A program made the translations under genes and the position numbers. 44,087 nt of DNA from a virus. Under the pieces are notes generated by a model. The model worked only from the letters and a program-made list of their open reading frames with translations, did no database searches and had not been told where the DNA came from. The stretch is taken from positions 1 through 44,087 of IMG/VR virus record IMGVR_UViG_3300034012_002569; one strand, 5' to 3'. Shown here piece by piece: positions 1 through 44,087 of the stretch (within the stretch, counting starts at the first letter, position 1; the number at the start of each line of letters is the position of its first letter).

Positions 1-85
1 GAACTGGGGCCTCAGGTGCTATTCGAGTTACTCTTCCATATCTAAAGATGTCTTTGCAACTATCACCTATAACTAATATTTTCAT
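1..85 (-). CDS. HldE/RfaE-like sugar kinase, N-terminal fragment (3' end beyond window)
   Basis: Only the first 28 codons are inside the window. They begin MKILVIGDSCKDIF and continue to an APEAPV segment. This is the opening of PfkB-fold heptose-phosphate kinases of the HldE/RfaE type, where a first beta strand with G-D is followed by R-(I/L)-x-PEAPVP. The ATG overlaps the stop of the preceding Gmd-like gene (ATGA), so the two are translationally coupled. The place at the end of a sugar-nucleotide operon fits activation of a sugar precursor. The family is likely from this short piece, but the substrate and whether a nucleotidyltransferase domain follows cannot be seen. Confidence 0.6.
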   Translation of the reverse strand, partial: MKILVIGDSCKDIFRYGRVTRIAPEAPV

Positions 86-1092
86 CGTTTTAAAAATTTA
101 CGTCCTGAATTTACTTTATTTCTCCAATAGTCCAAAAGATCTTTCATAGTTGTTTCAAAAGAGATTTCTGGTTTCCATCCTGTGTGGTTTCTAAATTTTG
201 TTGTGTCTGGTATTTGCAAATCTGCGTCAATTGGTCTTAAACGCTCTGGGTCAGTTACTATTTCAATATTAGGAACAGTTGATTGATTGATTAAGAAATC
301 AAGCATATCAGCTATTTTACAAGTGTATTCACCCCCAATATTATAATATTCACCTGATGTAGGGTTAATTGTCACTAACATATAATATGCTTTAACAGCG
401 TCTCTAACATCAGCATATGTTCTTAATGAATCTAAATTCCCAACATATATTTTAGGTTCTTGCAATCCAGCTTCAATCATTGCTATTTGTTTAGCAAATG
501 TTGATTCAGAGAATACATCTCCTCTTCTAGGACCAGTATGAGTAAACATTCTAGTAGTCATAATAGTCATCCCATATGCTTCAGCATAATAACGACCTAC
601 TAAATCAGTTCCTACTTTAGATATAGCATAAGGTGATGCTGGGTGGAATGAACATTCCTCATTAATAGGTAATTTTTCTTTAGGTACTCTACCAAATACT
701 TCACTTGATGCACAAACATGAATTATAGCATTTTTATATTTTGAGCCTCGTAATGCTTCTAATAAATTAGTTGTTCCTAAAATATTAGTTTGTAATGTTT
801 CAATTGGTGAATCAAAACTAGTTTGAGGATATGATTGGGCAGCTAAATGAAAAACATAATCAGGTTTTGATTTATTTATAGCTGATATTAATGAAGCTAA
901 ATCATTTAAATCACCATATACTAACTCAATGCGTTCTTTTTTATTAATGTCCTCAGATAAATGTTCAATATTTTCTAATGAATCATTCCATCTACATAGA
1001 CCATAAATTTTCCAATCTGTATTTTCTAATAGGTAATCAACTAAATGTGAACCTACCATTCCTGTAATTCCAGTTATTAAAACTTTATTCAT
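82..1092 (-). CDS. gmd: GDP-mannose 4,6-dehydratase-like SDR
   Basis: A 336-residue extended short-chain dehydrogenase. The N-terminal NAD(P) motif is G8-I-T-G-M-V-G14. The active site has S130-E131 in the ASSEVFG block and Y155-xxx-K159. The C-terminal PERLRPIDADLQIPD block followed by TGWKPE is typical of GDP-mannose 4,6-dehydratases. The family makes GDP-4-keto-6-deoxy-mannose, the branch point to fucose, rhamnose, perosamine and colitose. The start overlaps the end of the next SDR gene. It sits with a ColD-like dehydratase and GDP-fucose-synthase-like reductases, so a GDP-deoxyhexose route is the best reading. Exact nucleotide specificity is inferred. Confidence 0.85.
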   Translation of the reverse strand: MNKVLITGITGMVGSHLVDYLLENTDWKIYGLCRWNDSLENIEHLSEDINKKERIELVYGDLNDLASLISAINKSKPDYVFHLAAQSYPQTSFDSPIETLQTNILGTTNLLEALRGSKYKNAIIHVCASSEVFGRVPKEKLPINEECSFHPASPYAISKVGTDLVGRYYAEAYGMTIMTTRMFTHTGPRRGDVFSESTFAKQIAMIEAGLQEPKIYVGNLDSLRTYADVRDAVKAYYMLVTINPTSGEYYNIGGEYTCKIADMLDFLINQSTVPNIEIVTDPERLRPIDADLQIPDTTKFRNHTGWKPEISFETTMKDLLDYWRNKVNSGRKFLKR

Positions 1093-2048
1093 TATTTTTT
1101 ATTATTTATATACCATTCAACTGTTTCCTTAATTCCTTCTTCAAAAGTATAAGATGGTTCAAATCCTAATTCAGTATTAATACGTTCTGTGCTGACCATT
1201 CTAAATGGTATAGTAGTTGGTTTTGAATCATCATAAACAACTTCAGGTGTTTTACCAGTTGCCTTTAATATAGCATTAACAATATCTCCTACAGTGACAG
1301 TATACCCAGCTCCAACATTATATGGTCTCATAGGTTCACCTTTTTCTAATATTAGTAAAGCTGCTTTAACAACATCTTTAACATATAAAAAATCTCTTAC
1401 TACATCTGGTGTACCCCATACTATAAATGGATTTTCATCATCTAAAACTCGTTTAATCAAAGCAGGAACTACATGGCATGTTTTAGGATCAAAATTATCA
1501 TTAGGACCATAAATTGCAGTTCCACGAGCCAACATTATTTCCATTCCTGAGAATTTATAAACATGTTCCATTAATTTTTCTCTATAACGACGCATCCAAC
1601 CATATCCATAATATGCTTTATATGGTTCATCATCCCAAAATTCATCTTCTTTAATTGGGTAACGTCTATCAGGATATCCTGTTGAACTATTTAGATCTAA
1701 AAATCTTTTAATTTTTAATTTATAAGATGCTTCTAGTACATTACCTAATACTAATATGTTTTGCATTGATATTTGAATATCTGTAGGAACTGTAGATGGG
1801 TGTGCTATTTTACCTCCTGAGTGGATCACATAATCTGCTCCTTCTATTAATTTAAGACAATCTTCTAGTTTTGTTAAATCAATATTTTCAATAATTTCAA
1901 TATTCTCATTTTGAATTTGGAGTGGTTTTTCATGAGTATGAGTTCTAACTTTTGCTCCTCTTTCTAATAATTCTAAGATATAGTGAGTACCTATGAATCC
2001 TGAGCCTCCAGTGACTACTACTATTTTATCTTTATAGAAATCTTTCAT
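1092..2048 (-). CDS. GDP-L-fucose/colitose synthase-like SDR epimerase-reductase
   Basis: A 318-residue extended SDR with the NAD(P) motif GGSGFIG at residues 14-20 and an NSST block at 120-123. The segment YGPNDNFDP followed by HVVPALI is characteristic of GDP-L-fucose synthase (Fcl/WcaG), and colitose synthase ColC is related. The usual Y-xxx-K catalytic pair appears as Y149-G-W-M-R153, so arginine replaces lysine. The gene overlaps its neighbours by 1-17 nt. It probably epimerises and reduces a 4-keto sugar made by Gmd and the ColD-like enzyme, but the substrate is an inference and the altered dyad could change activity. Confidence 0.75.
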   Translation of the reverse strand: MKDFYKDKIVVVTGGSGFIGTHYILELLERGAKVRTHTHEKPLQIQNENIEIIENIDLTKLEDCLKLIEGADYVIHSGGKIAHPSTVPTDIQISMQNILVLGNVLEASYKLKIKRFLDLNSSTGYPDRRYPIKEDEFWDDEPYKAYYGYGWMRRYREKLMEHVYKFSGMEIMLARGTAIYGPNDNFDPKTCHVVPALIKRVLDDENPFIVWGTPDVVRDFLYVKDVVKAALLILEKGEPMRPYNVGAGYTVTVGDIVNAILKATGKTPEVVYDDSKPTTIPFRMVSTERINTELGFEPSYTFEEGIKETVEWYINNKK

Positions 2049-2724
2049 ATTTTTTTAAATTGTTAATTGATGTTTTATTATATTTATTATTTAATTTATA
2101 AATAGGATTTGTAAATTCCAAATTACTTTTATAAGTATATTCTCCTAATTGTGTGGTAGAATTGATAATTTGTTTTAGTTCATTTAAAGTAATATTAGAA
2201 TTAGATACAAAATCAATCACTCCAGAATAACCTAAATAATCATTACTTATAAAAAACTCAACTAAATCATCCATAAGAATATAATTAAATGTTGAGTCTT
2301 TTGATAATGATATATGATCAATATTAGATTTAATCTTAGTTAGGTGATTAGGTTTCATAGTTGGACCCAACATCATAGAACATCTTAAAATTAAATCCTT
2401 ATCATCTAGTAATGTTTCTGAGAATTTTTTAAAAAAAGAATACATATTATGATATTCTTGATAAACATCTATAGTTGATATATAAATAAATTTATTATAT
2501 TTTAAATTTTTAAGACGTTGAGTTAGAAGAATATTATCATCTAGATATTTTTTATAATCAGTAATAATATTTTCTTTATTAAACGCGCAATGTATTATAG
2601 TTTGATAACTTTCATCTTTTATAGAATCAAAATTATCTCTATTTAATCCTAATGAGTTAGGTAAATTATTATATAGATGCTTACCTAAGCCACTATTAAT
2701 TCCTGTTATTAAAAAATCTTTCAT
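2032..2724 (-). CDS. short NAD-dependent epimerase/dehydratase-like SDR
   Basis: A 230-residue SDR, shorter than the roughly 310-330 residues usual for nucleotide-sugar epimerases. The N-terminal nucleotide motif is GINSGLG at residues 8-14. S83 and Y95-xxx-K99 form a plausible catalytic set. The C-terminal substrate domain is reduced and rich in Asn and Lys. The gene lies between two Fcl-like SDRs and overlaps the one downstream by 17 nt. It may be a 4-ketoreductase for the same GDP-sugar pathway. Family assignment is good; the reaction is unknown. Confidence 0.7.
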   Translation of the reverse strand: MKDFLITGINSGLGKHLYNNLPNSLGLNRDNFDSIKDESYQTIIHCAFNKENIITDYKKYLDDNILLTQRLKNLKYNKFIYISTIDVYQEYHNMYSFFKKFSETLLDDKDLILRCSMMLGPTMKPNHLTKIKSNIDHISLSKDSTFNYILMDDLVEFFISNDYLGYSGVIDFVSNSNITLNELKQIINSTTQLGEYTYKSNLEFTNPIYKLNNKYNKTSINNLKKYERFL

Positions 2725-3695
2725 TAGTGATTTACAAATGCGTTATAACGTTTATCTAAAATTTCTTTATTATTCAGAAACCACTCAGTAGTTCTTTTAA
2801 TTCCTTCTTCTAATGATACTGAGATGTCAAATCCATGTGATTTAGCTCTAGTCATATCAAATAAACGAATTTTATCTCCAGCTGGTTTATCAGTTAGCCA
2901 TTTTACTTCTAATGGTTTATTAGAGTATTTAACCACCATATCAACCACTTCTTTAATTGAGTAACCTTCTCCTGAGCCTAAGTTTAATGGTTGGGTAATT
3001 CCATTTTCAACAGCAAATATCATTCCTAAAGCTACATCATCAGCATGAATAAAATCTCTAATTGTTGAGCCATCACCCCAAACTTCCAATATATTATTTT
3101 CTTGAGCTTTTCTAATCAATGAAGGAACAACCATTGCATTTGCTGGGTTGAAATTGTCATATGCTCCATATACATTAGCTGGTCTAACAATAGATACTTT
3201 ATTCCATTCATACTGAATAGAATATGCTTCTGCTTGCATTTCACCCATTCTCTTAGCCCAACCTGCAAAACGATCATTAGGCGATGGAACTGTATTTAAT
3301 ACATCATCTTCTTTAAATACATCTGCTGGGGCGTATACTCCAACTGAGCTAGTATATAAGTACCATTTAACATCTGCTCTACGAGCTGCTTCCATCATGT
3401 TAGTATTAAATTGAAGCATCGGTACCATAAAATCAGCTGGTTGTTCAGCACACATTTTAGGTGAGCCTTTAATACCCACTAGATTAAAGACATAATCCAT
3501 ACCATTACAAATTTTTTCACACTGGTCAAAGTATCTTAAATCTATTTTTTTATACTTTACTCCTTTAGGTAAATCTGAAGGTTGGGTTAAGTCTGCTATG
3601 GTTACTTTAGCTCCTTTTTCTAGTAAAAACTTCACTAATGAGCGGCCAATCATTCCACCACCACCAGTAACTAAAACTTTTTGATTTTTAAACAT
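2724..3695 (-). CDS. GDP-fucose-synthase-like NAD-dependent epimerase
   Basis: A 323-residue extended SDR with the glycine-rich motif GGGGMIG at residues 11-17, S116-S117 in the TSS block, and RPANVYGAYDNFNP followed by VVPSLI as in Fcl-type enzymes. The catalytic region reads F143-A-G-W-A-K148, so lysine is present but the tyrosine expected four residues before it is alanine. The stop and start overlap neighbouring genes. It probably works in the same deoxysugar pathway as its neighbours. The missing tyrosine may mean an altered mechanism or a shifted tyrosine. Confidence 0.75.
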   Translation of the reverse strand: MFKNQKVLVTGGGGMIGRSLVKFLLEKGAKVTIADLTQPSDLPKGVKYKKIDLRYFDQCEKICNGMDYVFNLVGIKGSPKMCAEQPADFMVPMLQFNTNMMEAARRADVKWYLYTSSVGVYAPADVFKEDDVLNTVPSPNDRFAGWAKRMGEMQAEAYSIQYEWNKVSIVRPANVYGAYDNFNPANAMVVPSLIRKAQENNILEVWGDGSTIRDFIHADDVALGMIFAVENGITQPLNLGSGEGYSIKEVVDMVVKYSNKPLEVKWLTDKPAGDKIRLFDMTRAKSHGFDISVSLEEGIKRTTEWFLNNKEILDKRYNAFVNH

Positions 3696-4860
3696 TATTT
3701 AATTTATTACAAAGGTTAATAATTTGTTCATCTGTTAATTCAGGATGGTTACCGATATAAAGTGAGTTTAAGTGAATATAATCAACTACAGGTAGTCTAT
3801 CATTAATTCGATAATTAAACTTTTTTAAATATGGTTGAAGCGCTTGATTCCCACCTCCCGCGGTCCCTAATCTATACTCTACTTTTTCTTCTTCTAATAT
3901 CTTACAAACATCTTTTAATTTATTAACATTAGACCATTGTAGTATTAATGGTAAAGCAAAACTACTATTTCCTTGAGTTGTAAAACTAGTCATGAATTTA
4001 CTTGAATCTAAATGATCCAACCATGTTTTAAGATTCCCAACACGTCTGTTAATATTATAATCAATACGTTTCATTTGCTCAATCCCTAGTACAGCATTTA
4101 ACTCAGTACTTCTCATATTAAACCCAGCTACAGCAAATGTAAATAATGGATTTAATTTAGGATATTTGTTTTGATAATCATTCTGCAATTCAGTTGATGC
4201 TTCTCTAGTCATACCATGTGAGCGGAATAATTTAGCTAAATCATATAATTTAGGATTATTAACACATACCATTCCACCTTCAATAGTTGTTATATGATGA
4301 CCAAAATAAAATGAAAATAATGAAATATCTCCTATTGAGCCTATTTTTTTATCACCAAACATAGCACCATGTGACTCACAACAATCTTCAATTAAGATTA
4401 AGTTATTATCTTTAGCTATTTTAATAATCTCATCATTAATACCATTAAAACCTAAACAATGTATCAATACAATTGCTTTTGTTTTAGGAGTGATAGCTCG
4501 TTTAATATTTTCAGCTGTTATAGCTAAATTATTAAAACTTATATCTACAAATACTGGTGTCATTCCTAATTGAGCTACAGATGAAATATCTGATACCCAT
4601 CCTAAAGGTGGTACTATAATCTCTCCCTCACCTAATAATTCTTTAACCATAGCTATTGAGATATAATTAGCTGATGCTCCTGAATTAACCATAACACTAT
4701 GTTTAACACCTAACCATTCAGACCATATGTTCTCAAATTCTTTTACTTTAGGTCCATTTGTAAAACGTTCTCCGTTTAAACAAAAATCAGCTAATACTTC
4801 TCTATCTGTTTGAGAAATATTATCATTAATAAGAGGCCAATTAAAATTACTTTGTCCCAT
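3688..4860 (-). CDS. colD: ColD-like GDP-4-keto-6-deoxymannose 3-dehydratase (PLP fold)
   Basis: A 390-residue DegT/DnrJ/EryC1-fold PLP enzyme. The PLP-lysine region of ordinary sugar aminotransferases is replaced by SFYFGHHITTIEGG, which puts histidine (H188 with this start) where the Schiff-base lysine would be. Colitose-pathway ColD uses exactly such a histidine to remove the C3 hydroxyl. D159 in IEDCCESHG would bind the PLP ring nitrogen, and the C-terminal LYIGNHPEL also resembles ColD. I chose the ATG at 4860; an in-frame ATG lies at 4872. It overlaps the upstream thiamine-enzyme gene by 14 nt. The predicted product is GDP-4-keto-3,6-dideoxymannose. Confidence 0.8.
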   Translation of the reverse strand: MGQSNFNWPLINDNISQTDREVLADFCLNGERFTNGPKVKEFENIWSEWLGVKHSVMVNSGASANYISIAMVKELLGEGEIIVPPLGWVSDISSVAQLGMTPVFVDISFNNLAITAENIKRAITPKTKAIVLIHCLGFNGINDEIIKIAKDNNLILIEDCCESHGAMFGDKKIGSIGDISLFSFYFGHHITTIEGGMVCVNNPKLYDLAKLFRSHGMTREASTELQNDYQNKYPKLNPLFTFAVAGFNMRSTELNAVLGIEQMKRIDYNINRRVGNLKTWLDHLDSSKFMTSFTTQGNSSFALPLILQWSNVNKLKDVCKILEEEKVEYRLGTAGGGNQALQPYLKKFNYRINDRLPVVDYIHLNSLYIGNHPELTDEQIINLCNKLNNV

Positions 4861-5383
4861 AATACTCAGCATGTTCAATAATTAATGTTGATTTACCATC
4901 TTCTCTTTCATAAGCAGTTTGAAATGCTTCAAATATTTGTTCAGGTTCTATTAACTCAACTACCTCTACTTCAGTAAGCATTTTTCTAATTGCTTCAGTA
5001 TGGTTTTGAGTATGTTGAGGACCAGCGCTAAATGGAACTTTTGATCCAACTGCTACTCTAATAATAACTTTTGGTTTCATATCCCCATTAGACATATCTT
5101 GCATTTTATCTAAATGGTTAACTAATTGATTTAAACCTAAGATAAAGAAATCAAATCGAGGGTAGCATGTAATTGGAACCCATCCTGTCATAGCCATTCC
5201 TGTAGCCATTCCTAATTGAGTTTCTTCAAGTACTGGTAGTTCAATTCGTTTGTCTTGAGGTACTTTTTCCATAGTATTTGAGATAGCGTGGCCACTAAAA
5301 CCAATTGCTTGTCCTGTAAATACTGTATTAGGTTTGGCTCCAAGCCATTCCATTGCTCTAACTAATTCAAATTTGTATTTCAT
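4847..5383 (-). CDS. thiamine-diphosphate enzyme, pyrimidine-binding (E1 beta/transketolase-like) subunit
   Basis: A 178-residue protein matching the pyrimidine-binding domain of transketolase and 2-oxoacid dehydrogenase E1 beta subunits. LPVLEETQLGMATGMAM (around residues 49-65) carries the conserved glutamate that activates the ThDP aminopyrimidine, and CYPRFDFFILGLNQLVNH follows as in E1 beta. It lacks the C-terminal lipoamide-interacting domain of true E1 beta. It lies immediately after the gene for the matching diphosphate-binding subunit, 5 nt away. In this sugar cluster it likely transfers a two-carbon unit to a keto-sugar rather than serving central metabolism; that is an inference. 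Confidence 0.75.
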   Translation of the reverse strand: MKYKFELVRAMEWLGAKPNTVFTGQAIGFSGHAISNTMEKVPQDKRIELPVLEETQLGMATGMAMTGWVPITCYPRFDFFILGLNQLVNHLDKMQDMSNGDMKPKVIIRVAVGSKVPFSAGPQHTQNHTEAIRKMLTEVEVVELIEPEQIFEAFQTAYEREDGKSTLIIEHAEYYGTK

Positions 5384-5388
5384 AATAA

Positions 5389-6015
5389 TTAAAAATTAAC
5401 CCATTTTCCTGTTCCATGATGTGGATATGACATTTTATAAGAATAATAAATAACATTCTCAGGCACATCCATTCTTTTACCCCAAGCAATATCAGTAGGT
5501 GTGTGAACACTTAAGTTATTATCTTCAACTACAAATTGTAATGGTAGATTAAAATTCTGAGAGTATTTGTATGCTTCATGAAACACTCCTGTTTCCATAG
5601 TCATATCACCTATAAAACACCAAACTCTACGAGGTGAATTTTTCCTTTTCAATCCCATAGCTGCTCCTAATGATAATGGAACAATTCCTCCTACAATAGA
5701 TGAAGCGTAAAAATTAGGACTAACATTATTAGTACCCATACTTCTACCTTCAGATATCCATGAGAACAATTTCTCAGAATCAACTCCATGAAGTAAAGCA
5801 TGATAATGGTTTCTCCAAGCTGAGAATACCCAGTCATCAGGATGAATATATTGGAACAATTCTATTAATTGTTCTTCATTATTTTTAGATAGATGAACAG
5901 GTCCTTTTACCTGTCCTGCTTCGTAAGCGTCTTTTACTCTATCTTCAAAAGCAATAAGTTCTTGAGGTGTCATATTGACATCTCTAACTTTAGTGTATTG
6001 TGATGGTATTTTCAT
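5389..6015 (-). CDS. thiamine-diphosphate enzyme, diphosphate-binding (E1 alpha/transketolase-like) subunit
   Basis: A 208-residue protein with the ThDP diphosphate/Mg motif: G136-D137-M-T-M-E-T-G, then about 29 residues, then N166-N167. RNHYHALLHG (68-77) and the SPNFYASSIVGG region also match E1 alpha subunits. It is much shorter than E1 alpha (about 320 residues), so it is a minimal domain that must pair with the downstream beta-like subunit. A variant phage promoter (TTGGAA-N17-TATATT) ends 7 nt before the ATG, making this the first gene of a sub-operon with the ColD-like gene. Acetoin- or pyruvate-type substrate is unknown. Confidence 0.75.
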   Translation of the reverse strand: MKIPSQYTKVRDVNMTPQELIAFEDRVKDAYEAGQVKGPVHLSKNNEEQLIELFQYIHPDDWVFSAWRNHYHALLHGVDSEKLFSWISEGRSMGTNNVSPNFYASSIVGGIVPLSLGAAMGLKRKNSPRRVWCFIGDMTMETGVFHEAYKYSQNFNLPLQFVVEDNNLSVHTPTDIAWGKRMDVPENVIYYSYKMSYPHHGTGKWVNF

Positions 6016-6022
6016 ATAATTT

Positions 6023-6051
6023 AATATAATATTATTTTTTTAATTTTCCAA
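6023..6051 (-). promoter_or_regulatory. phage promoter, variant -35 (TTGGAA-N17-TATATT)
   Basis: Reading the minus strand, TTGGAA (6051-6046) is followed by exactly 17 nt and TATATT (6028-6023). The ATG of the E1-alpha-like gene starts 7 nt later. It has the same architecture as the eight strict copies elsewhere in the window, with two changes in the -35. Confidence 0.6.
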
Positions 6052-6057
6052 GATATT

Positions 6058-6939
6058 TTAAACATTCTTTATAATGTTTACTGTTGTTGATAATGAATCC
6101 AATGGTTCATTAATAGTATATTTATGAGTTTTTCCTATAGATTGAATTACTTCAGAAGAATGATATGTGTACATATTTGGATCATATCCTTCATCATATA
6201 TGTGAGAATACTCACTATTAATCATAGTTGCTATATCTATTGATACTCTAGATTTACCATTTTCCTTAATTAAAGTTCTATGTAAACAAGCATGATCCAT
6301 TATACCTAATTTTCCTTTAGTTAATGTTCCTAATATATTAAATTGTTCATATCGAGTATTTCCTTCATCAAAACTTTCCGCTTTATCTAAGTAATTATCA
6401 TGAACATTAATTGGTTCATTAAATTCAACTGTGTTGTTATCTATATCTCCTAAAACACCTATTAATAACTGGCAATCTCCTTTATGGCCTATCCAAGCAT
6501 CAGAATGAAATTTACTAGTGTAATATGGTCTATTTTTAGTATCAGTACTCTCATTTGAATTTTTATATCTAATATTAGGTAGAACCATTTGTCCTATATG
6601 AGAATATAATCCTAAATTAGTTAATATTTTATTAATACTAAATTGTATTTGAGTATATTGATCTTCAATTTCTTTTTTAGGTTTAATAACTCCATTTGGA
6701 GTTTTATTAGGTAGATTTAAGATTAAATCATTATTATCTTCTAAAAATGTATCACTCCAAATAAATTCCTTATTATAAGCTAAACTTAAAGATTTAAGTA
6801 TATAGTTTTTAACAGACTCAATTAAGTTATTATAATCATTTTCATCAATATCATACAATAATACTAAATCATTTAATGATAGATAATTTTTAGGTAAGTT
6901 TTTATAAACTTTTTTTCTAGTTTCAATAATAGTATTCAT
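6058..6939 (-). CDS. Fe(II)/2-oxoglutarate dioxygenase-like protein (phytanoyl-CoA hydroxylase type)
   Basis: A 293-residue protein with a double-stranded beta-helix oxygenase signature: SKFHSDAWIG gives the H145-x-D147 iron ligands, MDHACLHRT supplies the distal histidine (H216 or H220), and R231 in KSRVSID would bind 2-oxoglutarate. The order and spacing (about 70 residues) fit the PhyH family. The first 120 residues are unrecognised. It sits between a methyltransferase and the thiamine enzyme in the glycan cluster, so hydroxylation of a sugar or lipid-linked intermediate is plausible. Substrate unknown. Confidence 0.65.
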   Translation of the reverse strand: MNTIIETRKKVYKNLPKNYLSLNDLVLLYDIDENDYNNLIESVKNYILKSLSLAYNKEFIWSDTFLEDNNDLILNLPNKTPNGVIKPKKEIEDQYTQIQFSINKILTNLGLYSHIGQMVLPNIRYKNSNESTDTKNRPYYTSKFHSDAWIGHKGDCQLLIGVLGDIDNNTVEFNEPINVHDNYLDKAESFDEGNTRYEQFNILGTLTKGKLGIMDHACLHRTLIKENGKSRVSIDIATMINSEYSHIYDEGYDPNMYTYHSSEVIQSIGKTHKYTINEPLDSLSTTVNIIKNV

Positions 6940-6940
6940 A

Positions 6941-7861
6941 TTATTTTTTAATTTTCCATATTACTGATGGGTATCCTTCTAAATATAATGAACCTCCAAA
7001 TAGCCTTTTCTTTAGAATTATTTCAATTTTTCCTTCACTTTCTAATTGTTCTAAATAAGATAAATATCCTTTTAAATAATTTCTCTTTTCAGAATACATT
7101 ACACATAATTGATCAACTAGACTATCTTTATCTAAAAGTTCTGGGATTGGTTCAAAATTAATACAAATGTCAGGTTTTTTAACTAAAAGAAAATCAATAA
7201 AATCCTTATAATTTTCACCTATTTGTTCTAAAGCATTACAAGTGAACACAGCACTACTTTCAGGAATGTCTATTTGGTAATCAGGATTAAAGAAATCAAA
7301 ATTATATCCTTTTATTTTATTATTTATTCCTAACTCATTTATATTTTGAATAATATTTTGTGATGAAGTAGCCCAATCTAATCCTATTAGGTTGATATTA
7401 TTATTAAATTCTCCAAATCGTAATAAATGATAAGCAGGACCACAACCAAATTCAAATACATTATTATACTTATTTCCTATATATTCATGTAATATAGCAT
7501 CTACTAATATAACAAGTTGATAATAATCAAAATATTTAATATTACTTTTTATAAAATCACCTTTCCACCTCATGACATCATACTTTCCAAAATATTTTGG
7601 AACTAAACTACTTACATGATTCCCAGCTTTTAATAGTTCAAGATTCTCATCCCATCCATTTTCCCATTTTTCTAAACGATGTTTACCTGCTTTTTCTAAA
7701 TTTAGATTAATATGATGAATCATGTCTAGTATAACTTTATCTCTTTCTTGTTGAGTTAAAGTTTGATATTCAAGATTAAAATCTTCTATAGTTTGTTTAC
7801 AATAATTGCTGATTGGGAAACCAACAATATTTTCTACATCTTGTGTTGTTATTTTTTTCAT
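6941..7861 (-). CDS. SAM-dependent methyltransferase
   Basis: A 306-residue protein with a Rossmann-type methyltransferase core: VFEFGCGPAYHLLRF (about 135-149) is motif I, followed by LIGLDWA as the acidic second strand. AVFTCNALEQIG is a motif IV-like segment, with F-T-C where many enzymes have a D/N-P-P. The N-terminal 130 residues are an unrecognised helical region. It lies one base after the oxygenase start and four bases from the RmlC-like gene. It could methylate a sugar (C- or O-methyl) in the same pathway; that role is inferred from context. Confidence 0.7.
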   Translation of the reverse strand: MKKITTQDVENIVGFPISNYCKQTIEDFNLEYQTLTQQERDKVILDMIHHINLNLEKAGKHRLEKWENGWDENLELLKAGNHVSSLVPKYFGKYDVMRWKGDFIKSNIKYFDYYQLVILVDAILHEYIGNKYNNVFEFGCGPAYHLLRFGEFNNNINLIGLDWATSSQNIIQNINELGINNKIKGYNFDFFNPDYQIDIPESSAVFTCNALEQIGENYKDFIDFLLVKKPDICINFEPIPELLDKDSLVDQLCVMYSEKRNYLKGYLSYLEQLESEGKIEIILKKRLFGGSLYLEGYPSVIWKIKK

Positions 7862-7865
7862 ATTC

Positions 7866-8342
7866 TTATTTATCTCTTTTTGATAGTATTGGATTATTAC
7901 TTGGCCAGTGAATGTTTATATTTGGATCATTCCATTTTAAAGTAAATTGACTCTCAACATCCGGATATTCTCCTGGGTAAGACCATTTATAGAAGAATGT
8001 AGCTTCTGAGCTTAAAACAAAATGACCATTAGCAAATTTAGGTGGGATTAAAACTTGTTTTCTATTCTTAGCTGTTAATACTATCCAATCCCATTTTAAA
8101 TAATTTTCAGAATTAGGTCTATTATCAACAATAACTAAATATACTTCTCCTGCTAAACAAGTAATTAATTTCCAAGATTTATTATCACCATGTAATCCTC
8201 TTAAAACATTTTGTTTTGATATAGAAACTTTATCATGGTTAAAATGTAAATCACTTTCTTCTTGTTTATACAGTGTAAATAATTCACCTCTAAAATCTTC
8301 AAATACATCTGGTTGGTATACTTTTACTTCTGGGAATATCAT
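7866..8342 (-). CDS. RmlC-like nucleotide-sugar 3,5-epimerase (cupin)
   Basis: A 158-residue cupin of the dTDP-4-dehydrorhamnose 3,5-epimerase family. The block NVLRGLHGD supplies R48 and the catalytic-base histidine H51, and IPPKFANGHFVLS matches the conserved PxGxAHGF region. It is slightly shorter than typical RmlC (about 180). Because the pathway looks GDP-based, it may act on a related 4-keto sugar rather than on dTDP-rhamnose. Its start overlaps the GT10-like gene by 4 nt. Confidence 0.8.
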   Translation of the reverse strand: MIFPEVKVYQPDVFEDFRGELFTLYKQEESDLHFNHDKVSISKQNVLRGLHGDNKSWKLITCLAGEVYLVIVDNRPNSENYLKWDWIVLTAKNRKQVLIPPKFANGHFVLSSEATFFYKWSYPGEYPDVESQFTLKWNDPNINIHWPSNNPILSKRDK

Positions 8343-9220
8343 ATGTTATTTATATTAAAAAAATTATCAAAAAATTGGCTTATATTATTTTCAAAAGTAT
8401 CTTTTTTAGCTAATTCATAATTGTGATTAATATAAGGCAGCATATCTTTATAAATTTCAGGTGTTAAGTTGTTAATAATATTTAATAATTCATTTTCATT
8501 ATTAAATCTAATGATACCTCTTTCATCATACCCAAACTCAGCTATATTAGGGCAGCCCCAATATAATGGAATAGTTTTAGTTAAAAAATTATCACCTATC
8601 TTATTATACCAATTATTGTAGTTTACATTTTCTATAACAATATTAAACATAGAATTATTAAACAACACTCTTCTACCATATCCTATAGGATCTACTCCTT
8701 GAGGAATATGAGATAAATCTTTAGAATAATCAGTATATCCAGGTCTAGTATTAGTTACTTGATCATAATCATCTAAAACATAATACCATTTTTTAGGGAT
8801 TTGAATTTTTTCTTTTAATTTATATACTTCTTGTCTTAATTTATGCCCATCAACTAATTCTTTAGTACCACATAAAAATGAAATATTAAATTCTTTTCCA
8901 CTAATATTGTTTATAAATTCATCATCTAATGTTTGCCCATTATAAGTGAAATTAATAGCATTATCACATTGAGTTAATAACATATCATTCCATGTTAATA
9001 TAGCTGTGTAATAATGACTTAACTTAAGCGTATTAGTATGATAACCAAAAAATTCATTTGGTTCATGTAAGAATAAAAAATTGTAAGGATTTAATTCTAA
9101 CTGTTTAATAGACTCAGGTAATTTATCATACCAAAATGTGATAGGTTTATTACTGTATCTTTGTTTAATGAATAAAAAATAAGGATCATTTTCTGATCTA
9201 AAATTAGAAAGTATTTTCAT
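8339..9220 (-). CDS. GT10-like (alpha-1,3-fucosyltransferase family) glycosyltransferase
   Basis: A 293-residue protein whose C-terminal half matches GT10 fucosyltransferases: FNIVIENVNY (192-201) then IGDNFLTKTIPLYWGCPNI, the nucleotide-sugar site that in the family binds GDP-fucose. The N-terminal half carries the weakly conserved acceptor domain. No signal peptide or membrane segment is visible, so it is probably cytoplasmic. A GDP-fucose-type transferase fits the neighbouring GDP-sugar enzymes; the donor may be fucose, colitose or a derivative. Confidence 0.8.
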   Translation of the reverse strand: MKILSNFRSENDPYFLFIKQRYSNKPITFWYDKLPESIKQLELNPYNFLFLHEPNEFFGYHTNTLKLSHYYTAILTWNDMLLTQCDNAINFTYNGQTLDDEFINNISGKEFNISFLCGTKELVDGHKLRQEVYKLKEKIQIPKKWYYVLDDYDQVTNTRPGYTDYSKDLSHIPQGVDPIGYGRRVLFNNSMFNIVIENVNYNNWYNKIGDNFLTKTIPLYWGCPNIAEFGYDERGIIRFNNENELLNIINNLTPEIYKDMLPYINHNYELAKKDTFENNISQFFDNFFNINNI

Positions 9221-9223
9221 ATT

Positions 9224-9847
9224 TTATTTATTAAATGAGACAATAGAATATCTAGAATTTAAAGCAAATGACTCAACAGAACTGACAAAGTGAGGTGATC
9301 TAAATACTTTATTATTTAGTAATACTACTCTATTGAATTTAGGAAAAATGGATTCACATAATTCTAAATCATCATGTGATACTATATTTAATATTCCTCC
9401 CCAATCCCATCTCCATTCTTTATTAACATAATAAATTAAATTAATAGTCCCAGCGTAATCATCAATATGTGTTCTATAATGATTATCTTTATCTAATTTA
9501 TAACATCTAACATCAAATTCATCCACATGAAATGGGGATACAGATTTTAATAACGGTACTAATATGTTATTAAATGTATTTGTGATTAAACTAGAGTTCT
9601 CTAAATTAGATGACCTATTAAATTTAGCTGAGTAAGATTCTGTCTCTTGAGGAAGGTATGGGTTAGGTGATTTAAAAACATGACTGTAATGTTTTTCTCT
9701 TACTTGATTAAATAAATCCCATTCAGTTTCTTCATTATAAGCATCATAAATTTTTTCTGCTAAATCTAAAGATAAGACATTATCTATAACTGTAAATCCT
9801 TTAGTATTAAGATTTTTAATGTTTTCGGATGTATAAAGCGTTTCCAT
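9224..9847 (-). CDS. 2-oxoglutarate/Fe(II) oxygenase (prolyl 4-hydroxylase-like)
   Basis: A 207-residue protein with RTHIDDYAGT giving H127-x-D129, then H186 in SPHFVSSVE and R199 in SRYSIVSF, the HxD...H...R set of 2OG-Fe(II) oxygenases of the prolyl-4-hydroxylase type. W145-R-W-D-W-G-G precedes the distal part as in that family (W-GG-L). It overlaps the FkbM-like gene upstream by 32 nt. Many phages carry such genes; the target (sugar, peptide or nucleic acid) is unknown. Confidence 0.75.
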   Translation of the reverse strand: METLYTSENIKNLNTKGFTVIDNVLSLDLAEKIYDAYNEETEWDLFNQVREKHYSHVFKSPNPYLPQETESYSAKFNRSSNLENSSLITNTFNNILVPLLKSVSPFHVDEFDVRCYKLDKDNHYRTHIDDYAGTINLIYYVNKEWRWDWGGILNIVSHDDLELCESIFPKFNRVVLLNNKVFRSPHFVSSVESFALNSRYSIVSFNK

Positions 9848-10451
9848 AGTTATTTAATGTGTTTAAGTATTTTCTTTCAAAATTGTATTGATTTAAATAT
9901 AAGTCTAAATCTTCTAAAATACAACATTCTTTATATATTTCTTTCTCATTTACTTCAGTGTAGATAATATCAAACTCATTAATTATATCTTTTAATCCTT
10001 TTAAAGCTAATATTTCAGCTCCTTGTAGATCTAAAACTAATGTGTTAAATTTACCATGTAATGAATTTTCATTAAAAATAGTTTCTAATGTTTTAGTTTT
10101 TAATTTTAATACATCGGTAACAATAACATTAGGATGTAAATCTTTATGTTCACCTAATTCTAAAATTGATGAACTTAAAGTATTATTTGTTATTTTAAAC
10201 TCAACTTCTACTCCATCTTTATCACCTATCACCTCATTTATAATGTTTAGATTAGGTATATTATCTAAATTTTGTTTAACTAAATATTCTATAGCTTCAA
10301 TCCAATATATACTATTAGAGTCTGTGTATTTTAAATATACATCTAATTCTTCACATTTATGAGCTCCAACATGTAATATTCCTTTTACATTTAATTTAAA
10401 GAAATTTATTAAATTGTCAATAATTTCTCCTGAGTATTTTTCTTTTATCAT
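9816..10451 (-). CDS. FkbM-family methyltransferase
   Basis: A 211-residue protein. GILHVGAHKCEE (24-35) is the SAM-binding motif I and VLDLQGAEILALKG near residue 150 is the FkbM hallmark D-x-(Q/E)-G-(A)-E. FkbM enzymes O-methylate sugars and polyketides. Placement among glycosyltransferases supports sugar O-methylation of a surface glycan. Its start overlaps the upstream gene by 4 nt. Confidence 0.8.
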   Translation of the reverse strand: MIKEKYSGEIIDNLINFFKLNVKGILHVGAHKCEELDVYLKYTDSNSIYWIEAIEYLVKQNLDNIPNLNIINEVIGDKDGVEVEFKITNNTLSSSILELGEHKDLHPNVIVTDVLKLKTKTLETIFNENSLHGKFNTLVLDLQGAEILALKGLKDIINEFDIIYTEVNEKEIYKECCILEDLDLYLNQYNFERKYLNTLNNYGNALYIRKH

Positions 10452-11368
10452 ATAATATTTTTTTCTTTTATCATTTGAACTCCTTTATTTAAGTATTCCA
10501 TCATTCTAGCTTCAAATTTTTCTCTTTGTTCTTTAGCTCCTACTTTTATTTTTAAAAATTCTTTATATGAACTAGTAATGTCTCTATCTTTCCAATCACC
10601 AACAGAATATTCAAAAATAGTTTGTCCTCTTAAAACATACTGTTGAAAATCAACTCCAAGAACTTTAATATGCTCTGAAAGTAAATTAGAGTACCAATCC
10701 CAAGGTCCATAACCTATCCAATCATCATGTACTGGGCATAAGTCTTCATAGAATGCTTTGTTATAGATGTCAAACCAAATAGCCCATTTACTCCTCGCTG
10801 TAGGCTCTAAAAACATATCACTACTTGCTGATTTTAGATTATACCTAATGTCAAATATATCTACATCATTCCATTTTTCATAAGGAACATTCATATATTC
10901 TTTGTTAGTGATCTCATCCCAAGTATTGTCCCACATTTTATGTATCTCAGGAGTTATAACAAAATATTTATTTTGTGCTAATCTAGCTGATTCTATTAAT
11001 GAAAAAAGTAAATGTTCACTAAAGTATATATCAGGACATACTGGTATGTAGTAATCAAATTCTTCTCCGTATGCTATCTTTTGCATGTCTAGTAGACCAT
11101 AATTTTCTTCACCATCATATATGATTGAATTATGTTTATAGTCTTTAAGAAGAACAGCTAAATCATTATACTTTTTAATAAAAAATTCTTTAGGTAATTC
11201 ACTGTTATCCCAATCTGTTATATAACTAGAAAGATTTAAATGTGTATCAATAGTAACTTCAACATCGTCTTTTAAGTAATACTTTGATTTTTTAAATTGA
11301 GTATATGATAATAAAGCATAATCTATTTGCCATGGCATTATTAAATAAAATACTTTAACTCGAATCAT
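10448..11368 (-). CDS. putative glycosyltransferase
   Basis: A 306-residue protein rich in Trp, Tyr and Asp. IPVCPDIYFSEHLLFSLIESA (about 118-138) looks like the nucleotide-sugar/metal region of GT-A folds, and CPVHDDWIGYGPWDWY later resembles acceptor or base motifs. No family can be named with certainty. Overlaps of 4 nt on both sides tie it to the glycan operon. I call it a glycosyltransferase mainly from overall character and context. Confidence 0.5.
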   Translation of the reverse strand: MIRVKVFYLIMPWQIDYALLSYTQFKKSKYYLKDDVEVTIDTHLNLSSYITDWDNSELPKEFFIKKYNDLAVLLKDYKHNSIIYDGEENYGLLDMQKIAYGEEFDYYIPVCPDIYFSEHLLFSLIESARLAQNKYFVITPEIHKMWDNTWDEITNKEYMNVPYEKWNDVDIFDIRYNLKSASSDMFLEPTARSKWAIWFDIYNKAFYEDLCPVHDDWIGYGPWDWYSNLLSEHIKVLGVDFQQYVLRGQTIFEYSVGDWKDRDITSSYKEFLKIKVGAKEQREKFEARMMEYLNKGVQMIKEKNII

Positions 11369-11868
11369 AATTTACCTTGTTTTATTTCTTCAACAATTTG
11401 AGCTATAGTCAATTTTCTACCTAATATGTTCATTTCATTTCTTACACCAGGTTGAATTAAATTCACCCAATATAAAAATTCTTCTAAACTTAAAACATAC
11501 CTTGTAGTATCTTGAATTACAGGTTCTATTCCTTCACTTAATTGTTTTTTAAAATAATTTAAAATAGTATGAGGTGTTTTAACCCACTCACATACTTCTA
11601 TCCTAGCAATAGTATAACTTTTAAAAGTATTTCGAATATACTCCTCAACTTCACGTTTATGTTGAGTGTATCTATCATGTTTATAATATATTCCTAAATT
11701 TGAAAAATATACTATATGTTGATCAGTTGGGACAGTTTTAAGTAAATTAAATTCACGAGTATATTCATTTTCATCTAAACATGAACTATTACTAACTCCT
11801 GAGGCAAAAAATACAATATCTTCTTTATCTGTAAGAACTTTGGCTACACTTCCATTTCCTATTATCAT
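11365..11868 (-). CDS. reduced NAD(P)-binding SDR-like protein
   Basis: A 167-residue protein starting MIIGNGSVAKVL, a minimal Rossmann glycine motif, followed by IVYFSNLGIYY and Y-T-Q-H-K, which fits the S...YxxxK pair of short-chain dehydrogenases. It is about half the length of a nucleotide-sugar epimerase and lacks a clear substrate domain. The ATG lies within the last codons of the preceding gene in an AAAAGTTATG context shared by many starts here. It may be a specialised or degenerate sugar epimerase. Confidence 0.55.
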   Translation of the reverse strand: MIIGNGSVAKVLTDKEDIVFFASGVSNSSCLDENEYTREFNLLKTVPTDQHIVYFSNLGIYYKHDRYTQHKREVEEYIRNTFKSYTIARIEVCEWVKTPHTILNYFKKQLSEGIEPVIQDTTRYVLSLEEFLYWVNLIQPGVRNEMNILGRKLTIAQIVEEIKQGKL

Positions 11869-12095
11869 AACTTTTCAGTAAAAATTTCAATACATAAAAC
11901 ATTTTCATCATTTATCATAACCATACTTCCATCAATACATTTAAACTTAGTAAATTGACCTTGTTTTATAGATGATGTTAATATACCATGGTATGTTCTT
12001 TTAATTCCACCTACAAAATGTATAATCTGAGTTACTACTTCTCCTTGAGTATTAACTGTAGATTTCATATTTGGATAGTCTACTTTGTTTTCCAT
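11865..12095 (-). CDS. small conserved-looking protein, unknown function
   Basis: A 76-residue protein from the ATG at 12095 (MENKVDYP); an upstream in-frame start would be TTG. It alternates hydrophobic and charged residues with TYHGILTSSIKQGQFTKFK and GSMVMINDENVLCIEIF, suggesting a small all-beta fold, perhaps Sm-like or OB-like, but I do not recognise it. It overlaps the upstream gene by 16 nt and the downstream one by 4 nt, so it is part of the operon. Confidence 0.6.
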   Translation of the reverse strand: MENKVDYPNMKSTVNTQGEVVTQIIHFVGGIKRTYHGILTSSIKQGQFTKFKCIDGSMVMINDENVLCIEIFTEKL

Positions 12096-12490
12096 GATAT
12101 TTCCCAATCTTTAAAATCAGCTGCTAAGCAATCAATTTTATAGTCTTTACGACCACCCATTACTTCTTGAATTTGATTTTTAGATGTATTACGAATACCA
12201 TTTAACCCATGAGTTAAAGCTAATGCATTTGGTCCTGATTTCCCACTTCTAACATTTGATTCATTATGCCAGATATGAAGATTCATTTGTGATAAAACTA
12301 CAATAGCACGAATTGTCTCAGCGGTGATTGGCTCTTTACATTCATCTAAATGTAATTGAATATCATGTACTATATCAGCTATTTCAGCGGCATATTCTGC
12401 TTTATGATCTGTAATGAATACTTCTTTTAACTGTGTAATTGATAGACGATCAATCAATTCACTTAATGTTGGTAAATACTTTCTTTCCAT
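12080..12490 (-). CDS. hypothetical helical protein in glycan operon
   Basis: A 136-residue mostly helical protein beginning MERKYLPTLSELIDRLSITQLKEVF. Similar PTLSELIDRL openings occur, to my recollection, in small proteins of marine phages near glycosyltransferases, but no function is known to me. It contains GPNALALTHGLNGIRN and ends WEISWKTK. It follows the GT2 gene by 6 nt. Confidence 0.6.
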   Translation of the reverse strand: MERKYLPTLSELIDRLSITQLKEVFITDHKAEYAAEIADIVHDIQLHLDECKEPITAETIRAIVVLSQMNLHIWHNESNVRSGKSGPNALALTHGLNGIRNTSKNQIQEVMGGRKDYKIDCLAADFKDWEISWKTK

Positions 12491-12496
12491 TTTTAT

Positions 12497-13132
12497 TTAT
12501 TTTAATTGTCCTAAATCTATTTTAGCGTAACGTTCATTTTGTTTTTCTTGTCGATCAATAGTCTTATTATGAATTATGCTCCATTCTTCTTGAAGTGGTA
12601 ACTCAATATAAGTTTTATATCCTTCAACCATACCATGTACTTGATGTCCAGTCCATTTAATAGACGGATCATTTTTGTAGATACGTTTTTGACAATCAGG
12701 CCAATTTACCCATCCTTGTTCATTTACAATCCATCCCCATTTTTGTATATGTTCAGGTGTTAAACCTGGAACTAAATTTTTACGAGGTGAGATAAGTAAG
12801 TCAACTGGGTTAAGTTCTAAGACTGTTTTTAGATTTTGAACTAAGAATTCTTCTGGTATCTCGTCAGCATCAATTTGAAAAATATAGTCTCCAGAACATT
12901 TACTGTTCATAAAGTTTTTATTTTCTAAAAAGTTTTGCTGGAAATTAAATGGGTGTGAGTGTATATCATTTTTATATTGATCTAATACATTTAGTACTTC
13001 ATCAGTAACTCTGTTTTGATCATAAACAACAACTATCTCATCCTCAGAATCTATTCTATCTTTTAAATATGTAATGAGATTTAATAATTCTTCATGCTCA
13101 TTACAAACTGTTAAACCATAACTAATTTTCAT
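12497..13132 (-). CDS. GT2-family glycosyltransferase
   Basis: A 211-residue GT-A enzyme. It opens ISYGLTVCNEHEELLNLI, the standard family 2 first strand, and has D88-A-D90 in YIFQIDADEIPEE as the metal-binding DxD. The later WPDCQKRIYKN block resembles core-LPS glycosyltransferases of the WaaE/KdtX type. A strict phage promoter ends 7 nt before the ATG. It probably transfers a sugar to a lipid- or polysaccharide-linked acceptor at the inner membrane face. Confidence 0.8.
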   Translation of the reverse strand: MKISYGLTVCNEHEELLNLITYLKDRIDSEDEIVVVYDQNRVTDEVLNVLDQYKNDIHSHPFNFQQNFLENKNFMNSKCSGDYIFQIDADEIPEEFLVQNLKTVLELNPVDLLISPRKNLVPGLTPEHIQKWGWIVNEQGWVNWPDCQKRIYKNDPSIKWTGHQVHGMVEGYKTYIELPLQEEWSIIHNKTIDRQEKQNERYAKIDLGQLK

Positions 13133-13139
13133 ATAACCT

Positions 13140-13168
13140 AATATAATATTATTTTGTTAATAAGCCAA
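13140..13168 (-). promoter_or_regulatory. phage promoter TTGGCT-N17-TATATT before GT2 gene
   Basis: On the minus strand TTGGCT (13168-13163) and TATATT (13145-13140) are 17 nt apart. AGGTTAT then ATG follow directly, the same 16-mer (TATATTAGGTTATATG) as at the folE start. The -10 to ATG gap is only 7 nt, which predicts a leaderless or nearly leaderless mRNA. Confidence 0.75.
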
Positions 13169-13607
13169 TATAATCTAAAGCTTCTATAAAATCTCTTTCA
13201 TTAAAATGTTGGAGTGTTTCCATGTCCATTCTATATTCATAAAACTTACCTGGTTGTTTTGGAATTGGGAATTTATGTTTTTCTTCTTCAATTACTGGGA
13301 CTGCTTTTACAGCTGCCCACATCCAATTATCTGGTTCTGATCCGTTAGCAAACACCATACCTTGTTTAGGTTCATTAATTGTTTGTGGCAACCATGTTAA
13401 TTTAGTCTCAGGATCAATCCAAGCTAATGCTTTATATAACTCAGGAAGTACTTCAAACTGTTCAATGTAAAATTCACTTCCCTCAGTCATAAGTGAGTTA
13501 GTCCAGAACCCACATGATAATGACATCCAATTTGTTATTTCAGGTGTGACCTGTGTTTCATAACACAAGTCACCTCCTGATTTAGGACAATTAATAATTT
13601 TATCCAT
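13149..13607 (-). CDS. hypothetical protein with N-terminal CPxxGG motif
   Basis: A 152-residue protein starting at the ATG at 13607 (MDKIINCPKSGGDLCYETQV); the longer reading would need a TTG. The opening resembles half a zinc ribbon (C-P-x-x-G-G-x-x-C), though no second CxxC pair is present. The body is aromatic- and acid-rich with KLTWLPQTINEPKQGMVFANG and DNWMWAAVKAVPV. Overlap with the GT4 gene upstream puts it in the glycan operon. Function unknown. Confidence 0.6.
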   Translation of the reverse strand: MDKIINCPKSGGDLCYETQVTPEITNWMSLSCGFWTNSLMTEGSEFYIEQFEVLPELYKALAWIDPETKLTWLPQTINEPKQGMVFANGSEPDNWMWAAVKAVPVIEEEKHKFPIPKQPGKFYEYRMDMETLQHFNERDFIEALDYIGLLTK

Positions 13608-14907
13608 TTGTTTCTTCTTTTTGTAATTTAGGTAATTCAATTTTCTTTAAAGTAGGTAATTTTAATTCTACTTGTTTTGGGAACTCAGGAATGTATTTAG
13701 TAAATAATTCATCTACTTTACTCTTCATTTTTTCCCAACTAAACTCAGTTTTACTTTTATGAGCTTGACGTTTACCTCCATCAATATACTTTTTATAATC
13801 TTCAAATATATCTTTAACAACTGTCCCAGCATGACCTAGATCTGCTGAAAACCATTGTGATTCTTTTAGTAACCATTGATTTGCAGCACTTGGGTGCACA
13901 TCTGTTAATTTACCAGGTAATAATGTTGTAAATTCAGGATGTAAGAAATCTGTATGTCCACTCCAATTAGTTGTCACAATTGGTTTTTTAGTTAAACTAA
14001 ATTCAAGTAATGGGCGTCCAAATCCTTCACCTCTAGTTAAGTTAATCATTGCTTTAACTTTATCATGATTGTATAACTCATTCATTTCATTATCACTAAA
14101 TTCACCATGTAGTAAGTAAACATTAGGTAAATCTTTACTGTTAATTGATGATTTAATAAAATTAATTTTTCTTAAAATTTCATCTCTATCTAAGTATGAT
14201 GAGCCAAATTGAGATGTTTTTAAAATTAACGCTGGTTTGTCTTTTTTGTTTTTAAATAGTTCATAAAACATTTTAACTAATAATCCAACATTTTTTCTAT
14301 CTTCTCCTAAATCACCATTAATCCAATGTCCAACAAATAGAAAAGCAAACTTTTCTTTAATATTGTTTAACTCAGGAAATGAATCTACTTTATCAAGTGG
14401 TTTATAAACATTAACATCTGCTCCTTCAAATAATACTTCAAGTGGTTTTTCAACTTTAGCTTCCCCAATAACTTGATTTGAACGTTGATCTACTTTTTGT
14501 AAAACAGTATCAATAAATGTTTTCTTTGAATGTTCAGATGAAGTTAATACTAAATTCATTCTATTAATACCTTCAATCCAATCACCAGGTGATAATGTTG
14601 TTTCAATCCCAGCTGTTACCCCAATGTTATATTTTCCTATTGGTTGAAATTCACTTGGTATAGTAATTTGCATCCAAATTTCTGGTTGTTTAGGTAGTTG
14701 AGGTTGGTTGTAAATGTAATTATTTAAAAATCCCCATTCTGGATTATCATTGATAAAGTTCCAAGGTGTATTCCCCCACATTTGAGGAAGAATTTTTACA
14801 TTGTATTTATCTAACTCAATAATTGCTTTAACTAAATCACGAGAACGTGCTCCATATCCTGAGTAAGTATCAATAGGACATGATATAAAAAATAACGGTT
14901 TGCTCAT
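13600..14907 (-). CDS. GT4-type glycosyltransferase
   Basis: A 435-residue GT-B glycosyltransferase. The N-terminal domain begins FFISCPIDTYSGYGARSRDLV, with the glycine-rich acceptor loop. The C-terminal donor domain has FLFVGHWINGDLGEDRKN and MINLTRGEGFGRPLLEFSLTKKP, which carries the E-x7-E motif of family 4. The start context is AAAAGTTATATG with no Shine-Dalgarno. It pairs with a second GT4 gene immediately upstream. Confidence 0.8.
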   Translation of the reverse strand: MSKPLFFISCPIDTYSGYGARSRDLVKAIIELDKYNVKILPQMWGNTPWNFINDNPEWGFLNNYIYNQPQLPKQPEIWMQITIPSEFQPIGKYNIGVTAGIETTLSPGDWIEGINRMNLVLTSSEHSKKTFIDTVLQKVDQRSNQVIGEAKVEKPLEVLFEGADVNVYKPLDKVDSFPELNNIKEKFAFLFVGHWINGDLGEDRKNVGLLVKMFYELFKNKKDKPALILKTSQFGSSYLDRDEILRKINFIKSSINSKDLPNVYLLHGEFSDNEMNELYNHDKVKAMINLTRGEGFGRPLLEFSLTKKPIVTTNWSGHTDFLHPEFTTLLPGKLTDVHPSAANQWLLKESQWFSADLGHAGTVVKDIFEDYKKYIDGGKRQAHKSKTEFSWEKMKSKVDELFTKYIPEFPKQVELKLPTLKKIELPKLQKEETNG

Positions 14908-14918
14908 ATAACTTTTTA

Positions 14919-16355
14919 TTAATAAACTAATTTATGTGGTACTATTTTTGGTTGAGTTTCATTTGCATTTACTAACTCATATTTTTCTCTTGGTTTCCAA
15001 GTTTTAAATAATTTGTCTAATGTTTTAATAACATTTTGACCCATTTTTTCTCCTGTAAATCCTGCTTCATCTGATAAAGCCCATTCACGACCTTTTAATC
15101 CTAATGATTGTCTTTCTTCTTTAGATAGATTATAAACAGCTTTAATTTGTTCTGCTGCATCTTCAGCATTGCATCTGTCATCCCAAATGTAAGGTGTTAA
15201 TGGAGAACCTTGAATTGATCTATTAGTTGGGTATACTGGGAACGCCCATTCGCCATGTTCTTTAATAGTACCATTATGGTTTGAAGGAAAATCAGCACTA
15301 AAATCAATCCACTTACCTTTCTTACTAAAACGCATTTGGTCTTGCATCCCACCAGTTACATTTGCAATAATTGGATTACCTGCTAAAATTGCTTCAGTTA
15401 AACTTAATCCCCATCCTTCATTATTAGTTAATAAGACTTGAACATCAGAGCAATTATATAATAAATTCATTCCTCTAGGATCTAACACTTGGTTAGAGAA
15501 TATAATATTGTATTTAGAATCATTTCCAAATAACATTTCTCTTACTGCTTCTAAATCAGTACCATTATCATCTACTACTTGAGTATGTAATACAAAAGCA
15601 CATTTTCTTGCTTGCTCATCAGTTAATGAATCAATAAAGATTTTATAAGCAAATAATGTATCAGGAATTTGTTTACGTCTAATATTTCTAGAATTAAAGA
15701 ACATAACAAAATCAAATTCTTTACCTCCAAACAATTGTTTTTTAAATTCAATTAATTCTTTATCTTTTTTATCAAGTGGTTTAAATACCTCTTCATTTAA
15801 TCCATGAGGAACATATTCAATGATTTTATTTTTAGCCTTATCACCTAATACTAATTCATTAATATTTTTAGTTTGTTTTGATATAGCTAATAAAGCATCA
15901 CATGACTCATAATATCCTTTATTATACATTGGAGCTGGATAATCATCCCAAATGTTAAGATAGATAATAGGCATTTTCTTTCTAATCTCATTCTCAATTT
16001 GGAATAACCAAATAAAATATCTTGGATCAGTAATTAAGAAAATAGCATCTGGATTTTCTATTTTAATCAGTTGTCTAATTAAATTAGCATCCCCATATCC
16101 ATTACTTGGATAAAGTATAATTGAGGAGTCATTTAACCCAGTGTTAGCGTTAGTATCTTCAGATAGATCTAATCGTTTACCTTGTTCTGGGTGCTGTATA
16201 GCTCCTCCTATGTTTACCCAATTAAAATGTTGGGCTGTGTTTAACACTAATTCTCGAGCGACTGTAGCTACACCTGAGTGTACTCTAATATCGTCACAGA
16301 TTAGTAAGATTTTCTTCCTCTCATTCTGGGGAAGATAAGCAAAACTTGAATTCAT
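14919..16355 (-). CDS. GT4-type glycosyltransferase
   Basis: A 478-residue GT-B enzyme. KKILLICDDIRVHSGVATVARELV forms the N-terminal glycine loop, VPHGLNEEVF ends the linker, and NNEGWGLSLTEAILAGNPIIA is the family 4 E-x7-E nucleotide-sugar motif. It is longer than the next gene's product by about 40 residues. It starts in the same AAAAGTTATATG context. It likely acts with the neighbouring transferases on a surface glycan. Confidence 0.8.
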   Translation of the reverse strand: MNSSFAYLPQNERKKILLICDDIRVHSGVATVARELVLNTAQHFNWVNIGGAIQHPEQGKRLDLSEDTNANTGLNDSSIILYPSNGYGDANLIRQLIKIENPDAIFLITDPRYFIWLFQIENEIRKKMPIIYLNIWDDYPAPMYNKGYYESCDALLAISKQTKNINELVLGDKAKNKIIEYVPHGLNEEVFKPLDKKDKELIEFKKQLFGGKEFDFVMFFNSRNIRRKQIPDTLFAYKIFIDSLTDEQARKCAFVLHTQVVDDNGTDLEAVREMLFGNDSKYNIIFSNQVLDPRGMNLLYNCSDVQVLLTNNEGWGLSLTEAILAGNPIIANVTGGMQDQMRFSKKGKWIDFSADFPSNHNGTIKEHGEWAFPVYPTNRSIQGSPLTPYIWDDRCNAEDAAEQIKAVYNLSKEERQSLGLKGREWALSDEAGFTGEKMGQNVIKTLDKLFKTWKPREKYELVNANETQPKIVPHKLVY

Positions 16356-16362
16356 ATAACTT

Positions 16363-16548
16363 TTATCGGTTTAAATTGTTGTGATTGTGGATATTCTTGC
16401 GAAATTCTTCATCTGTAAGATATAAATGGACTGTGCGATCTACAAGCTTTTGTAAAGAAAACTTATGTTTTACACAACTCATTTTAAAATCTTCAAATAA
16501 CTCGCTTTGTACTTTGACACTTGTTAGTGTCATTTCTTTTTTACTCAT
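16363..16548 (-). CDS. ribbon-helix-helix (Arc/CopG-like) protein
   Basis: A 61-residue protein: a short MTLTSVKVQSELFEDFK strand, then two helices (MSCVKHKFSLQKLVDRTVHLYL) and a basic His/Asn-rich tail. The pattern matches small phage ribbon-helix-helix DNA-binding proteins, which bind as dimers through the N-terminal strand. It could regulate the adjoining operons. It starts 41 nt after the nuclease gene ends. Confidence 0.65.
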   Translation of the reverse strand: MSKKEMTLTSVKVQSELFEDFKMSCVKHKFSLQKLVDRTVHLYLTDEEFRKNIHNHNNLNR

Positions 16549-16589
16549 AGCTTTTATTTGTATATAAATATATATAAAATTAATAAAAG

Positions 16590-17525
16590 TTACTTATTAC
16601 ATAAATCTTTTTTGTCATTATAAGGGCACCATTGACAATTCTTATTCACAGTAATTGGGTGAGTAGTGTCCTTATATGAGCCATCAGTGTTAAAACATTG
16701 TTCAAGAAAGTTATTAATTGCTGTCACAGCTTTCTTTATTTTAATTTTACCACTTGGAGGAGTATATTCTTGAAGACGACTTTGAGGAAATTCACTTTCC
16801 TCCCATATCTTTCTCTTTAGTATAAGAAAATCAACTTCAATTTGATCTTCAGGAATACTGAATTGTTTACTAAAGAAATACTTATAAAGTATCAATTGGA
16901 ATTGTTTACCTTCATCTTTCTTAGTTTCATCATTCCATCCTCGAGTAGACGTCTTAAAGTCGATTATCTTAAATGTATTAGTGGGCTCGTGATATAATAC
17001 CAAGTCGATAAAGCCTTTGAATAATACGTTTTTAAACGCGTTATTAGGCGTCATTACAATTGGTAACTCAACCTTAACTAAGTGCCATCCTTTTTTACTA
17101 AAATATTGTCCTCGTTTCTTTTTAAACTGGCTAAGTATGTTTAGTCCGTCTTCATAGAACTCTCTCATTTCGGTAGCGCCACTAAAATGAGTACTTTTAT
17201 TTTTCTTATACTCATCTAAGTATACTTTACGAAATGTTTCCTCAAACTGTTCCTCGATATCAACCCTATCAGCTGCGGCTGCGCTTTCTTCAAACATCAC
17301 TGTTAAGTGACTTTGAAGTACTTCATGCATTGCAGTCCCAAATACAGTATGAATTGTAGGTTTATACTCCTGTAATCCGTCTTTATATTGTAATTCCCAT
17401 TTGTGAGGACATTCTTTATAAATAGAAAACTGGCTATAAGAGATAGTCTTATGGTAAGCATAATTTATCTCTTGAGGAGTATAGCTCCTGATAGTTTTGA
17501 CTATCGATGGTATTTTAGTACTCAA
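16590..17525 (-). CDS. PD-(D/E)XK nuclease with Fe-S cluster cysteines (RecB/Cas4-like)
   Basis: A 311-residue nuclease. H67 in GTAMHEVL, D174 in GFIDLVL, D189-x-K191 in IIDFKTS and the QLILYKY helix at about 210 are the RecB-family catalytic series. C39 in ECPHKWEL plus C297, C300 and C309 near the C-terminus give the four-cysteine pattern of AddB/Cas4-type 4Fe-4S nucleases. The only reasonable start is TTG at 17525. It probably resects DNA ends in recombination-dependent replication, close to the clamp loader genes. Confidence 0.8.
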   Translation of the reverse strand: MSTKIPSIVKTIRSYTPQEINYAYHKTISYSQFSIYKECPHKWELQYKDGLQEYKPTIHTVFGTAMHEVLQSHLTVMFEESAAAADRVDIEEQFEETFRKVYLDEYKKNKSTHFSGATEMREFYEDGLNILSQFKKKRGQYFSKKGWHLVKVELPIVMTPNNAFKNVLFKGFIDLVLYHEPTNTFKIIDFKTSTRGWNDETKKDEGKQFQLILYKYFFSKQFSIPEDQIEVDFLILKRKIWEESEFPQSRLQEYTPPSGKIKIKKAVTAINNFLEQCFNTDGSYKDTTHPITVNKNCQWCPYNDKKDLCNK

Positions 17526-17533
17526 AATTTGAT

Positions 17534-17728
17534 TTATTTGTTTTCTTGAATAAACTGTTGTTTTAGTTTTTCAAGGTATAGGATAGCATCCATATGTTCT
17601 TGTTTAGCATGTTCAACCCACTCTAATAGAGATAGATCTGTTCTGTCTAAATCAGTACCATACTTTGTTTTACCTGCTGTACTTCGTTCTTTGAATTGCT
17701 TAATTATTGATGTAACTATACTATCCAT
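17534..17728 (-). CDS. small helical protein, possibly MazG-like
   Basis: A 64-residue protein. The core SLLEWVEHAKQEHMDAILYLEKL resembles the metal-binding helices of small phage nucleotide pyrophosphohydrolases, with KYGTDLDRTD ahead of it. It is too short for a full MazG domain. It overlaps the gp62 gene by 8 nt. Function uncertain. Confidence 0.5.
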   Translation of the reverse strand: MDSIVTSIIKQFKERSTAGKTKYGTDLDRTDLSLLEWVEHAKQEHMDAILYLEKLKQQFIQENK

Positions 17729-18137
17729 TTTTTAATAACTTTTTTTGTTCTTTCTCTTCAATACCTAATTTAGTAAGTATACTTTTCACACCTGAGTCTC
17801 TTAATATATCAATATATTCTTCTGCTTCACCAAATGAGCATTCAAAATAGTTAGCAATATGTTTAAGCAATGATTCTTGCTTTTTCTTTTTAGAAGATTT
17901 AATGTATTTAAGGAACATATTATTTTTAGGTATCATATATAAATATATATTATATGTTTTCTCCTTATCAGAATATGGAAAAGTCTGCACTAAATTCACG
18001 AACTCTATATACTCAGGATTCATACTGAGGAAACGATGAATCATGTAGCAATTAAATGACTCTTTGTCTTCCTCAGTAAATGATTCCCATTTTGATTTAT
18101 TATAGGTAATTTCCTTTAACCAATCAAATATTGTCAT
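17721..18137 (-). CDS. 62: clamp loader small subunit (gp62-like)
   Basis: A 138-residue protein. The opening FDWLKEITYNKSKWESFTEED and the MIHRFLSMNPEYIEFVN block match my recollection of T4-like gp62, the non-ATPase subunit that assembles with four gp44 subunits. The C-terminal helices are lysine-rich. The order gp44, one small gene, gp62 agrees with T4-like gene order. Similarity to T4 gp62 itself is weak, so context carries some weight. Confidence 0.7.
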   Translation of the reverse strand: MTIFDWLKEITYNKSKWESFTEEDKESFNCYMIHRFLSMNPEYIEFVNLVQTFPYSDKEKTYNIYLYMIPKNNMFLKYIKSSKKKKQESLLKHIANYFECSFGEAEEYIDILRDSGVKSILTKLGIEEKEQKKLLKNG

Positions 18138-18366
18138 ACTCTTCTCTAACTTCTTTAGGTAACAGTTCTACTAATATTTTTCCTGTCACTACATCATAGA
18201 AACATGGAATAGGCATAATACTATCCTCAGAAGTACCTGTTAGAAATTTAGATACCTTACGTAAAATTACTCCTTCAGCAAATACATGATTCCCATCAGG
18301 TGAAGTAATTGGTTGTGTTTGCTTAAAGTCTACATTGACATTAAGTGGTTGTTTTGATTCACTCAT
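18124..18366 (-). CDS. hypothetical protein between gp44 and gp62
   Basis: An 80-residue acidic protein starting MSESKQPLNVNVDF, with a central PIPCFYDVVTGKILVELLPKE. No known domain. It begins 5 nt after the clamp-loader ATPase gene ends, in an AAAGTTATG context, and overlaps gp62 by 14 nt, so it is co-translated with the clamp loader. Confidence 0.6.
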   Translation of the reverse strand: MSESKQPLNVNVDFKQTQPITSPDGNHVFAEGVILRKVSKFLTGTSEDSIMPIPCFYDVVTGKILVELLPKEVREEYDNI

Positions 18367-18370
18367 AACT

Positions 18371-19312
18371 TTATTTATTATTTATTATTTTTAAAATTGA
18401 GGCTAATAAAGCCATTACATTAATTTCTTTATCAATTCTGAAGTTAGCATGGTACATATAATTTTCTATTTCAATAACAATCATTGCTTTTGATAGATCA
18501 TTATTACCATACTCATCTAAACTATCATATAGGAATCTATAAATCTCTTCAAAATCATCCAAATTACTATCAGCAAGTATTTGTCTGATGTTTTTAAAAC
18601 TAGATTTAGTTGGTGATTTAAGTTCCTTTAATACTCCATCTTTATAACTGTTTGATGATAATATTGTTTTATCTATTTTAAGATATAAGTCATTAGCACC
18701 CCCATCAACAGTATTTACTTGACAAGTATTAAGTATTTTTCTAACATCTGGGTAATGTTTATTAACTACTAGGGCTAGATCATCTAATGTGTAATGGATG
18801 TCTTCTTTATCTAAAATACCAGCAATATGTTTTGCTACTTCTTTTTTAGATGGAGGTGTAATTTTTAATACTTGACAACGTGATTGAAGTGGGTCAATAA
18901 TACGTTCAAGATAATTACATGTTAAAATAAATCTAGTAGTACGAGAATATGTCTCAATAATGTTGCGAAGTGATGCTTGTGCTTGTATAGTTAAGAAATC
19001 AGCTTCATCTAAGATAATAATTTTAATTGGTTTAAATGAAGCACTTGAAGCAAAACCTTGAACTTTATCTCTAATTGTATCAATACCTCTTTCATCTGAA
19101 GCATTAATATAGAGGAAATCACAATCAAAGTTATTTACAATTAATTTAGCTAATGTTGTTTTGCCTGTTCCAGGTGTACCATACAATAGTAAGTTTTGTA
19201 AATCATTTTTCTTAATATATTGGGCAACAATAGATTTTAGTTGCTCATTACCAATATAGTCTTCTAATGTTTTAGATCTATATTTTTCTACAAATAAACT
19301 ATTTTCTTTCAT
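18371..19312 (-). CDS. 44: clamp loader AAA+ ATPase (gp44/RFC-like)
   Basis: A 313-residue AAA+ ATPase from the ATG at 19312 (MKENSLFVEKYRS); the longer reading begins at TTG and crosses the promoter. Walker A is GTPGTGKTT at 45-53, Walker B IIILDEADFL at 98-107, and S144-R145-C146 is the trans-acting arginine-finger SRC motif. It loads the gp45 clamp onto primer ends. The strict promoter's -10 lies only 7 nt from the ATG. Confidence 0.93.
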   Translation of the reverse strand: MKENSLFVEKYRSKTLEDYIGNEQLKSIVAQYIKKNDLQNLLLYGTPGTGKTTLAKLIVNNFDCDFLYINASDERGIDTIRDKVQGFASSASFKPIKIIILDEADFLTIQAQASLRNIIETYSRTTRFILTCNYLERIIDPLQSRCQVLKITPPSKKEVAKHIAGILDKEDIHYTLDDLALVVNKHYPDVRKILNTCQVNTVDGGANDLYLKIDKTILSSNSYKDGVLKELKSPTKSSFKNIRQILADSNLDDFEEIYRFLYDSLDEYGNNDLSKAMIVIEIENYMYHANFRIDKEINVMALLASILKIINNK

Positions 19313-19319
19313 ATAACCA

Positions 19320-19348
19320 AATATAATAAAAAATGGCCCGAAGGCCAA
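19320..19348 (-). promoter_or_regulatory. phage promoter TTGGCC-N17-TATATT before gp44
   Basis: On the minus strand TTGGCC (19348-19343), a 17 nt spacer and TATATT (19325-19320) are followed by TGGTTAT and the gp44 ATG. The extended -10, TATATTTG, fits the Bacteroidota TAnnTTTG consensus exactly. The -35 is part of a UUCG hairpin. Confidence 0.75.
19334..19347 (-). terminator. UUCG-tetraloop hairpin with U-tract, overlapping the gp44 promoter
   Basis: The minus strand reads TGGCC-TTCG-GGCCA followed by TTTTTT. This is a five-base-pair stem with the very stable C(UUCG)G loop and a U-run, as in an intrinsic terminator for the upstream tagged gene. The left arm is also the promoter's -35. A near-identical hairpin lies at 32847-32860. 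Confidence 0.6.
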
Positions 19349-19378
19349 ATTTTAATATAATATGTTTTTAAAGACTAT

Positions 19379-19693
19379 TTATATTTTATCAAAGTATTCA
19401 GCTTTGTATTCAACATCATTACCTTCTCTTTTTCCTGAGGCTACTATAAATTTACCATCTTTGATATATCCTACAGTTCCTTCAGGTACATAGAGTTCAG
19501 TTCCATCATATCCAGTAGGATCATCATACTCCCTAGCGTTAGGGACTGTTCTACCTTTAGGTCCAGGGTAGTCACTATATTCTTCAACATAGTACCAATC
19601 TACATTAGATCTATGGGTTGGCTTAATTTCGTTTTCAGCTAATGCTTTAACGATTTCCTCTTTGATGATTTGTTTTAATTCAGATACTTTCAT
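19379..19693 (-). CDS. small protein with MKxSxLKQIIKEEI N-terminal tag
   Basis: A 104-residue protein beginning MKVSELKQIIKEEIVKAL, nearly the same N-terminus as three proteins at 32.9-34.5 kb. The rest (HRSNVDWYYVEEYSDYPGPK, then VPEGTVGYIKDGKFIV) is unrelated to them and looks like a small beta-rich domain. The I-K-E in the tag fits the (I/L)-x-E cleavage rule of T4-like prohead proteases, so it may be a virion internal protein. The gene ends just before a UUCG terminator-like hairpin. Confidence 0.65.
   Translation of the reverse strand: MKVSELKQIIKEEIVKALAENEIKPTHRSNVDWYYVEEYSDYPGPKGRTVPNAREYDDPTGYDGTELYVPEGTVGYIKDGKFIVASGKREGNDVEYKAEYFDKI
19652..19693 (-). repeat. coding repeat for IIKEE tag, copy 1
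   Basis: The first 42 nt of the gene share most bases with the three copies at 33.5-34.5 kb. This copy is the most diverged, with changes giving V3 and E5. Confidence 0.7.
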
Positions 19694-19695
19694 AA

Positions 19696-19935
19696 TTAAG
19701 AAATATCAATCCCAGCTCTTCCTATAACATTAGCAAGATTTTGTGCTAAGTCTCTTTCATCATCAGTCCAAGTGCTATCATCATAAGCATTAGCACCATT
19801 ATCGAAACACTCAAAACATGCATTTAAAAACTCCATGTATGTTTCTTGATCAAGTCTAGGATATTCATCTTCGTCATACTGGTTTTCAGTAATTAAACCA
19901 GCCAATTTTTGCATTTTAAGAAATTCTTTATTCAT
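19696..19935 (-). CDS. small acidic protein with MQKLAGLITE N-terminal motif
   Basis: A 79-residue protein starting at the ATG at 19935 (MNKEFLKMQKLAGLITENQY); the longer reading has an unlikely His/Pro-rich leader. The N-terminal helix ends with I-T-E, another (I/L)-x-E site, and the rest is strongly acidic (DDSTWTDDERDLAQNLANVIG). It sits directly upstream of a protein bearing the IIKEE tag. It may also be packaged in the capsid; function unknown. Confidence 0.6.
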   Translation of the reverse strand: MNKEFLKMQKLAGLITENQYDEDEYPRLDQETYMEFLNACFECFDNGANAYDDSTWTDDERDLAQNLANVIGRAGIDIS

Positions 19936-19963
19936 AGTATTAGTTTTATTTTTATTATACATA

Positions 19964-20236
19964 TCAATAGTCTCCGTACATGTTAAATTTCTTTGGGGGA
20001 GGAGGTGGGGGTGGTGTTGCTTTTTCAACCACTACACTATCAATAGCATATAATTTACCTTTCATAGGTGACAATCTAAAATCACATGATAGTCCTCCAG
20101 CTTCTTCAAAATAACCTTCTAATGCTTCTGTTAATGATTTATACACATGATTAGGATCACTTAACAATACCCACTGGTCTCCCGGTGGGTATCGCTCAGC
20201 GATCAATTTTAATTCTTCTTTGACTTCGGTAGCCAT
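19964..20236 (-). CDS. small protein with polyproline tail, coupled to groEL
   Basis: A 90-residue protein whose ATG overlaps the groEL stop codon (TAATG). The body has ERYPPGDQWVLLSDPNHVYKS and a helix rich in Glu, Ala and Leu. The C-terminus has seven prolines in a row (residues 75-81), then KKFNMYGDY. I do not recognise it. Translational coupling to groEL suggests it could be a chaperonin accessory factor or substrate. Confidence 0.6.
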   Translation of the reverse strand: MATEVKEELKLIAERYPPGDQWVLLSDPNHVYKSLTEALEGYFEEAGGLSCDFRLSPMKGKLYAIDSVVVEKATPPPPPPPKKFNMYGDY

Positions 20237-21852
20237 TAGAACATACCTCCCATTCCACCCATCATATCATCCTGTTTTTTATCTTCAGGCTTATCTACGA
20301 CAGTACATTCTGTTAACAGAATTGTTCCAGCTACTGATGCTGCGTTCTCAATTGCAGTACGAGTAACTTTAGTTGGATCAATAATACCCGCGTCTTTCAT
20401 GTTAACGAATTTCTCAGTTAATAGATTATATCCTTTCCAGTTATCACTACCACCTAACTTATTAATCAAATAATAAGCCTCTTGTTCTGTAGAACCAGCG
20501 TTAGTAAGAATTTTCATAAATGGAGCACCACATGCTGTATAGACAATTGCTCCACCTACTGATTTGCGATTCTTAATTGCTTCACGAGCATATAATAAAG
20601 CAGCACCACCTCCAGGAACAATACCTTCTTCAATTGCGGCTTTAGTTGCTTGAAGCGCATCATCAACTCGGTCTTTCTTTTCTTTGACCTCAGTTTCTGT
20701 ATTTCCACCTACATGAACAATAGCTACTCCTCCGACAAATTTCGCGAGTCTTTCTTGTAGTTTTTCTTGTTCGAAAGGTGTTTTTGCTTTTTCGATTTGG
20801 AGCTGTAACTCTTCAATACGTGCTTGTATTCGTTCAGATTCTCCTCTTCCGTCAACGATTGTTGTTTCATCTTTTGTAATTGTAACTAATCGGGCTTCAC
20901 CAAACCATTTTGAATCAAAACGATCTAATTTCATACCCTTATCAGTACTAAATACCTCACCTCCTGTTAAAATTGCAATATCATCTAAAATAAGTTTTCT
21001 ACGATCACCAAAGTCAGGAGCTTTAACTGCTGCTACTTTAATTGTGCCTCTCATTTTATTAACAATAAGTGTAGCTAATGCTTCACCATCAATGTCTTCT
21101 GCAATAATAAGTAATGATTTACCTTGTGAAGATACACTTTCTAATAGTGGTAATAATTCTTTAATTGAAGTAAATTTCTTATCCGCAATCAAAATCATAG
21201 CATTCTCAAGTGTACAACTCATTGTATTGTTATCTGTAACAAAGTAATGAGATTTGTAACCACGATCAAATTGCATACCTTCTACTGTTTCAAGATATGT
21301 TTCACCTGATTTAGATTCTTCAATGTAAACTACTCCTTCACGACCTACTTTATTCATTGCTGTTGCAATCAACTCTCCTACTTCAGGATCATTATTACCT
21401 GAAATAGTAGCTACTTGTTTCAATTGATCTTCAGAGCTAATGTCTTGTGAAATACCTTTGCGTAATTCTGCAACTACATCTTTAACTGCGGCATCAATAT
21501 CACGCTTGATAGATACTGCATTTACTCCATTGTTTAAGTGCATTAAACCGGCTTTAACCATTTCTTGAGCCAACAATGTAGATGTAGTTGTACCATCACC
21601 TGCTCCTTCAGCTGTCTTAATAGCTGCTTGTTTTACAAGTTGTACACCCAATTCTTCAATTGGATCTTCAAGTGAAATGTTTTTAGCTACAGTTACACCA
21701 TCTTTTGTTGATTGAGGGTAACCATTTTGATTTGCGATAACCACATTACGACCATTTGGACCTAATGTAGACGTAACTGCGTTTGCTAGTTTGTCAATAC
21801 CAGTTACGAGTTTTTTCCTTGCTTCAGGACCGAATTCGATAATTTTACTCAT
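20236..21852 (-). CDS. groL: chaperonin GroEL
   Basis: A full-length 538-residue 60 kDa chaperonin. LGPNGRNVVI, D51 in TKDGVTVAKN and GDGTTT at 85-90 form the ATP site, and GIVPGGGAALLYA lies near 400. The C-terminus is the flexible GGMGGMF tail. The apical domain is complete. It starts 1 nt after the co-chaperonin gene ends. A phage-encoded pair could fold the major capsid protein, as T4 gp31 does with host GroEL. Confidence 0.97.
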   Translation of the reverse strand: MSKIIEFGPEARKKLVTGIDKLANAVTSTLGPNGRNVVIANQNGYPQSTKDGVTVAKNISLEDPIEELGVQLVKQAAIKTAEGAGDGTTTSTLLAQEMVKAGLMHLNNGVNAVSIKRDIDAAVKDVVAELRKGISQDISSEDQLKQVATISGNNDPEVGELIATAMNKVGREGVVYIEESKSGETYLETVEGMQFDRGYKSHYFVTDNNTMSCTLENAMILIADKKFTSIKELLPLLESVSSQGKSLLIIAEDIDGEALATLIVNKMRGTIKVAAVKAPDFGDRRKLILDDIAILTGGEVFSTDKGMKLDRFDSKWFGEARLVTITKDETTIVDGRGESERIQARIEELQLQIEKAKTPFEQEKLQERLAKFVGGVAIVHVGGNTETEVKEKKDRVDDALQATKAAIEEGIVPGGGAALLYAREAIKNRKSVGGAIVYTACGAPFMKILTNAGSTEQEAYYLINKLGGSDNWKGYNLLTEKFVNMKDAGIIDPTKVTRTAIENAASVAGTILLTECTVVDKPEDKKQDDMMGGMGGMF

Positions 21853-21853
21853 A

Positions 21854-22156
21854 TTATTGTTCTGTTGTTTTAATGATTGCTAATACTTGATTTTCAGGGC
21901 ATACCCAATACTCTTGTCCTTCCAATTCAATTTTGTTTGGACCCATACTTGGTAACATTACTTCCATTCCTACTTCTAATACTGTAGGAATAAATGCTCC
22001 TGAGTATGATGATTGACCTGGGCCTACAGATACGATTGTACCAATAAGCGCTTTTTCTTTACCCATATCGGGTACAATGATAGAACCGAACATTCCTTCT
22101 TCTTCTTCACGAGGTTTAATGATAACCGCGTTAAACGTTGCTTGTAACTGTTTCAT
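21854..22156 (-). CDS. groES: co-chaperonin GroES
   Basis: A 100-residue GroES-type protein. NAVIIKPREEEEGMFGSIIVPDMGKEKALIGTI contains the mobile loop (about 20-32), and VSVGPGQ is the usual turn after the first strands. It is slightly longer than bacterial GroES (about 95). It is the partner of the GroEL gene immediately downstream. Confidence 0.93.
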   Translation of the reverse strand: MKQLQATFNAVIIKPREEEEGMFGSIIVPDMGKEKALIGTIVSVGPGQSSYSGAFIPTVLEVGMEVMLPSMGPNKIELEGQEYWVCPENQVLAIIKTTEQ

Positions 22157-22157
22157 A

Positions 22158-22472
22158 TTAAAAATTAACTATTTGATTGATTTCTTCTTTTACTCGTCTC
22201 CATTCAGTAATATACTCATGAATAGTATCATATACTTGACGTTTTTCTACTTTTAACTTAGCAATTGAACTTAATGCTGAGCCAAAGTTAGTATGGAATG
22301 AAACGGCTTTGACTGCTTCTTTAGTCCGTGTTTTGCGACCTCTTCCCTTAGTATTTGTACCTGGGTAGACAGTTTCATAAATTGTGTAGCTGTTTGCGTC
22401 GCGACCGATGAAATACGGTTCGATTGACGGATCTTTGATCAGTGTAACTGACGATAAATCGTTTTTTTCCAT
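22158..22472 (-). CDS. hypothetical conserved-looking phage protein
   Basis: A 104-residue basic protein from the ATG at 22472 (MEKNDLSSVTLIKDPSIEPYFI). The AAAAGTTATG context supports this start over one nine codons upstream, which would lie in the leader. GRGRKTRTKEAVKAVSFHTNFGSALSSIAKL suggests nucleic-acid binding. It is first in the transcript with groES and groEL and starts 17 nt after a strict promoter. Confidence 0.65.
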   Translation of the reverse strand: MEKNDLSSVTLIKDPSIEPYFIGRDANSYTIYETVYPGTNTKGRGRKTRTKEAVKAVSFHTNFGSALSSIAKLKVEKRQVYDTIHEYITEWRRVKEEINQIVNF

Positions 22473-22489
22473 AACTTTTATTTTATTGT

Positions 22490-22518
22490 AATATAACATT
22501 TTTTGCTTGGGTAGCCAA
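22490..22518 (-). promoter_or_regulatory. phage promoter TTGGCT-N17-TATATT before the groES/groEL operon
   Basis: On the minus strand TTGGCT (22518-22513), exactly 17 nt, then TATATT (22495-22490), with 17 nt to the ATG at 22472. The -35 lies in a GCTTGG-CTAC-CCAAGC inverted repeat. Confidence 0.72.
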
Positions 22519-22520
22519 GC
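22505..22520. repeat. inverted repeat overlapping the groE promoter -35
   Basis: GCTTGG and CCAAGC are separated by four bases, a perfect six-base-pair stem. On the minus strand it is followed by an A-run, so it is not a good terminator for the upstream clamp gene. It could be an operator, because it contains the -35 element. Confidence 0.55.
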
Positions 22521-22540
22521 TTTATTATAAATATGTTGAA

Positions 22541-23266
22541 TTATTGTTCTTTTGCAACAATATAGTAAGTACTTTGTAATTCTTTGTGAGAGAATGTTAG
22601 TTTCATTAAACCATTTGAATTTATATACAAAATACCAGACTCAGAACCTTTATTAGCAACTAATATTTCCTTTAACAGATCAGAACCATATACTAAATTA
22701 AATGTTGAAGGTACATTTATTGTTGGATTTTGAATGGAATAAGTAACTTTATTAGCATATTCAACATCGCCTCCGAAAGTGAACTCTAAACCGTTTAAAC
22801 CTAACTTAACAACAACATTATCACTATTTGTTAACGCGTTTTTAGCTTTAACTAACGCGGTTATTACTTCATCATCAATTGGTACTTGAATCTCATGATC
22901 CTCAGAACCATTATATTTACCTGTTTTAGGAATGGTTAATAAGTCAGCTAAGGCATAATCTAGATTGAACTGATTATCTGCTATTAATAATTTAGATATT
23001 ATTCTACCTTCTTTAGCATAACCAAGATCTAAATCACCACCTGTAATAGATAATAATTTATCTAGTTGTGTAGTGTTATTAATTCCAATTTCAGATTCAG
23101 GTAATGGAAAACCATTATAAGTTACTGTTCCTAACATCTCACGAGTAGGAGCTGTAAAGTTAATAGTTAGCTTTCCATCAGCGTCTATTTCCCATTTAAC
23201 ATTTTCAATTTGACCATTTAAATGGTACTTTTCAATAATTGCTTGTAGTTGTAATTTTGATATCAT
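22541..23266 (-). CDS. 45: DNA polymerase sliding clamp (gp45-like)
   Basis: A 241-residue protein with the two-domain, beta-rich layout and length of T4-type trimeric clamps. The N-terminal ISKLQLQAIIEKYHLNGQIENVKWEI and C-terminal FSHKELQSTYYIVAKEQ fit gp45-like proteins, and TIPKTGKY marks the interdomain link. Direct motifs are few; its position between polymerase and clamp-loader genes is strong support. A promoter variant lies 6 nt before the ATG. Confidence 0.85.
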   Translation of the reverse strand: MISKLQLQAIIEKYHLNGQIENVKWEIDADGKLTINFTAPTREMLGTVTYNGFPLPESEIGINNTTQLDKLLSITGGDLDLGYAKEGRIISKLLIADNQFNLDYALADLLTIPKTGKYNGSEDHEIQVPIDDEVITALVKAKNALTNSDNVVVKLGLNGLEFTFGGDVEYANKVTYSIQNPTINVPSTFNLVYGSDLLKEILVANKGSESGILYINSNGLMKLTFSHKELQSTYYIVAKEQ

Positions 23267-23272
23267 ATTTGT

Positions 23273-23301
23273 AATATAATAAAGATTTTTTAGAAGGCAA
23301 A
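23273..23301 (-). promoter_or_regulatory. phage promoter, variant -35 (TTTGCC-N17-TATATT), before gp45
   Basis: On the minus strand TTTGCC (23301-23296) is 17 nt from TATATT (23278-23273), and the clamp ATG follows after 6 nt. The -10 and spacing are conserved; the -35 is diverged. Confidence 0.55.
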
Positions 23302-25872
23302 GAATTTATTAACATTTGCATTCAAAGGTGGAAAATCCCATTTTAAGTCCTTGTAAAGTTCCTTTAATTTGTTTAATAGTAGTGATTCAAAAATTTCATC
23401 TACATCAATATATGTCTTAACAAACTTTTCAATCTCATCAGGTACTTTAGCATTTGGTAATCCTATTGTATCTAACTTATAAGGATTAGCTTTTAAGTTA
23501 ATAATGAATATTTTATCACCTTCTACTACTGATTCGTATTGTTTATCTAAACGTTTAAACTTTAATAAGTCATTATAACGAACAGCTGCCTTAGTATTAC
23601 TAGGTGCTTTTAATCTGAATGTACTAAACATTTCACCTGCTCTAGGAGCGTTCCTATATGATGCTATTTGTTTTACACCTGTTGGTTTACCTAATTCTCG
23701 AGGATCTAGTGTCTTAACTAATTTATAGAAGTCAATTATTGTCTGGTCTATTTCTGTTTTGGCTTTACCAAATAAAATATCTTTAATAAATTGTTCACCA
23801 AATCCTTTAAATCGTTTATTCATGTTAGACTTCATTAATTCAAGTCCTTTCATGTCTAACTCTTCAACAGCAACACCTTCCTTGTTAGTAATATACATTG
23901 CATATCTTCTCTTACCTGTAACTAAGATACCTTTAGCAATTACCTCTTGTTTTAATTGAAAATAATGTTTTTTAGGATTAATATTAAATACTTTCTTACA
24001 TAATTCATTCAAGTAGTAATTTGACTCATCTTGAATTTCAGTAGCCATTTTTAATATTAATTCATCTTTCTGGTCAGGTGTTGAGTCAGGGTATCTATGT
24101 TTTAATAAATCACCTAATTCAATATACATAGAGTCAGTATCACTAATACAAATAAATTGTTTATCTGATTTTAATTCAGTGTTTAGTTTATCATTAGCAA
24201 ATATAATACTTTCTTGAGTTAATCTTTGACCACTGTTAGTAATAGCAGCACTACAAATTAAATGTCCATCTGTATATCTCCATCCATTCTTAGCAAATGT
24301 ACCATACATAGCGTTTTGTAAGATCTTAAATGAGTGTTGAAACAAATCATATAATTTATAGTTAACCCAGTCTTCAGATTTACCCGCTGTTTTCTTTAAA
24401 CCTCTATAATGTTCTCGTTTATCAAACCAGCCTTCTAAAATTTTAGCAACTACACTTTGTTCATCAGTTCTAAACATAGCGCCTGAAGCTGATAGTGTGA
24501 ACTCATTATCTTCAATTAGTTTAATTAACTTACCAATTGATATTTGAGCTGCTTGTAATGTGTAGTTCTTTTTATTTAGTTTTTCAACTGTTACTACTTC
24601 ATTAGGATCTCGTTCTTTAAGTTTTTCTAAACTATGATTTTGTTCATAGGTAGGATTTAAAGTAACAATTCTACCTACTAATGTTTCAATTCCTAAATTA
24701 AGTGATTTAATGATTGAAGGATATAGTGAAGTAAAGTCTAAGTCAATTACATCAAAGTATAGACCTGGTATTGGTTCTAATAAGTAACCACCAGCATATG
24801 TTGAGTTGGCTACTTTACGAGACAGATTATGAGTTGTTGGTTTATTAGGTGAAATAATACCTTCACGTCTCAAATGCTTTAATATAGCACCTTCATTCAT
24901 TACAGTGTTATAATAGACTGACTCATAAGGTATATTACAGATATGAGAGATCATAACTGTTAATTCAATAAACTTTAATTTATCTTCTAGTTTTTCTAGA
25001 ATCTCAACGTCTCGTAAGTTATAATCAATAAAAGTATTTAAATCATTTTTAAACAATGTATTCAAATTGCCTTCATATTCAATTTTACCTAACCCAACAT
25101 ATTTGGTTCCAATGTCACCTAATTTATATGATGGTTCCTCTTTCATAATGTACTTCTTATGAAGTAACATATAGTCTAAATGATTCACACCTCCAATTTT
25201 AACTTGGTTTTCACCATTAAAATCACGTGCTTCAACTCTACCTATCGGAGATAAACGGCTTACCTCGTCTGCACCTACAACTTGTGACATTCGGTAGTAT
25301 AAGTATGGTAAGTCGAAGTATGCCGAGTTATAGCCGACTAATATGGTGGGATCTAACTCTTCATACTTGGATAAAAACTTACCTATTAACTCTCGTTCTG
25401 AACCACAAGGTATAATTATTTTACCATCCTGATTCGTTTCAGGTATTTGTTTTGACTTATCAACAATAAAACATATCTTCTGTTTAGTAGTCATGTCTAT
25501 TAAAGCTATAGATGTTAAAGGCATAGGAGCGGACCTAATATACTCAGGTGTTAATGCACCTCCCATTTCAATCTCGATATCTATATAAACTATGTTATGC
25601 CAAGAAGGAACTACATCATCAAATTTGTAATATAATTCTCGTAACACATACAATGACTTATCAATATCTTTTTCTAATAAATCAGGATCGTTTTTGTCTA
25701 ATTTTTTAGTAGGTATAGCCCATCCACCTGTTAATACAGGTTTAGCTCCATCTTGCCATTCATTTACTCTTTTCCAGTAAGTAGGCTGGAATTGGAAATC
25801 CATCCAGCCTTGCTTATCGTCTCGTAAATGGTAGGTGTAGGTTTGAAAGTCGTAGTATATTGCTTGATACAT
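23290..25872 (-). CDS. 43: family B DNA polymerase with 3'-5' exonuclease (gp43-like)
   Basis: An 860-residue replicative polymerase. Exonuclease motifs: D98-I-E100, N182-SAYFD187 and Y284-xxx-D288. Polymerase motif A is DLDFTSLYPS (377-386), motif B K516-ILQ-N520-AMYG, and motif C ISDTDS with D578 and D580. It is close to T4 gp43 in length (898). The C-terminal residues NKFFAF resemble a clamp-interacting tail. It is one base from the MazG-like gene. Confidence 0.97.
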   Translation of the reverse strand: MYQAIYYDFQTYTYHLRDDKQGWMDFQFQPTYWKRVNEWQDGAKPVLTGGWAIPTKKLDKNDPDLLEKDIDKSLYVLRELYYKFDDVVPSWHNIVYIDIEIEMGGALTPEYIRSAPMPLTSIALIDMTTKQKICFIVDKSKQIPETNQDGKIIIPCGSERELIGKFLSKYEELDPTILVGYNSAYFDLPYLYYRMSQVVGADEVSRLSPIGRVEARDFNGENQVKIGGVNHLDYMLLHKKYIMKEEPSYKLGDIGTKYVGLGKIEYEGNLNTLFKNDLNTFIDYNLRDVEILEKLEDKLKFIELTVMISHICNIPYESVYYNTVMNEGAILKHLRREGIISPNKPTTHNLSRKVANSTYAGGYLLEPIPGLYFDVIDLDFTSLYPSIIKSLNLGIETLVGRIVTLNPTYEQNHSLEKLKERDPNEVVTVEKLNKKNYTLQAAQISIGKLIKLIEDNEFTLSASGAMFRTDEQSVVAKILEGWFDKREHYRGLKKTAGKSEDWVNYKLYDLFQHSFKILQNAMYGTFAKNGWRYTDGHLICSAAITNSGQRLTQESIIFANDKLNTELKSDKQFICISDTDSMYIELGDLLKHRYPDSTPDQKDELILKMATEIQDESNYYLNELCKKVFNINPKKHYFQLKQEVIAKGILVTGKRRYAMYITNKEGVAVEELDMKGLELMKSNMNKRFKGFGEQFIKDILFGKAKTEIDQTIIDFYKLVKTLDPRELGKPTGVKQIASYRNAPRAGEMFSTFRLKAPSNTKAAVRYNDLLKFKRLDKQYESVVEGDKIFIINLKANPYKLDTIGLPNAKVPDEIEKFVKTYIDVDEIFESLLLNKLKELYKDLKWDFPPLNANVNKFFAF

Positions 25873-26367
25873 TTATTTATCTAAAAACTGTTTAAGATTC
25901 GGTCTAAAATAGTTTATTGACTTCATTACTTTACGGTCTCGAGAACGATACACTATATAATAATCACCTTGTTTTTCATAGTGGCATTTTTCACCTTGTT
26001 CTTGTTCTCGAACACGAACTGTAAAGTTAGCTTCCTCTTCTGTTTTACAAACTTTACTCATATTTGAAGCTTGAACCTCAGCATATGCAGGTAAAATTTG
26101 ATCTTTTAGACCATGAAGCATAGCTCCATTACCTAGTGACACATAAGTAATATCACAAAGTGCATCTAATACTTCTACAACATTTCCTGTTTCACAAGCG
26201 TCTTTATATTCTTCTAGTTCCTCTAGAATAAAATTATAAACAAACATCCACTCATCTTTAGGTGGAATAGTAGGTTCATAATTATTTGGTTTACCCATTG
26301 TAGCGTTAAATTCCTCTACCTCGCTAACAAATGGAACATAATTTTCTTTAGATTGAGACATGACCAT
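25873..26367 (-). CDS. MazG-like / phosphoribosyl-ATP pyrophosphohydrolase-like protein
   Basis: A 164-residue protein. EVEEFNATMG, then FILEELEEYKDA and VVEVLDALCDITYVSLGNG, follow the EExxE...ExxD metal-binding pattern of all-alpha NTP pyrophosphohydrolases. AYAEVQASNMSKV continues as in the HisE-like phage subgroup. It may clean up non-canonical or alarmone nucleotides. Two in-frame ATGs (26367 and 26361) both overlap folE. Confidence 0.75.
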   Translation of the reverse strand: MVMSQSKENYVPFVSEVEEFNATMGKPNNYEPTIPPKDEWMFVYNFILEELEEYKDACETGNVVEVLDALCDITYVSLGNGAMLHGLKDQILPAYAEVQASNMSKVCKTEEEANFTVRVREQEQGEKCHYEKQGDYYIVYRSRDRKVMKSINYFRPNLKQFLDK

Positions 26368-27043
26368 TATTTATTTTAAGTGAATCAAAAAATTCTTTAC
26401 GTGCTAAATTATCGTTTTCCATAAACACACCTGATGCTTTAGTAGTGACCATTGCTGCACCTTGATGTTTAATACCTCTACAACTAACACAATTGTGAGT
26501 AGCAACTACAGTTACAATAACACCTAAGTTCTCTTCACAAACTTTATTTACTGCTTGATGAATAGCTGCTGTTAATTGTTCTTGGATAGCTCCTCTACGA
26601 CCAAAATGTTCTACAATGCGATTTAGTTTTGATAAACCGATTACTCGACCTTCAGCACCTGCAATATAACCAATATGAACTACACCTCTAATTGTTTGGT
26701 GATGATGTGAACACATTGAAGTTAAATTGATATTACGTTCAATAATTACTCCATCATAACCATCTGATGGGAATGAAGTAATGTCAGTAAATCCATTATA
26801 ACGACCAGCCCATAAATCATTAACATATGCTTTAGCTACACGGCGAGGTGTATCTGCTGAGTTAGGATCATTTTGCCAGTCACATTTTAATGCTGATAAG
26901 AAATTACCAAAATGTACTGTGGCTTCTTCAATCATTGATTGTTTTTCATCATCCGTTAATGGACGATCTGCGGCAGCACCATTTGCTAAACCTGTCTTCA
27001 CACACTCAATATCGTTGTGAAATTTTCTTCTATTATTTTCCAT
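26348..27043 (-). CDS. folE: GTP cyclohydrolase I (FolE)
   Basis: A 231-residue FolE. Zinc ligands lie in MCSHHHQT (C111, H113/H114) and NCVSCRGIKH (C185, C188). DTPRRVAKAYVNDLW and GLSKLNRIVEHFGRR are the GTP-binding blocks. It converts GTP to dihydroneopterin triphosphate, the first step of 7-deazaguanine synthesis. Its ATG lies 7 nt after a strict promoter. The neighbouring queE, queD, queC and dpdA genes argue for preQ0 rather than folate. Confidence 0.93.
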   Translation of the reverse strand: MENNRRKFHNDIECVKTGLANGAAADRPLTDDEKQSMIEEATVHFGNFLSALKCDWQNDPNSADTPRRVAKAYVNDLWAGRYNGFTDITSFPSDGYDGVIIERNINLTSMCSHHHQTIRGVVHIGYIAGAEGRVIGLSKLNRIVEHFGRRGAIQEQLTAAIHQAVNKVCEENLGVIVTVVATHNCVSCRGIKHQGAAMVTTKASGVFMENDNLARKEFFDSLKINNGHVSI

Positions 27044-27050
27044 ATAACCT

Positions 27051-27079
27051 AATATATTAATTTATTTCTAGATAGCCAA
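27051..27079 (-). promoter_or_regulatory. phage promoter TTGGCT-N17-TATATT before folE
   Basis: On the minus strand TTGGCT (27079-27074), 17 nt, TATATT (27056-27051), AGGTTAT, then the folE ATG. The -35 is inside the last codons of the hpt gene, so it forms an internal promoter. It shares the 16-mer TATATTAGGTTATATG with the 13.1 kb promoter. Confidence 0.75.
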
Positions 27080-27577
27080 AATATATGGCAAACTTCTCTT
27101 TTTACCTAAATCATCATCCATTCCAAATCCAACAACCCATTCATCTGTAATTTCAAATCCATAAAGTGAACCTACAGGTATATTTACTTCATTGATGTAA
27201 CGCTTAATCAGAGTAACTATTTGGACGCTTGCTGGGTCAAATTGATAAAAATGATTTGCTAATGCATTCATTGTTATTCCTGAGTCGTAGATGTCATCTA
27301 CAATATAAACATGTTTATTAGTGACATCTACTGATTTGTCTAGTATCATATTTAAATCGCCTCGTTCTCTACCTTCATATGACCTTACTTTTACAAAATC
27401 ACATTCTGGGTCTAGTGAAGATAATTTTTCAGCTAGTTTAGAATAGAAAACAAATCCACCATTTAGTACACATACTAAAACAATAGGAATTTTTTCTGAT
27501 TTATGGCGATTTAAAATTTGTGTAGCTAAGAAATCAATTCTTGCCTCGATGACTTCATTTTCAAATAATACTTTCAT
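27068..27577 (-). CDS. hpt: hypoxanthine/guanine phosphoribosyltransferase
   Basis: A 169-residue type I phosphoribosyltransferase. VYIVDDIYDSGITM (91-103) is the PRPP-binding motif, VCVLNGGFVFYSKL (35-48) the PPi loop, and WVVGFGMDDD the purine-binding end. It makes IMP or GMP from free base and PRPP. It lies between folE and queE. DpdA-type base exchange releases guanine, so a salvage role is plausible. It overlaps the thioredoxin-like gene by 17 nt. Confidence 0.9.
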   Translation of the reverse strand: MKVLFENEVIEARIDFLATQILNRHKSEKIPIVLVCVLNGGFVFYSKLAEKLSSLDPECDFVKVRSYEGRERGDLNMILDKSVDVTNKHVYIVDDIYDSGITMNALANHFYQFDPASVQIVTLIKRYINEVNIPVGSLYGFEITDEWVVGFGMDDDLGKKRSLPYILAI

Positions 27578-27836
27578 GTAACTCTTTTATTGAATGTAAC
27601 CCTGGGTAATGTTTAATTTTTCCTTTGTTGGATAATATTACGTGAGGGTAATAATCTATAGCAAACGCTGTTTCTAATTCCTCATTTTCATTAATATTAA
27701 TAATTTCAAATCCAAGTTTTTCAGCGATTTCTTGAACCATAGGATTAGCTACTTTACATCCTCCACACCAATCAGCGTAGAAGAATGTAACAGTATTTTT
27801 TGTTTTTAATGCTTCAGTTAATAATTTTTTATCCAT
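27561..27836 (-). CDS. thioredoxin-like protein (CGGC)
   Basis: A 91-residue thioredoxin fold with FFYADWCGGCK (C24, C27) and the cis-proline segment IDYYPHVILSNKG. Slightly shorter than E. coli thioredoxin (108). It may reduce the phage ribonucleotide reductase or QueE-linked substrates. Start and stop overlap neighbours in the deazaguanine island. Confidence 0.85.
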   Translation of the reverse strand: MDKKLLTEALKTKNTVTFFYADWCGGCKVANPMVQEIAEKLGFEIININENEELETAFAIDYYPHVILSNKGKIKHYPGLHSIKELHESII

Positions 27837-28618
27837 TATACTTCTCTTTTAGTGTCAAATGCTATAATATGTTCTCTACCTGTAAAATTATAACCATTAT
27901 CTCTACAAAAGTCCATCACCATAGGATATACTCGAATTAATTCATCTCTTGTATCACCAGGAGGCATTAACCAAGTCTTACGTTTTGGAATATCCATTTC
28001 AACTCTAAACGCTTCAATCTCAGTCCATGCTTCAGACATTTCAATAGGATTACAAACAGGTTTGAAATGATAGTCATGATGGTATTCTAATGTCTTTTTT
28101 ATCGCTTCTTTATCGAGACGAAATTTGTTATGTTGGTCCACCATTTTTTGGTCAGCAACTTTACCTTGCGGAGTAATAGTCCCAATTGCAGGAACGCTGT
28201 TACTAAACTTAGGACTAAGAGATATAAGACCAATAGGGTAGTCAGTTTCAATGAAATGAGAACCTTCTGTTTCAATTGTGATAAATAGGCCACGTTTTTC
28301 TGCTAAATGGGTTAATTCATTTACTAAGTCAGGATGCATTGTAGGTGAACCACCTGTTAGCATCATTTCTCTAATGAATGGGTTATTGTCATAAATAGCA
28401 ATAATATCGTTAAACGTATATTTTCCTTTTTCAGGATGAATACTTGTATACCAACTATCACACCATCCACCATCTCCAAACCAACATCTGTGAGTACATC
28501 CTGTAGTTCTAATAACTACTGTAGGCATCCCAGCTCTACTACCTTCAGATTGTACAGCTGTGTATAACTCTACAATAGGTAATTTTTTATTATAATCTTC
28601 TATTCTTCCTGGTTTCAT
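27836..28618 (-). CDS. queE: 7-carboxy-7-deazaguanine synthase QueE (radical SAM)
   Basis: A 260-residue QueE-like radical SAM protein. AVQSEGSRAGMPTVVIRTTGC and MLTGGSPTMHPDLV are QueE features. The cluster cysteines are C41-x3-C45-x7-C53, where the third cysteine is displaced by an inserted FGDGG relative to the usual CxxxCxxC. It turns CPH4 into CDG. It overlaps the thioredoxin-like gene by 1 nt. The insertion is a lineage-specific change. Confidence 0.88.
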   Translation of the reverse strand: MKPGRIEDYNKKLPIVELYTAVQSEGSRAGMPTVVIRTTGCTHRCWFGDGGWCDSWYTSIHPEKGKYTFNDIIAIYDNNPFIREMMLTGGSPTMHPDLVNELTHLAEKRGLFITIETEGSHFIETDYPIGLISLSPKFSNSVPAIGTITPQGKVADQKMVDQHNKFRLDKEAIKKTLEYHHDYHFKPVCNPIEMSEAWTEIEAFRVEMDIPKRKTWLMPPGDTRDELIRVYPMVMDFCRDNGYNFTGREHIIAFDTKREV

Positions 28619-29121
28619 AATATTTCGTTTAAATTGATTCCTTGTTTATCTTTATCACTAAAAACAACATCATTATCTATATTATTGAAGCAAAATCTAT
28701 CTATAATAGACTTAACTTCTGGTATTGAGGACCATAATATATTTATTTCATTTTTAGGTGAGTATTCTTCATCTACTAAATAATTAACTATAGAATTAGG
28801 AGTTAAAGTTAAAAACCCATGAGCATATCCTTTAGGAACATATAATCCATCTCCTTCTTCTAGAACAAATGAATCTACTTTTTTATAAGTCTCACTATCT
28901 TTTCTAAGGTCAATAATTATATCTACTATCCTACCTTGGATTACAAATAATAATTTACTTTGTTGTTTAGGAGAAGATTGTAGATGCATTCCTCTAAAAG
29001 TATAAATACTATTATTAACAATAACATTAGATTGAGTCCAATTATCATTTAATTCAATTGGGGTAAATAATCCTCTATTATCTTTAAAAATAGGTTGTTT
29101 TATTAAATACGGAGTTTCCAT
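28615..29121 (-). CDS. RmlC-like cupin epimerase inside the queuosine-type cluster
   Basis: A 168-residue cupin with FRGMHLQ (R43, H46) and VPKGYAHGFLTL, as in dTDP-4-keto-rhamnose 3,5-epimerases. I chose the ATG at 29121, just after the queD stop; a start at 29136 would overlap queD. It is a second copy of the family seen at 7.9 kb but the two are diverged. Its place between queE and queD is unexpected: it may be a sugar enzyme in transit or act on a modified base. Confidence 0.8.
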   Translation of the reverse strand: METPYLIKQPIFKDNRGLFTPIELNDNWTQSNVIVNNSIYTFRGMHLQSSPKQQSKLLFVIQGRIVDIIIDLRKDSETYKKVDSFVLEEGDGLYVPKGYAHGFLTLTPNSIVNYLVDEEYSPKNEINILWSSIPEVKSIIDRFCFNNIDNDVVFSDKDKQGINLNEIL

Positions 29122-29122
29122 A

Positions 29123-29593
29123 TTATATTTCTCCATAGATAGCTGAGTTTTTATTATGCTCTTTGAATTCTACTTGAACAACACGTACTCTATTATTTGT
29201 TTCTTCTAATACAAATTTATTTACTTTATCGTAAATGTATTTAGCAAACTGTTCTGCTCCTGTAGCTGGTATTACTCTTAATTGGATAAGTTTATTTTTA
29301 TCCATGTCTTCAAATAATTCTAAATAAGGGTCATCTTCAGCCATAATTACAGTATGATCAAACATATGATCCATCCATGCTTTAGGATTCATACCATCAA
29401 TAGTACCTTTAGCTCTTTTCATACCACCAAAGTCCCATACCCAATTTCTCTCATCTAATTCACCTTCAAATGTAATTTTAAATGAAATACCATAACCATG
29501 TAGAAATTGACAGTGTGTTCCATCTGCTCTCCATTGACGAAATACAGTACTAAACCCATCAAATATTTTTGTTGATTGGAATTTTGTTTTCAT
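29123..29593 (-). CDS. queD: 6-carboxy-tetrahydropterin synthase-like QueD (altered zinc site)
   Basis: A 156-residue PTPS/QueD-fold protein. C28 and H32 of the C-x3-HGH motif are present, but HGH is HGY (Y34) and the first zinc histidine (FSAAH in QueD) is F18 in FSTVF. DHTVI and the C-terminal VRVVQVEFKEH block are conserved. It would make CPH4 from the FolE product. An alternative start at 29605 overlaps the thioredoxin gene. Confidence 0.82.
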   Translation of the reverse strand: MKTKFQSTKIFDGFSTVFRQWRADGTHCQFLHGYGISFKITFEGELDERNWVWDFGGMKRAKGTIDGMNPKAWMDHMFDHTVIMAEDDPYLELFEDMDKNKLIQLRVIPATGAEQFAKYIYDKVNKFVLEETNNRVRVVQVEFKEHNKNSAIYGEI

Positions 29594-29594
29594 A

Positions 29595-29846
29595 TTATCC
29601 TTCATTTAACCAAGTTATAATTTGTGAGTGTGATTTTACTCCTGTAAAACGTTTTAGTTCTTGTCCATTTTCTACTAGGATAACTGTAGGTACATTTCGT
29701 ACATTAGCAGCCTCTAATAATGATGGATCAGTGTAATCAATATTTTGTTTACGGACTGGGATTTGTCTTGCAATTTCATCCATAATTGGGCCTAAGGTTT
29801 GGCATGGATTACACCAATTTGCTGTGTAGTAAAATAATTCTTTCAT
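29595..29846 (-). CDS. thioredoxin-like protein (CNPC)
   Basis: An 83-residue minimal thioredoxin/glutaredoxin-like protein. YTANWCNPCQTLGP has C12 and C15, and VRNVPTVILVENG is the cis-proline region. It is the second small redoxin in this island, beside the CGGC one at 27.6 kb, and may serve nrdA or nrdB. It begins inside the last codon of the tiny membrane protein gene. Confidence 0.85.
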   Translation of the reverse strand: MKELFYYTANWCNPCQTLGPIMDEIARQIPVRKQNIDYTDPSLLEAANVRNVPTVILVENGQELKRFTGVKSHSQIITWLNEG

Positions 29847-30010
29847 ACTAATTCTTCGATTATACCTAATATTTCACTAGCTATTAATACACTAGCAGCT
29901 ATAGGTAAGTTAATAAATAATAATACATATCCTGCTAATCGTAAAAATGATTTAGCGAAACTAATTTGTTGATGTTTTTTAGGATCTGGGTATTTCATAG
30001 ATTTAAGCAT
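29843..30010 (-). CDS. tiny single-pass membrane protein
   Basis: A 55-residue protein (MLKSMKYPDPKKHQQ..., or 51 residues from the inner ATG at 29998). A charged N-terminus precedes a hydrophobic stretch, LAGYVLLFINLPIAASVLIA, then SEILGIIEELV. One transmembrane helix is predicted. The ATG overlaps the stop of the preceding small gene and its stop overlaps the next ATG (ATGA). Function unknown. Confidence 0.65.
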   Translation of the reverse strand: MLKSMKYPDPKKHQQISFAKSFLRLAGYVLLFINLPIAASVLIASEILGIIEELV

Positions 30011-30167
30011 TATCTTCTGTTTCTGGGTTTTGTCGTTGGATTTGCTCTTTTAACATAGCCATAAACTTACGTTCCATGATTAATCTATTTTTAGCGGTTG
30101 TTTCATTACGTTTTGTAACTCGCTTGTTATGGGCTTTCTTCCCACCTCGTTTTTTAGATGTTGGCAT
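30003..30167 (-). CDS. tiny very basic protein
   Basis: A 54-residue protein starting MPTSKKRGGKKAHNKR, with 14 Lys/Arg in the first 34 residues and an acidic end (PETEDNA). It could bind DNA or RNA. Its start overlaps the end of queC by 14 nt. No homologue is recognised. Confidence 0.55.
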   Translation of the reverse strand: MPTSKKRGGKKAHNKRVTKRNETTAKNRLIMERKFMAMLKEQIQRQNPETEDNA

Positions 30168-31002
30168 TATTGTGATTATTTAAAATTGTTTCTACATGTT
30201 CTACTACTGTTTCCCAACTTACAGGACCTGTCTCATCAGCATATTCAACTGGGTCTGGTTTTCCAAGTTTCATAAATGCTTCAACTCGTTCTACTGATGA
30301 TGCTGATTTGTAATCACTGTAACAGCTGAAAAAGTAATAAATTGGTTTGTATGATGTGTTTGTACGTTTGTATACTTCATTAAAGTCTAAGCCTAAGCAT
30401 TCAACACATGAATTACCATCTTGTAAAATACCAAACTTATCAGTATGTAAATAAGGTGTATAATGATATACTTTTTCAGCACCCCAATTACCCATCTTAA
30501 ATGCTTCAAAATCAGCATCTCTAAATTCTTGACGACAATCAGGATAAATAGCATGATCACCTGCATGTATTCCCATTGCAATAGCGCATTCAGTATCTTT
30601 TTGTTCAGCAATTGATAATGCAACTGCTTGAATAATAGAACTAAAAATCTTATTACGATTAGGAACTACTGTTGCTTTCATATTCTCTTCAGCATAGTGT
30701 CCTTCAGGTACTTCTTCACCTCCAGTTACTAATGCTGAGTTTAATAGTTCAGATAGGCCATCTAGTTTGATTATTTGATGTTTTATATAATATGGGTATT
30801 CTGCTGTTTTAGACTCTTCATCTAAAATACAATATCCATTAATGTATTTAACTAAATCTTTAGCGCGCTCTAATTCTATATTATGTTTTTGTCCATAATC
30901 AAATGATAATGCTGTAACTTCATAGCCATTGGCGAGGAGATGAAGCAATAGTGTAGAACTATCCATTCCTCCACTTAATGATAATACTGCTTGTTTCTTC
31001 AT
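30154..31002 (-). CDS. queC: 7-cyano-7-deazaguanine synthase QueC (altered zinc site)
   Basis: A 282-residue QueC. The PP-loop is SGGMDSS at 10-16, then FDYGQKH, ATVVPNRN and DCRQEF as in the family. The usual C-terminal zinc site (SCY...CGxCxxC) is reduced: C227 remains in SCY, but the following cysteines read KSASS (232-236). C199 and C202 (SCVEC) might substitute. It makes preQ0 from CDG. A variant promoter lies 18 nt upstream. Confidence 0.9.
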   Translation of the reverse strand: MKKQAVLSLSGGMDSSTLLLHLLANGYEVTALSFDYGQKHNIELERAKDLVKYINGYCILDEESKTAEYPYYIKHQIIKLDGLSELLNSALVTGGEEVPEGHYAEENMKATVVPNRNKIFSSIIQAVALSIAEQKDTECAIAMGIHAGDHAIYPDCRQEFRDADFEAFKMGNWGAEKVYHYTPYLHTDKFGILQDGNSCVECLGLDFNEVYKRTNTSYKPIYYFFSCYSDYKSASSVERVEAFMKLGKPDPVEYADETGPVSWETVVEHVETILNNHNNANI

Positions 31003-31151
31003 AATTTATTTGCTATTTGTAATATAATATCTGTATCCTCGTTTGACAAGCTAAGACGACCTTTCTTTAGCTTTTTTATAGCATCATTCCATTCTTGTTC
31101 ATACAAATTTCCTTGTGTAGGGGCTACTAACCCATGCCATACATCTTCCAT
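30999..31151 (-). CDS. tiny protein upstream of queC
   Basis: A 50-residue acidic protein beginning MEDVWHGLVAPTQGNLYEQEW and ending ILQIANKL. Its stop overlaps the queC ATG (ATGA) and the start context is AGAGTTATG, so it is likely translated. It spans the variant queC promoter. Unknown function. Confidence 0.6.
   Translation of the reverse strand: MEDVWHGLVAPTQGNLYEQEWNDAIKKLKKGRLSLSNEDTDIILQIANKL
31021..31049 (-). promoter_or_regulatory. phage promoter, variant -35 (TTGTCA-N17-TATATT), before queC
   Basis: On the minus strand TTGTCA (31049-31044) and TATATT (31026-31021) are 17 nt apart, with 18 nt to the queC ATG. It lies inside the tiny upstream gene. Confidence 0.5.
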
Positions 31152-31156
31152 AACTC

Positions 31157-31963
31157 TTATTTTATAATTTTATCTAAACGGTTAATTTTTCTAAATTTAT
31201 TTACATTGTAATGTAAAGCATACCAGTTAATATCTTCAGAGGCACGATTCATAACATGGTCAATTTTAGTAATTGGTTTCTCATCCAAACCATGTTCTTT
31301 ATACATTTTATCTTCCATCGCAGCCATAATTGGATTTGAAGTATCTATACTTTCAATGAATGGGTAATTCTGGTGGAATAAAAACTCTTGAGGAGCAGCA
31401 CATCCAAGTAAGTGAACTCTATCAGTAGATTGAATAACATCGCTATTATACAACTTACCTATAACATTTACTCGACCCATTGCAGTAGAAATTGCTGGTA
31501 ATATATGAGTAAAATGCTCTTTATAATACCCGGCACCATATGAAAATGCTATTTTCTTATAACCTAATGATTTATATTTTAAATAACATTCAGCTGCTTC
31601 TTCAATATTAGTTGCTTGAACAACCGCTACTTTAGTAGTATAGTAAGGTAACTTAATTTTAGCCCATTCTGCAGCATTATCAATAGATGCTTGCATATCT
31701 TGCCATACATCAGGTACAATAAATTCATTTGGTTCAAAGTAATTAACCCAATGTAATAGACGTTCAGTATCATAAGCATGTCCTAGTTCATGTAAACTAT
31801 TATCCATGATAATGTAACGACCATCTTTCTTTGCTTGGTCAAAATACTTAAAATATTCATACTCACTATCTAGTAAGTGAGGCAAACAATAATCGTAATC
31901 ATTGAATGTTTGTGAGACGTTTAGTACTGCTAATGGTACTTCATGTGAGACTTTTATTTTCAT
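31157..31963 (-). CDS. dpdA: DpdA-like DNA-guanine transglycosylase (TGT fold)
   Basis: A 268-residue TIM-barrel, tRNA-guanine-transglycosylase-like protein, shorter than bacterial TGT (about 370). D54 in IIMDNSLHELG fits the TGT base-binding Asp region, IAFSYGAG the glycine loop, VHLLGCAAPQEF (183-194) the HLLGxGxP block, and D207 in IESIDTSNP the nucleophile. No zinc cysteine cluster. It would exchange guanine in DNA for a 7-deazaguanine. A strict promoter lies 9 nt before the ATG. Confidence 0.75.
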   Translation of the reverse strand: MKIKVSHEVPLAVLNVSQTFNDYDYCLPHLLDSEYEYFKYFDQAKKDGRYIIMDNSLHELGHAYDTERLLHWVNYFEPNEFIVPDVWQDMQASIDNAAEWAKIKLPYYTTKVAVVQATNIEEAAECYLKYKSLGYKKIAFSYGAGYYKEHFTHILPAISTAMGRVNVIGKLYNSDVIQSTDRVHLLGCAAPQEFLFHQNYPFIESIDTSNPIMAAMEDKMYKEHGLDEKPITKIDHVMNRASEDINWYALHYNVNKFRKINRLDKIIK

Positions 31964-31972
31964 AACTTATTT

Positions 31973-32001
31973 AATATAAATATATTTCTTTTTATTGCCA
32001 A
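31973..32001 (-). promoter_or_regulatory. phage promoter TTGGCA-N17-TATATT before dpdA
   Basis: On the minus strand TTGGCA (32001-31996) is 17 nt from TATATT (31978-31973); the dpdA ATG follows after 9 nt (AAATAAGTT). Only a few nucleotides of leader are expected. Confidence 0.72.
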
Positions 32002-32011
32002 ACTATCTTTC

Positions 32012-32533
32012 TTAATAAGGAAGATCATTTTCTGGTCTATTTTGTAACCATTTTTTATACTGTTGAATCAATTCCTCAGTAGTACCTTCTGCATGTTCAT
32101 AAATGAATGTATGTACTTGTTCTGTGGTACCACCAATCCAATGTTTTAGACTGTATTTTAGACTACTCATACGTTCTTTTTCATCACGTTCAAAATCTTT
32201 TCTTAGATTTTCAATACGTCTATTATACATTTTGATAGCATTACGTTCATGTTCTTGTTTTACTTCAAAACCTTTATCACTGTTACGTATTTCTGCTATT
32301 TCTTCAGCCATCCACCAGTACTCATAATTGATATACTTGGCGTAAGGTGAGTATTCAAAGTCACCATTTTTCATTTTCTCGTCAATACGAGCTTTAGCTC
32401 CTAATGGTTTATGAATTTGGTATCGTCTATGCCAATAAAATACATTAAACTTAGCTAGTTTAGCTGGTTTAGGTGGTGCTTCAATCCCAAATATAGGATT
32501 AAATTCTTTCAAAACTTGTTCTACTGTAACCAT
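32012..32533 (-). CDS. hypothetical protein, charged helical
   Basis: A 173-residue protein. The N-terminal part has PPKPAKLAKFNVFYWHRRYQIHKPLG, and a long charged helix (RNAIKMYNRRIENLRKDFERDEKERM) could form a coiled coil. No family recognised. It overlaps the upstream gene's stop by 1 nt and lies 10 nt from the dpdA promoter. Confidence 0.6.
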   Translation of the reverse strand: MVTVEQVLKEFNPIFGIEAPPKPAKLAKFNVFYWHRRYQIHKPLGAKARIDEKMKNGDFEYSPYAKYINYEYWWMAEEIAEIRNSDKGFEVKQEHERNAIKMYNRRIENLRKDFERDEKERMSSLKYSLKHWIGGTTEQVHTFIYEHAEGTTEELIQQYKKWLQNRPENDLPY

Positions 32534-32826
32534 TATTTTTCTGTTAATTCGCCTGCAAATACTTCTTCTAATAATTCCTCAATGTCAGGTAAGTCAGTTA
32601 ACTCTCTAAAACGTTCAGCATCAAAACTAGGTTCTAATAATTGACCTTGATATTGAACTGTTCTAGCATTAGTTACTTCTTCTAAAGTAACACCAATACC
32701 ATGAGGATATTGATTAGCTGTCCTAATTGTGTAATACTTTCCTTTGATAGGACGGTTAGGTACAGTTTCTATTGTTTTTTGTTTCCATGTATCGTTGATA
32801 CATTCTACTAGTGCTCCTACTTTCAT
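32533..32826 (-). CDS. hypothetical small protein
   Basis: A 97-residue protein with beta-rich opening (VGALVECINDTWKQK...GKYYTIRTANQY) and an acidic C-terminal helix (DIEELLEEVFAGELTEK). The first half looks like a small SH3- or KOW-type barrel. Promoter -10 ends 6 nt from the ATG. Function unknown. Confidence 0.6.
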   Translation of the reverse strand: MKVGALVECINDTWKQKTIETVPNRPIKGKYYTIRTANQYPHGIGVTLEEVTNARTVQYQGQLLEPSFDAERFRELTDLPDIEELLEEVFAGELTEK

Positions 32827-32832
32827 ATCTTA

Positions 32833-32861
32833 AATATAACAAAGAATGGCCCGAAGGCCAA
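32833..32861 (-). promoter_or_regulatory. phage promoter TTGGCC-N17-TATATT
   Basis: On the minus strand TTGGCC (32861-32856) then 17 nt then TATATT (32838-32833), six bases before an ATG. Its -35/spacer has the same UUCG hairpin sequence as the gp44 promoter. Confidence 0.75.
32847..32860 (-). terminator. UUCG-tetraloop hairpin overlapping promoter
   Basis: The minus strand reads TGGCC-TTCG-GGCCA, then TTCTTTGTTAT. The stem-loop is identical to that at 19334-19347, with a weaker U-tract. It may terminate the tagged-protein operon upstream while carrying the -35 of the next. Confidence 0.5.
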
Positions 32862-32889
32862 ACTTTAAATGTAATATGTTACTAGATTA

Positions 32890-33513
32890 TTAAATCATAT
32901 CATCTTCTTGTTTAAATGATTTAGATAGATCTGACATATGTAATGAATCAACAACATCTTTAATATATTTTAACTCTCTAGATGAAAGTTTACTTTCAAT
33001 ATAGTCAGCAATTTCTTTTCTAATTGCATCAAATTCAAAGGAGGATGCTGAGTTATATTTTTCAAACATATCTTGTAATACTTGATCGTTTTTAAAACGA
33101 AGGAGTATTGGTCTAATATACTTATTAAATTTACGATCACTTATTTTGTTTTTTAATTTTCTAATAGTATCACCTATTGGACCATATTGGATATTATCTA
33201 GAGCTAAAGCAGTACCACCAACAATACCAGCTGTTGCTAATACTAATCCAACACCTCCTACTAGCACAGTACCCATAGCATCTAGCACATAGTTTTCATT
33301 TATTGGATTTTCATCTTTAGGACTTTCATCATCTGGGTAAAGTATATCCATTACAGCATTTACATCAACATTTACTCCTAATTGTTGTATAGCTTTTAAA
33401 GTATCCATGATACCGTTTTGATATGCTGAAGGAGTTTGTTCTTTACCTGGGTAGTCAAATCCAAGTTCGTTTATCTCTTCTTTGATGATTTGTTTAAGTT
33501 GTGATAGTTTCAT
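32890..33513 (-). CDS. IIKEEI-tagged membrane-associated protein
   Basis: A 207-residue protein beginning MKLSQLKQIIKEEINELGF. A central hydrophobic segment (AMGTVLVGGVGLVLATAGIVGG, about 79-100) could span a membrane, and the C-terminal part is helical and charged (SSRELKYIKDVVDSLHMSDL). The tag is shared with the next two genes upstream. A capsid-packaged protein that enters the host membrane on injection is possible. Confidence 0.65.
   Translation of the reverse strand: MKLSQLKQIIKEEINELGFDYPGKEQTPSAYQNGIMDTLKAIQQLGVNVDVNAVMDILYPDDESPKDENPINENYVLDAMGTVLVGGVGLVLATAGIVGGTALALDNIQYGPIGDTIRKLKNKISDRKFNKYIRPILLRFKNDQVLQDMFEKYNSASSFEFDAIRKEIADYIESKLSSRELKYIKDVVDSLHMSDLSKSFKQEDDMI
33472..33513 (-). 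repeat. coding repeat for IIKEE tag, copy 2
   Basis: The 42 nt opening the gene nearly match the openings of the next two genes upstream, including silent positions. Confidence 0.75.
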
Positions 33514-33514
33514 A

Positions 33515-33865
33515 TTAGTCTTTTGTGTATCGGTTAATTAAATCTCCTAAAGATACATATGATCTGCCTCCACTATATCCTCGAGCTTCTGACATAGCTC
33601 TTAACAGCATTTTTGCTTCTGGTGATGCTTCCATTTGCTTAACTATGTTCTTAAGTTCAGATTCATATGCTAATATTTTTGGAGCCATTTCTACAGCTAG
33701 GTCAATTACTTTTTGACCATATCTCTTAACCATATCATCATCATACTGAGTCTTTACACCAGCATATCCATATAAATCAGCTACTTTAGATTCTAGATTA
33801 CTAGCTTCATTTAAAGAATCTTTAATTTCTTCTTTGATGATTTGTTTTAGTTGAGATAGTTTCAT
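33515..33865 (-). CDS. IIKEEI-tagged helical protein
   Basis: A 116-residue protein beginning MKLSQLKQIIKEEIKDSLNEAS, followed by helices (AVEMAPKILAYESELKNIVKQM) and ending with a glycine- and serine-rich segment (ARGYSGGRSYVSLG). Only the tag is shared with the neighbours. It starts 1 nt after a neighbouring tagged gene ends. Confidence 0.65.
   Translation of the reverse strand: MKLSQLKQIIKEEIKDSLNEASNLESKVADLYGYAGVKTQYDDDMVKRYGQKVIDLAVEMAPKILAYESELKNIVKQMEASPEAKMLLRAMSEARGYSGGRSYVSLGDLINRYTKD
33824..33865 (-). repeat. coding repeat for IIKEE tag, copy 3
   Basis: A 42 nt opening differing by one base from copy 4 (Q-L codon region TTGAG versus TTGTG on the plus strand). Confidence 0.75.
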
Positions 33866-33871
33866 AACAAC

Positions 33872-34543
33872 TTACTTCTTAGGAGTAATAACCATTTCAC
33901 CTTTAGCGTTAGTGGTTATAGTGTATTTTTGATCAAAATCTGGTGAGTTAACTAATTTAGCCATGTCACTACCAGTGTATGTTTTCGCAGGGCTAGCTGG
34001 CGCGTTCTTTGCCGCGAGCCAAGCTTTTGCATCATCTCTAGAGTTAGAACCTACATCTTTGGTTGTACCAAATTTATTAACAAAATCCGCTAATTCATTA
34101 TATGATCTTATAACATCATCTGGTTCAATTTCGTAAAGATTGTAATCTATACCATAAAAAATATCATTAAGCTTCTGAATCTGTTTTGCTAAATTTTTAT
34201 CTTTAAGATAATCAGTAATATCATCCTCAACTGTTACTGAAGGTGGGAAAGTATCTGTATTTTTAGATATAAAATCTATAAACTTTTTATCTCCTTTAGC
34301 ATGAGCATCAGCTAATTTCTGAAGAAACTTTGTCACATATTTAAAAGAGCCTGGTTTTTCGTCAGATATAGTTTCATAACCACTCTCTTCTTTACTTAAA
34401 CCTGGTTGAGGTGTTGTTAATACATTAAATATATTATCAAGTTTAGTAAAATCTAAAGGTTTTAATGCTGGGGTAGCAGGTGCTTCTTTTAAAGAATTTT
34501 GAATTTCTTCTTTGATGATTTGTTTTAGTTGTGATAGTTTCAT
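33872..34543 (-). CDS. IIKEEI-tagged protein, proline/alanine-rich linkers
   Basis: A 223-residue protein beginning MKLSQLKQIIKEEIQNSLKEAP, then ATPALKPLDF, an acidic helical middle (FLQKLADAHAKGDKKFIDFI) and a C-terminal TYTGSDMAKLVNSPDFDQKYTITTNAKGEMVITPKK. The tail resembles internal virion proteins only in general character. First of the tagged run, 30 nt after nrdA ends. Confidence 0.65.
   Translation of the reverse strand: MKLSQLKQIIKEEIQNSLKEAPATPALKPLDFTKLDNIFNVLTTPQPGLSKEESGYETISDEKPGSFKYVTKFLQKLADAHAKGDKKFIDFISKNTDTFPPSVTVEDDITDYLKDKNLAKQIQKLNDIFYGIDYNLYEIEPDDVIRSYNELADFVNKFGTTKDVGSNSRDDAKAWLAAKNAPASPAKTYTGSDMAKLVNSPDFDQKYTITTNAKGEMVITPKK
34502..34543 (-). repeat. coding repeat for IIKEE tag, copy 4
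   Basis: The 42 nt opening is nearly identical to copies 2 and 3, while the sequence right after it diverges. Confidence 0.75.
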
Positions 34544-34573
34544 TTTTATTAAGAATTATTTACTATAAATATA

Positions 34574-36298
34574 TTATCCTTCACAACTGATGCATTCCGA
34601 TAAACGCTGTAAATTATCTCCTCTTAATACTGATTCAGTACGTAAGTAGTATAATGTTTTAATCCCTAGTTTATGAGCCTCTTTATGTACTTGGCTAATC
34701 CATTTTGGAGTATCATTTGGATCAAAACATAAGTTTAATGAGATAGCTTGGTCTACATATTCTTGTCTAACACCATTTTGTCTTACAATTTCTAATTGGT
34801 TGATTTCTTTGAATGTTAAGAATACTTCCTTTTCTTCATCAGTTAAAATATAAGAAGGAACATTAATAACTGAACCTTGGTCTTTTAGAATTTGTTCCCA
34901 AACACTATCAATGTTATATCCTTTAGTTTCAAGTAATTCCTCTAATATTTTATTACGCTTAATGAATACACCTTTCGCTGTTTTCAAATTATAAACATTA
35001 GCAGGAATAGGTTCAATTGAAGGTGATACACCTCCTGAAATATGAGCGTTTGATACTGTAGGTGCAATTGCTAAGTGATGAGTATGTCTCATACCTGTGC
35101 CTTTACACCATTCTGGCTCACCATATAATTCTGCTTGGTCGTGAGATGCTTTTAAAGCGCCTTTCTCAATAAAGTCAGATATCATTCTTGTATAAGCAGT
35201 TGCTTGAATACCTACAAATGGTAAATTCTTTGATTGTAAAAATGTATGCCATCCTAAAACACCAATTCCAATTGCTCTACCTTTAGTAGCAGAACGAACT
35301 GTGTTTTCCATAAACTTAACATTTTTAGCTCTATCAATAAATTCTTGTAATACACCTTCCAAAAACCAACAAGTTAACTCAGGTAATGTCATTCCATTTT
35401 CAAATGTAAAATCTTTCCATTCATCCCAACGAGCTAAGTTTAAAGATGATAAACAACAAATAAATGAATGTAATTCATCTGTATATAATGAAATCTCAGA
35501 ACAAATGTTAGTCATTGATACATGTAAGTTATTTTTCTTATATGCTTCAGGATTTGTATTATTAACATTATCTTCAAACATAATATAAGGCTCACCTGTC
35601 TCAAGACGTGTTTTTAAAATCTCACCCCACAACTTCATTGCTCTAGGTTCTTTATTGTCTAGGTTAGTCATAAACTGGTCATCAATAACAACACATTGGT
35701 GTAAGTTCAAACATTGACGATTAACATCACCTTTTGGTCTACGAATTTGTAAAAATTCCTCAACATCAGGGTGATTAATATTTAAGTTAACTGATGCCGC
35801 TCCTCTACGAACTGATCCTTGGTTAGTAGCTAAAATGGTTGAATCATAAATTTTAGCCCACGGAACAATACCTTCAGATACACCATTGTCTTTAATCGCT
35901 TTACCTCGGCCTCTAATGCGAGATAAACCAATACCTACACCACCACCTTGAGATGATAGTCTCATTAATTCAGAGTTAGCATCTGCAATACCTTCGATGC
36001 TGTCTCCAACATCGATACCAAAGCATGAAATAGGCATTCCACGTTCTGTACCTAAGTTTGATAATACAGGTGATGCTAAACATAACCAATTCTTGACTAT
36101 CGCCTCATAAAAGAACGGTTGTAAGTCTTTACGTTTTAATCTACGAGCAGCTGATTTAGTTACTCTTTTATATGCGTCAAATACATCTTCATCAGGCAAT
36201 AAATAACCTTTTGAAATCATGCTAACAGCAATCTCATCCATCCAACTTGGGTAGTTCTTTCCTTTAACCCATCCATCTGTGTCTACTTGTATACTCAT
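34574..36298 (-). CDS. nrdA: ribonucleotide reductase large subunit (class I NrdA)
   Basis: A 574-residue NrdA without an N-terminal ATP-cone. N264-I-C266-S-E268 is the catalytic triad site, C92 and C281/C282 the redox pair region, and SECISCEG at the end supplies the swinging CxxC. The sequence is shorter than E. coli NrdA (761), as in some phage and Bacteroidota enzymes. It sits 10 nt after nrdB, reversed from the usual A-B order. Confidence 0.95.
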   Translation of the reverse strand: MSIQVDTDGWVKGKNYPSWMDEIAVSMISKGYLLPDEDVFDAYKRVTKSAARRLKRKDLQPFFYEAIVKNWLCLASPVLSNLGTERGMPISCFGIDVGDSIEGIADANSELMRLSSQGGGVGIGLSRIRGRGKAIKDNGVSEGIVPWAKIYDSTILATNQGSVRRGAASVNLNINHPDVEEFLQIRRPKGDVNRQCLNLHQCVVIDDQFMTNLDNKEPRAMKLWGEILKTRLETGEPYIMFEDNVNNTNPEAYKKNNLHVSMTNICSEISLYTDELHSFICCLSSLNLARWDEWKDFTFENGMTLPELTCWFLEGVLQEFIDRAKNVKFMENTVRSATKGRAIGIGVLGWHTFLQSKNLPFVGIQATAYTRMISDFIEKGALKASHDQAELYGEPEWCKGTGMRHTHHLAIAPTVSNAHISGGVSPSIEPIPANVYNLKTAKGVFIKRNKILEELLETKGYNIDSVWEQILKDQGSVINVPSYILTDEEKEVFLTFKEINQLEIVRQNGVRQEYVDQAISLNLCFDPNDTPKWISQVHKEAHKLGIKTLYYLRTESVLRGDNLQRLSECISCEG

Positions 36299-36308
36299 TT
36301 TTTGTTTT

Positions 36309-37259
36309 TTATAAATCGTCCCAATCTGCTGTTGACTTTGAGTAACTAGTTACTCTTCCCGCAAAGAAATCTTGATGCGTTTTACCGCTTGTTAAATGAC
36401 CGAACCACTCAATTTGTTTTAATAAACCCGGATCAATGTCATTATAAATTGCATTATAACCTAATTCTAACATTTTCTCGTTAGCTCGTGCTTTAATGAA
36501 ATTCTTTAATTGATTAACATTTAATCCATCAACATCTCCCATTTCAAATGCCTTATCAATAAAATCAAATTCTAATTGTACTGATATTTGGCATGCTTCT
36601 ATTACTGCGTCTCTTAGTCTGTTATTATTTAGTTCAGGTTGTTCTTCAAGTAATGTTCTAAACAACCAACATCCTGCTTTAGAATGTAATGATTCATCTC
36701 TAACACTCCACTCAACAATTTGGCCTGTTCCTTTCATTAAGTTTCTTAATTGGAAACTCATTAATATAGCAAACGAACTAAACAAATTTACTCCTTCAGT
36801 GAACGCTGAGAATATAGCTAATGATAATGCTCTTTCCTCTAATGTTTCACCTGGTGTTTCAATTAAACGCTCAATTTTTGCTTTTGATGTTTCATCTTCT
36901 AAGAACGCTTGAAAATCATCTAAACCTAATTCTTCATTCAAACGAGCATATGCTTCAGCATGAATTGATTCAAAATCAGCAAACACACGAGCCATTGCTT
37001 GAATTTCAGGTTTTGGAAACCATACTGATACTTTTGTCGACCAATAATCGTTCACATGAACTTCTGTTTGGGCAAATGACTTTAATATGTTTCCAATTAA
37101 ATTCCTTTCAGGTTCTGTTAATTTGCCTTTCCAGTCACCTAAATCTGATGCTAATGGCACTTCGTCTGCTAACCAATGTGAGCGATGTTGATCTTTATAA
37201 AAATCAAACGCCTGTTGGTACTCAAACGGCTTGTAAAAATTTCTTATTTTAGTAATCAT
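36309..37259 (-). CDS. nrdB: ribonucleotide reductase small subunit (class I NrdB)
   Basis: A 316-residue R2. Iron ligands E66, E97-xx-H100, E155 and E189-xx-H192 are present, and Y104 (ESIHAEAY) is the radical tyrosine, with spacing like E. coli E115/H118/Y122. It supplies the radical for NrdA. A weak promoter-like element lies 8 nt before the ATG. Confidence 0.95.
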   Translation of the reverse strand: MITKIRNFYKPFEYQQAFDFYKDQHRSHWLADEVPLASDLGDWKGKLTEPERNLIGNILKSFAQTEVHVNDYWSTKVSVWFPKPEIQAMARVFADFESIHAEAYARLNEELGLDDFQAFLEDETSKAKIERLIETPGETLEERALSLAIFSAFTEGVNLFSSFAILMSFQLRNLMKGTGQIVEWSVRDESLHSKAGCWLFRTLLEEQPELNNNRLRDAVIEACQISVQLEFDFIDKAFEMGDVDGLNVNQLKNFIKARANEKMLELGYNAIYNDIDPGLLKQIEWFGHLTSGKTHQDFFAGRVTSYSKSTADWDDL

Positions 37260-37267
37260 ATAATTTT

Positions 37268-37296
37268 AATATAACATCAAGATTGTAGTTCAAAAA
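37268..37296 (-). promoter_or_regulatory. weak promoter-like element (TTTTTG-N17-TATATT) before nrdB
   Basis: On the minus strand the -10 TATATT (37273-37268) has perfect position and context 8 nt from the ATG, but the -35 at the right distance is TTTTTG. Listed as a low-confidence member of the family. Confidence 0.35.
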
Positions 37297-38641
37297 ATTT
37301 CTTTTGAAGAATGTCTCGATCTAGGCTATTTATTTCACTAAAACTGTTTACAGGTTTAGATGGTGTATATGATTCTTCATTTTCATCATAATCGTTAAAT
37401 ATCTCGAAACGACCTGTTGATGTATCAATTTTAGCTCCAAATGTCATACCGTCACCTCCATATCTGTTTTTCATAAAGTGAAATCTACCTGTTCCAGCTA
37501 CTTTGTCTTCTTTTTTACGAGAGAGAGAAATAGCCACATCTGTAATCATGACTTTGTCATAGCTACCTGCGGCTTTATCACCCTCAATAACATCGTCTTT
37601 AGCTCCCGCTCTATTAACTTGAGATACACTCCAAATAGGTAACTTCAATTCACGAGCAAGACCTTTAGTACTAAGATAAATATCATCAATTTCATCCTTA
37701 CGCTCACGATTGTTTCTTTTTGATCGAAGTAAGTCTACGTAATCGATAATAATCAAATCTGGTTTGAAATCTAAGTCAATACATTTTTGAATATGTGATT
37801 CTATTGTTGAAATAGATGCTTTACCAGGTGAATATTCTTTAATAACTAAGTTACCTGGTAGTTCAAGTATTTCTTTTTCAACTTGGTCTTTAAAACCCAT
37901 AATGTTATTTACAGGTATTCCTGTTAAACAAGCATCATATCTTCTTCCAACATAACTTTCACCTAACTCTAAAGTATAGTGTATTACATTAAAACCTAAT
38001 TGGACAGCGTGTGCTCCTAAAGCAATCAATGTCCATGATTTACCTCCTCCCGGATTACCAAATATTAATCCAAAGTCACCTTCACCTAAACCACCTTGTA
38101 ATAGGTCATTAAATAAAGGCCAAGGTGTAGCAATCGGGCTTCTGTCTTCTTCTCTATATCGAGATTCAACATCTTTACTATATTCTAATCCTAAATTCTT
38201 ATCACCACCAGCTTTTAAAGCGTTATCAACTAAGTTTCTAATTGAATCATAGTCACCAGCGTTTAATAAATCTACTGATGTTAATAATGCTTTCTTTAAT
38301 TGTTGGTTCTTACAGAAGTTAGAAAACTCTTCCTCTACATAAGCTAAGTCATCGTCTGATGCTTTATATGCTTCTTTTAATTGTTCCTTAATTGATAATT
38401 GTAGAACTTCATTATCGATTTTCTTTACTTGTACTTTCAAGACTTCCATACTTGGTGTAGTATGGTATTTGTCATAGTACTTTAAGATTTCACTTATGAC
38501 CCATTTATGAGCTGAGTTATCGAAATACTCTTCGCTTATAATGTCATGTATGTTGACTAAAAATTCCTTATGTGTCAATAAGGAAGATATCACTTTCGTC
38601 TGGAAATGTATTCCATACGAGGACAATGTACTTAACGTCAT
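37277..38641 (-). CDS. 41: replicative DNA helicase (gp41/DnaB-like)
   Basis: A 454-residue RecA-fold hexameric helicase. Walker A is GNPGGGKS at 195-202 and LIIIDYVDLLRS the Walker B. SVSQVNRAG is the H3-like motif. The N-terminal domain is helical. Short gap to the exonuclease gene; same order as in T4-like genomes. Confidence 0.93.
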   Translation of the reverse strand: MTLSTLSSYGIHFQTKVISSLLTHKEFLVNIHDIISEEYFDNSAHKWVISEILKYYDKYHTTPSMEVLKVQVKKIDNEVLQLSIKEQLKEAYKASDDDLAYVEEEFSNFCKNQQLKKALLTSVDLLNAGDYDSIRNLVDNALKAGGDKNLGLEYSKDVESRYREEDRSPIATPWPLFNDLLQGGLGEGDFGLIFGNPGGGKSWTLIALGAHAVQLGFNVIHYTLELGESYVGRRYDACLTGIPVNNIMGFKDQVEKEILELPGNLVIKEYSPGKASISTIESHIQKCIDLDFKPDLIIIDYVDLLRSKRNNRERKDEIDDIYLSTKGLARELKLPIWSVSQVNRAGAKDDVIEGDKAAGSYDKVMITDVAISLSRKKEDKVAGTGRFHFMKNRYGGDGMTFGAKIDTSTGRFEIFNDYDENEESYTPSKPVNSFSEINSLDRDILQKKFFELQS

Positions 38642-38650
38642 AACTTTTAT

Positions 38651-39697
38651 TTATTTAAAACTGTTTAAAACTTTGAATGTGTCTCTAATCCAATACTCTA
38701 CATTTTTGATTGTATGATGTAACCCATCTTCGTTATATAACTTAATGAACTCAGCTGCTTTTGTTCTTTCAATTGGTTGTTCAACTATACTCTCAATATG
38801 CTTCTTTTCACCCTCATCTAGTAACGGATTACCTAAATCCATAATCAAATAATTGTTCCTAATACTCTCGTTATTAAAAACCACCCTGGAATAAATAATA
38901 TTGTCTTTGTATTTAGACTCACTTATTTCAAAAACCTCTTCTAAAGTCATTTCTCTATCTGCTAATTCAGGGAACAATTTAAATAACTTTTTAGGTCCTA
39001 ATCCTTGTACTCCTGGTATTTTATCTGAATTATCACCCATTAATGTCTTATATAAGATAAAATTATGAGCTGGGAGGCCAAATTTTTCTTTTACTAGTTT
39101 TGGTGTATAATATTCTTTAACCATAGGACTATAAACTGTTATGTTATCGTCTACTAGTTGTAAGAAATCTTTATCCGCCGACACAATTGTGCATTTGCTG
39201 TCGTATTTAGTGGCCATATAACGGGATAAATGCGCTATAATGTCATCTGCCTCGACCTTATCGAGCATAATTAGATTGACAGGTAAACACCTTAAATAGT
39301 GAATGAGTCGAGAAATTTGATTTACTTTAGACTCATGTTCTTCATCTAAATCATCAAATGTATCATGGTTAGTCATTCGGGTTTGATTCCTACCTGATTT
39401 GTATTCCGGGAGTAAGTTCTTCCTGTTTATGGAAGAACCCACTCCGTCGAATACAATATACACAGATGTAGGTTTATTTGTGTTAATTAGAAAACTTAAT
39501 GATCTTAAAAAACCACCTAAACCACCAACATGAACTCCTCCCTGGTTAACATAATTCAATACTGCGAAGTTTCTTAAGAATAGATTTAAACCATCTATAA
39601 TTAATACTTTATCATGTTTTGAAAATGTACCTGTGACTTCTTCATCGTCTCCTGGTTTAATATTATCTAATAACCGGAATAAATCTTTTTTATCCAT
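38651..39697 (-). CDS. rnh: 5'-3' exonuclease/RNase H (T4 Rnh-like, FEN family)
   Basis: A 348-residue FEN-type nuclease from the ATG at 39697; a TTG five codons earlier is possible. LIIDGLNLFLRN has the first acidic residue (D35), VEADDIIAHL and SADKDFLQLVDDN the middle acids, and GDNSDKIPGVQGLGPKK the helix-hairpin-helix. It removes Okazaki RNA primers. Starts 1 nt after uvsX. Confidence 0.9.
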   Translation of the reverse strand: MDKKDLFRLLDNIKPGDDEEVTGTFSKHDKVLIIDGLNLFLRNFAVLNYVNQGGVHVGGLGGFLRSLSFLINTNKPTSVYIVFDGVGSSINRKNLLPEYKSGRNQTRMTNHDTFDDLDEEHESKVNQISRLIHYLRCLPVNLIMLDKVEADDIIAHLSRYMATKYDSKCTIVSADKDFLQLVDDNITVYSPMVKEYYTPKLVKEKFGLPAHNFILYKTLMGDNSDKIPGVQGLGPKKLFKLFPELADREMTLEEVFEISESKYKDNIIYSRVVFNNESIRNNYLIMDLGNPLLDEGEKKHIESIVEQPIERTKAAEFIKLYNEDGLHHTIKNVEYWIRDTFKVLNSFK

Positions 39698-39698
39698 T

Positions 39699-40784
39699 TT
39701 ATTCTTCGTCAATTAATGTAATGTTCTCTTTACTCTCATCCCATTCGGACTTATCTTCAGCGAGACCAATTCCATCAATACTACCTAAAATATGCACCCA
39801 TTCATGAGCATGTTGTTTCTTATAGTCAGCAATATCCTTGTTATCATCTTGAATAAAACCGTGTATTGTAGCTACAACTGTATTTTTAGTTTGTAATCCT
39901 GTGACATGATTTTTATCTACTGCTACTTTAGTACGAACTGCGAATTCAACTTCTTTACCATCCTTAGTTGCTTTTAATTTACTTGTACCACTATTAGTAA
40001 TATTACCAAATGTTAATACAATTGAAGCGTCTAAAAACATTGTCTCACCGTTTTTCATTTTCATTTTAGGTTGAGCAAACATATTTTCAGCTGGTGCGAC
40101 CCAGATCTTATTAATTGCAACCATTGAATTTGTATATGGTGATGATTCTTTCCTTGATAATGGGAAACGTTGATTAATAAAATTACCAAACTGTTGTGAT
40201 ACTGCACCTGCATTCCACATTGGATTGTTTTTATTCTGTTCAACACTCATTTTACAAGGTATAGAGCCAATTGAGTCCCAGAAGAAGCATAAGTCATAAG
40301 GTAAATTACCTTTCTTTTGCTCATCTAACAAGTCAGCTATAAATTCTGCTACATCTTCAATAGTCCCTAATGAACTTCTATCAGTATATAGGAAGAATCC
40401 TTTATAGTCTAACACTTCTCCTGTTGATTCATCTACAACATCTTCAACTTGGAAACCCATTTGTTTAGCATGTTCCCAAGACCATTTCATCTCTGTAATA
40501 ATAAACACAGGCAAAATGCCCATTTTCTGGGCATTAATTGCCAACTCAAGTAATGCTGTTGTTTTACCTGTGTTACTGTGTCCTCTTAAGAGATTAATAT
40601 GTCCTACCGCTGCACCTGGAAGTGAAGTTGAATCTTGTAATGCTTCAGAGAATGGAATCCATCTTTGTTCTTTAAACTTAACAGTTGTGTTAAGTAATTT
40701 TTTCTCTTTAAATTTATCTAGATTAAAACTAGCTTTCATTTCAGCAGAGACCGCTGTCATTAAAGATTCTTTCTTTTTGGCCAT
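39699..40784 (-). CDS. uvsX: RecA-like recombinase UvsX
   Basis: A 361-residue recombinase. Walker A is GHSNTGKTT at 68-76, and LCFFWDSIGSIP (165-176) Walker B. The C-terminal region contains TKVAVDKNHVTGLQTKNTVVA. It pairs strands in recombination-dependent replication. It follows the ssDNA-binding protein by 16 nt, an order fitting T4-like replication. Confidence 0.92.
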   Translation of the reverse strand: MAKKKESLMTAVSAEMKASFNLDKFKEKKLLNTTVKFKEQRWIPFSEALQDSTSLPGAAVGHINLLRGHSNTGKTTALLELAINAQKMGILPVFIITEMKWSWEHAKQMGFQVEDVVDESTGEVLDYKGFFLYTDRSSLGTIEDVAEFIADLLDEQKKGNLPYDLCFFWDSIGSIPCKMSVEQNKNNPMWNAGAVSQQFGNFINQRFPLSRKESSPYTNSMVAINKIWVAPAENMFAQPKMKMKNGETMFLDASIVLTFGNITNSGTSKLKATKDGKEVEFAVRTKVAVDKNHVTGLQTKNTVVATIHGFIQDDNKDIADYKKQHAHEWVHILGSIDGIGLAEDKSEWDESKENITLIDEE

Positions 40785-40800
40785 ATAAGTTTTTATTTAT

Positions 40801-41649
40801 TTAGAATGGTGAGCCTTCGCCTTCTTCTTCGTCGTCAAACAAAGCATCGAACTTATCCGCTTTAGATACCTTAGCTACTGGTGCTGCCTTTAAACTATAG
40901 TTTGTTTTAGGCTCTTCTTGTGCTTTAGCCATGATCGGATCTTCATCTTCATCTACTTCAACTGCTACTGTCTCTTCAACCTCTGGGTTTAAGAAATTAG
41001 CTAAAATAGTTTTAAGATCATCAAACGCAGTTTTGCGTTGTAACTCAAGAACATTTGGTTGCTCAGTTAACCACATTTTGATAGTTTCTTTATCAGAACC
41101 TAGTGGTGACGTTTTAGGTTTAACACGAATTGATGATTTCAATCCTTGACGACCACCAATATCACCTGTTACTACATCAACTGTAAAGTCACGTCCTTCG
41201 TTGATGTCAGTGAAATCTCCATAATCCTCATCCTCAGCAATACCTAATAATTGCATATAGATTTCTTTTCCGAACTCCCAAAGGCGAACACCTTTTTCTT
41301 CTTCACCACGAACAACTACAGGAGCAAAAACTCTCATTTTTGGATCTAATTTCTTAGCCAATTGCCAGTTTTCTTTTTCTTGTGTAGTACGAAGTGATTT
41401 TGCAAACTCAACAATTGGATCTTTTTCACCCCAGTTGGTTAGAGCATAAATTGGGAATTTTGAGAACCCGTAGTGTACGAACACTTCTTGAAATGGGTTA
41501 CTCTTGTTTAATACTGAAGGTACCACTCGGATTTGATACTTACCTTCGGCTTTAGGCTTCCAATAATACTTGGAATAGTCAACCTTTTCTTTCTTGGCGC
41601 CTGATGACTGTAGAGAGCTTAATCTCTGTTTAATCGCATTGATGTCCAT
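40801..41649 (-). CDS. 32: single-stranded DNA-binding protein (gp32-like)
   Basis: A 282-residue gp32. N-terminal KQRLSSLQSS resembles the cooperative LAST motif, WKPKAEGKYQIRVVPS and NPFQEVFVHYGF form the OB-fold, and the C-terminus is acidic (FDALFDDEEEGEGSPF), as in T4 gp32. No zinc-ligand Cys/His cluster is visible. A strict promoter is 29 nt upstream. Confidence 0.92.
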   Translation of the reverse strand: MDINAIKQRLSSLQSSGAKKEKVDYSKYYWKPKAEGKYQIRVVPSVLNKSNPFQEVFVHYGFSKFPIYALTNWGEKDPIVEFAKSLRTTQEKENWQLAKKLDPKMRVFAPVVVRGEEEKGVRLWEFGKEIYMQLLGIAEDEDYGDFTDINEGRDFTVDVVTGDIGGRQGLKSSIRVKPKTSPLGSDKETIKMWLTEQPNVLELQRKTAFDDLKTILANFLNPEVEETVAVEVDEDEDPIMAKAQEEPKTNYSLKAAPVAKVSKADKFDALFDDEEEGEGSPF

Positions 41650-41768
41650 TTTTATTTGGTTTTAAATTGTTACTATTTAATATACTACATTTTTATTAAT
41701 AGGCCAAGTTAGCTAATACAAGCTTTTAAAATGCCTTTTCTCGTAGTGTTTCTTTAACGTTACGTACC
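41650..41768. other. 119 nt intergenic region
   Basis: The largest gap in the window holds the gp32 promoter. No convincing gene or hairpin was seen in the rest (41708-41768). Confidence 0.6.
41679..41707 (-). promoter_or_regulatory. phage promoter TTGGCC-N17-TATATT before gp32
   Basis: On the minus strand TTGGCC (41707-41702), 17 nt, TATATT (41684-41679), then a 29 nt leader region to the ATG, the longest in the family. It would drive gp32, uvsX, rnh and gp41. Confidence 0.75.
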
Positions 41769-42212
41769 TTATAATTCAATGATCTTGAATACCTTTGTAT
41801 TCAATTGTTTTAATTCATTATGTTGGGTTAATAATATACTATTTTTATAGTGAGGCCAATTTACTCTATAAGCCATATCAACTACTCCTCCATTCAACTT
41901 TTTAATAAGTTCATTTAGAGCGTTTATAGTATAAAGTGTATTGGTTTCTTTTTTACGATGAACTAGAATTGTATTCTCGGGGATTGAATTTACATTACCT
42001 TGATCGACATTATATGTGATAACATATTCATTTGTGCTTTTAACAAATAACACAAACATTTTGTTGTACATGATAGTGTAGACAGTAGATAATTCACTTA
42101 CCAACTCATCTAATTCCTCACCACTTGTGAATGTGCAAAATAACTTATTATTCAAATCCTTAATATTAGCGTTGTTCGCGTCATACATATCATAGTTTGA
42201 TTTAAAAGTCAT
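41769..42212 (-). CDS. hypothetical protein with a rare Shine-Dalgarno
   Basis: A 147-residue protein from ATG 42212 (MTFKSNYDMYD). GGAGGG lies 8 nt before it, one of few strong Shine-Dalgarno matches here, and favours this start over an ATG five codons earlier (42227). It is a mixed alpha/beta protein (TVYTIMYNKMFVLFVKSTNEYVITYN) of no recognised family. It overlaps the end of the polymerase-like gene by 11 nt. Confidence 0.6.
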   Translation of the reverse strand: MTFKSNYDMYDANNANIKDLNNKLFCTFTSGEELDELVSELSTVYTIMYNKMFVLFVKSTNEYVITYNVDQGNVNSIPENTILVHRKKETNTLYTINALNELIKKLNGGVVDMAYRVNWPHYKNSILLTQHNELKQLNTKVFKIIEL

Positions 42213-43479
42213 AATTCTTCCCTCCATTAATTTTTATTGATAACTTCATTTCCTTAAATATATTTTTGATCTGTTCTAATTCTTGCTCTTCATCTTCATC
42301 CCAATCAAGTAGAAATGAGTCATATGTGTATAAAACTATTTTAGTATTTTTACCTGTTAATATCTTATGAATCTTAAGTAGTATACTTATGTTTGTAGAT
42401 GTTTCTAGGTTTTGTAAAATATAATTGAATAATTTTTGTGGATTCATATTCTCTAATGAATCCTTTTTAAACATATAACCTGATATAGGGGCGTTAATAA
42501 AGCCTTGTTCATTAAACAATTTCCATTGTTTTTGAACATATGTTTGAATTTTTTGGAAAAATGGAAGTGATTTGTATTCTTCAAATACTCCTCCATATAA
42601 CTGCTTAAATGTTAGTTCTTTTGCTTTAGCGTAGTCTACGCCATACATGCTAGCAAAATCAGCGTGAATATCAGGGTTACTAAATTCATGAGAAACCAGT
42701 TGTCCAGCCAAAGTCGGATGGTATGCAGAAATATCAATTTCAAGAAATTCATTGTTTTGTGGTATAAAGCTTGCTCTTGAGTGGTTGTCTTTCTTTAGAG
42801 CAGCGAAGTTAATGCTATTAAATGCATTGGATGGGCGTCTGGTTGTAGTATTAAGGTTATATTGAGTAAACACCCTACTATCGTGTATCGAGTATAAGCT
42901 ATTATTTGGTTCATAGTATTTATAAAACTTGTCTTCATTAATTTTAATTCCATTCTTTTCAATTCCAAAAAATGCTAAAGCACCTTTATTATAAAATTTA
43001 ACATATTCTGGTTTTGGGTCCAATATAATTTGTTGGAGTTGAGTATAAATATTCTCACAAACCTCATAATGCTTAACTATAGGAATTATTTTATTAATAT
43101 CTGTTTTATTAGGATGTTTCCTATAAAAAATATCAAATACAGGTTCAGATGGTGTTTCTATATGTTTAATAGAAGAAATATCTGTTACTTTATTTAATTG
43201 AAAGTAGTATAGAAATGATTTTTTATCCCTAACATAAACTGTGTCTATATGTTTTAATAATTTTTCAAGATATGTTTTTCCAAGTGACATTGTTTCACTG
43301 TGGTCAATACAAAACATATATCCTTTAGAATCATAAGTTGGTCTAATATAGACTAAACATACATCATTTAAAGCAGGATGAATATGGTTATGATAAGGAA
43401 TAATCTCAACAAAGACTTCTTTATAGTCCTGATTAAAAAATTCTCTTAATTGATCTTTAGTTTCTACTAACCAATACAT
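42202..43479 (-). CDS. family-A DNA polymerase-like protein (reduced)
   Basis: A 425-residue protein aligning with the palm/fingers of DNA polymerase I. Motif A: EIDISAYHPTLAG with D249. Motif B: AKELTFKQLYGG with K287, F291 and Y295, while the first arginine of the O-helix is replaced by Tyr. Motif C: YTYDSF with D387 where Pol I has HDE. T-T-R-R (212-215) matches the TGR region. The N-terminal half is exonuclease-like in size without its catalytic acids. Role unknown beside gp43. Promoter upstream. Confidence 0.7.
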   Translation of the reverse strand: MYWLVETKDQLREFFNQDYKEVFVEIIPYHNHIHPALNDVCLVYIRPTYDSKGYMFCIDHSETMSLGKTYLEKLLKHIDTVYVRDKKSFLYYFQLNKVTDISSIKHIETPSEPVFDIFYRKHPNKTDINKIIPIVKHYEVCENIYTQLQQIILDPKPEYVKFYNKGALAFFGIEKNGIKINEDKFYKYYEPNNSLYSIHDSRVFTQYNLNTTTRRPSNAFNSINFAALKKDNHSRASFIPQNNEFLEIDISAYHPTLAGQLVSHEFSNPDIHADFASMYGVDYAKAKELTFKQLYGGVFEEYKSLPFFQKIQTYVQKQWKLFNEQGFINAPISGYMFKKDSLENMNPQKLFNYILQNLETSTNISILLKIHKILTGKNTKIVLYTYDSFLLDWDEDEEQELEQIKNIFKEMKLSIKINGGKNYDF

Positions 43480-43496
43480 AACCTTTATTTTCTAAT

Positions 43497-43525
43497 AATA
43501 TAATAATAAAGATTTTATAAGCCAA
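43497..43525 (-). promoter_or_regulatory. phage promoter TTGGCT-N17-TATATT before polA-like gene
   Basis: On the minus strand TTGGCT (43525-43520), 17 nt, TATATT (43502-43497), 17 nt to the ATG at 43479. Confidence 0.75.
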
Positions 43526-43547
43526 GTTTTATTAAAGTGTATAAACA

Positions 43548-44087
43548 TTAAACATTTATAATATATTTGGCTTTTAAAGTTAAATAGGTTTCGTAATATT
43601 CATTCCACCCCTCTATCCACATAGATTGGTCTACGTAGTCTTTAACTTTTAGAACACTTTGATAAATAAATTCGTAGTCAACACTTGGATCTAAGCTGTT
43701 CTCAATTCCTTGAATAATTAATCCTGCATTTTGGTAATACTCTGCAATCAAATCATCGTAATACACGTCACCTCTGTAATGCTCTCTCAATGTTCTCATT
43801 GCCGTTAACTCAGGACCGTCATCTAACAATCCTTTAAACTGAACTGTTGCTGTTGTAAGATAACAACCTCCAACCTTAGTTGCTGTAAAACTATCAATAA
43901 GTGTTCCTGTAAAACTATTAATTCTAAAGGTTGCAGTACCCACAGAAGAATCAAAAGGACTACCTGCACCAAAGTTAATAAAATACATAGTATTACCAAT
44001 ACTTACATCAAATACTCCATATCTTCCAAAATAAAATAAGTCATTATAAGCACCATTCAAGTCGTTAAATTGATTTGGGTTTGCTAT
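43548..44087 (-). CDS. probable virion/tail protein with CFI-box-like C-terminus (5' end beyond window)
   Basis: The reading frame is open to the window edge, so the true start lies outside; internal TTG starts should not be used. The inside part has a beta-rich segment (FDVSIGNTMYFINFGAGSPF), then CYLTTATVQFKGLLDDGPELTAMRTLREHY, a C-x-TTA...DDxxEL..R motif like the CFI-box C-terminal domain, and a helical end. Such tails appear, to my recollection, on Bacteroidota phage structural proteins; virion role is inferred. Confidence 0.5.
   Translation of the reverse strand: MANPNQFNDLNGAYNDLFYFGRYGVFDVSIGNTMYFINFGAGSPFDSSVGTATFRINSFTGTLIDSFTATKVGGCYLTTATVQFKGLLDDGPELTAMRTLREHYRGDVYYDDLIAEYYQNAGLIIQGIENSLDPSVDYEFIYQSVLKVKDYVDQSMWIEGWNEYYETYLTLKAKYIINV

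Follow-up and report, generated by a model that had tools for sequence, protein, structure and literature searches.

A phage gene run predicted to make a nucleotide-activated 3,6-dideoxy-heptose, with a putative role for a minimal E1-type thiamine enzyme

The GDP-3,6-dideoxy-heptose pathway of C. jejuni HS:5 and HS:11 employs a GDP-heptose C4,6-dehydratase, a PLP C3-dehydratase, an RmlC-type C5-epimerase and an SDR reductase, the last acting at C4 in HS:5 (PMC10440746). The masses published for C. jejuni are 634.08 and 616.08, then 600.08 once the C3-dehydratase has acted with PLP and L-glutamate (PMC10440746). In E. coli ColD (PDB 2gms), whose substrate is a GDP-hexose, a histidine replaces the PLP lysine and the iron-sulphur cysteine motif is absent. 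The substrate of YerE in yersiniose synthesis is likewise made by a 3-dehydratase of the His type. YerE itself, a single acetolactate-synthase-type flavoprotein, is described as using thiamine to attach a two-carbon branch to a 3,6-dideoxy-4-keto sugar at C4 (PMC10338323; PMC4753412). C2 addition to 4-keto sugars derived from pentoses or hexoses has also been proposed for the PDH-like α/β pairs AviB1/AviB2, Pau11/Pau12 and EvdU5/EvdS3 of avilamycin, paulomycin and everninomicin respectively (PMC4753412; PMC4425429; PMC10338323). In marine T4-like phages, SynMITS9220M01 (PMC7378029) and pelagimyophages (PMC7029224), the heptose genes named in the accessible text (kinase, isomerase and 6-epimerase, or rfaE) are read as LPS-related, whereas the locus described here combines a 4,6-dehydratase, a C3-dehydratase and a thiamine enzyme. 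In the openly accessible literature, no title or abstract opening was found to describe a GDP-heptose 4,6-dehydratase or a 3,6-dideoxy-heptose from a phage, nor the thiamine family of this locus.

The window is the whole 44,087-nucleotide stretch of viral DNA analysed (IMG/VR record IMGVR_UViG_3300034012_002569). Positions 82–6015 are filled by seven contiguous minus-strand ORFs that are spaced by at most 5 bp or overlap by up to 32 bp (Table 1). An earlier sequence-only reading took these positions as the limits of a sugar block. They are too narrow, as the RmlC-like epimerase upstream and the kinase that crosses the window edge also belong to it. Genes continue upstream on the same strand over 6058–16355, where neighbours overlap by up to 41 bp or lie up to 16 bp apart; 42 bp separate them from position 6015. 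A promoter had been placed at the start of the block, but the 126 promoter-like sites counted are at chance level (120.7 ± 10.2 in shuffles), and a dedicated promoter is rejected. An independent IMG/VR contig (L097) matches window positions 1–9092 at 99.978% identity over 9,092 bp, so the gene order is not an assembly error. Three of the four C. jejuni enzyme families are matched here, the reductase less clearly. The phage-borne operon differs from that system in having a PfkB kinase in place of HddA, two Fcl-like SDRs that lack an intact YxxxK, and an E1-type thiamine enzyme, the last of which has no part in the pathway as described in PMC10440746.

Table 1. Features of the gene run, in window coordinates
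Feature	Coordinates	Strand	Basis
PfkB-type kinase, heptose-7-phosphate-kinase-like, first 28 codons	1..85	-	L097 continues the ORF
SDR1, NDP-heptose 4,6-dehydratase	82..1092	-	PDB scores, tree, motif
SDR2, Fcl-like extended SDR, altered catalytic pair Y149...R153	1092..2048	-	motif alignment
SDR3s, short SDR, S83, Y95 and K99 intact	2032..2724	-	phrog_540
SDR4, Fcl-like extended SDR, catalytic Tyr missing; S116 and K148 retained	2724..3695	-	motif alignment
ColD-like PLP 3-dehydratase, H194 replacing PLP lysine	3688..4878	-	best PDB match ColD
TPPpyr, E1-beta-like pyrimidine-binding subunit, 178 aa, without C-terminal domain	4847..5383	-	profiles, AlphaFold, Foldseek
TPPpp, E1-alpha-like pyrophosphate-binding subunit, 208 aa	5389..6015	-	profiles, AlphaFold, Foldseek
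Two accessory genes flanked by RmlC1 and TPPpp	6058..7861	-	no Pfam match
RmlC1, cupin sugar C3/C5-epimerase of GDP-heptose type	7866..8342	-	PDB matches, motif
Continuation of the gene run upstream	8339..16355	-	Pfam, phrog_2170, gaps

SDR1 had been taken for Gmd. It matches the solved C. jejuni GDP-heptose 4,6-dehydratase (PDB 7us5) with 381 bits and 54% identity, compared with 159 bits and 34% identity for E. coli Gmd, and it scores 189 bits against the NCBIfam gmd model TIGR01472, for which the cut-off is 415. No core enzyme reaches an NCBIfam equivalog cut-off. In the tree, SDR1 lies in a clade supported at 97/96 with 7us5 and the Bellamy 219, Azospirillum and Ensifer sequences, and all true Gmd rows form a separate branch (100/100); 7us5 and 2pk3 were entered as their printed, aligned parts only, and the SAR11, MAG (L267) and Pseudomonas rows are long-branched and of unsure placement. 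Tree, NCBIfam and PDB scores together rule out Gmd. SDR1 is a member of the GDP-heptose 4,6-dehydratase clade, and turnover of a heptose is predicted from its sequence. The Ser-Glu, Tyr and Lys of the dehydratase motif (S130, E131, Y155 and K159) are kept in 110/110 sequences. The SDR1 homologue of Bellamy adjoins HddA-like (279 bits) and HddC-like (62 bits) genes, and that of Ensifer lies near HddA- and HddC-like ORFs.

The epimerase and the kinase at the two ends of the block point the same way. The eight top PDB matches of RmlC1 score 149–160 bits and five of them are named GDP-heptose enzymes, with RmlC proper at 93 bits; H51 and Y118, which probably act as a dyad, are present in 133/133 homologues. 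The kinase, complete on L097 at 245 aa, is 73% identical to a relative from L018, whose best NCBIfam match is TIGR02198 rfaE_dom_I (137.7 bits, cut-off 345). A PfkB/HldA-like kinase is normally part of the ADP-heptose route. As this kinase suggests ADP whereas the HddA/HddC neighbours of SDR1 relatives suggest GDP, the nucleotide is unsettled.

Neighbouring genes were compared in sets of 80 loci, the top-scoring rows of the respective scans (relatives found: 563, 304, 590 and 577), which share contigs, so that the counts are not independent. Among the best 80 SDR1 loci the thiamine enzyme is present in 69, SDR2 in 62, SDR4 in 60, ColD and RmlC1 in 55 each and the kinase in 37. In the control set of the best 80 viral loci with a true Gmd, the HldA/PfkB kinase, RmlC1, ColD, SDR4 and SDR2 are all absent, TPPpp occurs in 2 and Fcl in 67. 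The median length of a control locus is lower, 12.3 kb versus 17.0 kb, but the five absent genes still number zero, and TPPpp two, in the 43 control loci of at least 12 kb. Because of the SDR1 clade, the GDP-heptose-type matches of RmlC1, the PfkB neighbour and this control, a heptose is strongly favoured over a hexose as the substrate.

The gene at 3688–4878 encodes a DegT-fold protein whose top PDB match is ColD (188.6 bits, 33% identity). The dehydratase with histidine for the PLP lysine that had been read at this position is confirmed; the residue is numbered H194 here, aligns with H188 of ColD and is histidine in 96/96 distinct homologues from the fetched loci. The CxCxC motif, a proxy for the cysteine cluster of RfbH/E1-type [2Fe-2S] enzymes, occurs in none of 96 ColD-like homologues and not in the window protein, and an RfbH-type iron-sulphur dehydratase is rejected. 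C3-deoxygenation by a ColD-type PLP enzyme is predicted with high confidence. This step alone cannot separate heptose from hexose, since the GDP-heptose C3-dehydratases of C. jejuni are 62–67% identical to hexose ones (PMC10440746).

A two-subunit thiamine enzyme does lie next to the ColD-like protein, as first read. AlphaFold models of TPPpp and TPPpyr have pLDDT values of 94.2 and 94.6. In Foldseek all 50 matches listed for TPPpp are E1 alpha subunits of PDH or BCKDH, and the first 15 for TPPpyr are E1 beta. TPPpyr consists of the PYR domain only, the C-terminal domain found in E1 beta of 2-oxo acid dehydrogenase complexes being absent. Its catalytic glutamate (E53) and H124 are kept in 129/129 sequences, and D137 and N166 of the GD...N motif of the pair in 136/137. 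The family corresponds to phrog_34187, which has no assigned function in PHROG, and among the pattern stretches listed relatives are encoded by at least 563 of 599 in viral contigs, compared with at least 11 of 595 in genomes. A single gene broken by a frameshift is rejected, as the two genes are adjacent in 126 of the 186 loci with both and at least 1.5 kb apart in 28. Nor is this a single acetolactate-synthase-type chain like YerE; it is a split pair of the E1 kind, associated with a heptose-type dehydratase. Of the antibiotic pairs, Pau11/Pau12 are longer (325/345 aa).

The pair is tied to the ColD-like gene, as had been proposed: the two are adjacent in 86 of the 120 loci with both. Among the best 80 ColD loci the mini pair occurs in 52 and a full-length E1 pair in 17, never the two together, and the full-length pair is also E1-type but unrelated to the mini pair. 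In two MAGs an HddA-like kinase, TPPpp, TPPpyr and ColD stand in a row. The exchange of one E1 pair for the other beside ColD fits a thiamine step on a keto-sugar, perhaps the addition of a two-carbon branch. That the enzyme acts on a keto-sugar is a view for which we see roughly equal grounds for and against; if so, two-carbon branch addition is our best guess for the step, with a putative donor and product. RmlC1 is present in 76 of the best 80 TPP loci, but ColD is absent from 46 and SDR1 from 38 within the fetched flank, so that the thiamine enzyme also works in other settings.

The route that we infer, most likely one like that of C. jejuni HS:5, would begin with the PfkB kinase which, with host or other phage enzymes, would yield NDP-D-glycero-D-manno-heptose, the nucleotide being GDP or another. 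Family libraries, searched with part of the window, gave no gene for a heptose isomerase, phosphatase or nucleotidyltransferase. SDR1 would remove water across C4/C6 to give a 6-deoxy-4-keto-heptose, the ColD-like enzyme, with histidine for the Schiff-base lysine, would remove the C3 hydroxyl, and RmlC1 would invert C5 (or C3/C5). The E1-type pair would then decarboxylate a 2-oxo acid, probably pyruvate, and join the resulting C2 unit to the ketone at C4. The product could be reduced by an SDR and attached by glycosyltransferases of the same run, either to the virion or to a surface glycan. On balance there is an even chance that the product of the operon is a nucleotide-activated 3,6-dideoxy-heptose, most likely with a further acyl-derived branch. 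The fuller proposal, an NDP-linked, nine-carbon C4-branched 3,6-dideoxy-heptose made by a minimal E1-type carboligase without the C-terminal domain, at least one other, unrelated E1-type pair having been recruited independently to this step next to the same C3-dehydratase, is put forward tentatively.

The 3,6-dideoxy-heptose could instead be unbranched, the thiamine enzyme being a small transketolase that acts earlier in the route and provides a ketose phosphate, such as sedoheptulose 7-phosphate, for heptose synthesis. The thiamine genes do adjoin heptose kinase and nucleotidyltransferase-like genes in the cyanophages S-SM2 and P-TIM68 and in two MAGs, and an SDR1 homologue in Azospirillum has a split true transketolase after it. 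The literature searched on cyanophage transketolase and LPS yielded nothing relevant. We regard this role as unlikely. NCBIfam gives the enzyme 89 bits as PDH E1 alpha and 19 as transketolase, the transketolase N-terminal Pfam model has no match to the pair at E ≤ 0.001, and with the Foldseek matches these disfavour a true transketolase; the pair that replaces it beside ColD is also E1-type. Hosts, moreover, are expected to have a transketolase of their own.

As to its destination, the sugar probably dresses a surface during infection, and in a survey of marine T4-like phages genes of this kind are interpreted as O-chain related (PMC7029224). That it is placed on the phage's own DNA or proteins is doubtful: folE, queC, a QueD-like gene and a radical-SAM gene of 7-deazaguanine type are signs of DNA base modification, and glycosyltransferases are present in the run, but no gene joins the sugar operon to base modification. 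The original proposal of a 3,6-dideoxyhexose made from GDP-mannose by Gmd and ColD, and finished as GDP-colitose or a branched hexose, is improbable, for although the ColD-type enzyme, the Fcl-like SDRs and the closeness of heptose and hexose C3-dehydratases are in its favour, SDR1 lies outside the Gmd clade, RmlC1 and the kinase point to heptose, true Gmd in phages keeps different neighbours, and colitose is not known to need RmlC or a thiamine enzyme.

GDP-colitose as end product is rejected both with the Gmd identity and on the SDR motifs. The expected Fcl/ColC-like SDRs are present in so far as the two full-length proteins, SDR2 and SDR4, resemble Fcl (31–33% identity); both lack an intact YxxxK, so neither is a normal Fcl/ColC. 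In 111 SDR2 homologues position 149 is Tyr in 57 and Val in 47, and position 153 is Arg in 57 and Lys in 54, with Tyr paired with Arg, and Val, Ala or Thr with Lys in the remaining sequences. Among SDR4 homologues Tyr at position 144 occurs in 0/115 and K148 in 115/115. SDR2 and SDR4 have no clear role in the proposed pathway. The triad of SDR3s is conserved in 32/32 sequences; it has no PDB match below E 0.05 and, by its intact triad, is the best candidate for the reductase.

In place of a colitose-like hexose, the finding brings into focus the rare dideoxy-heptoses, which are described for the C. jejuni capsule, and would place a whole pathway of this kind in phages. If the phage-rich thiamine family is a sugar carboligase, it would represent a small two-part enzyme for the formation of tertiary alcohols on sugars, and would suggest that phage-infected cells or virions carry a sugar so far unrecognised; its replacement by a second E1 pair next to ColD offers a direct and cheap test of function.

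A scan for transfer RNAs found none. The upstream part of the run contains GT2- and GT4-type glycosyltransferases, an FkbM methyltransferase, a 2OG-Fe(II) oxygenase and other genes without assignment. Pfam gives no match for 6058–6939, 6941–7861, 8339–9220 and three further genes. By eye, 6941–7861 is methyltransferase-like, and a relative of this second accessory gene (34% identical) adjoins an SDR1 homologue in Azospirillum.

The window is a linear virus record of 44,087 bases with all likely genes on the minus strand, among them T4-like replication genes (clamp loader, DNA polymerase, ribonucleotide reductase, DnaB-like helicase and UvsX-like recombinase). Genes run from 16355 to 1 with intergenic gaps of -41 to +42 bp, and the seven at 82-6015 are present as the sequence-only reading described. 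Contig L097, from another metagenome, is 99.978% identical to window 1-9092 and extends beyond the window edge, where the next gene encodes a complete PfkB kinase of 245 aa. Gene starts in 1-16355 are without Shine-Dalgarno sequences and have A-rich, TAAATA-like leaders. Bacteroidota have such leaders without Shine-Dalgarno sequences, and this start type is a hint of a Bacteroidota-like host. The window also contains a phage-borne GroEL (phrog_5725), followed by a GroES-like ORF identified by eye.

Coordinates of the features in the window and in related contigs
Feature	Sequence	Position
Edge kinase, PfkB-type	window	1-85
SDR1	window	82-1092
SDR2	window	1092-2048
SDR3s, short SDR	window	2032-2724
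SDR4	window	2724-3695
ColD-like dehydratase	window	3688-4878
TPPpyr, thiamine enzyme	window	4847-5383
TPPpp, thiamine enzyme	window	5389-6015
RmlC1, cupin epimerase	window	7866-8342
Tagged small protein	window	19379-19693
GroEL with GroES-like ORF	window	20236-22156
7-deazaguanine set	window	26348-31002
Second RmlC-like cupin	window	28615-29136
Weak DUF6610 match	window	31157-31963
Tagged small protein	window	32890-33513
Tagged small protein	window	33515-33865
Tagged small protein	window	33872-34543
HAD-like ORF	L001, Synechococcus phage S-SM2	22998-23309
Thiamine pair	L003, uncultured large-genome phage	18397-20615
Thiamine pair	L010, Desulfobacterales MAG	7547-10935
Thiamine pair	L015, Nanoarchaeota MAG	7568-10880

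The first enzyme, SDR1, had been read as Gmd. It matches the solved structure 7us5, which we take to be the C. jejuni GDP-heptose 4,6-dehydratase in agreement with a reference list, with 381 bits, and E. coli Gmd with 159. In a tree of 28 rows both fall within an eight-row group (support 97/96), apart from a branch of ten Gmd-type rows including E. coli (100/100). The Gmd assignment is thus not upheld, and SDR1 is predicted to be a heptose enzyme. Within its group, HddA-like and HddC-like genes adjoin the homologue in Synechococcus phage Bellamy and similar ORFs lie near that on an Ensifer plasmid, these names resting on best-scoring models below curated cut-offs or on BLAST matches. As a control, true Gmd was scanned in viral contigs; its best 80 loci hold Fcl in 67 and TPPpp in two, with the edge-type kinase, RmlC1, ColD, SDR4 and SDR2 each in none. 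The best 80 SDR1 loci hold the kinase in 37, RmlC1 in 55, ColD in 55, SDR4 in 60, SDR2 in 62 and TPPpp in 55.

RmlC1 and the edge kinase appear to be further signs of a heptose. RmlC1 scores highest, at 149-160 bits, with GDP-heptose C3 and C3/C5 epimerases of the C. jejuni type, against 93 bits for RmlC proper, and five of its eight best-matching chains carry a GDP-heptose name. For a relative from the kinase's set the best model is rfaE_dom_I (138 bits against a cut-off of 345), and in related phages an rfaE_dom_II-like nucleotidyltransferase follows the kinase.

The ColD-type assignment is borne out, His194 of this DegT-fold protein aligning with ColD His188. Because this position is His in 96/96 distinct homologues and a CxCxC motif occurs in none of the 96, family knowledge favours the glutamate-fed ColD kind over the iron-sulphur kind. 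According to the account in PMC10440746, a ColD-kind enzyme works on a GDP-heptose intermediate in C. jejuni HS:5 and HS:11 and is 62-67% identical to hexose enzymes; therefore the C3-dehydratase step alone is uninformative on substrate. Of the GDP-3,6-dideoxyhexose (e.g. colitose) proposed earlier, the 3,6-dideoxy part stands and a two-carbon branch is possible; the sugar is most likely a heptose rather than a hexose. In marine T4-like phages such genes are read, in the accounts of PMC7029224 and PMC7378029, as host LPS modification.

Likeness to Fcl is 33% for SDR4 and 31% for SDR2. The SDR4 family is conserved, mostly co-occurs with SDR2 and is without the catalytic Tyr (0/115 at the YxxxK site). 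In SDR2, Y149 is paired with R153, or else Lys is paired with a residue other than Tyr, in most cases Val. Both matter, because they are present in most loci. SDR3s, with the whole triad in 32/32, is the best candidate for the reductase.

The two-subunit thiamine enzyme is confirmed as E1-type by structural matches. Its subunits, the 208-aa TPPpp and the 178-aa TPPpyr, give models with pLDDT of 94.2 and 94.6, and in TPPpyr the catalytic E53, as well as H124 of the GPQH motif, is found in 129/129, D137 and N166 of TPPpp in 136/137. TPPpyr is without the E1-beta C-terminal domain, which makes it unlikely that the enzyme serves in a 2-oxo acid dehydrogenase complex. In cyanophages both parts are fused (phrog_34187, a family without assigned function).

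The thiamine enzyme probably acts together with ColD, judging by gene order. TPPpyr and ColD are adjacent in 86 of 120 loci holding both, and in some phages an unrelated full-length E1 alpha/beta pair fills the slot between RmlC1 and ColD. Among the best 80 loci around ColD, the mini pair (TPPpp and TPPpyr) occurs in 52, the full pair in 17, both in none and neither in 11; with at least 3.5 kb upstream, one or other pair is found in 64/69. In two MAGs an HddA-like kinase, TPPpp, TPPpyr and ColD are consecutive, near flagellar genes (by eye). However, 46 of the best 80 TPP loci are without ColD in the flank, which counts against joint action; these 80 hold RmlC1 in 76, SDR4 in 72 and SDR2 in 65.

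That the pair adds a two-carbon branch to a keto-sugar is an evenly balanced proposition, because of two parallels described in PMC4753412, PMC4425429 and PMC10338323. PDH-like alpha/beta pairs, resembling the E1-type pair here, are proposed to put a pyruvate-derived two-carbon unit on 4-keto sugars of avilamycin, paulomycin and everninomicin, and YerE makes the same addition en route to yersiniose, which is also a 3,6-dideoxy sugar. It is unlikely that the pair is instead a small transketolase supplying sedoheptulose 7-phosphate: among the matches listed TPPpp finds E1 alpha in 50/50 and TPPpyr E1 beta in the first 15, with transketolases and DXS ranking lower. In favour of the transketolase reading, a split transketolase follows an SDR1 homologue in Azospirillum. 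Thiamine pairs on three other contigs (table) have radical-SAM-like genes (by eye) interleaved or flanking in place of sugar genes, apparently another use of the family.

Elsewhere in the window, clustered GTP cyclohydrolase I, radical-SAM (QueE-like), PTPS/QueD-like and QueC genes form a 7-deazaguanine set, which suggests modified phage DNA. The set includes a cupin 32% identical to RmlC1, and adjoins a protein with a DUF6610 match of 25.6 bits, below cut-off, that is possibly a base-exchange enzyme. Four otherwise unlike small proteins, with no match in a Pfam search, have in common the N-terminus MK[LV]S[EQ]LKQIIKEEI, a putative tag. The L001 ORF annotated 'phosphoheptose isomerase' matched no model in an NCBIfam search and resembles a small HAD-type phosphatase (DIDETI motif); its label looks wrong.

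Follow-up and report, generated by a model that had tools for sequence, protein, structure and literature searches.

What does a nearly identical N-terminus do on proteins that otherwise share no similarity? The question is raised by three adjacent genes, together with a fourth elsewhere, in a 44,087-base IMG/VR virus fragment that encodes a T4-like replication set (the window, i.e., the whole stretch of DNA that was analysed). A sequence-only reading had taken this N-terminus for a candidate capsid-targeting peptide, cut off by a protease like gp21 of T4. Here, the tag is followed from the window to its relatives, to the bodies behind it, and to the head genes of the phages that carry it.

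Tagged genes of the window

The tagged proteins consist of an N-terminal tag, assigned to class A, C or D, and a body; a slash marks the end of a tag, a join or a cut site.

32890..33513, minus strand: tagged gene 1, 207 aa; class A tag at residues 1-16 (33466-33513), MKLSQLKQIIKEEINE, with INE at 14-16 as its [IL]xE
33515..33865, minus strand: tagged gene 2, 116 aa; class A tag at residues 1-20 (33806-33865), MKLSQLKQIIKEEIKDSLNE/A
33872..34543, minus strand: tagged gene 3, 223 aa; class A tag at residues 1-20 (34484-34543), MKLSQLKQIIKEEIQNSLKE/A
19379..19693, minus strand: tagged gene 4, 104 aa, N-terminus MKVSELKQIIKEEI; class A tag at residues 1-20 (19634-19693), MKVSELKQIIKEEIVKALAE/N
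19696..19935, minus strand: tagged gene 5, 79 aa counted from an internal ATG, starting MNKEFLKMQKLAGLITENQ; class C tag at 19885-19935, MNKEFLKMQKLAGLITE/N

The N-terminus MKLSQLKQIIKEEI is identical in the three adjacent genes (14/14 residues), and 19379-19693 differs from it at two residues. The four class A bodies, taken from residue 25 on, each form a family of their own and show no BLAST similarity to one another, which bears out the initial observation of a near-identical N-terminus on four otherwise unrelated proteins. At the DNA level, 38-41 of 42 bases of the tag agree among the three adjacent genes and 34-37 of 42 with 19379-19693; upstream of the ATG, the DNA of the four genes is without similarity. 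The sequence-only reading had described 42 conserved nucleotides followed by instant divergence; the conservation stands, but the end at base 42 does not hold throughout, since the DNA similarity between 33515-33865 and 33872-34543 extends to approximately base 62 (EEI..SL.EA), and L18-x-E20 is kept across the 80 families described below. The tags of the window end as ...SLKE/A (33872), ...SLNE/A (33515), ...ALAE/N (19379) and, earlier, INE/L at residues 14-16 (32890). Searches of the tagged window proteins against Pfam and PHROGs returned no significant domain.

The gene at 19696-19935 adjoins 19379-19693, was absent from the initial list of tagged genes, and carries the second tag class. Its mechanical ORF has a TTG start at 20028; the true start is probably the internal ATG.

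A composite organization is suggested for 32890-33513, in which a second I-N-E (residues 69-71) stands before a Gly-rich hydrophobic stretch, GTVLVGGVGLVLATAGIVGGTALAL. Because its short relatives (70-74 aa) stop where this I-N-E and the stretch start, the protein looks like a tagged mini-protein fused to a second body. From about the second I-N-E onward (the latter two thirds), the body is 95% identical to L098, whose start is class C-like. The structure model of 32890-33513 was poor (mean pLDDT of 46.5) and was set aside, its quality being too low for use.

Recurrence, length and end of the class A tag

A collection of the phage genes that bear this tag, as suggested in the sequence-only reading, was made in IMG/VR. 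The class A DNA pattern was found in at least 118 stretches and the same pattern reversed in 1; the recurrence of the tag is therefore not due to chance. The class A set, composed of the proteins from these pattern matches and those from five genomes, comprises 170 proteins in 80 body families without similarity past residue 24, which places the tag on at least 80 dissimilar bodies. Conservation at residues 2, 6, 9, 10, 12, 13 and 14 is partly imposed by the search pattern, whereas residues 15-30 are unconstrained; among the latter, Leu is present at position 18 in 54% and Glu at position 20 in 60% of the families, and beyond these no position rises above background. An [LIVM]xE motif ending at residues 15-26 occurs in 66 of the 80 families, compared with 17% of equal body windows (binomial p ~6e-37), and a clear motif of this kind is missing in the other 14. 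From the L18/E20 conservation and the frequency of [LIVM]xE, the class A unit is judged to span about 20 residues and to end in L-x-E, instead of spanning 14 residues, with the consensus MKxSxLRQIIKEEIxxxLxE.

Among cultured phages, the tag is almost missing, since tblastn with its 22 residues against 50,697 phage records gave a single weak match (E 2); the string 'IIKEEI' did not occur in the papers searched.

Further tag classes in the same genomes

Comparison of the first 24 residues within each of five tagged genomes revealed clusters of shared N-termini, while the internal-segment control gave 0, 0, 0, 2 and 0 pairs. The recurrent tags are class A, class C (MNKEFLKMQKLAGLITE or MKKQLNEQFRRMQKLAGIITE) and class D (MIKLxxLLKE), all ending in [LI]xE. 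Class C was found on 64 mutually dissimilar bodies and class D on 47, in searches that fixed [LI]xE, so that the E is tested independently by class A alone. Each of the five genomes encodes 4-8 strong class A proteins, plus class C and/or D. When class C was used as a query against phage records, the sole match was Flavobacterium phage immuto (Immutovirus), which is also the sole cultured relative found.

Across whole genomes, [LI]xE is enriched near N-termini (1.4-1.7 fold), but this weak evidence was not relied on, since T4 gives 1.5 and other motifs rise too. In one family of approximately 340 residues (L164:155-1186; G004:19155-20189), the start resembles class A and a class C motif lies at about residue 150, as would be expected if a long propeptide preceded the cargo.

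Exchange of tags on homologous bodies

Homologous bodies are found in nature behind different tags, in A/C, A/D and C/D pairs. Two bodies of the window are involved, i.e., that of 19379-19693, which follows tag A in the window and tag C in L349, and that of 32890-33513, through its L098 homologue. The position of the join is evident from G030:136730 (A, ...ISKVLNE/EKIPFF) and L344 (C, ...IITEGQLNE/EKIPFF), in which the same body is joined exactly after L-N-E, and from the A/C pair of L172 and L385, in which the join lies near LKE/ and LNE/. Further exchange pairs are L059/L304 (A/C), L104/L392 (A/C) and L094/L481 (A/D). Some apparent A/C pairs were excluded because they represent the same locus at 100% identity, i.e., one protein with two start codons.

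Gene slots can be compared with the relative G006, whose identity to the window is 94% across 39 ORFs. In its clamp loader slot, one class A and one class C gene are kept with different bodies; in the slot matching 19696-19935 (99795-100307), the similarity spans only about 22 residues, which correspond to the tag. In the ribonucleotide reductase slot, 32890 is kept, and another tagged gene replaces 33515 and 33872. Judged from the sequences compared, tags of several classes are interchangeable on homologous bodies.

Structure and cargo

In an AlphaFold2 model of 19379-19693 (mean pLDDT of 84.7), a helix at residues 3-21, which corresponds to the tag, is followed by a small beta domain; a Foldseek search of the model against the PDB gave no match at E < 0.001. 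A Pfam domain was present in few of the 146 tagged proteins scanned. The recognizable bodies include an Fe/Mn superoxide dismutase (L470:5355-6029) with the class D tag MIKLANLLKE, in which residues 1-14 lie ahead of the part that is homologous to enzymes of solved structure; a zeta-toxin-like kinase beginning at residue 11 (L155); a class D protein with an ART-PolyVal ADP-ribosyltransferase domain (L404; E 2e-10); and a tagged 5'-deoxynucleotidase NT5C (G030:40833), to which immuto gp087 is similar, with a different start that contains LLLE. G006:52901 gave a weak alpha/beta hydrolase match.

Prohead protease and head module

The window itself is a fragment without a gene for an S77 protease, i.e., the prohead core protease of MEROPS S77 (Pfam PF03420), which was counted when over the curated cut-off. 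The sequence-only reading had named the absence of a gp21-like protease from the rest of the genome as a point that would count against it; this is answered by the 94%-identical G006, which encodes an S77 protease with conserved catalytic motifs (E 7e-30, and 7e-36 in immuto). The motifs GELxHP and GxSSRG of T4 gp21 are conserved in the S77 protease of the clade. Among contigs of at least 60 kb, S77 was detected in 18 of 23 with class A and 16 of 20 with class C/D (34 of 43 in total) and in none of nine controls, eight of which had been chosen with an unrelated 16-mer and the ninth with the reversed pattern; across all contig sizes, the counts were 26 of 45 tagged vs. 2 of 27 control contigs (Fisher p ~1e-5 for each comparison). 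Nine tagged, S77-negative contigs were checked and look like fragments, because gp23 is missing from them as well.

The gene order terminase-portal-x-core protein-x-protease-scaffold-gp23 is observed in G006, G004, G026, G030 and immuto, where the pieces were recovered; in immuto, the protease is gp070 and the scaffold gp067. A class C gene of G006 (155607-156449) is situated between those of the protease and the scaffold. In the small protein encoded between the portal and protease genes (L126:25355-25576, immuto gp072) and in its homologues, the N-terminus is helix-like, closes with LKE, IKE or LEE, and leads into xS[AVT]TG; its position makes this protein a likely counterpart of the T4 prohead core proteins gp67/gp68. 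The end of this N-terminus, e.g., LKE/ESATGTG, is close to the gp23 site VVE/SSATG. In T4 gp23, the glutamate of FLTE/A, after which the protein is cut, aligns with VVE/A, VVE/S or VSE/A in the clade.

Proposed mechanism and rival explanations

The best reading of these data would be a capsid-targeting system of the T4 type, here expanded and modular. We consider it highly probable that the shared N-terminus is a T4-type capsid-targeting propeptide, with core docking, an S77 cut and ejection, and with interchangeable tags on fast-changing cargo. The tag would dock the protein on the prohead core during head assembly, probably as an amphipathic helix; the gp21-like S77 protease would cut after the glutamate of [LIV]xE at the tag end, and the body thus freed inside the head would leave with the DNA by ejection. 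Several interchangeable tags (A, C and D) would load a large, fast-changing cargo set, as is the case with the variable internal proteins of T-even phages. That the bodies are packaged, cleaved, ejected and active early in infection is what we infer by analogy with T4; a literature search for virion proteome or N-terminal data on any phage of the clade, including immuto, found none.

The central claim of the sequence-only reading, i.e., that a gp21-like protease removes a capsid-targeting peptide, is well supported, though indirectly, by S77 in relatives, the S77 enrichment, the [LI]xE ends, the tag exchange and the ipII/ipIII plan of T4, and is revised in its details. The tag spans about 20 residues and belongs to one of at least three interchangeable classes. 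The cut site is revised as well. The tag had been said to end at I-K-E (10-12), with this motif as the candidate site of trimming; this position is disfavoured because L-x-E at 18-20 is conserved and because of the swap join, and the cut would probably fall after L-x-E at 18-20, or after I-N-E at 14-16 in 32890-33513. It is possible, although doubtful, that the tag classes are in addition separate prohead-core addresses, differing in partner, copy number or exit order, which would deliver an ordered, exchangeable arsenal of about a dozen effectors before phage gene expression; the effector pool would then include the superoxide dismutase, ADP-ribosyltransferase, nucleotidase and zeta-toxin-like kinase.

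Several observations stand against the capsid-targeting reading, among them the 14 class A families without a clear [LIVM]xE and the failure to find homology to the T4 CTS. Most of the cargo is without a known domain; 78% of class C bodies are acidic, in contrast to the basic internal proteins of T4 (PMC9026906); and a class-A-like N-terminus is present on a conserved gene beside the baseplate genes of immuto (gp114, 81525-81944) and on related genes in the other genomes. The last of these also favours a tag that loads the virion at the tail tube, baseplate hub or neck instead of the prohead core, with exit along with the tail. We regard this as quite improbable, as the tag ends follow the [LI]xE rule of the head protease, the G006 class C gene is found among the head genes, between those of protease and scaffold, with the helix-LKE protein between portal and protease, and the T4 precedent is the head core. 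No more probable is a tag that directs proteins elsewhere in the infected cell (membrane, chaperonin or replication compartment), unrelated to virions. Three of the tagged genes of the window lie beside replication genes and not head genes, and an amphipathic helix could bind a membrane or a chaperone, with GroEL/ES encoded by the phage; however, T4 ipI, ipII and ipIII are likewise far from the T4 head genes, and an intracellular address leaves unexplained the LxE end, the S77 association and the exchange among unrelated tags that all end in [LI]xE.

Two further explanations fare worse. The close DNA agreement of the three adjacent tags and the over-representation of the codons CTA and ATC in tags would suit a recombination cassette or regulatory DNA element of 42-60 repeated bases, but across the 80 families the class A tag is conserved at the protein level with free synonymous change, and tags A, C and D, unrelated as DNA, replace one another on homologous bodies, which makes such an element very improbable. 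Tandem duplication would be expected to leave identical starts in adjacent genes; yet ordinary paralogues diverged past recognition, or a chance recurrence of helical N-termini, are the remotest of the explanations considered here, given that the bodies include recognizable unrelated enzymes (the four named above), that the reversed pattern occurs once against at least 118 stretches, and that near-identity drops to none in one step at the tag end.

Genome context and significance

The tagged phages are a T4-like group that probably infects Bacteroidota, the host group being taken from immuto. Because genes at 26348-31963 match immuto FolE, QueE, QueD, QueC and the annotated DNA-guanine transglycosylase DpdA, the phage of the window probably makes 7-deazaguanine-modified DNA; as a matter of speculation, a link between modified DNA and packaged anti-restriction proteins, as in T4, is possible. 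A block of sugar-nucleotide and glycosyltransferase-like genes at 82-12107 is largely missing from the 94%-identical G006 and is read as a variable surface-sugar island. The large DNA polymerase gene at 23290-25872 is common to the window, G006 and G004 and has no match in immuto, in which annotated family A polymerase genes stand in place of this type; the comparison indicates polymerase replacement within the clade. An ORF at the contig end (43548-44060, TTG start) has no match in five relatives.

If capsid targeting is true of these tags, a short motif predicts which hypothetical proteins of a widespread, almost uncultured group are packaged and delivered to the host, with approximately 190 protein families, very few of which have a known domain, as candidates for delivery, and the tags serve as a sequence handle for finding them. 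The natural tag-swap pairs would mark the boundary between address and cargo, and the tags would be candidate signals for loading chosen proteins into these phage heads, a use to which the T4 CTS is already put.

Comparison with known systems

The function of the T4 CTS, its cleavage motif and the processing of Alt are covered in PMC9026906, PMC3012670 and PMC5694885. Ten N-terminal residues of T4 IPIII suffice for incorporation, of which 4 and 7 are important in targeting and 8 and 10 in processing (PMC9026906). The internal proteins are diverse, the CTS being their only conserved part; one of them, IPI, blocks a modification-dependent restriction enzyme (PMC3012670). Alt is a packaged ADP-ribosyltransferase processed by gp21 (PMC5694885, PMC9026906). 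The CTS of IPI, IPII and IPIII (MKTYQEFIAE/A) and the Alt propeptide (ITE-6) resemble the clade tags in being short N-terminal propeptides on diverse proteins with an [LI]xE end (PMC3012670, PMC9026906). T4 and the clade are also alike in the gp20/gp21/gp22/gp23-type head module and in the combination of a constant tag with a variable body. The within-genome comparison of N-termini, run on T4 as a positive control, recovers the ipII/ipIII pair with MKTYQEFIAEA, in agreement with the earlier statement that T4 internal proteins bear a short N-terminal tag ending in I-A-E; the T4 scaffold starts with MLKEQLIAEA.

A class A profile gave no T4 protein above 6 bits, and homology to the T4 CTS MKTYQEFIAE was not found; class D (MIKLxxLLKE) equals it in length (10 residues) and ends in LxE, yet shows no clear homology to it. 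By analogy, the tags would work like the T4 CTS, but they are not filed as its homologue. The T4 CTS has 10 residues, whereas class A has about 20 and is predicted to be helical; T4 has about four tagged genes, whereas the clade has several tag classes per genome and, by the criteria used, approximately 9-12 tagged genes in each uncultured genome, immuto having somewhat fewer. Tag exchange between classes is a further feature in which the clade differs from T4.

The proteins gp53 and gp54 of SPN3US, which are giant-phage prohead-protease substrates, share their N-terminal 15 residues, MANFVKSKLARESVE, and are like the clade in bearing an identical N-terminal propeptide and protease motifs on head proteins (PMC5694885). 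Unlike the tagged proteins of the clade, they are paralogues in a single phage, follow an A-x-E rule and belong with a MEROPS S80-type protease.

Immuto shares with the clade divergent A, C and D tags, the S77 protease, portal, scaffold and gp23, and differs from its uncultured relatives in a more divergent class A (MKKSQLRQIIKEAL). Its class A tags are carried by gp080, gp094 and gp095 and its class C tags by gp083 and gp230. An additional tag, MENFDLKKFLVENKLT.NSKLLKE, occurs in four of its genes (L124:1803-2318; L126:5806-6354, 19631-20632 and 20632-20931), and the tagged genes of immuto are annotated as hypothetical or with unrelated names. The start of G030:86763-87626 is similar to this additional tag.

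ART-PolyVal is among the polyvalent domains, which travel with phage DNA, and is likewise present in the class D protein L404. Polyvalent proteins are giant and multi-domain; L404, in contrast, is small and carries its single domain behind a tag.
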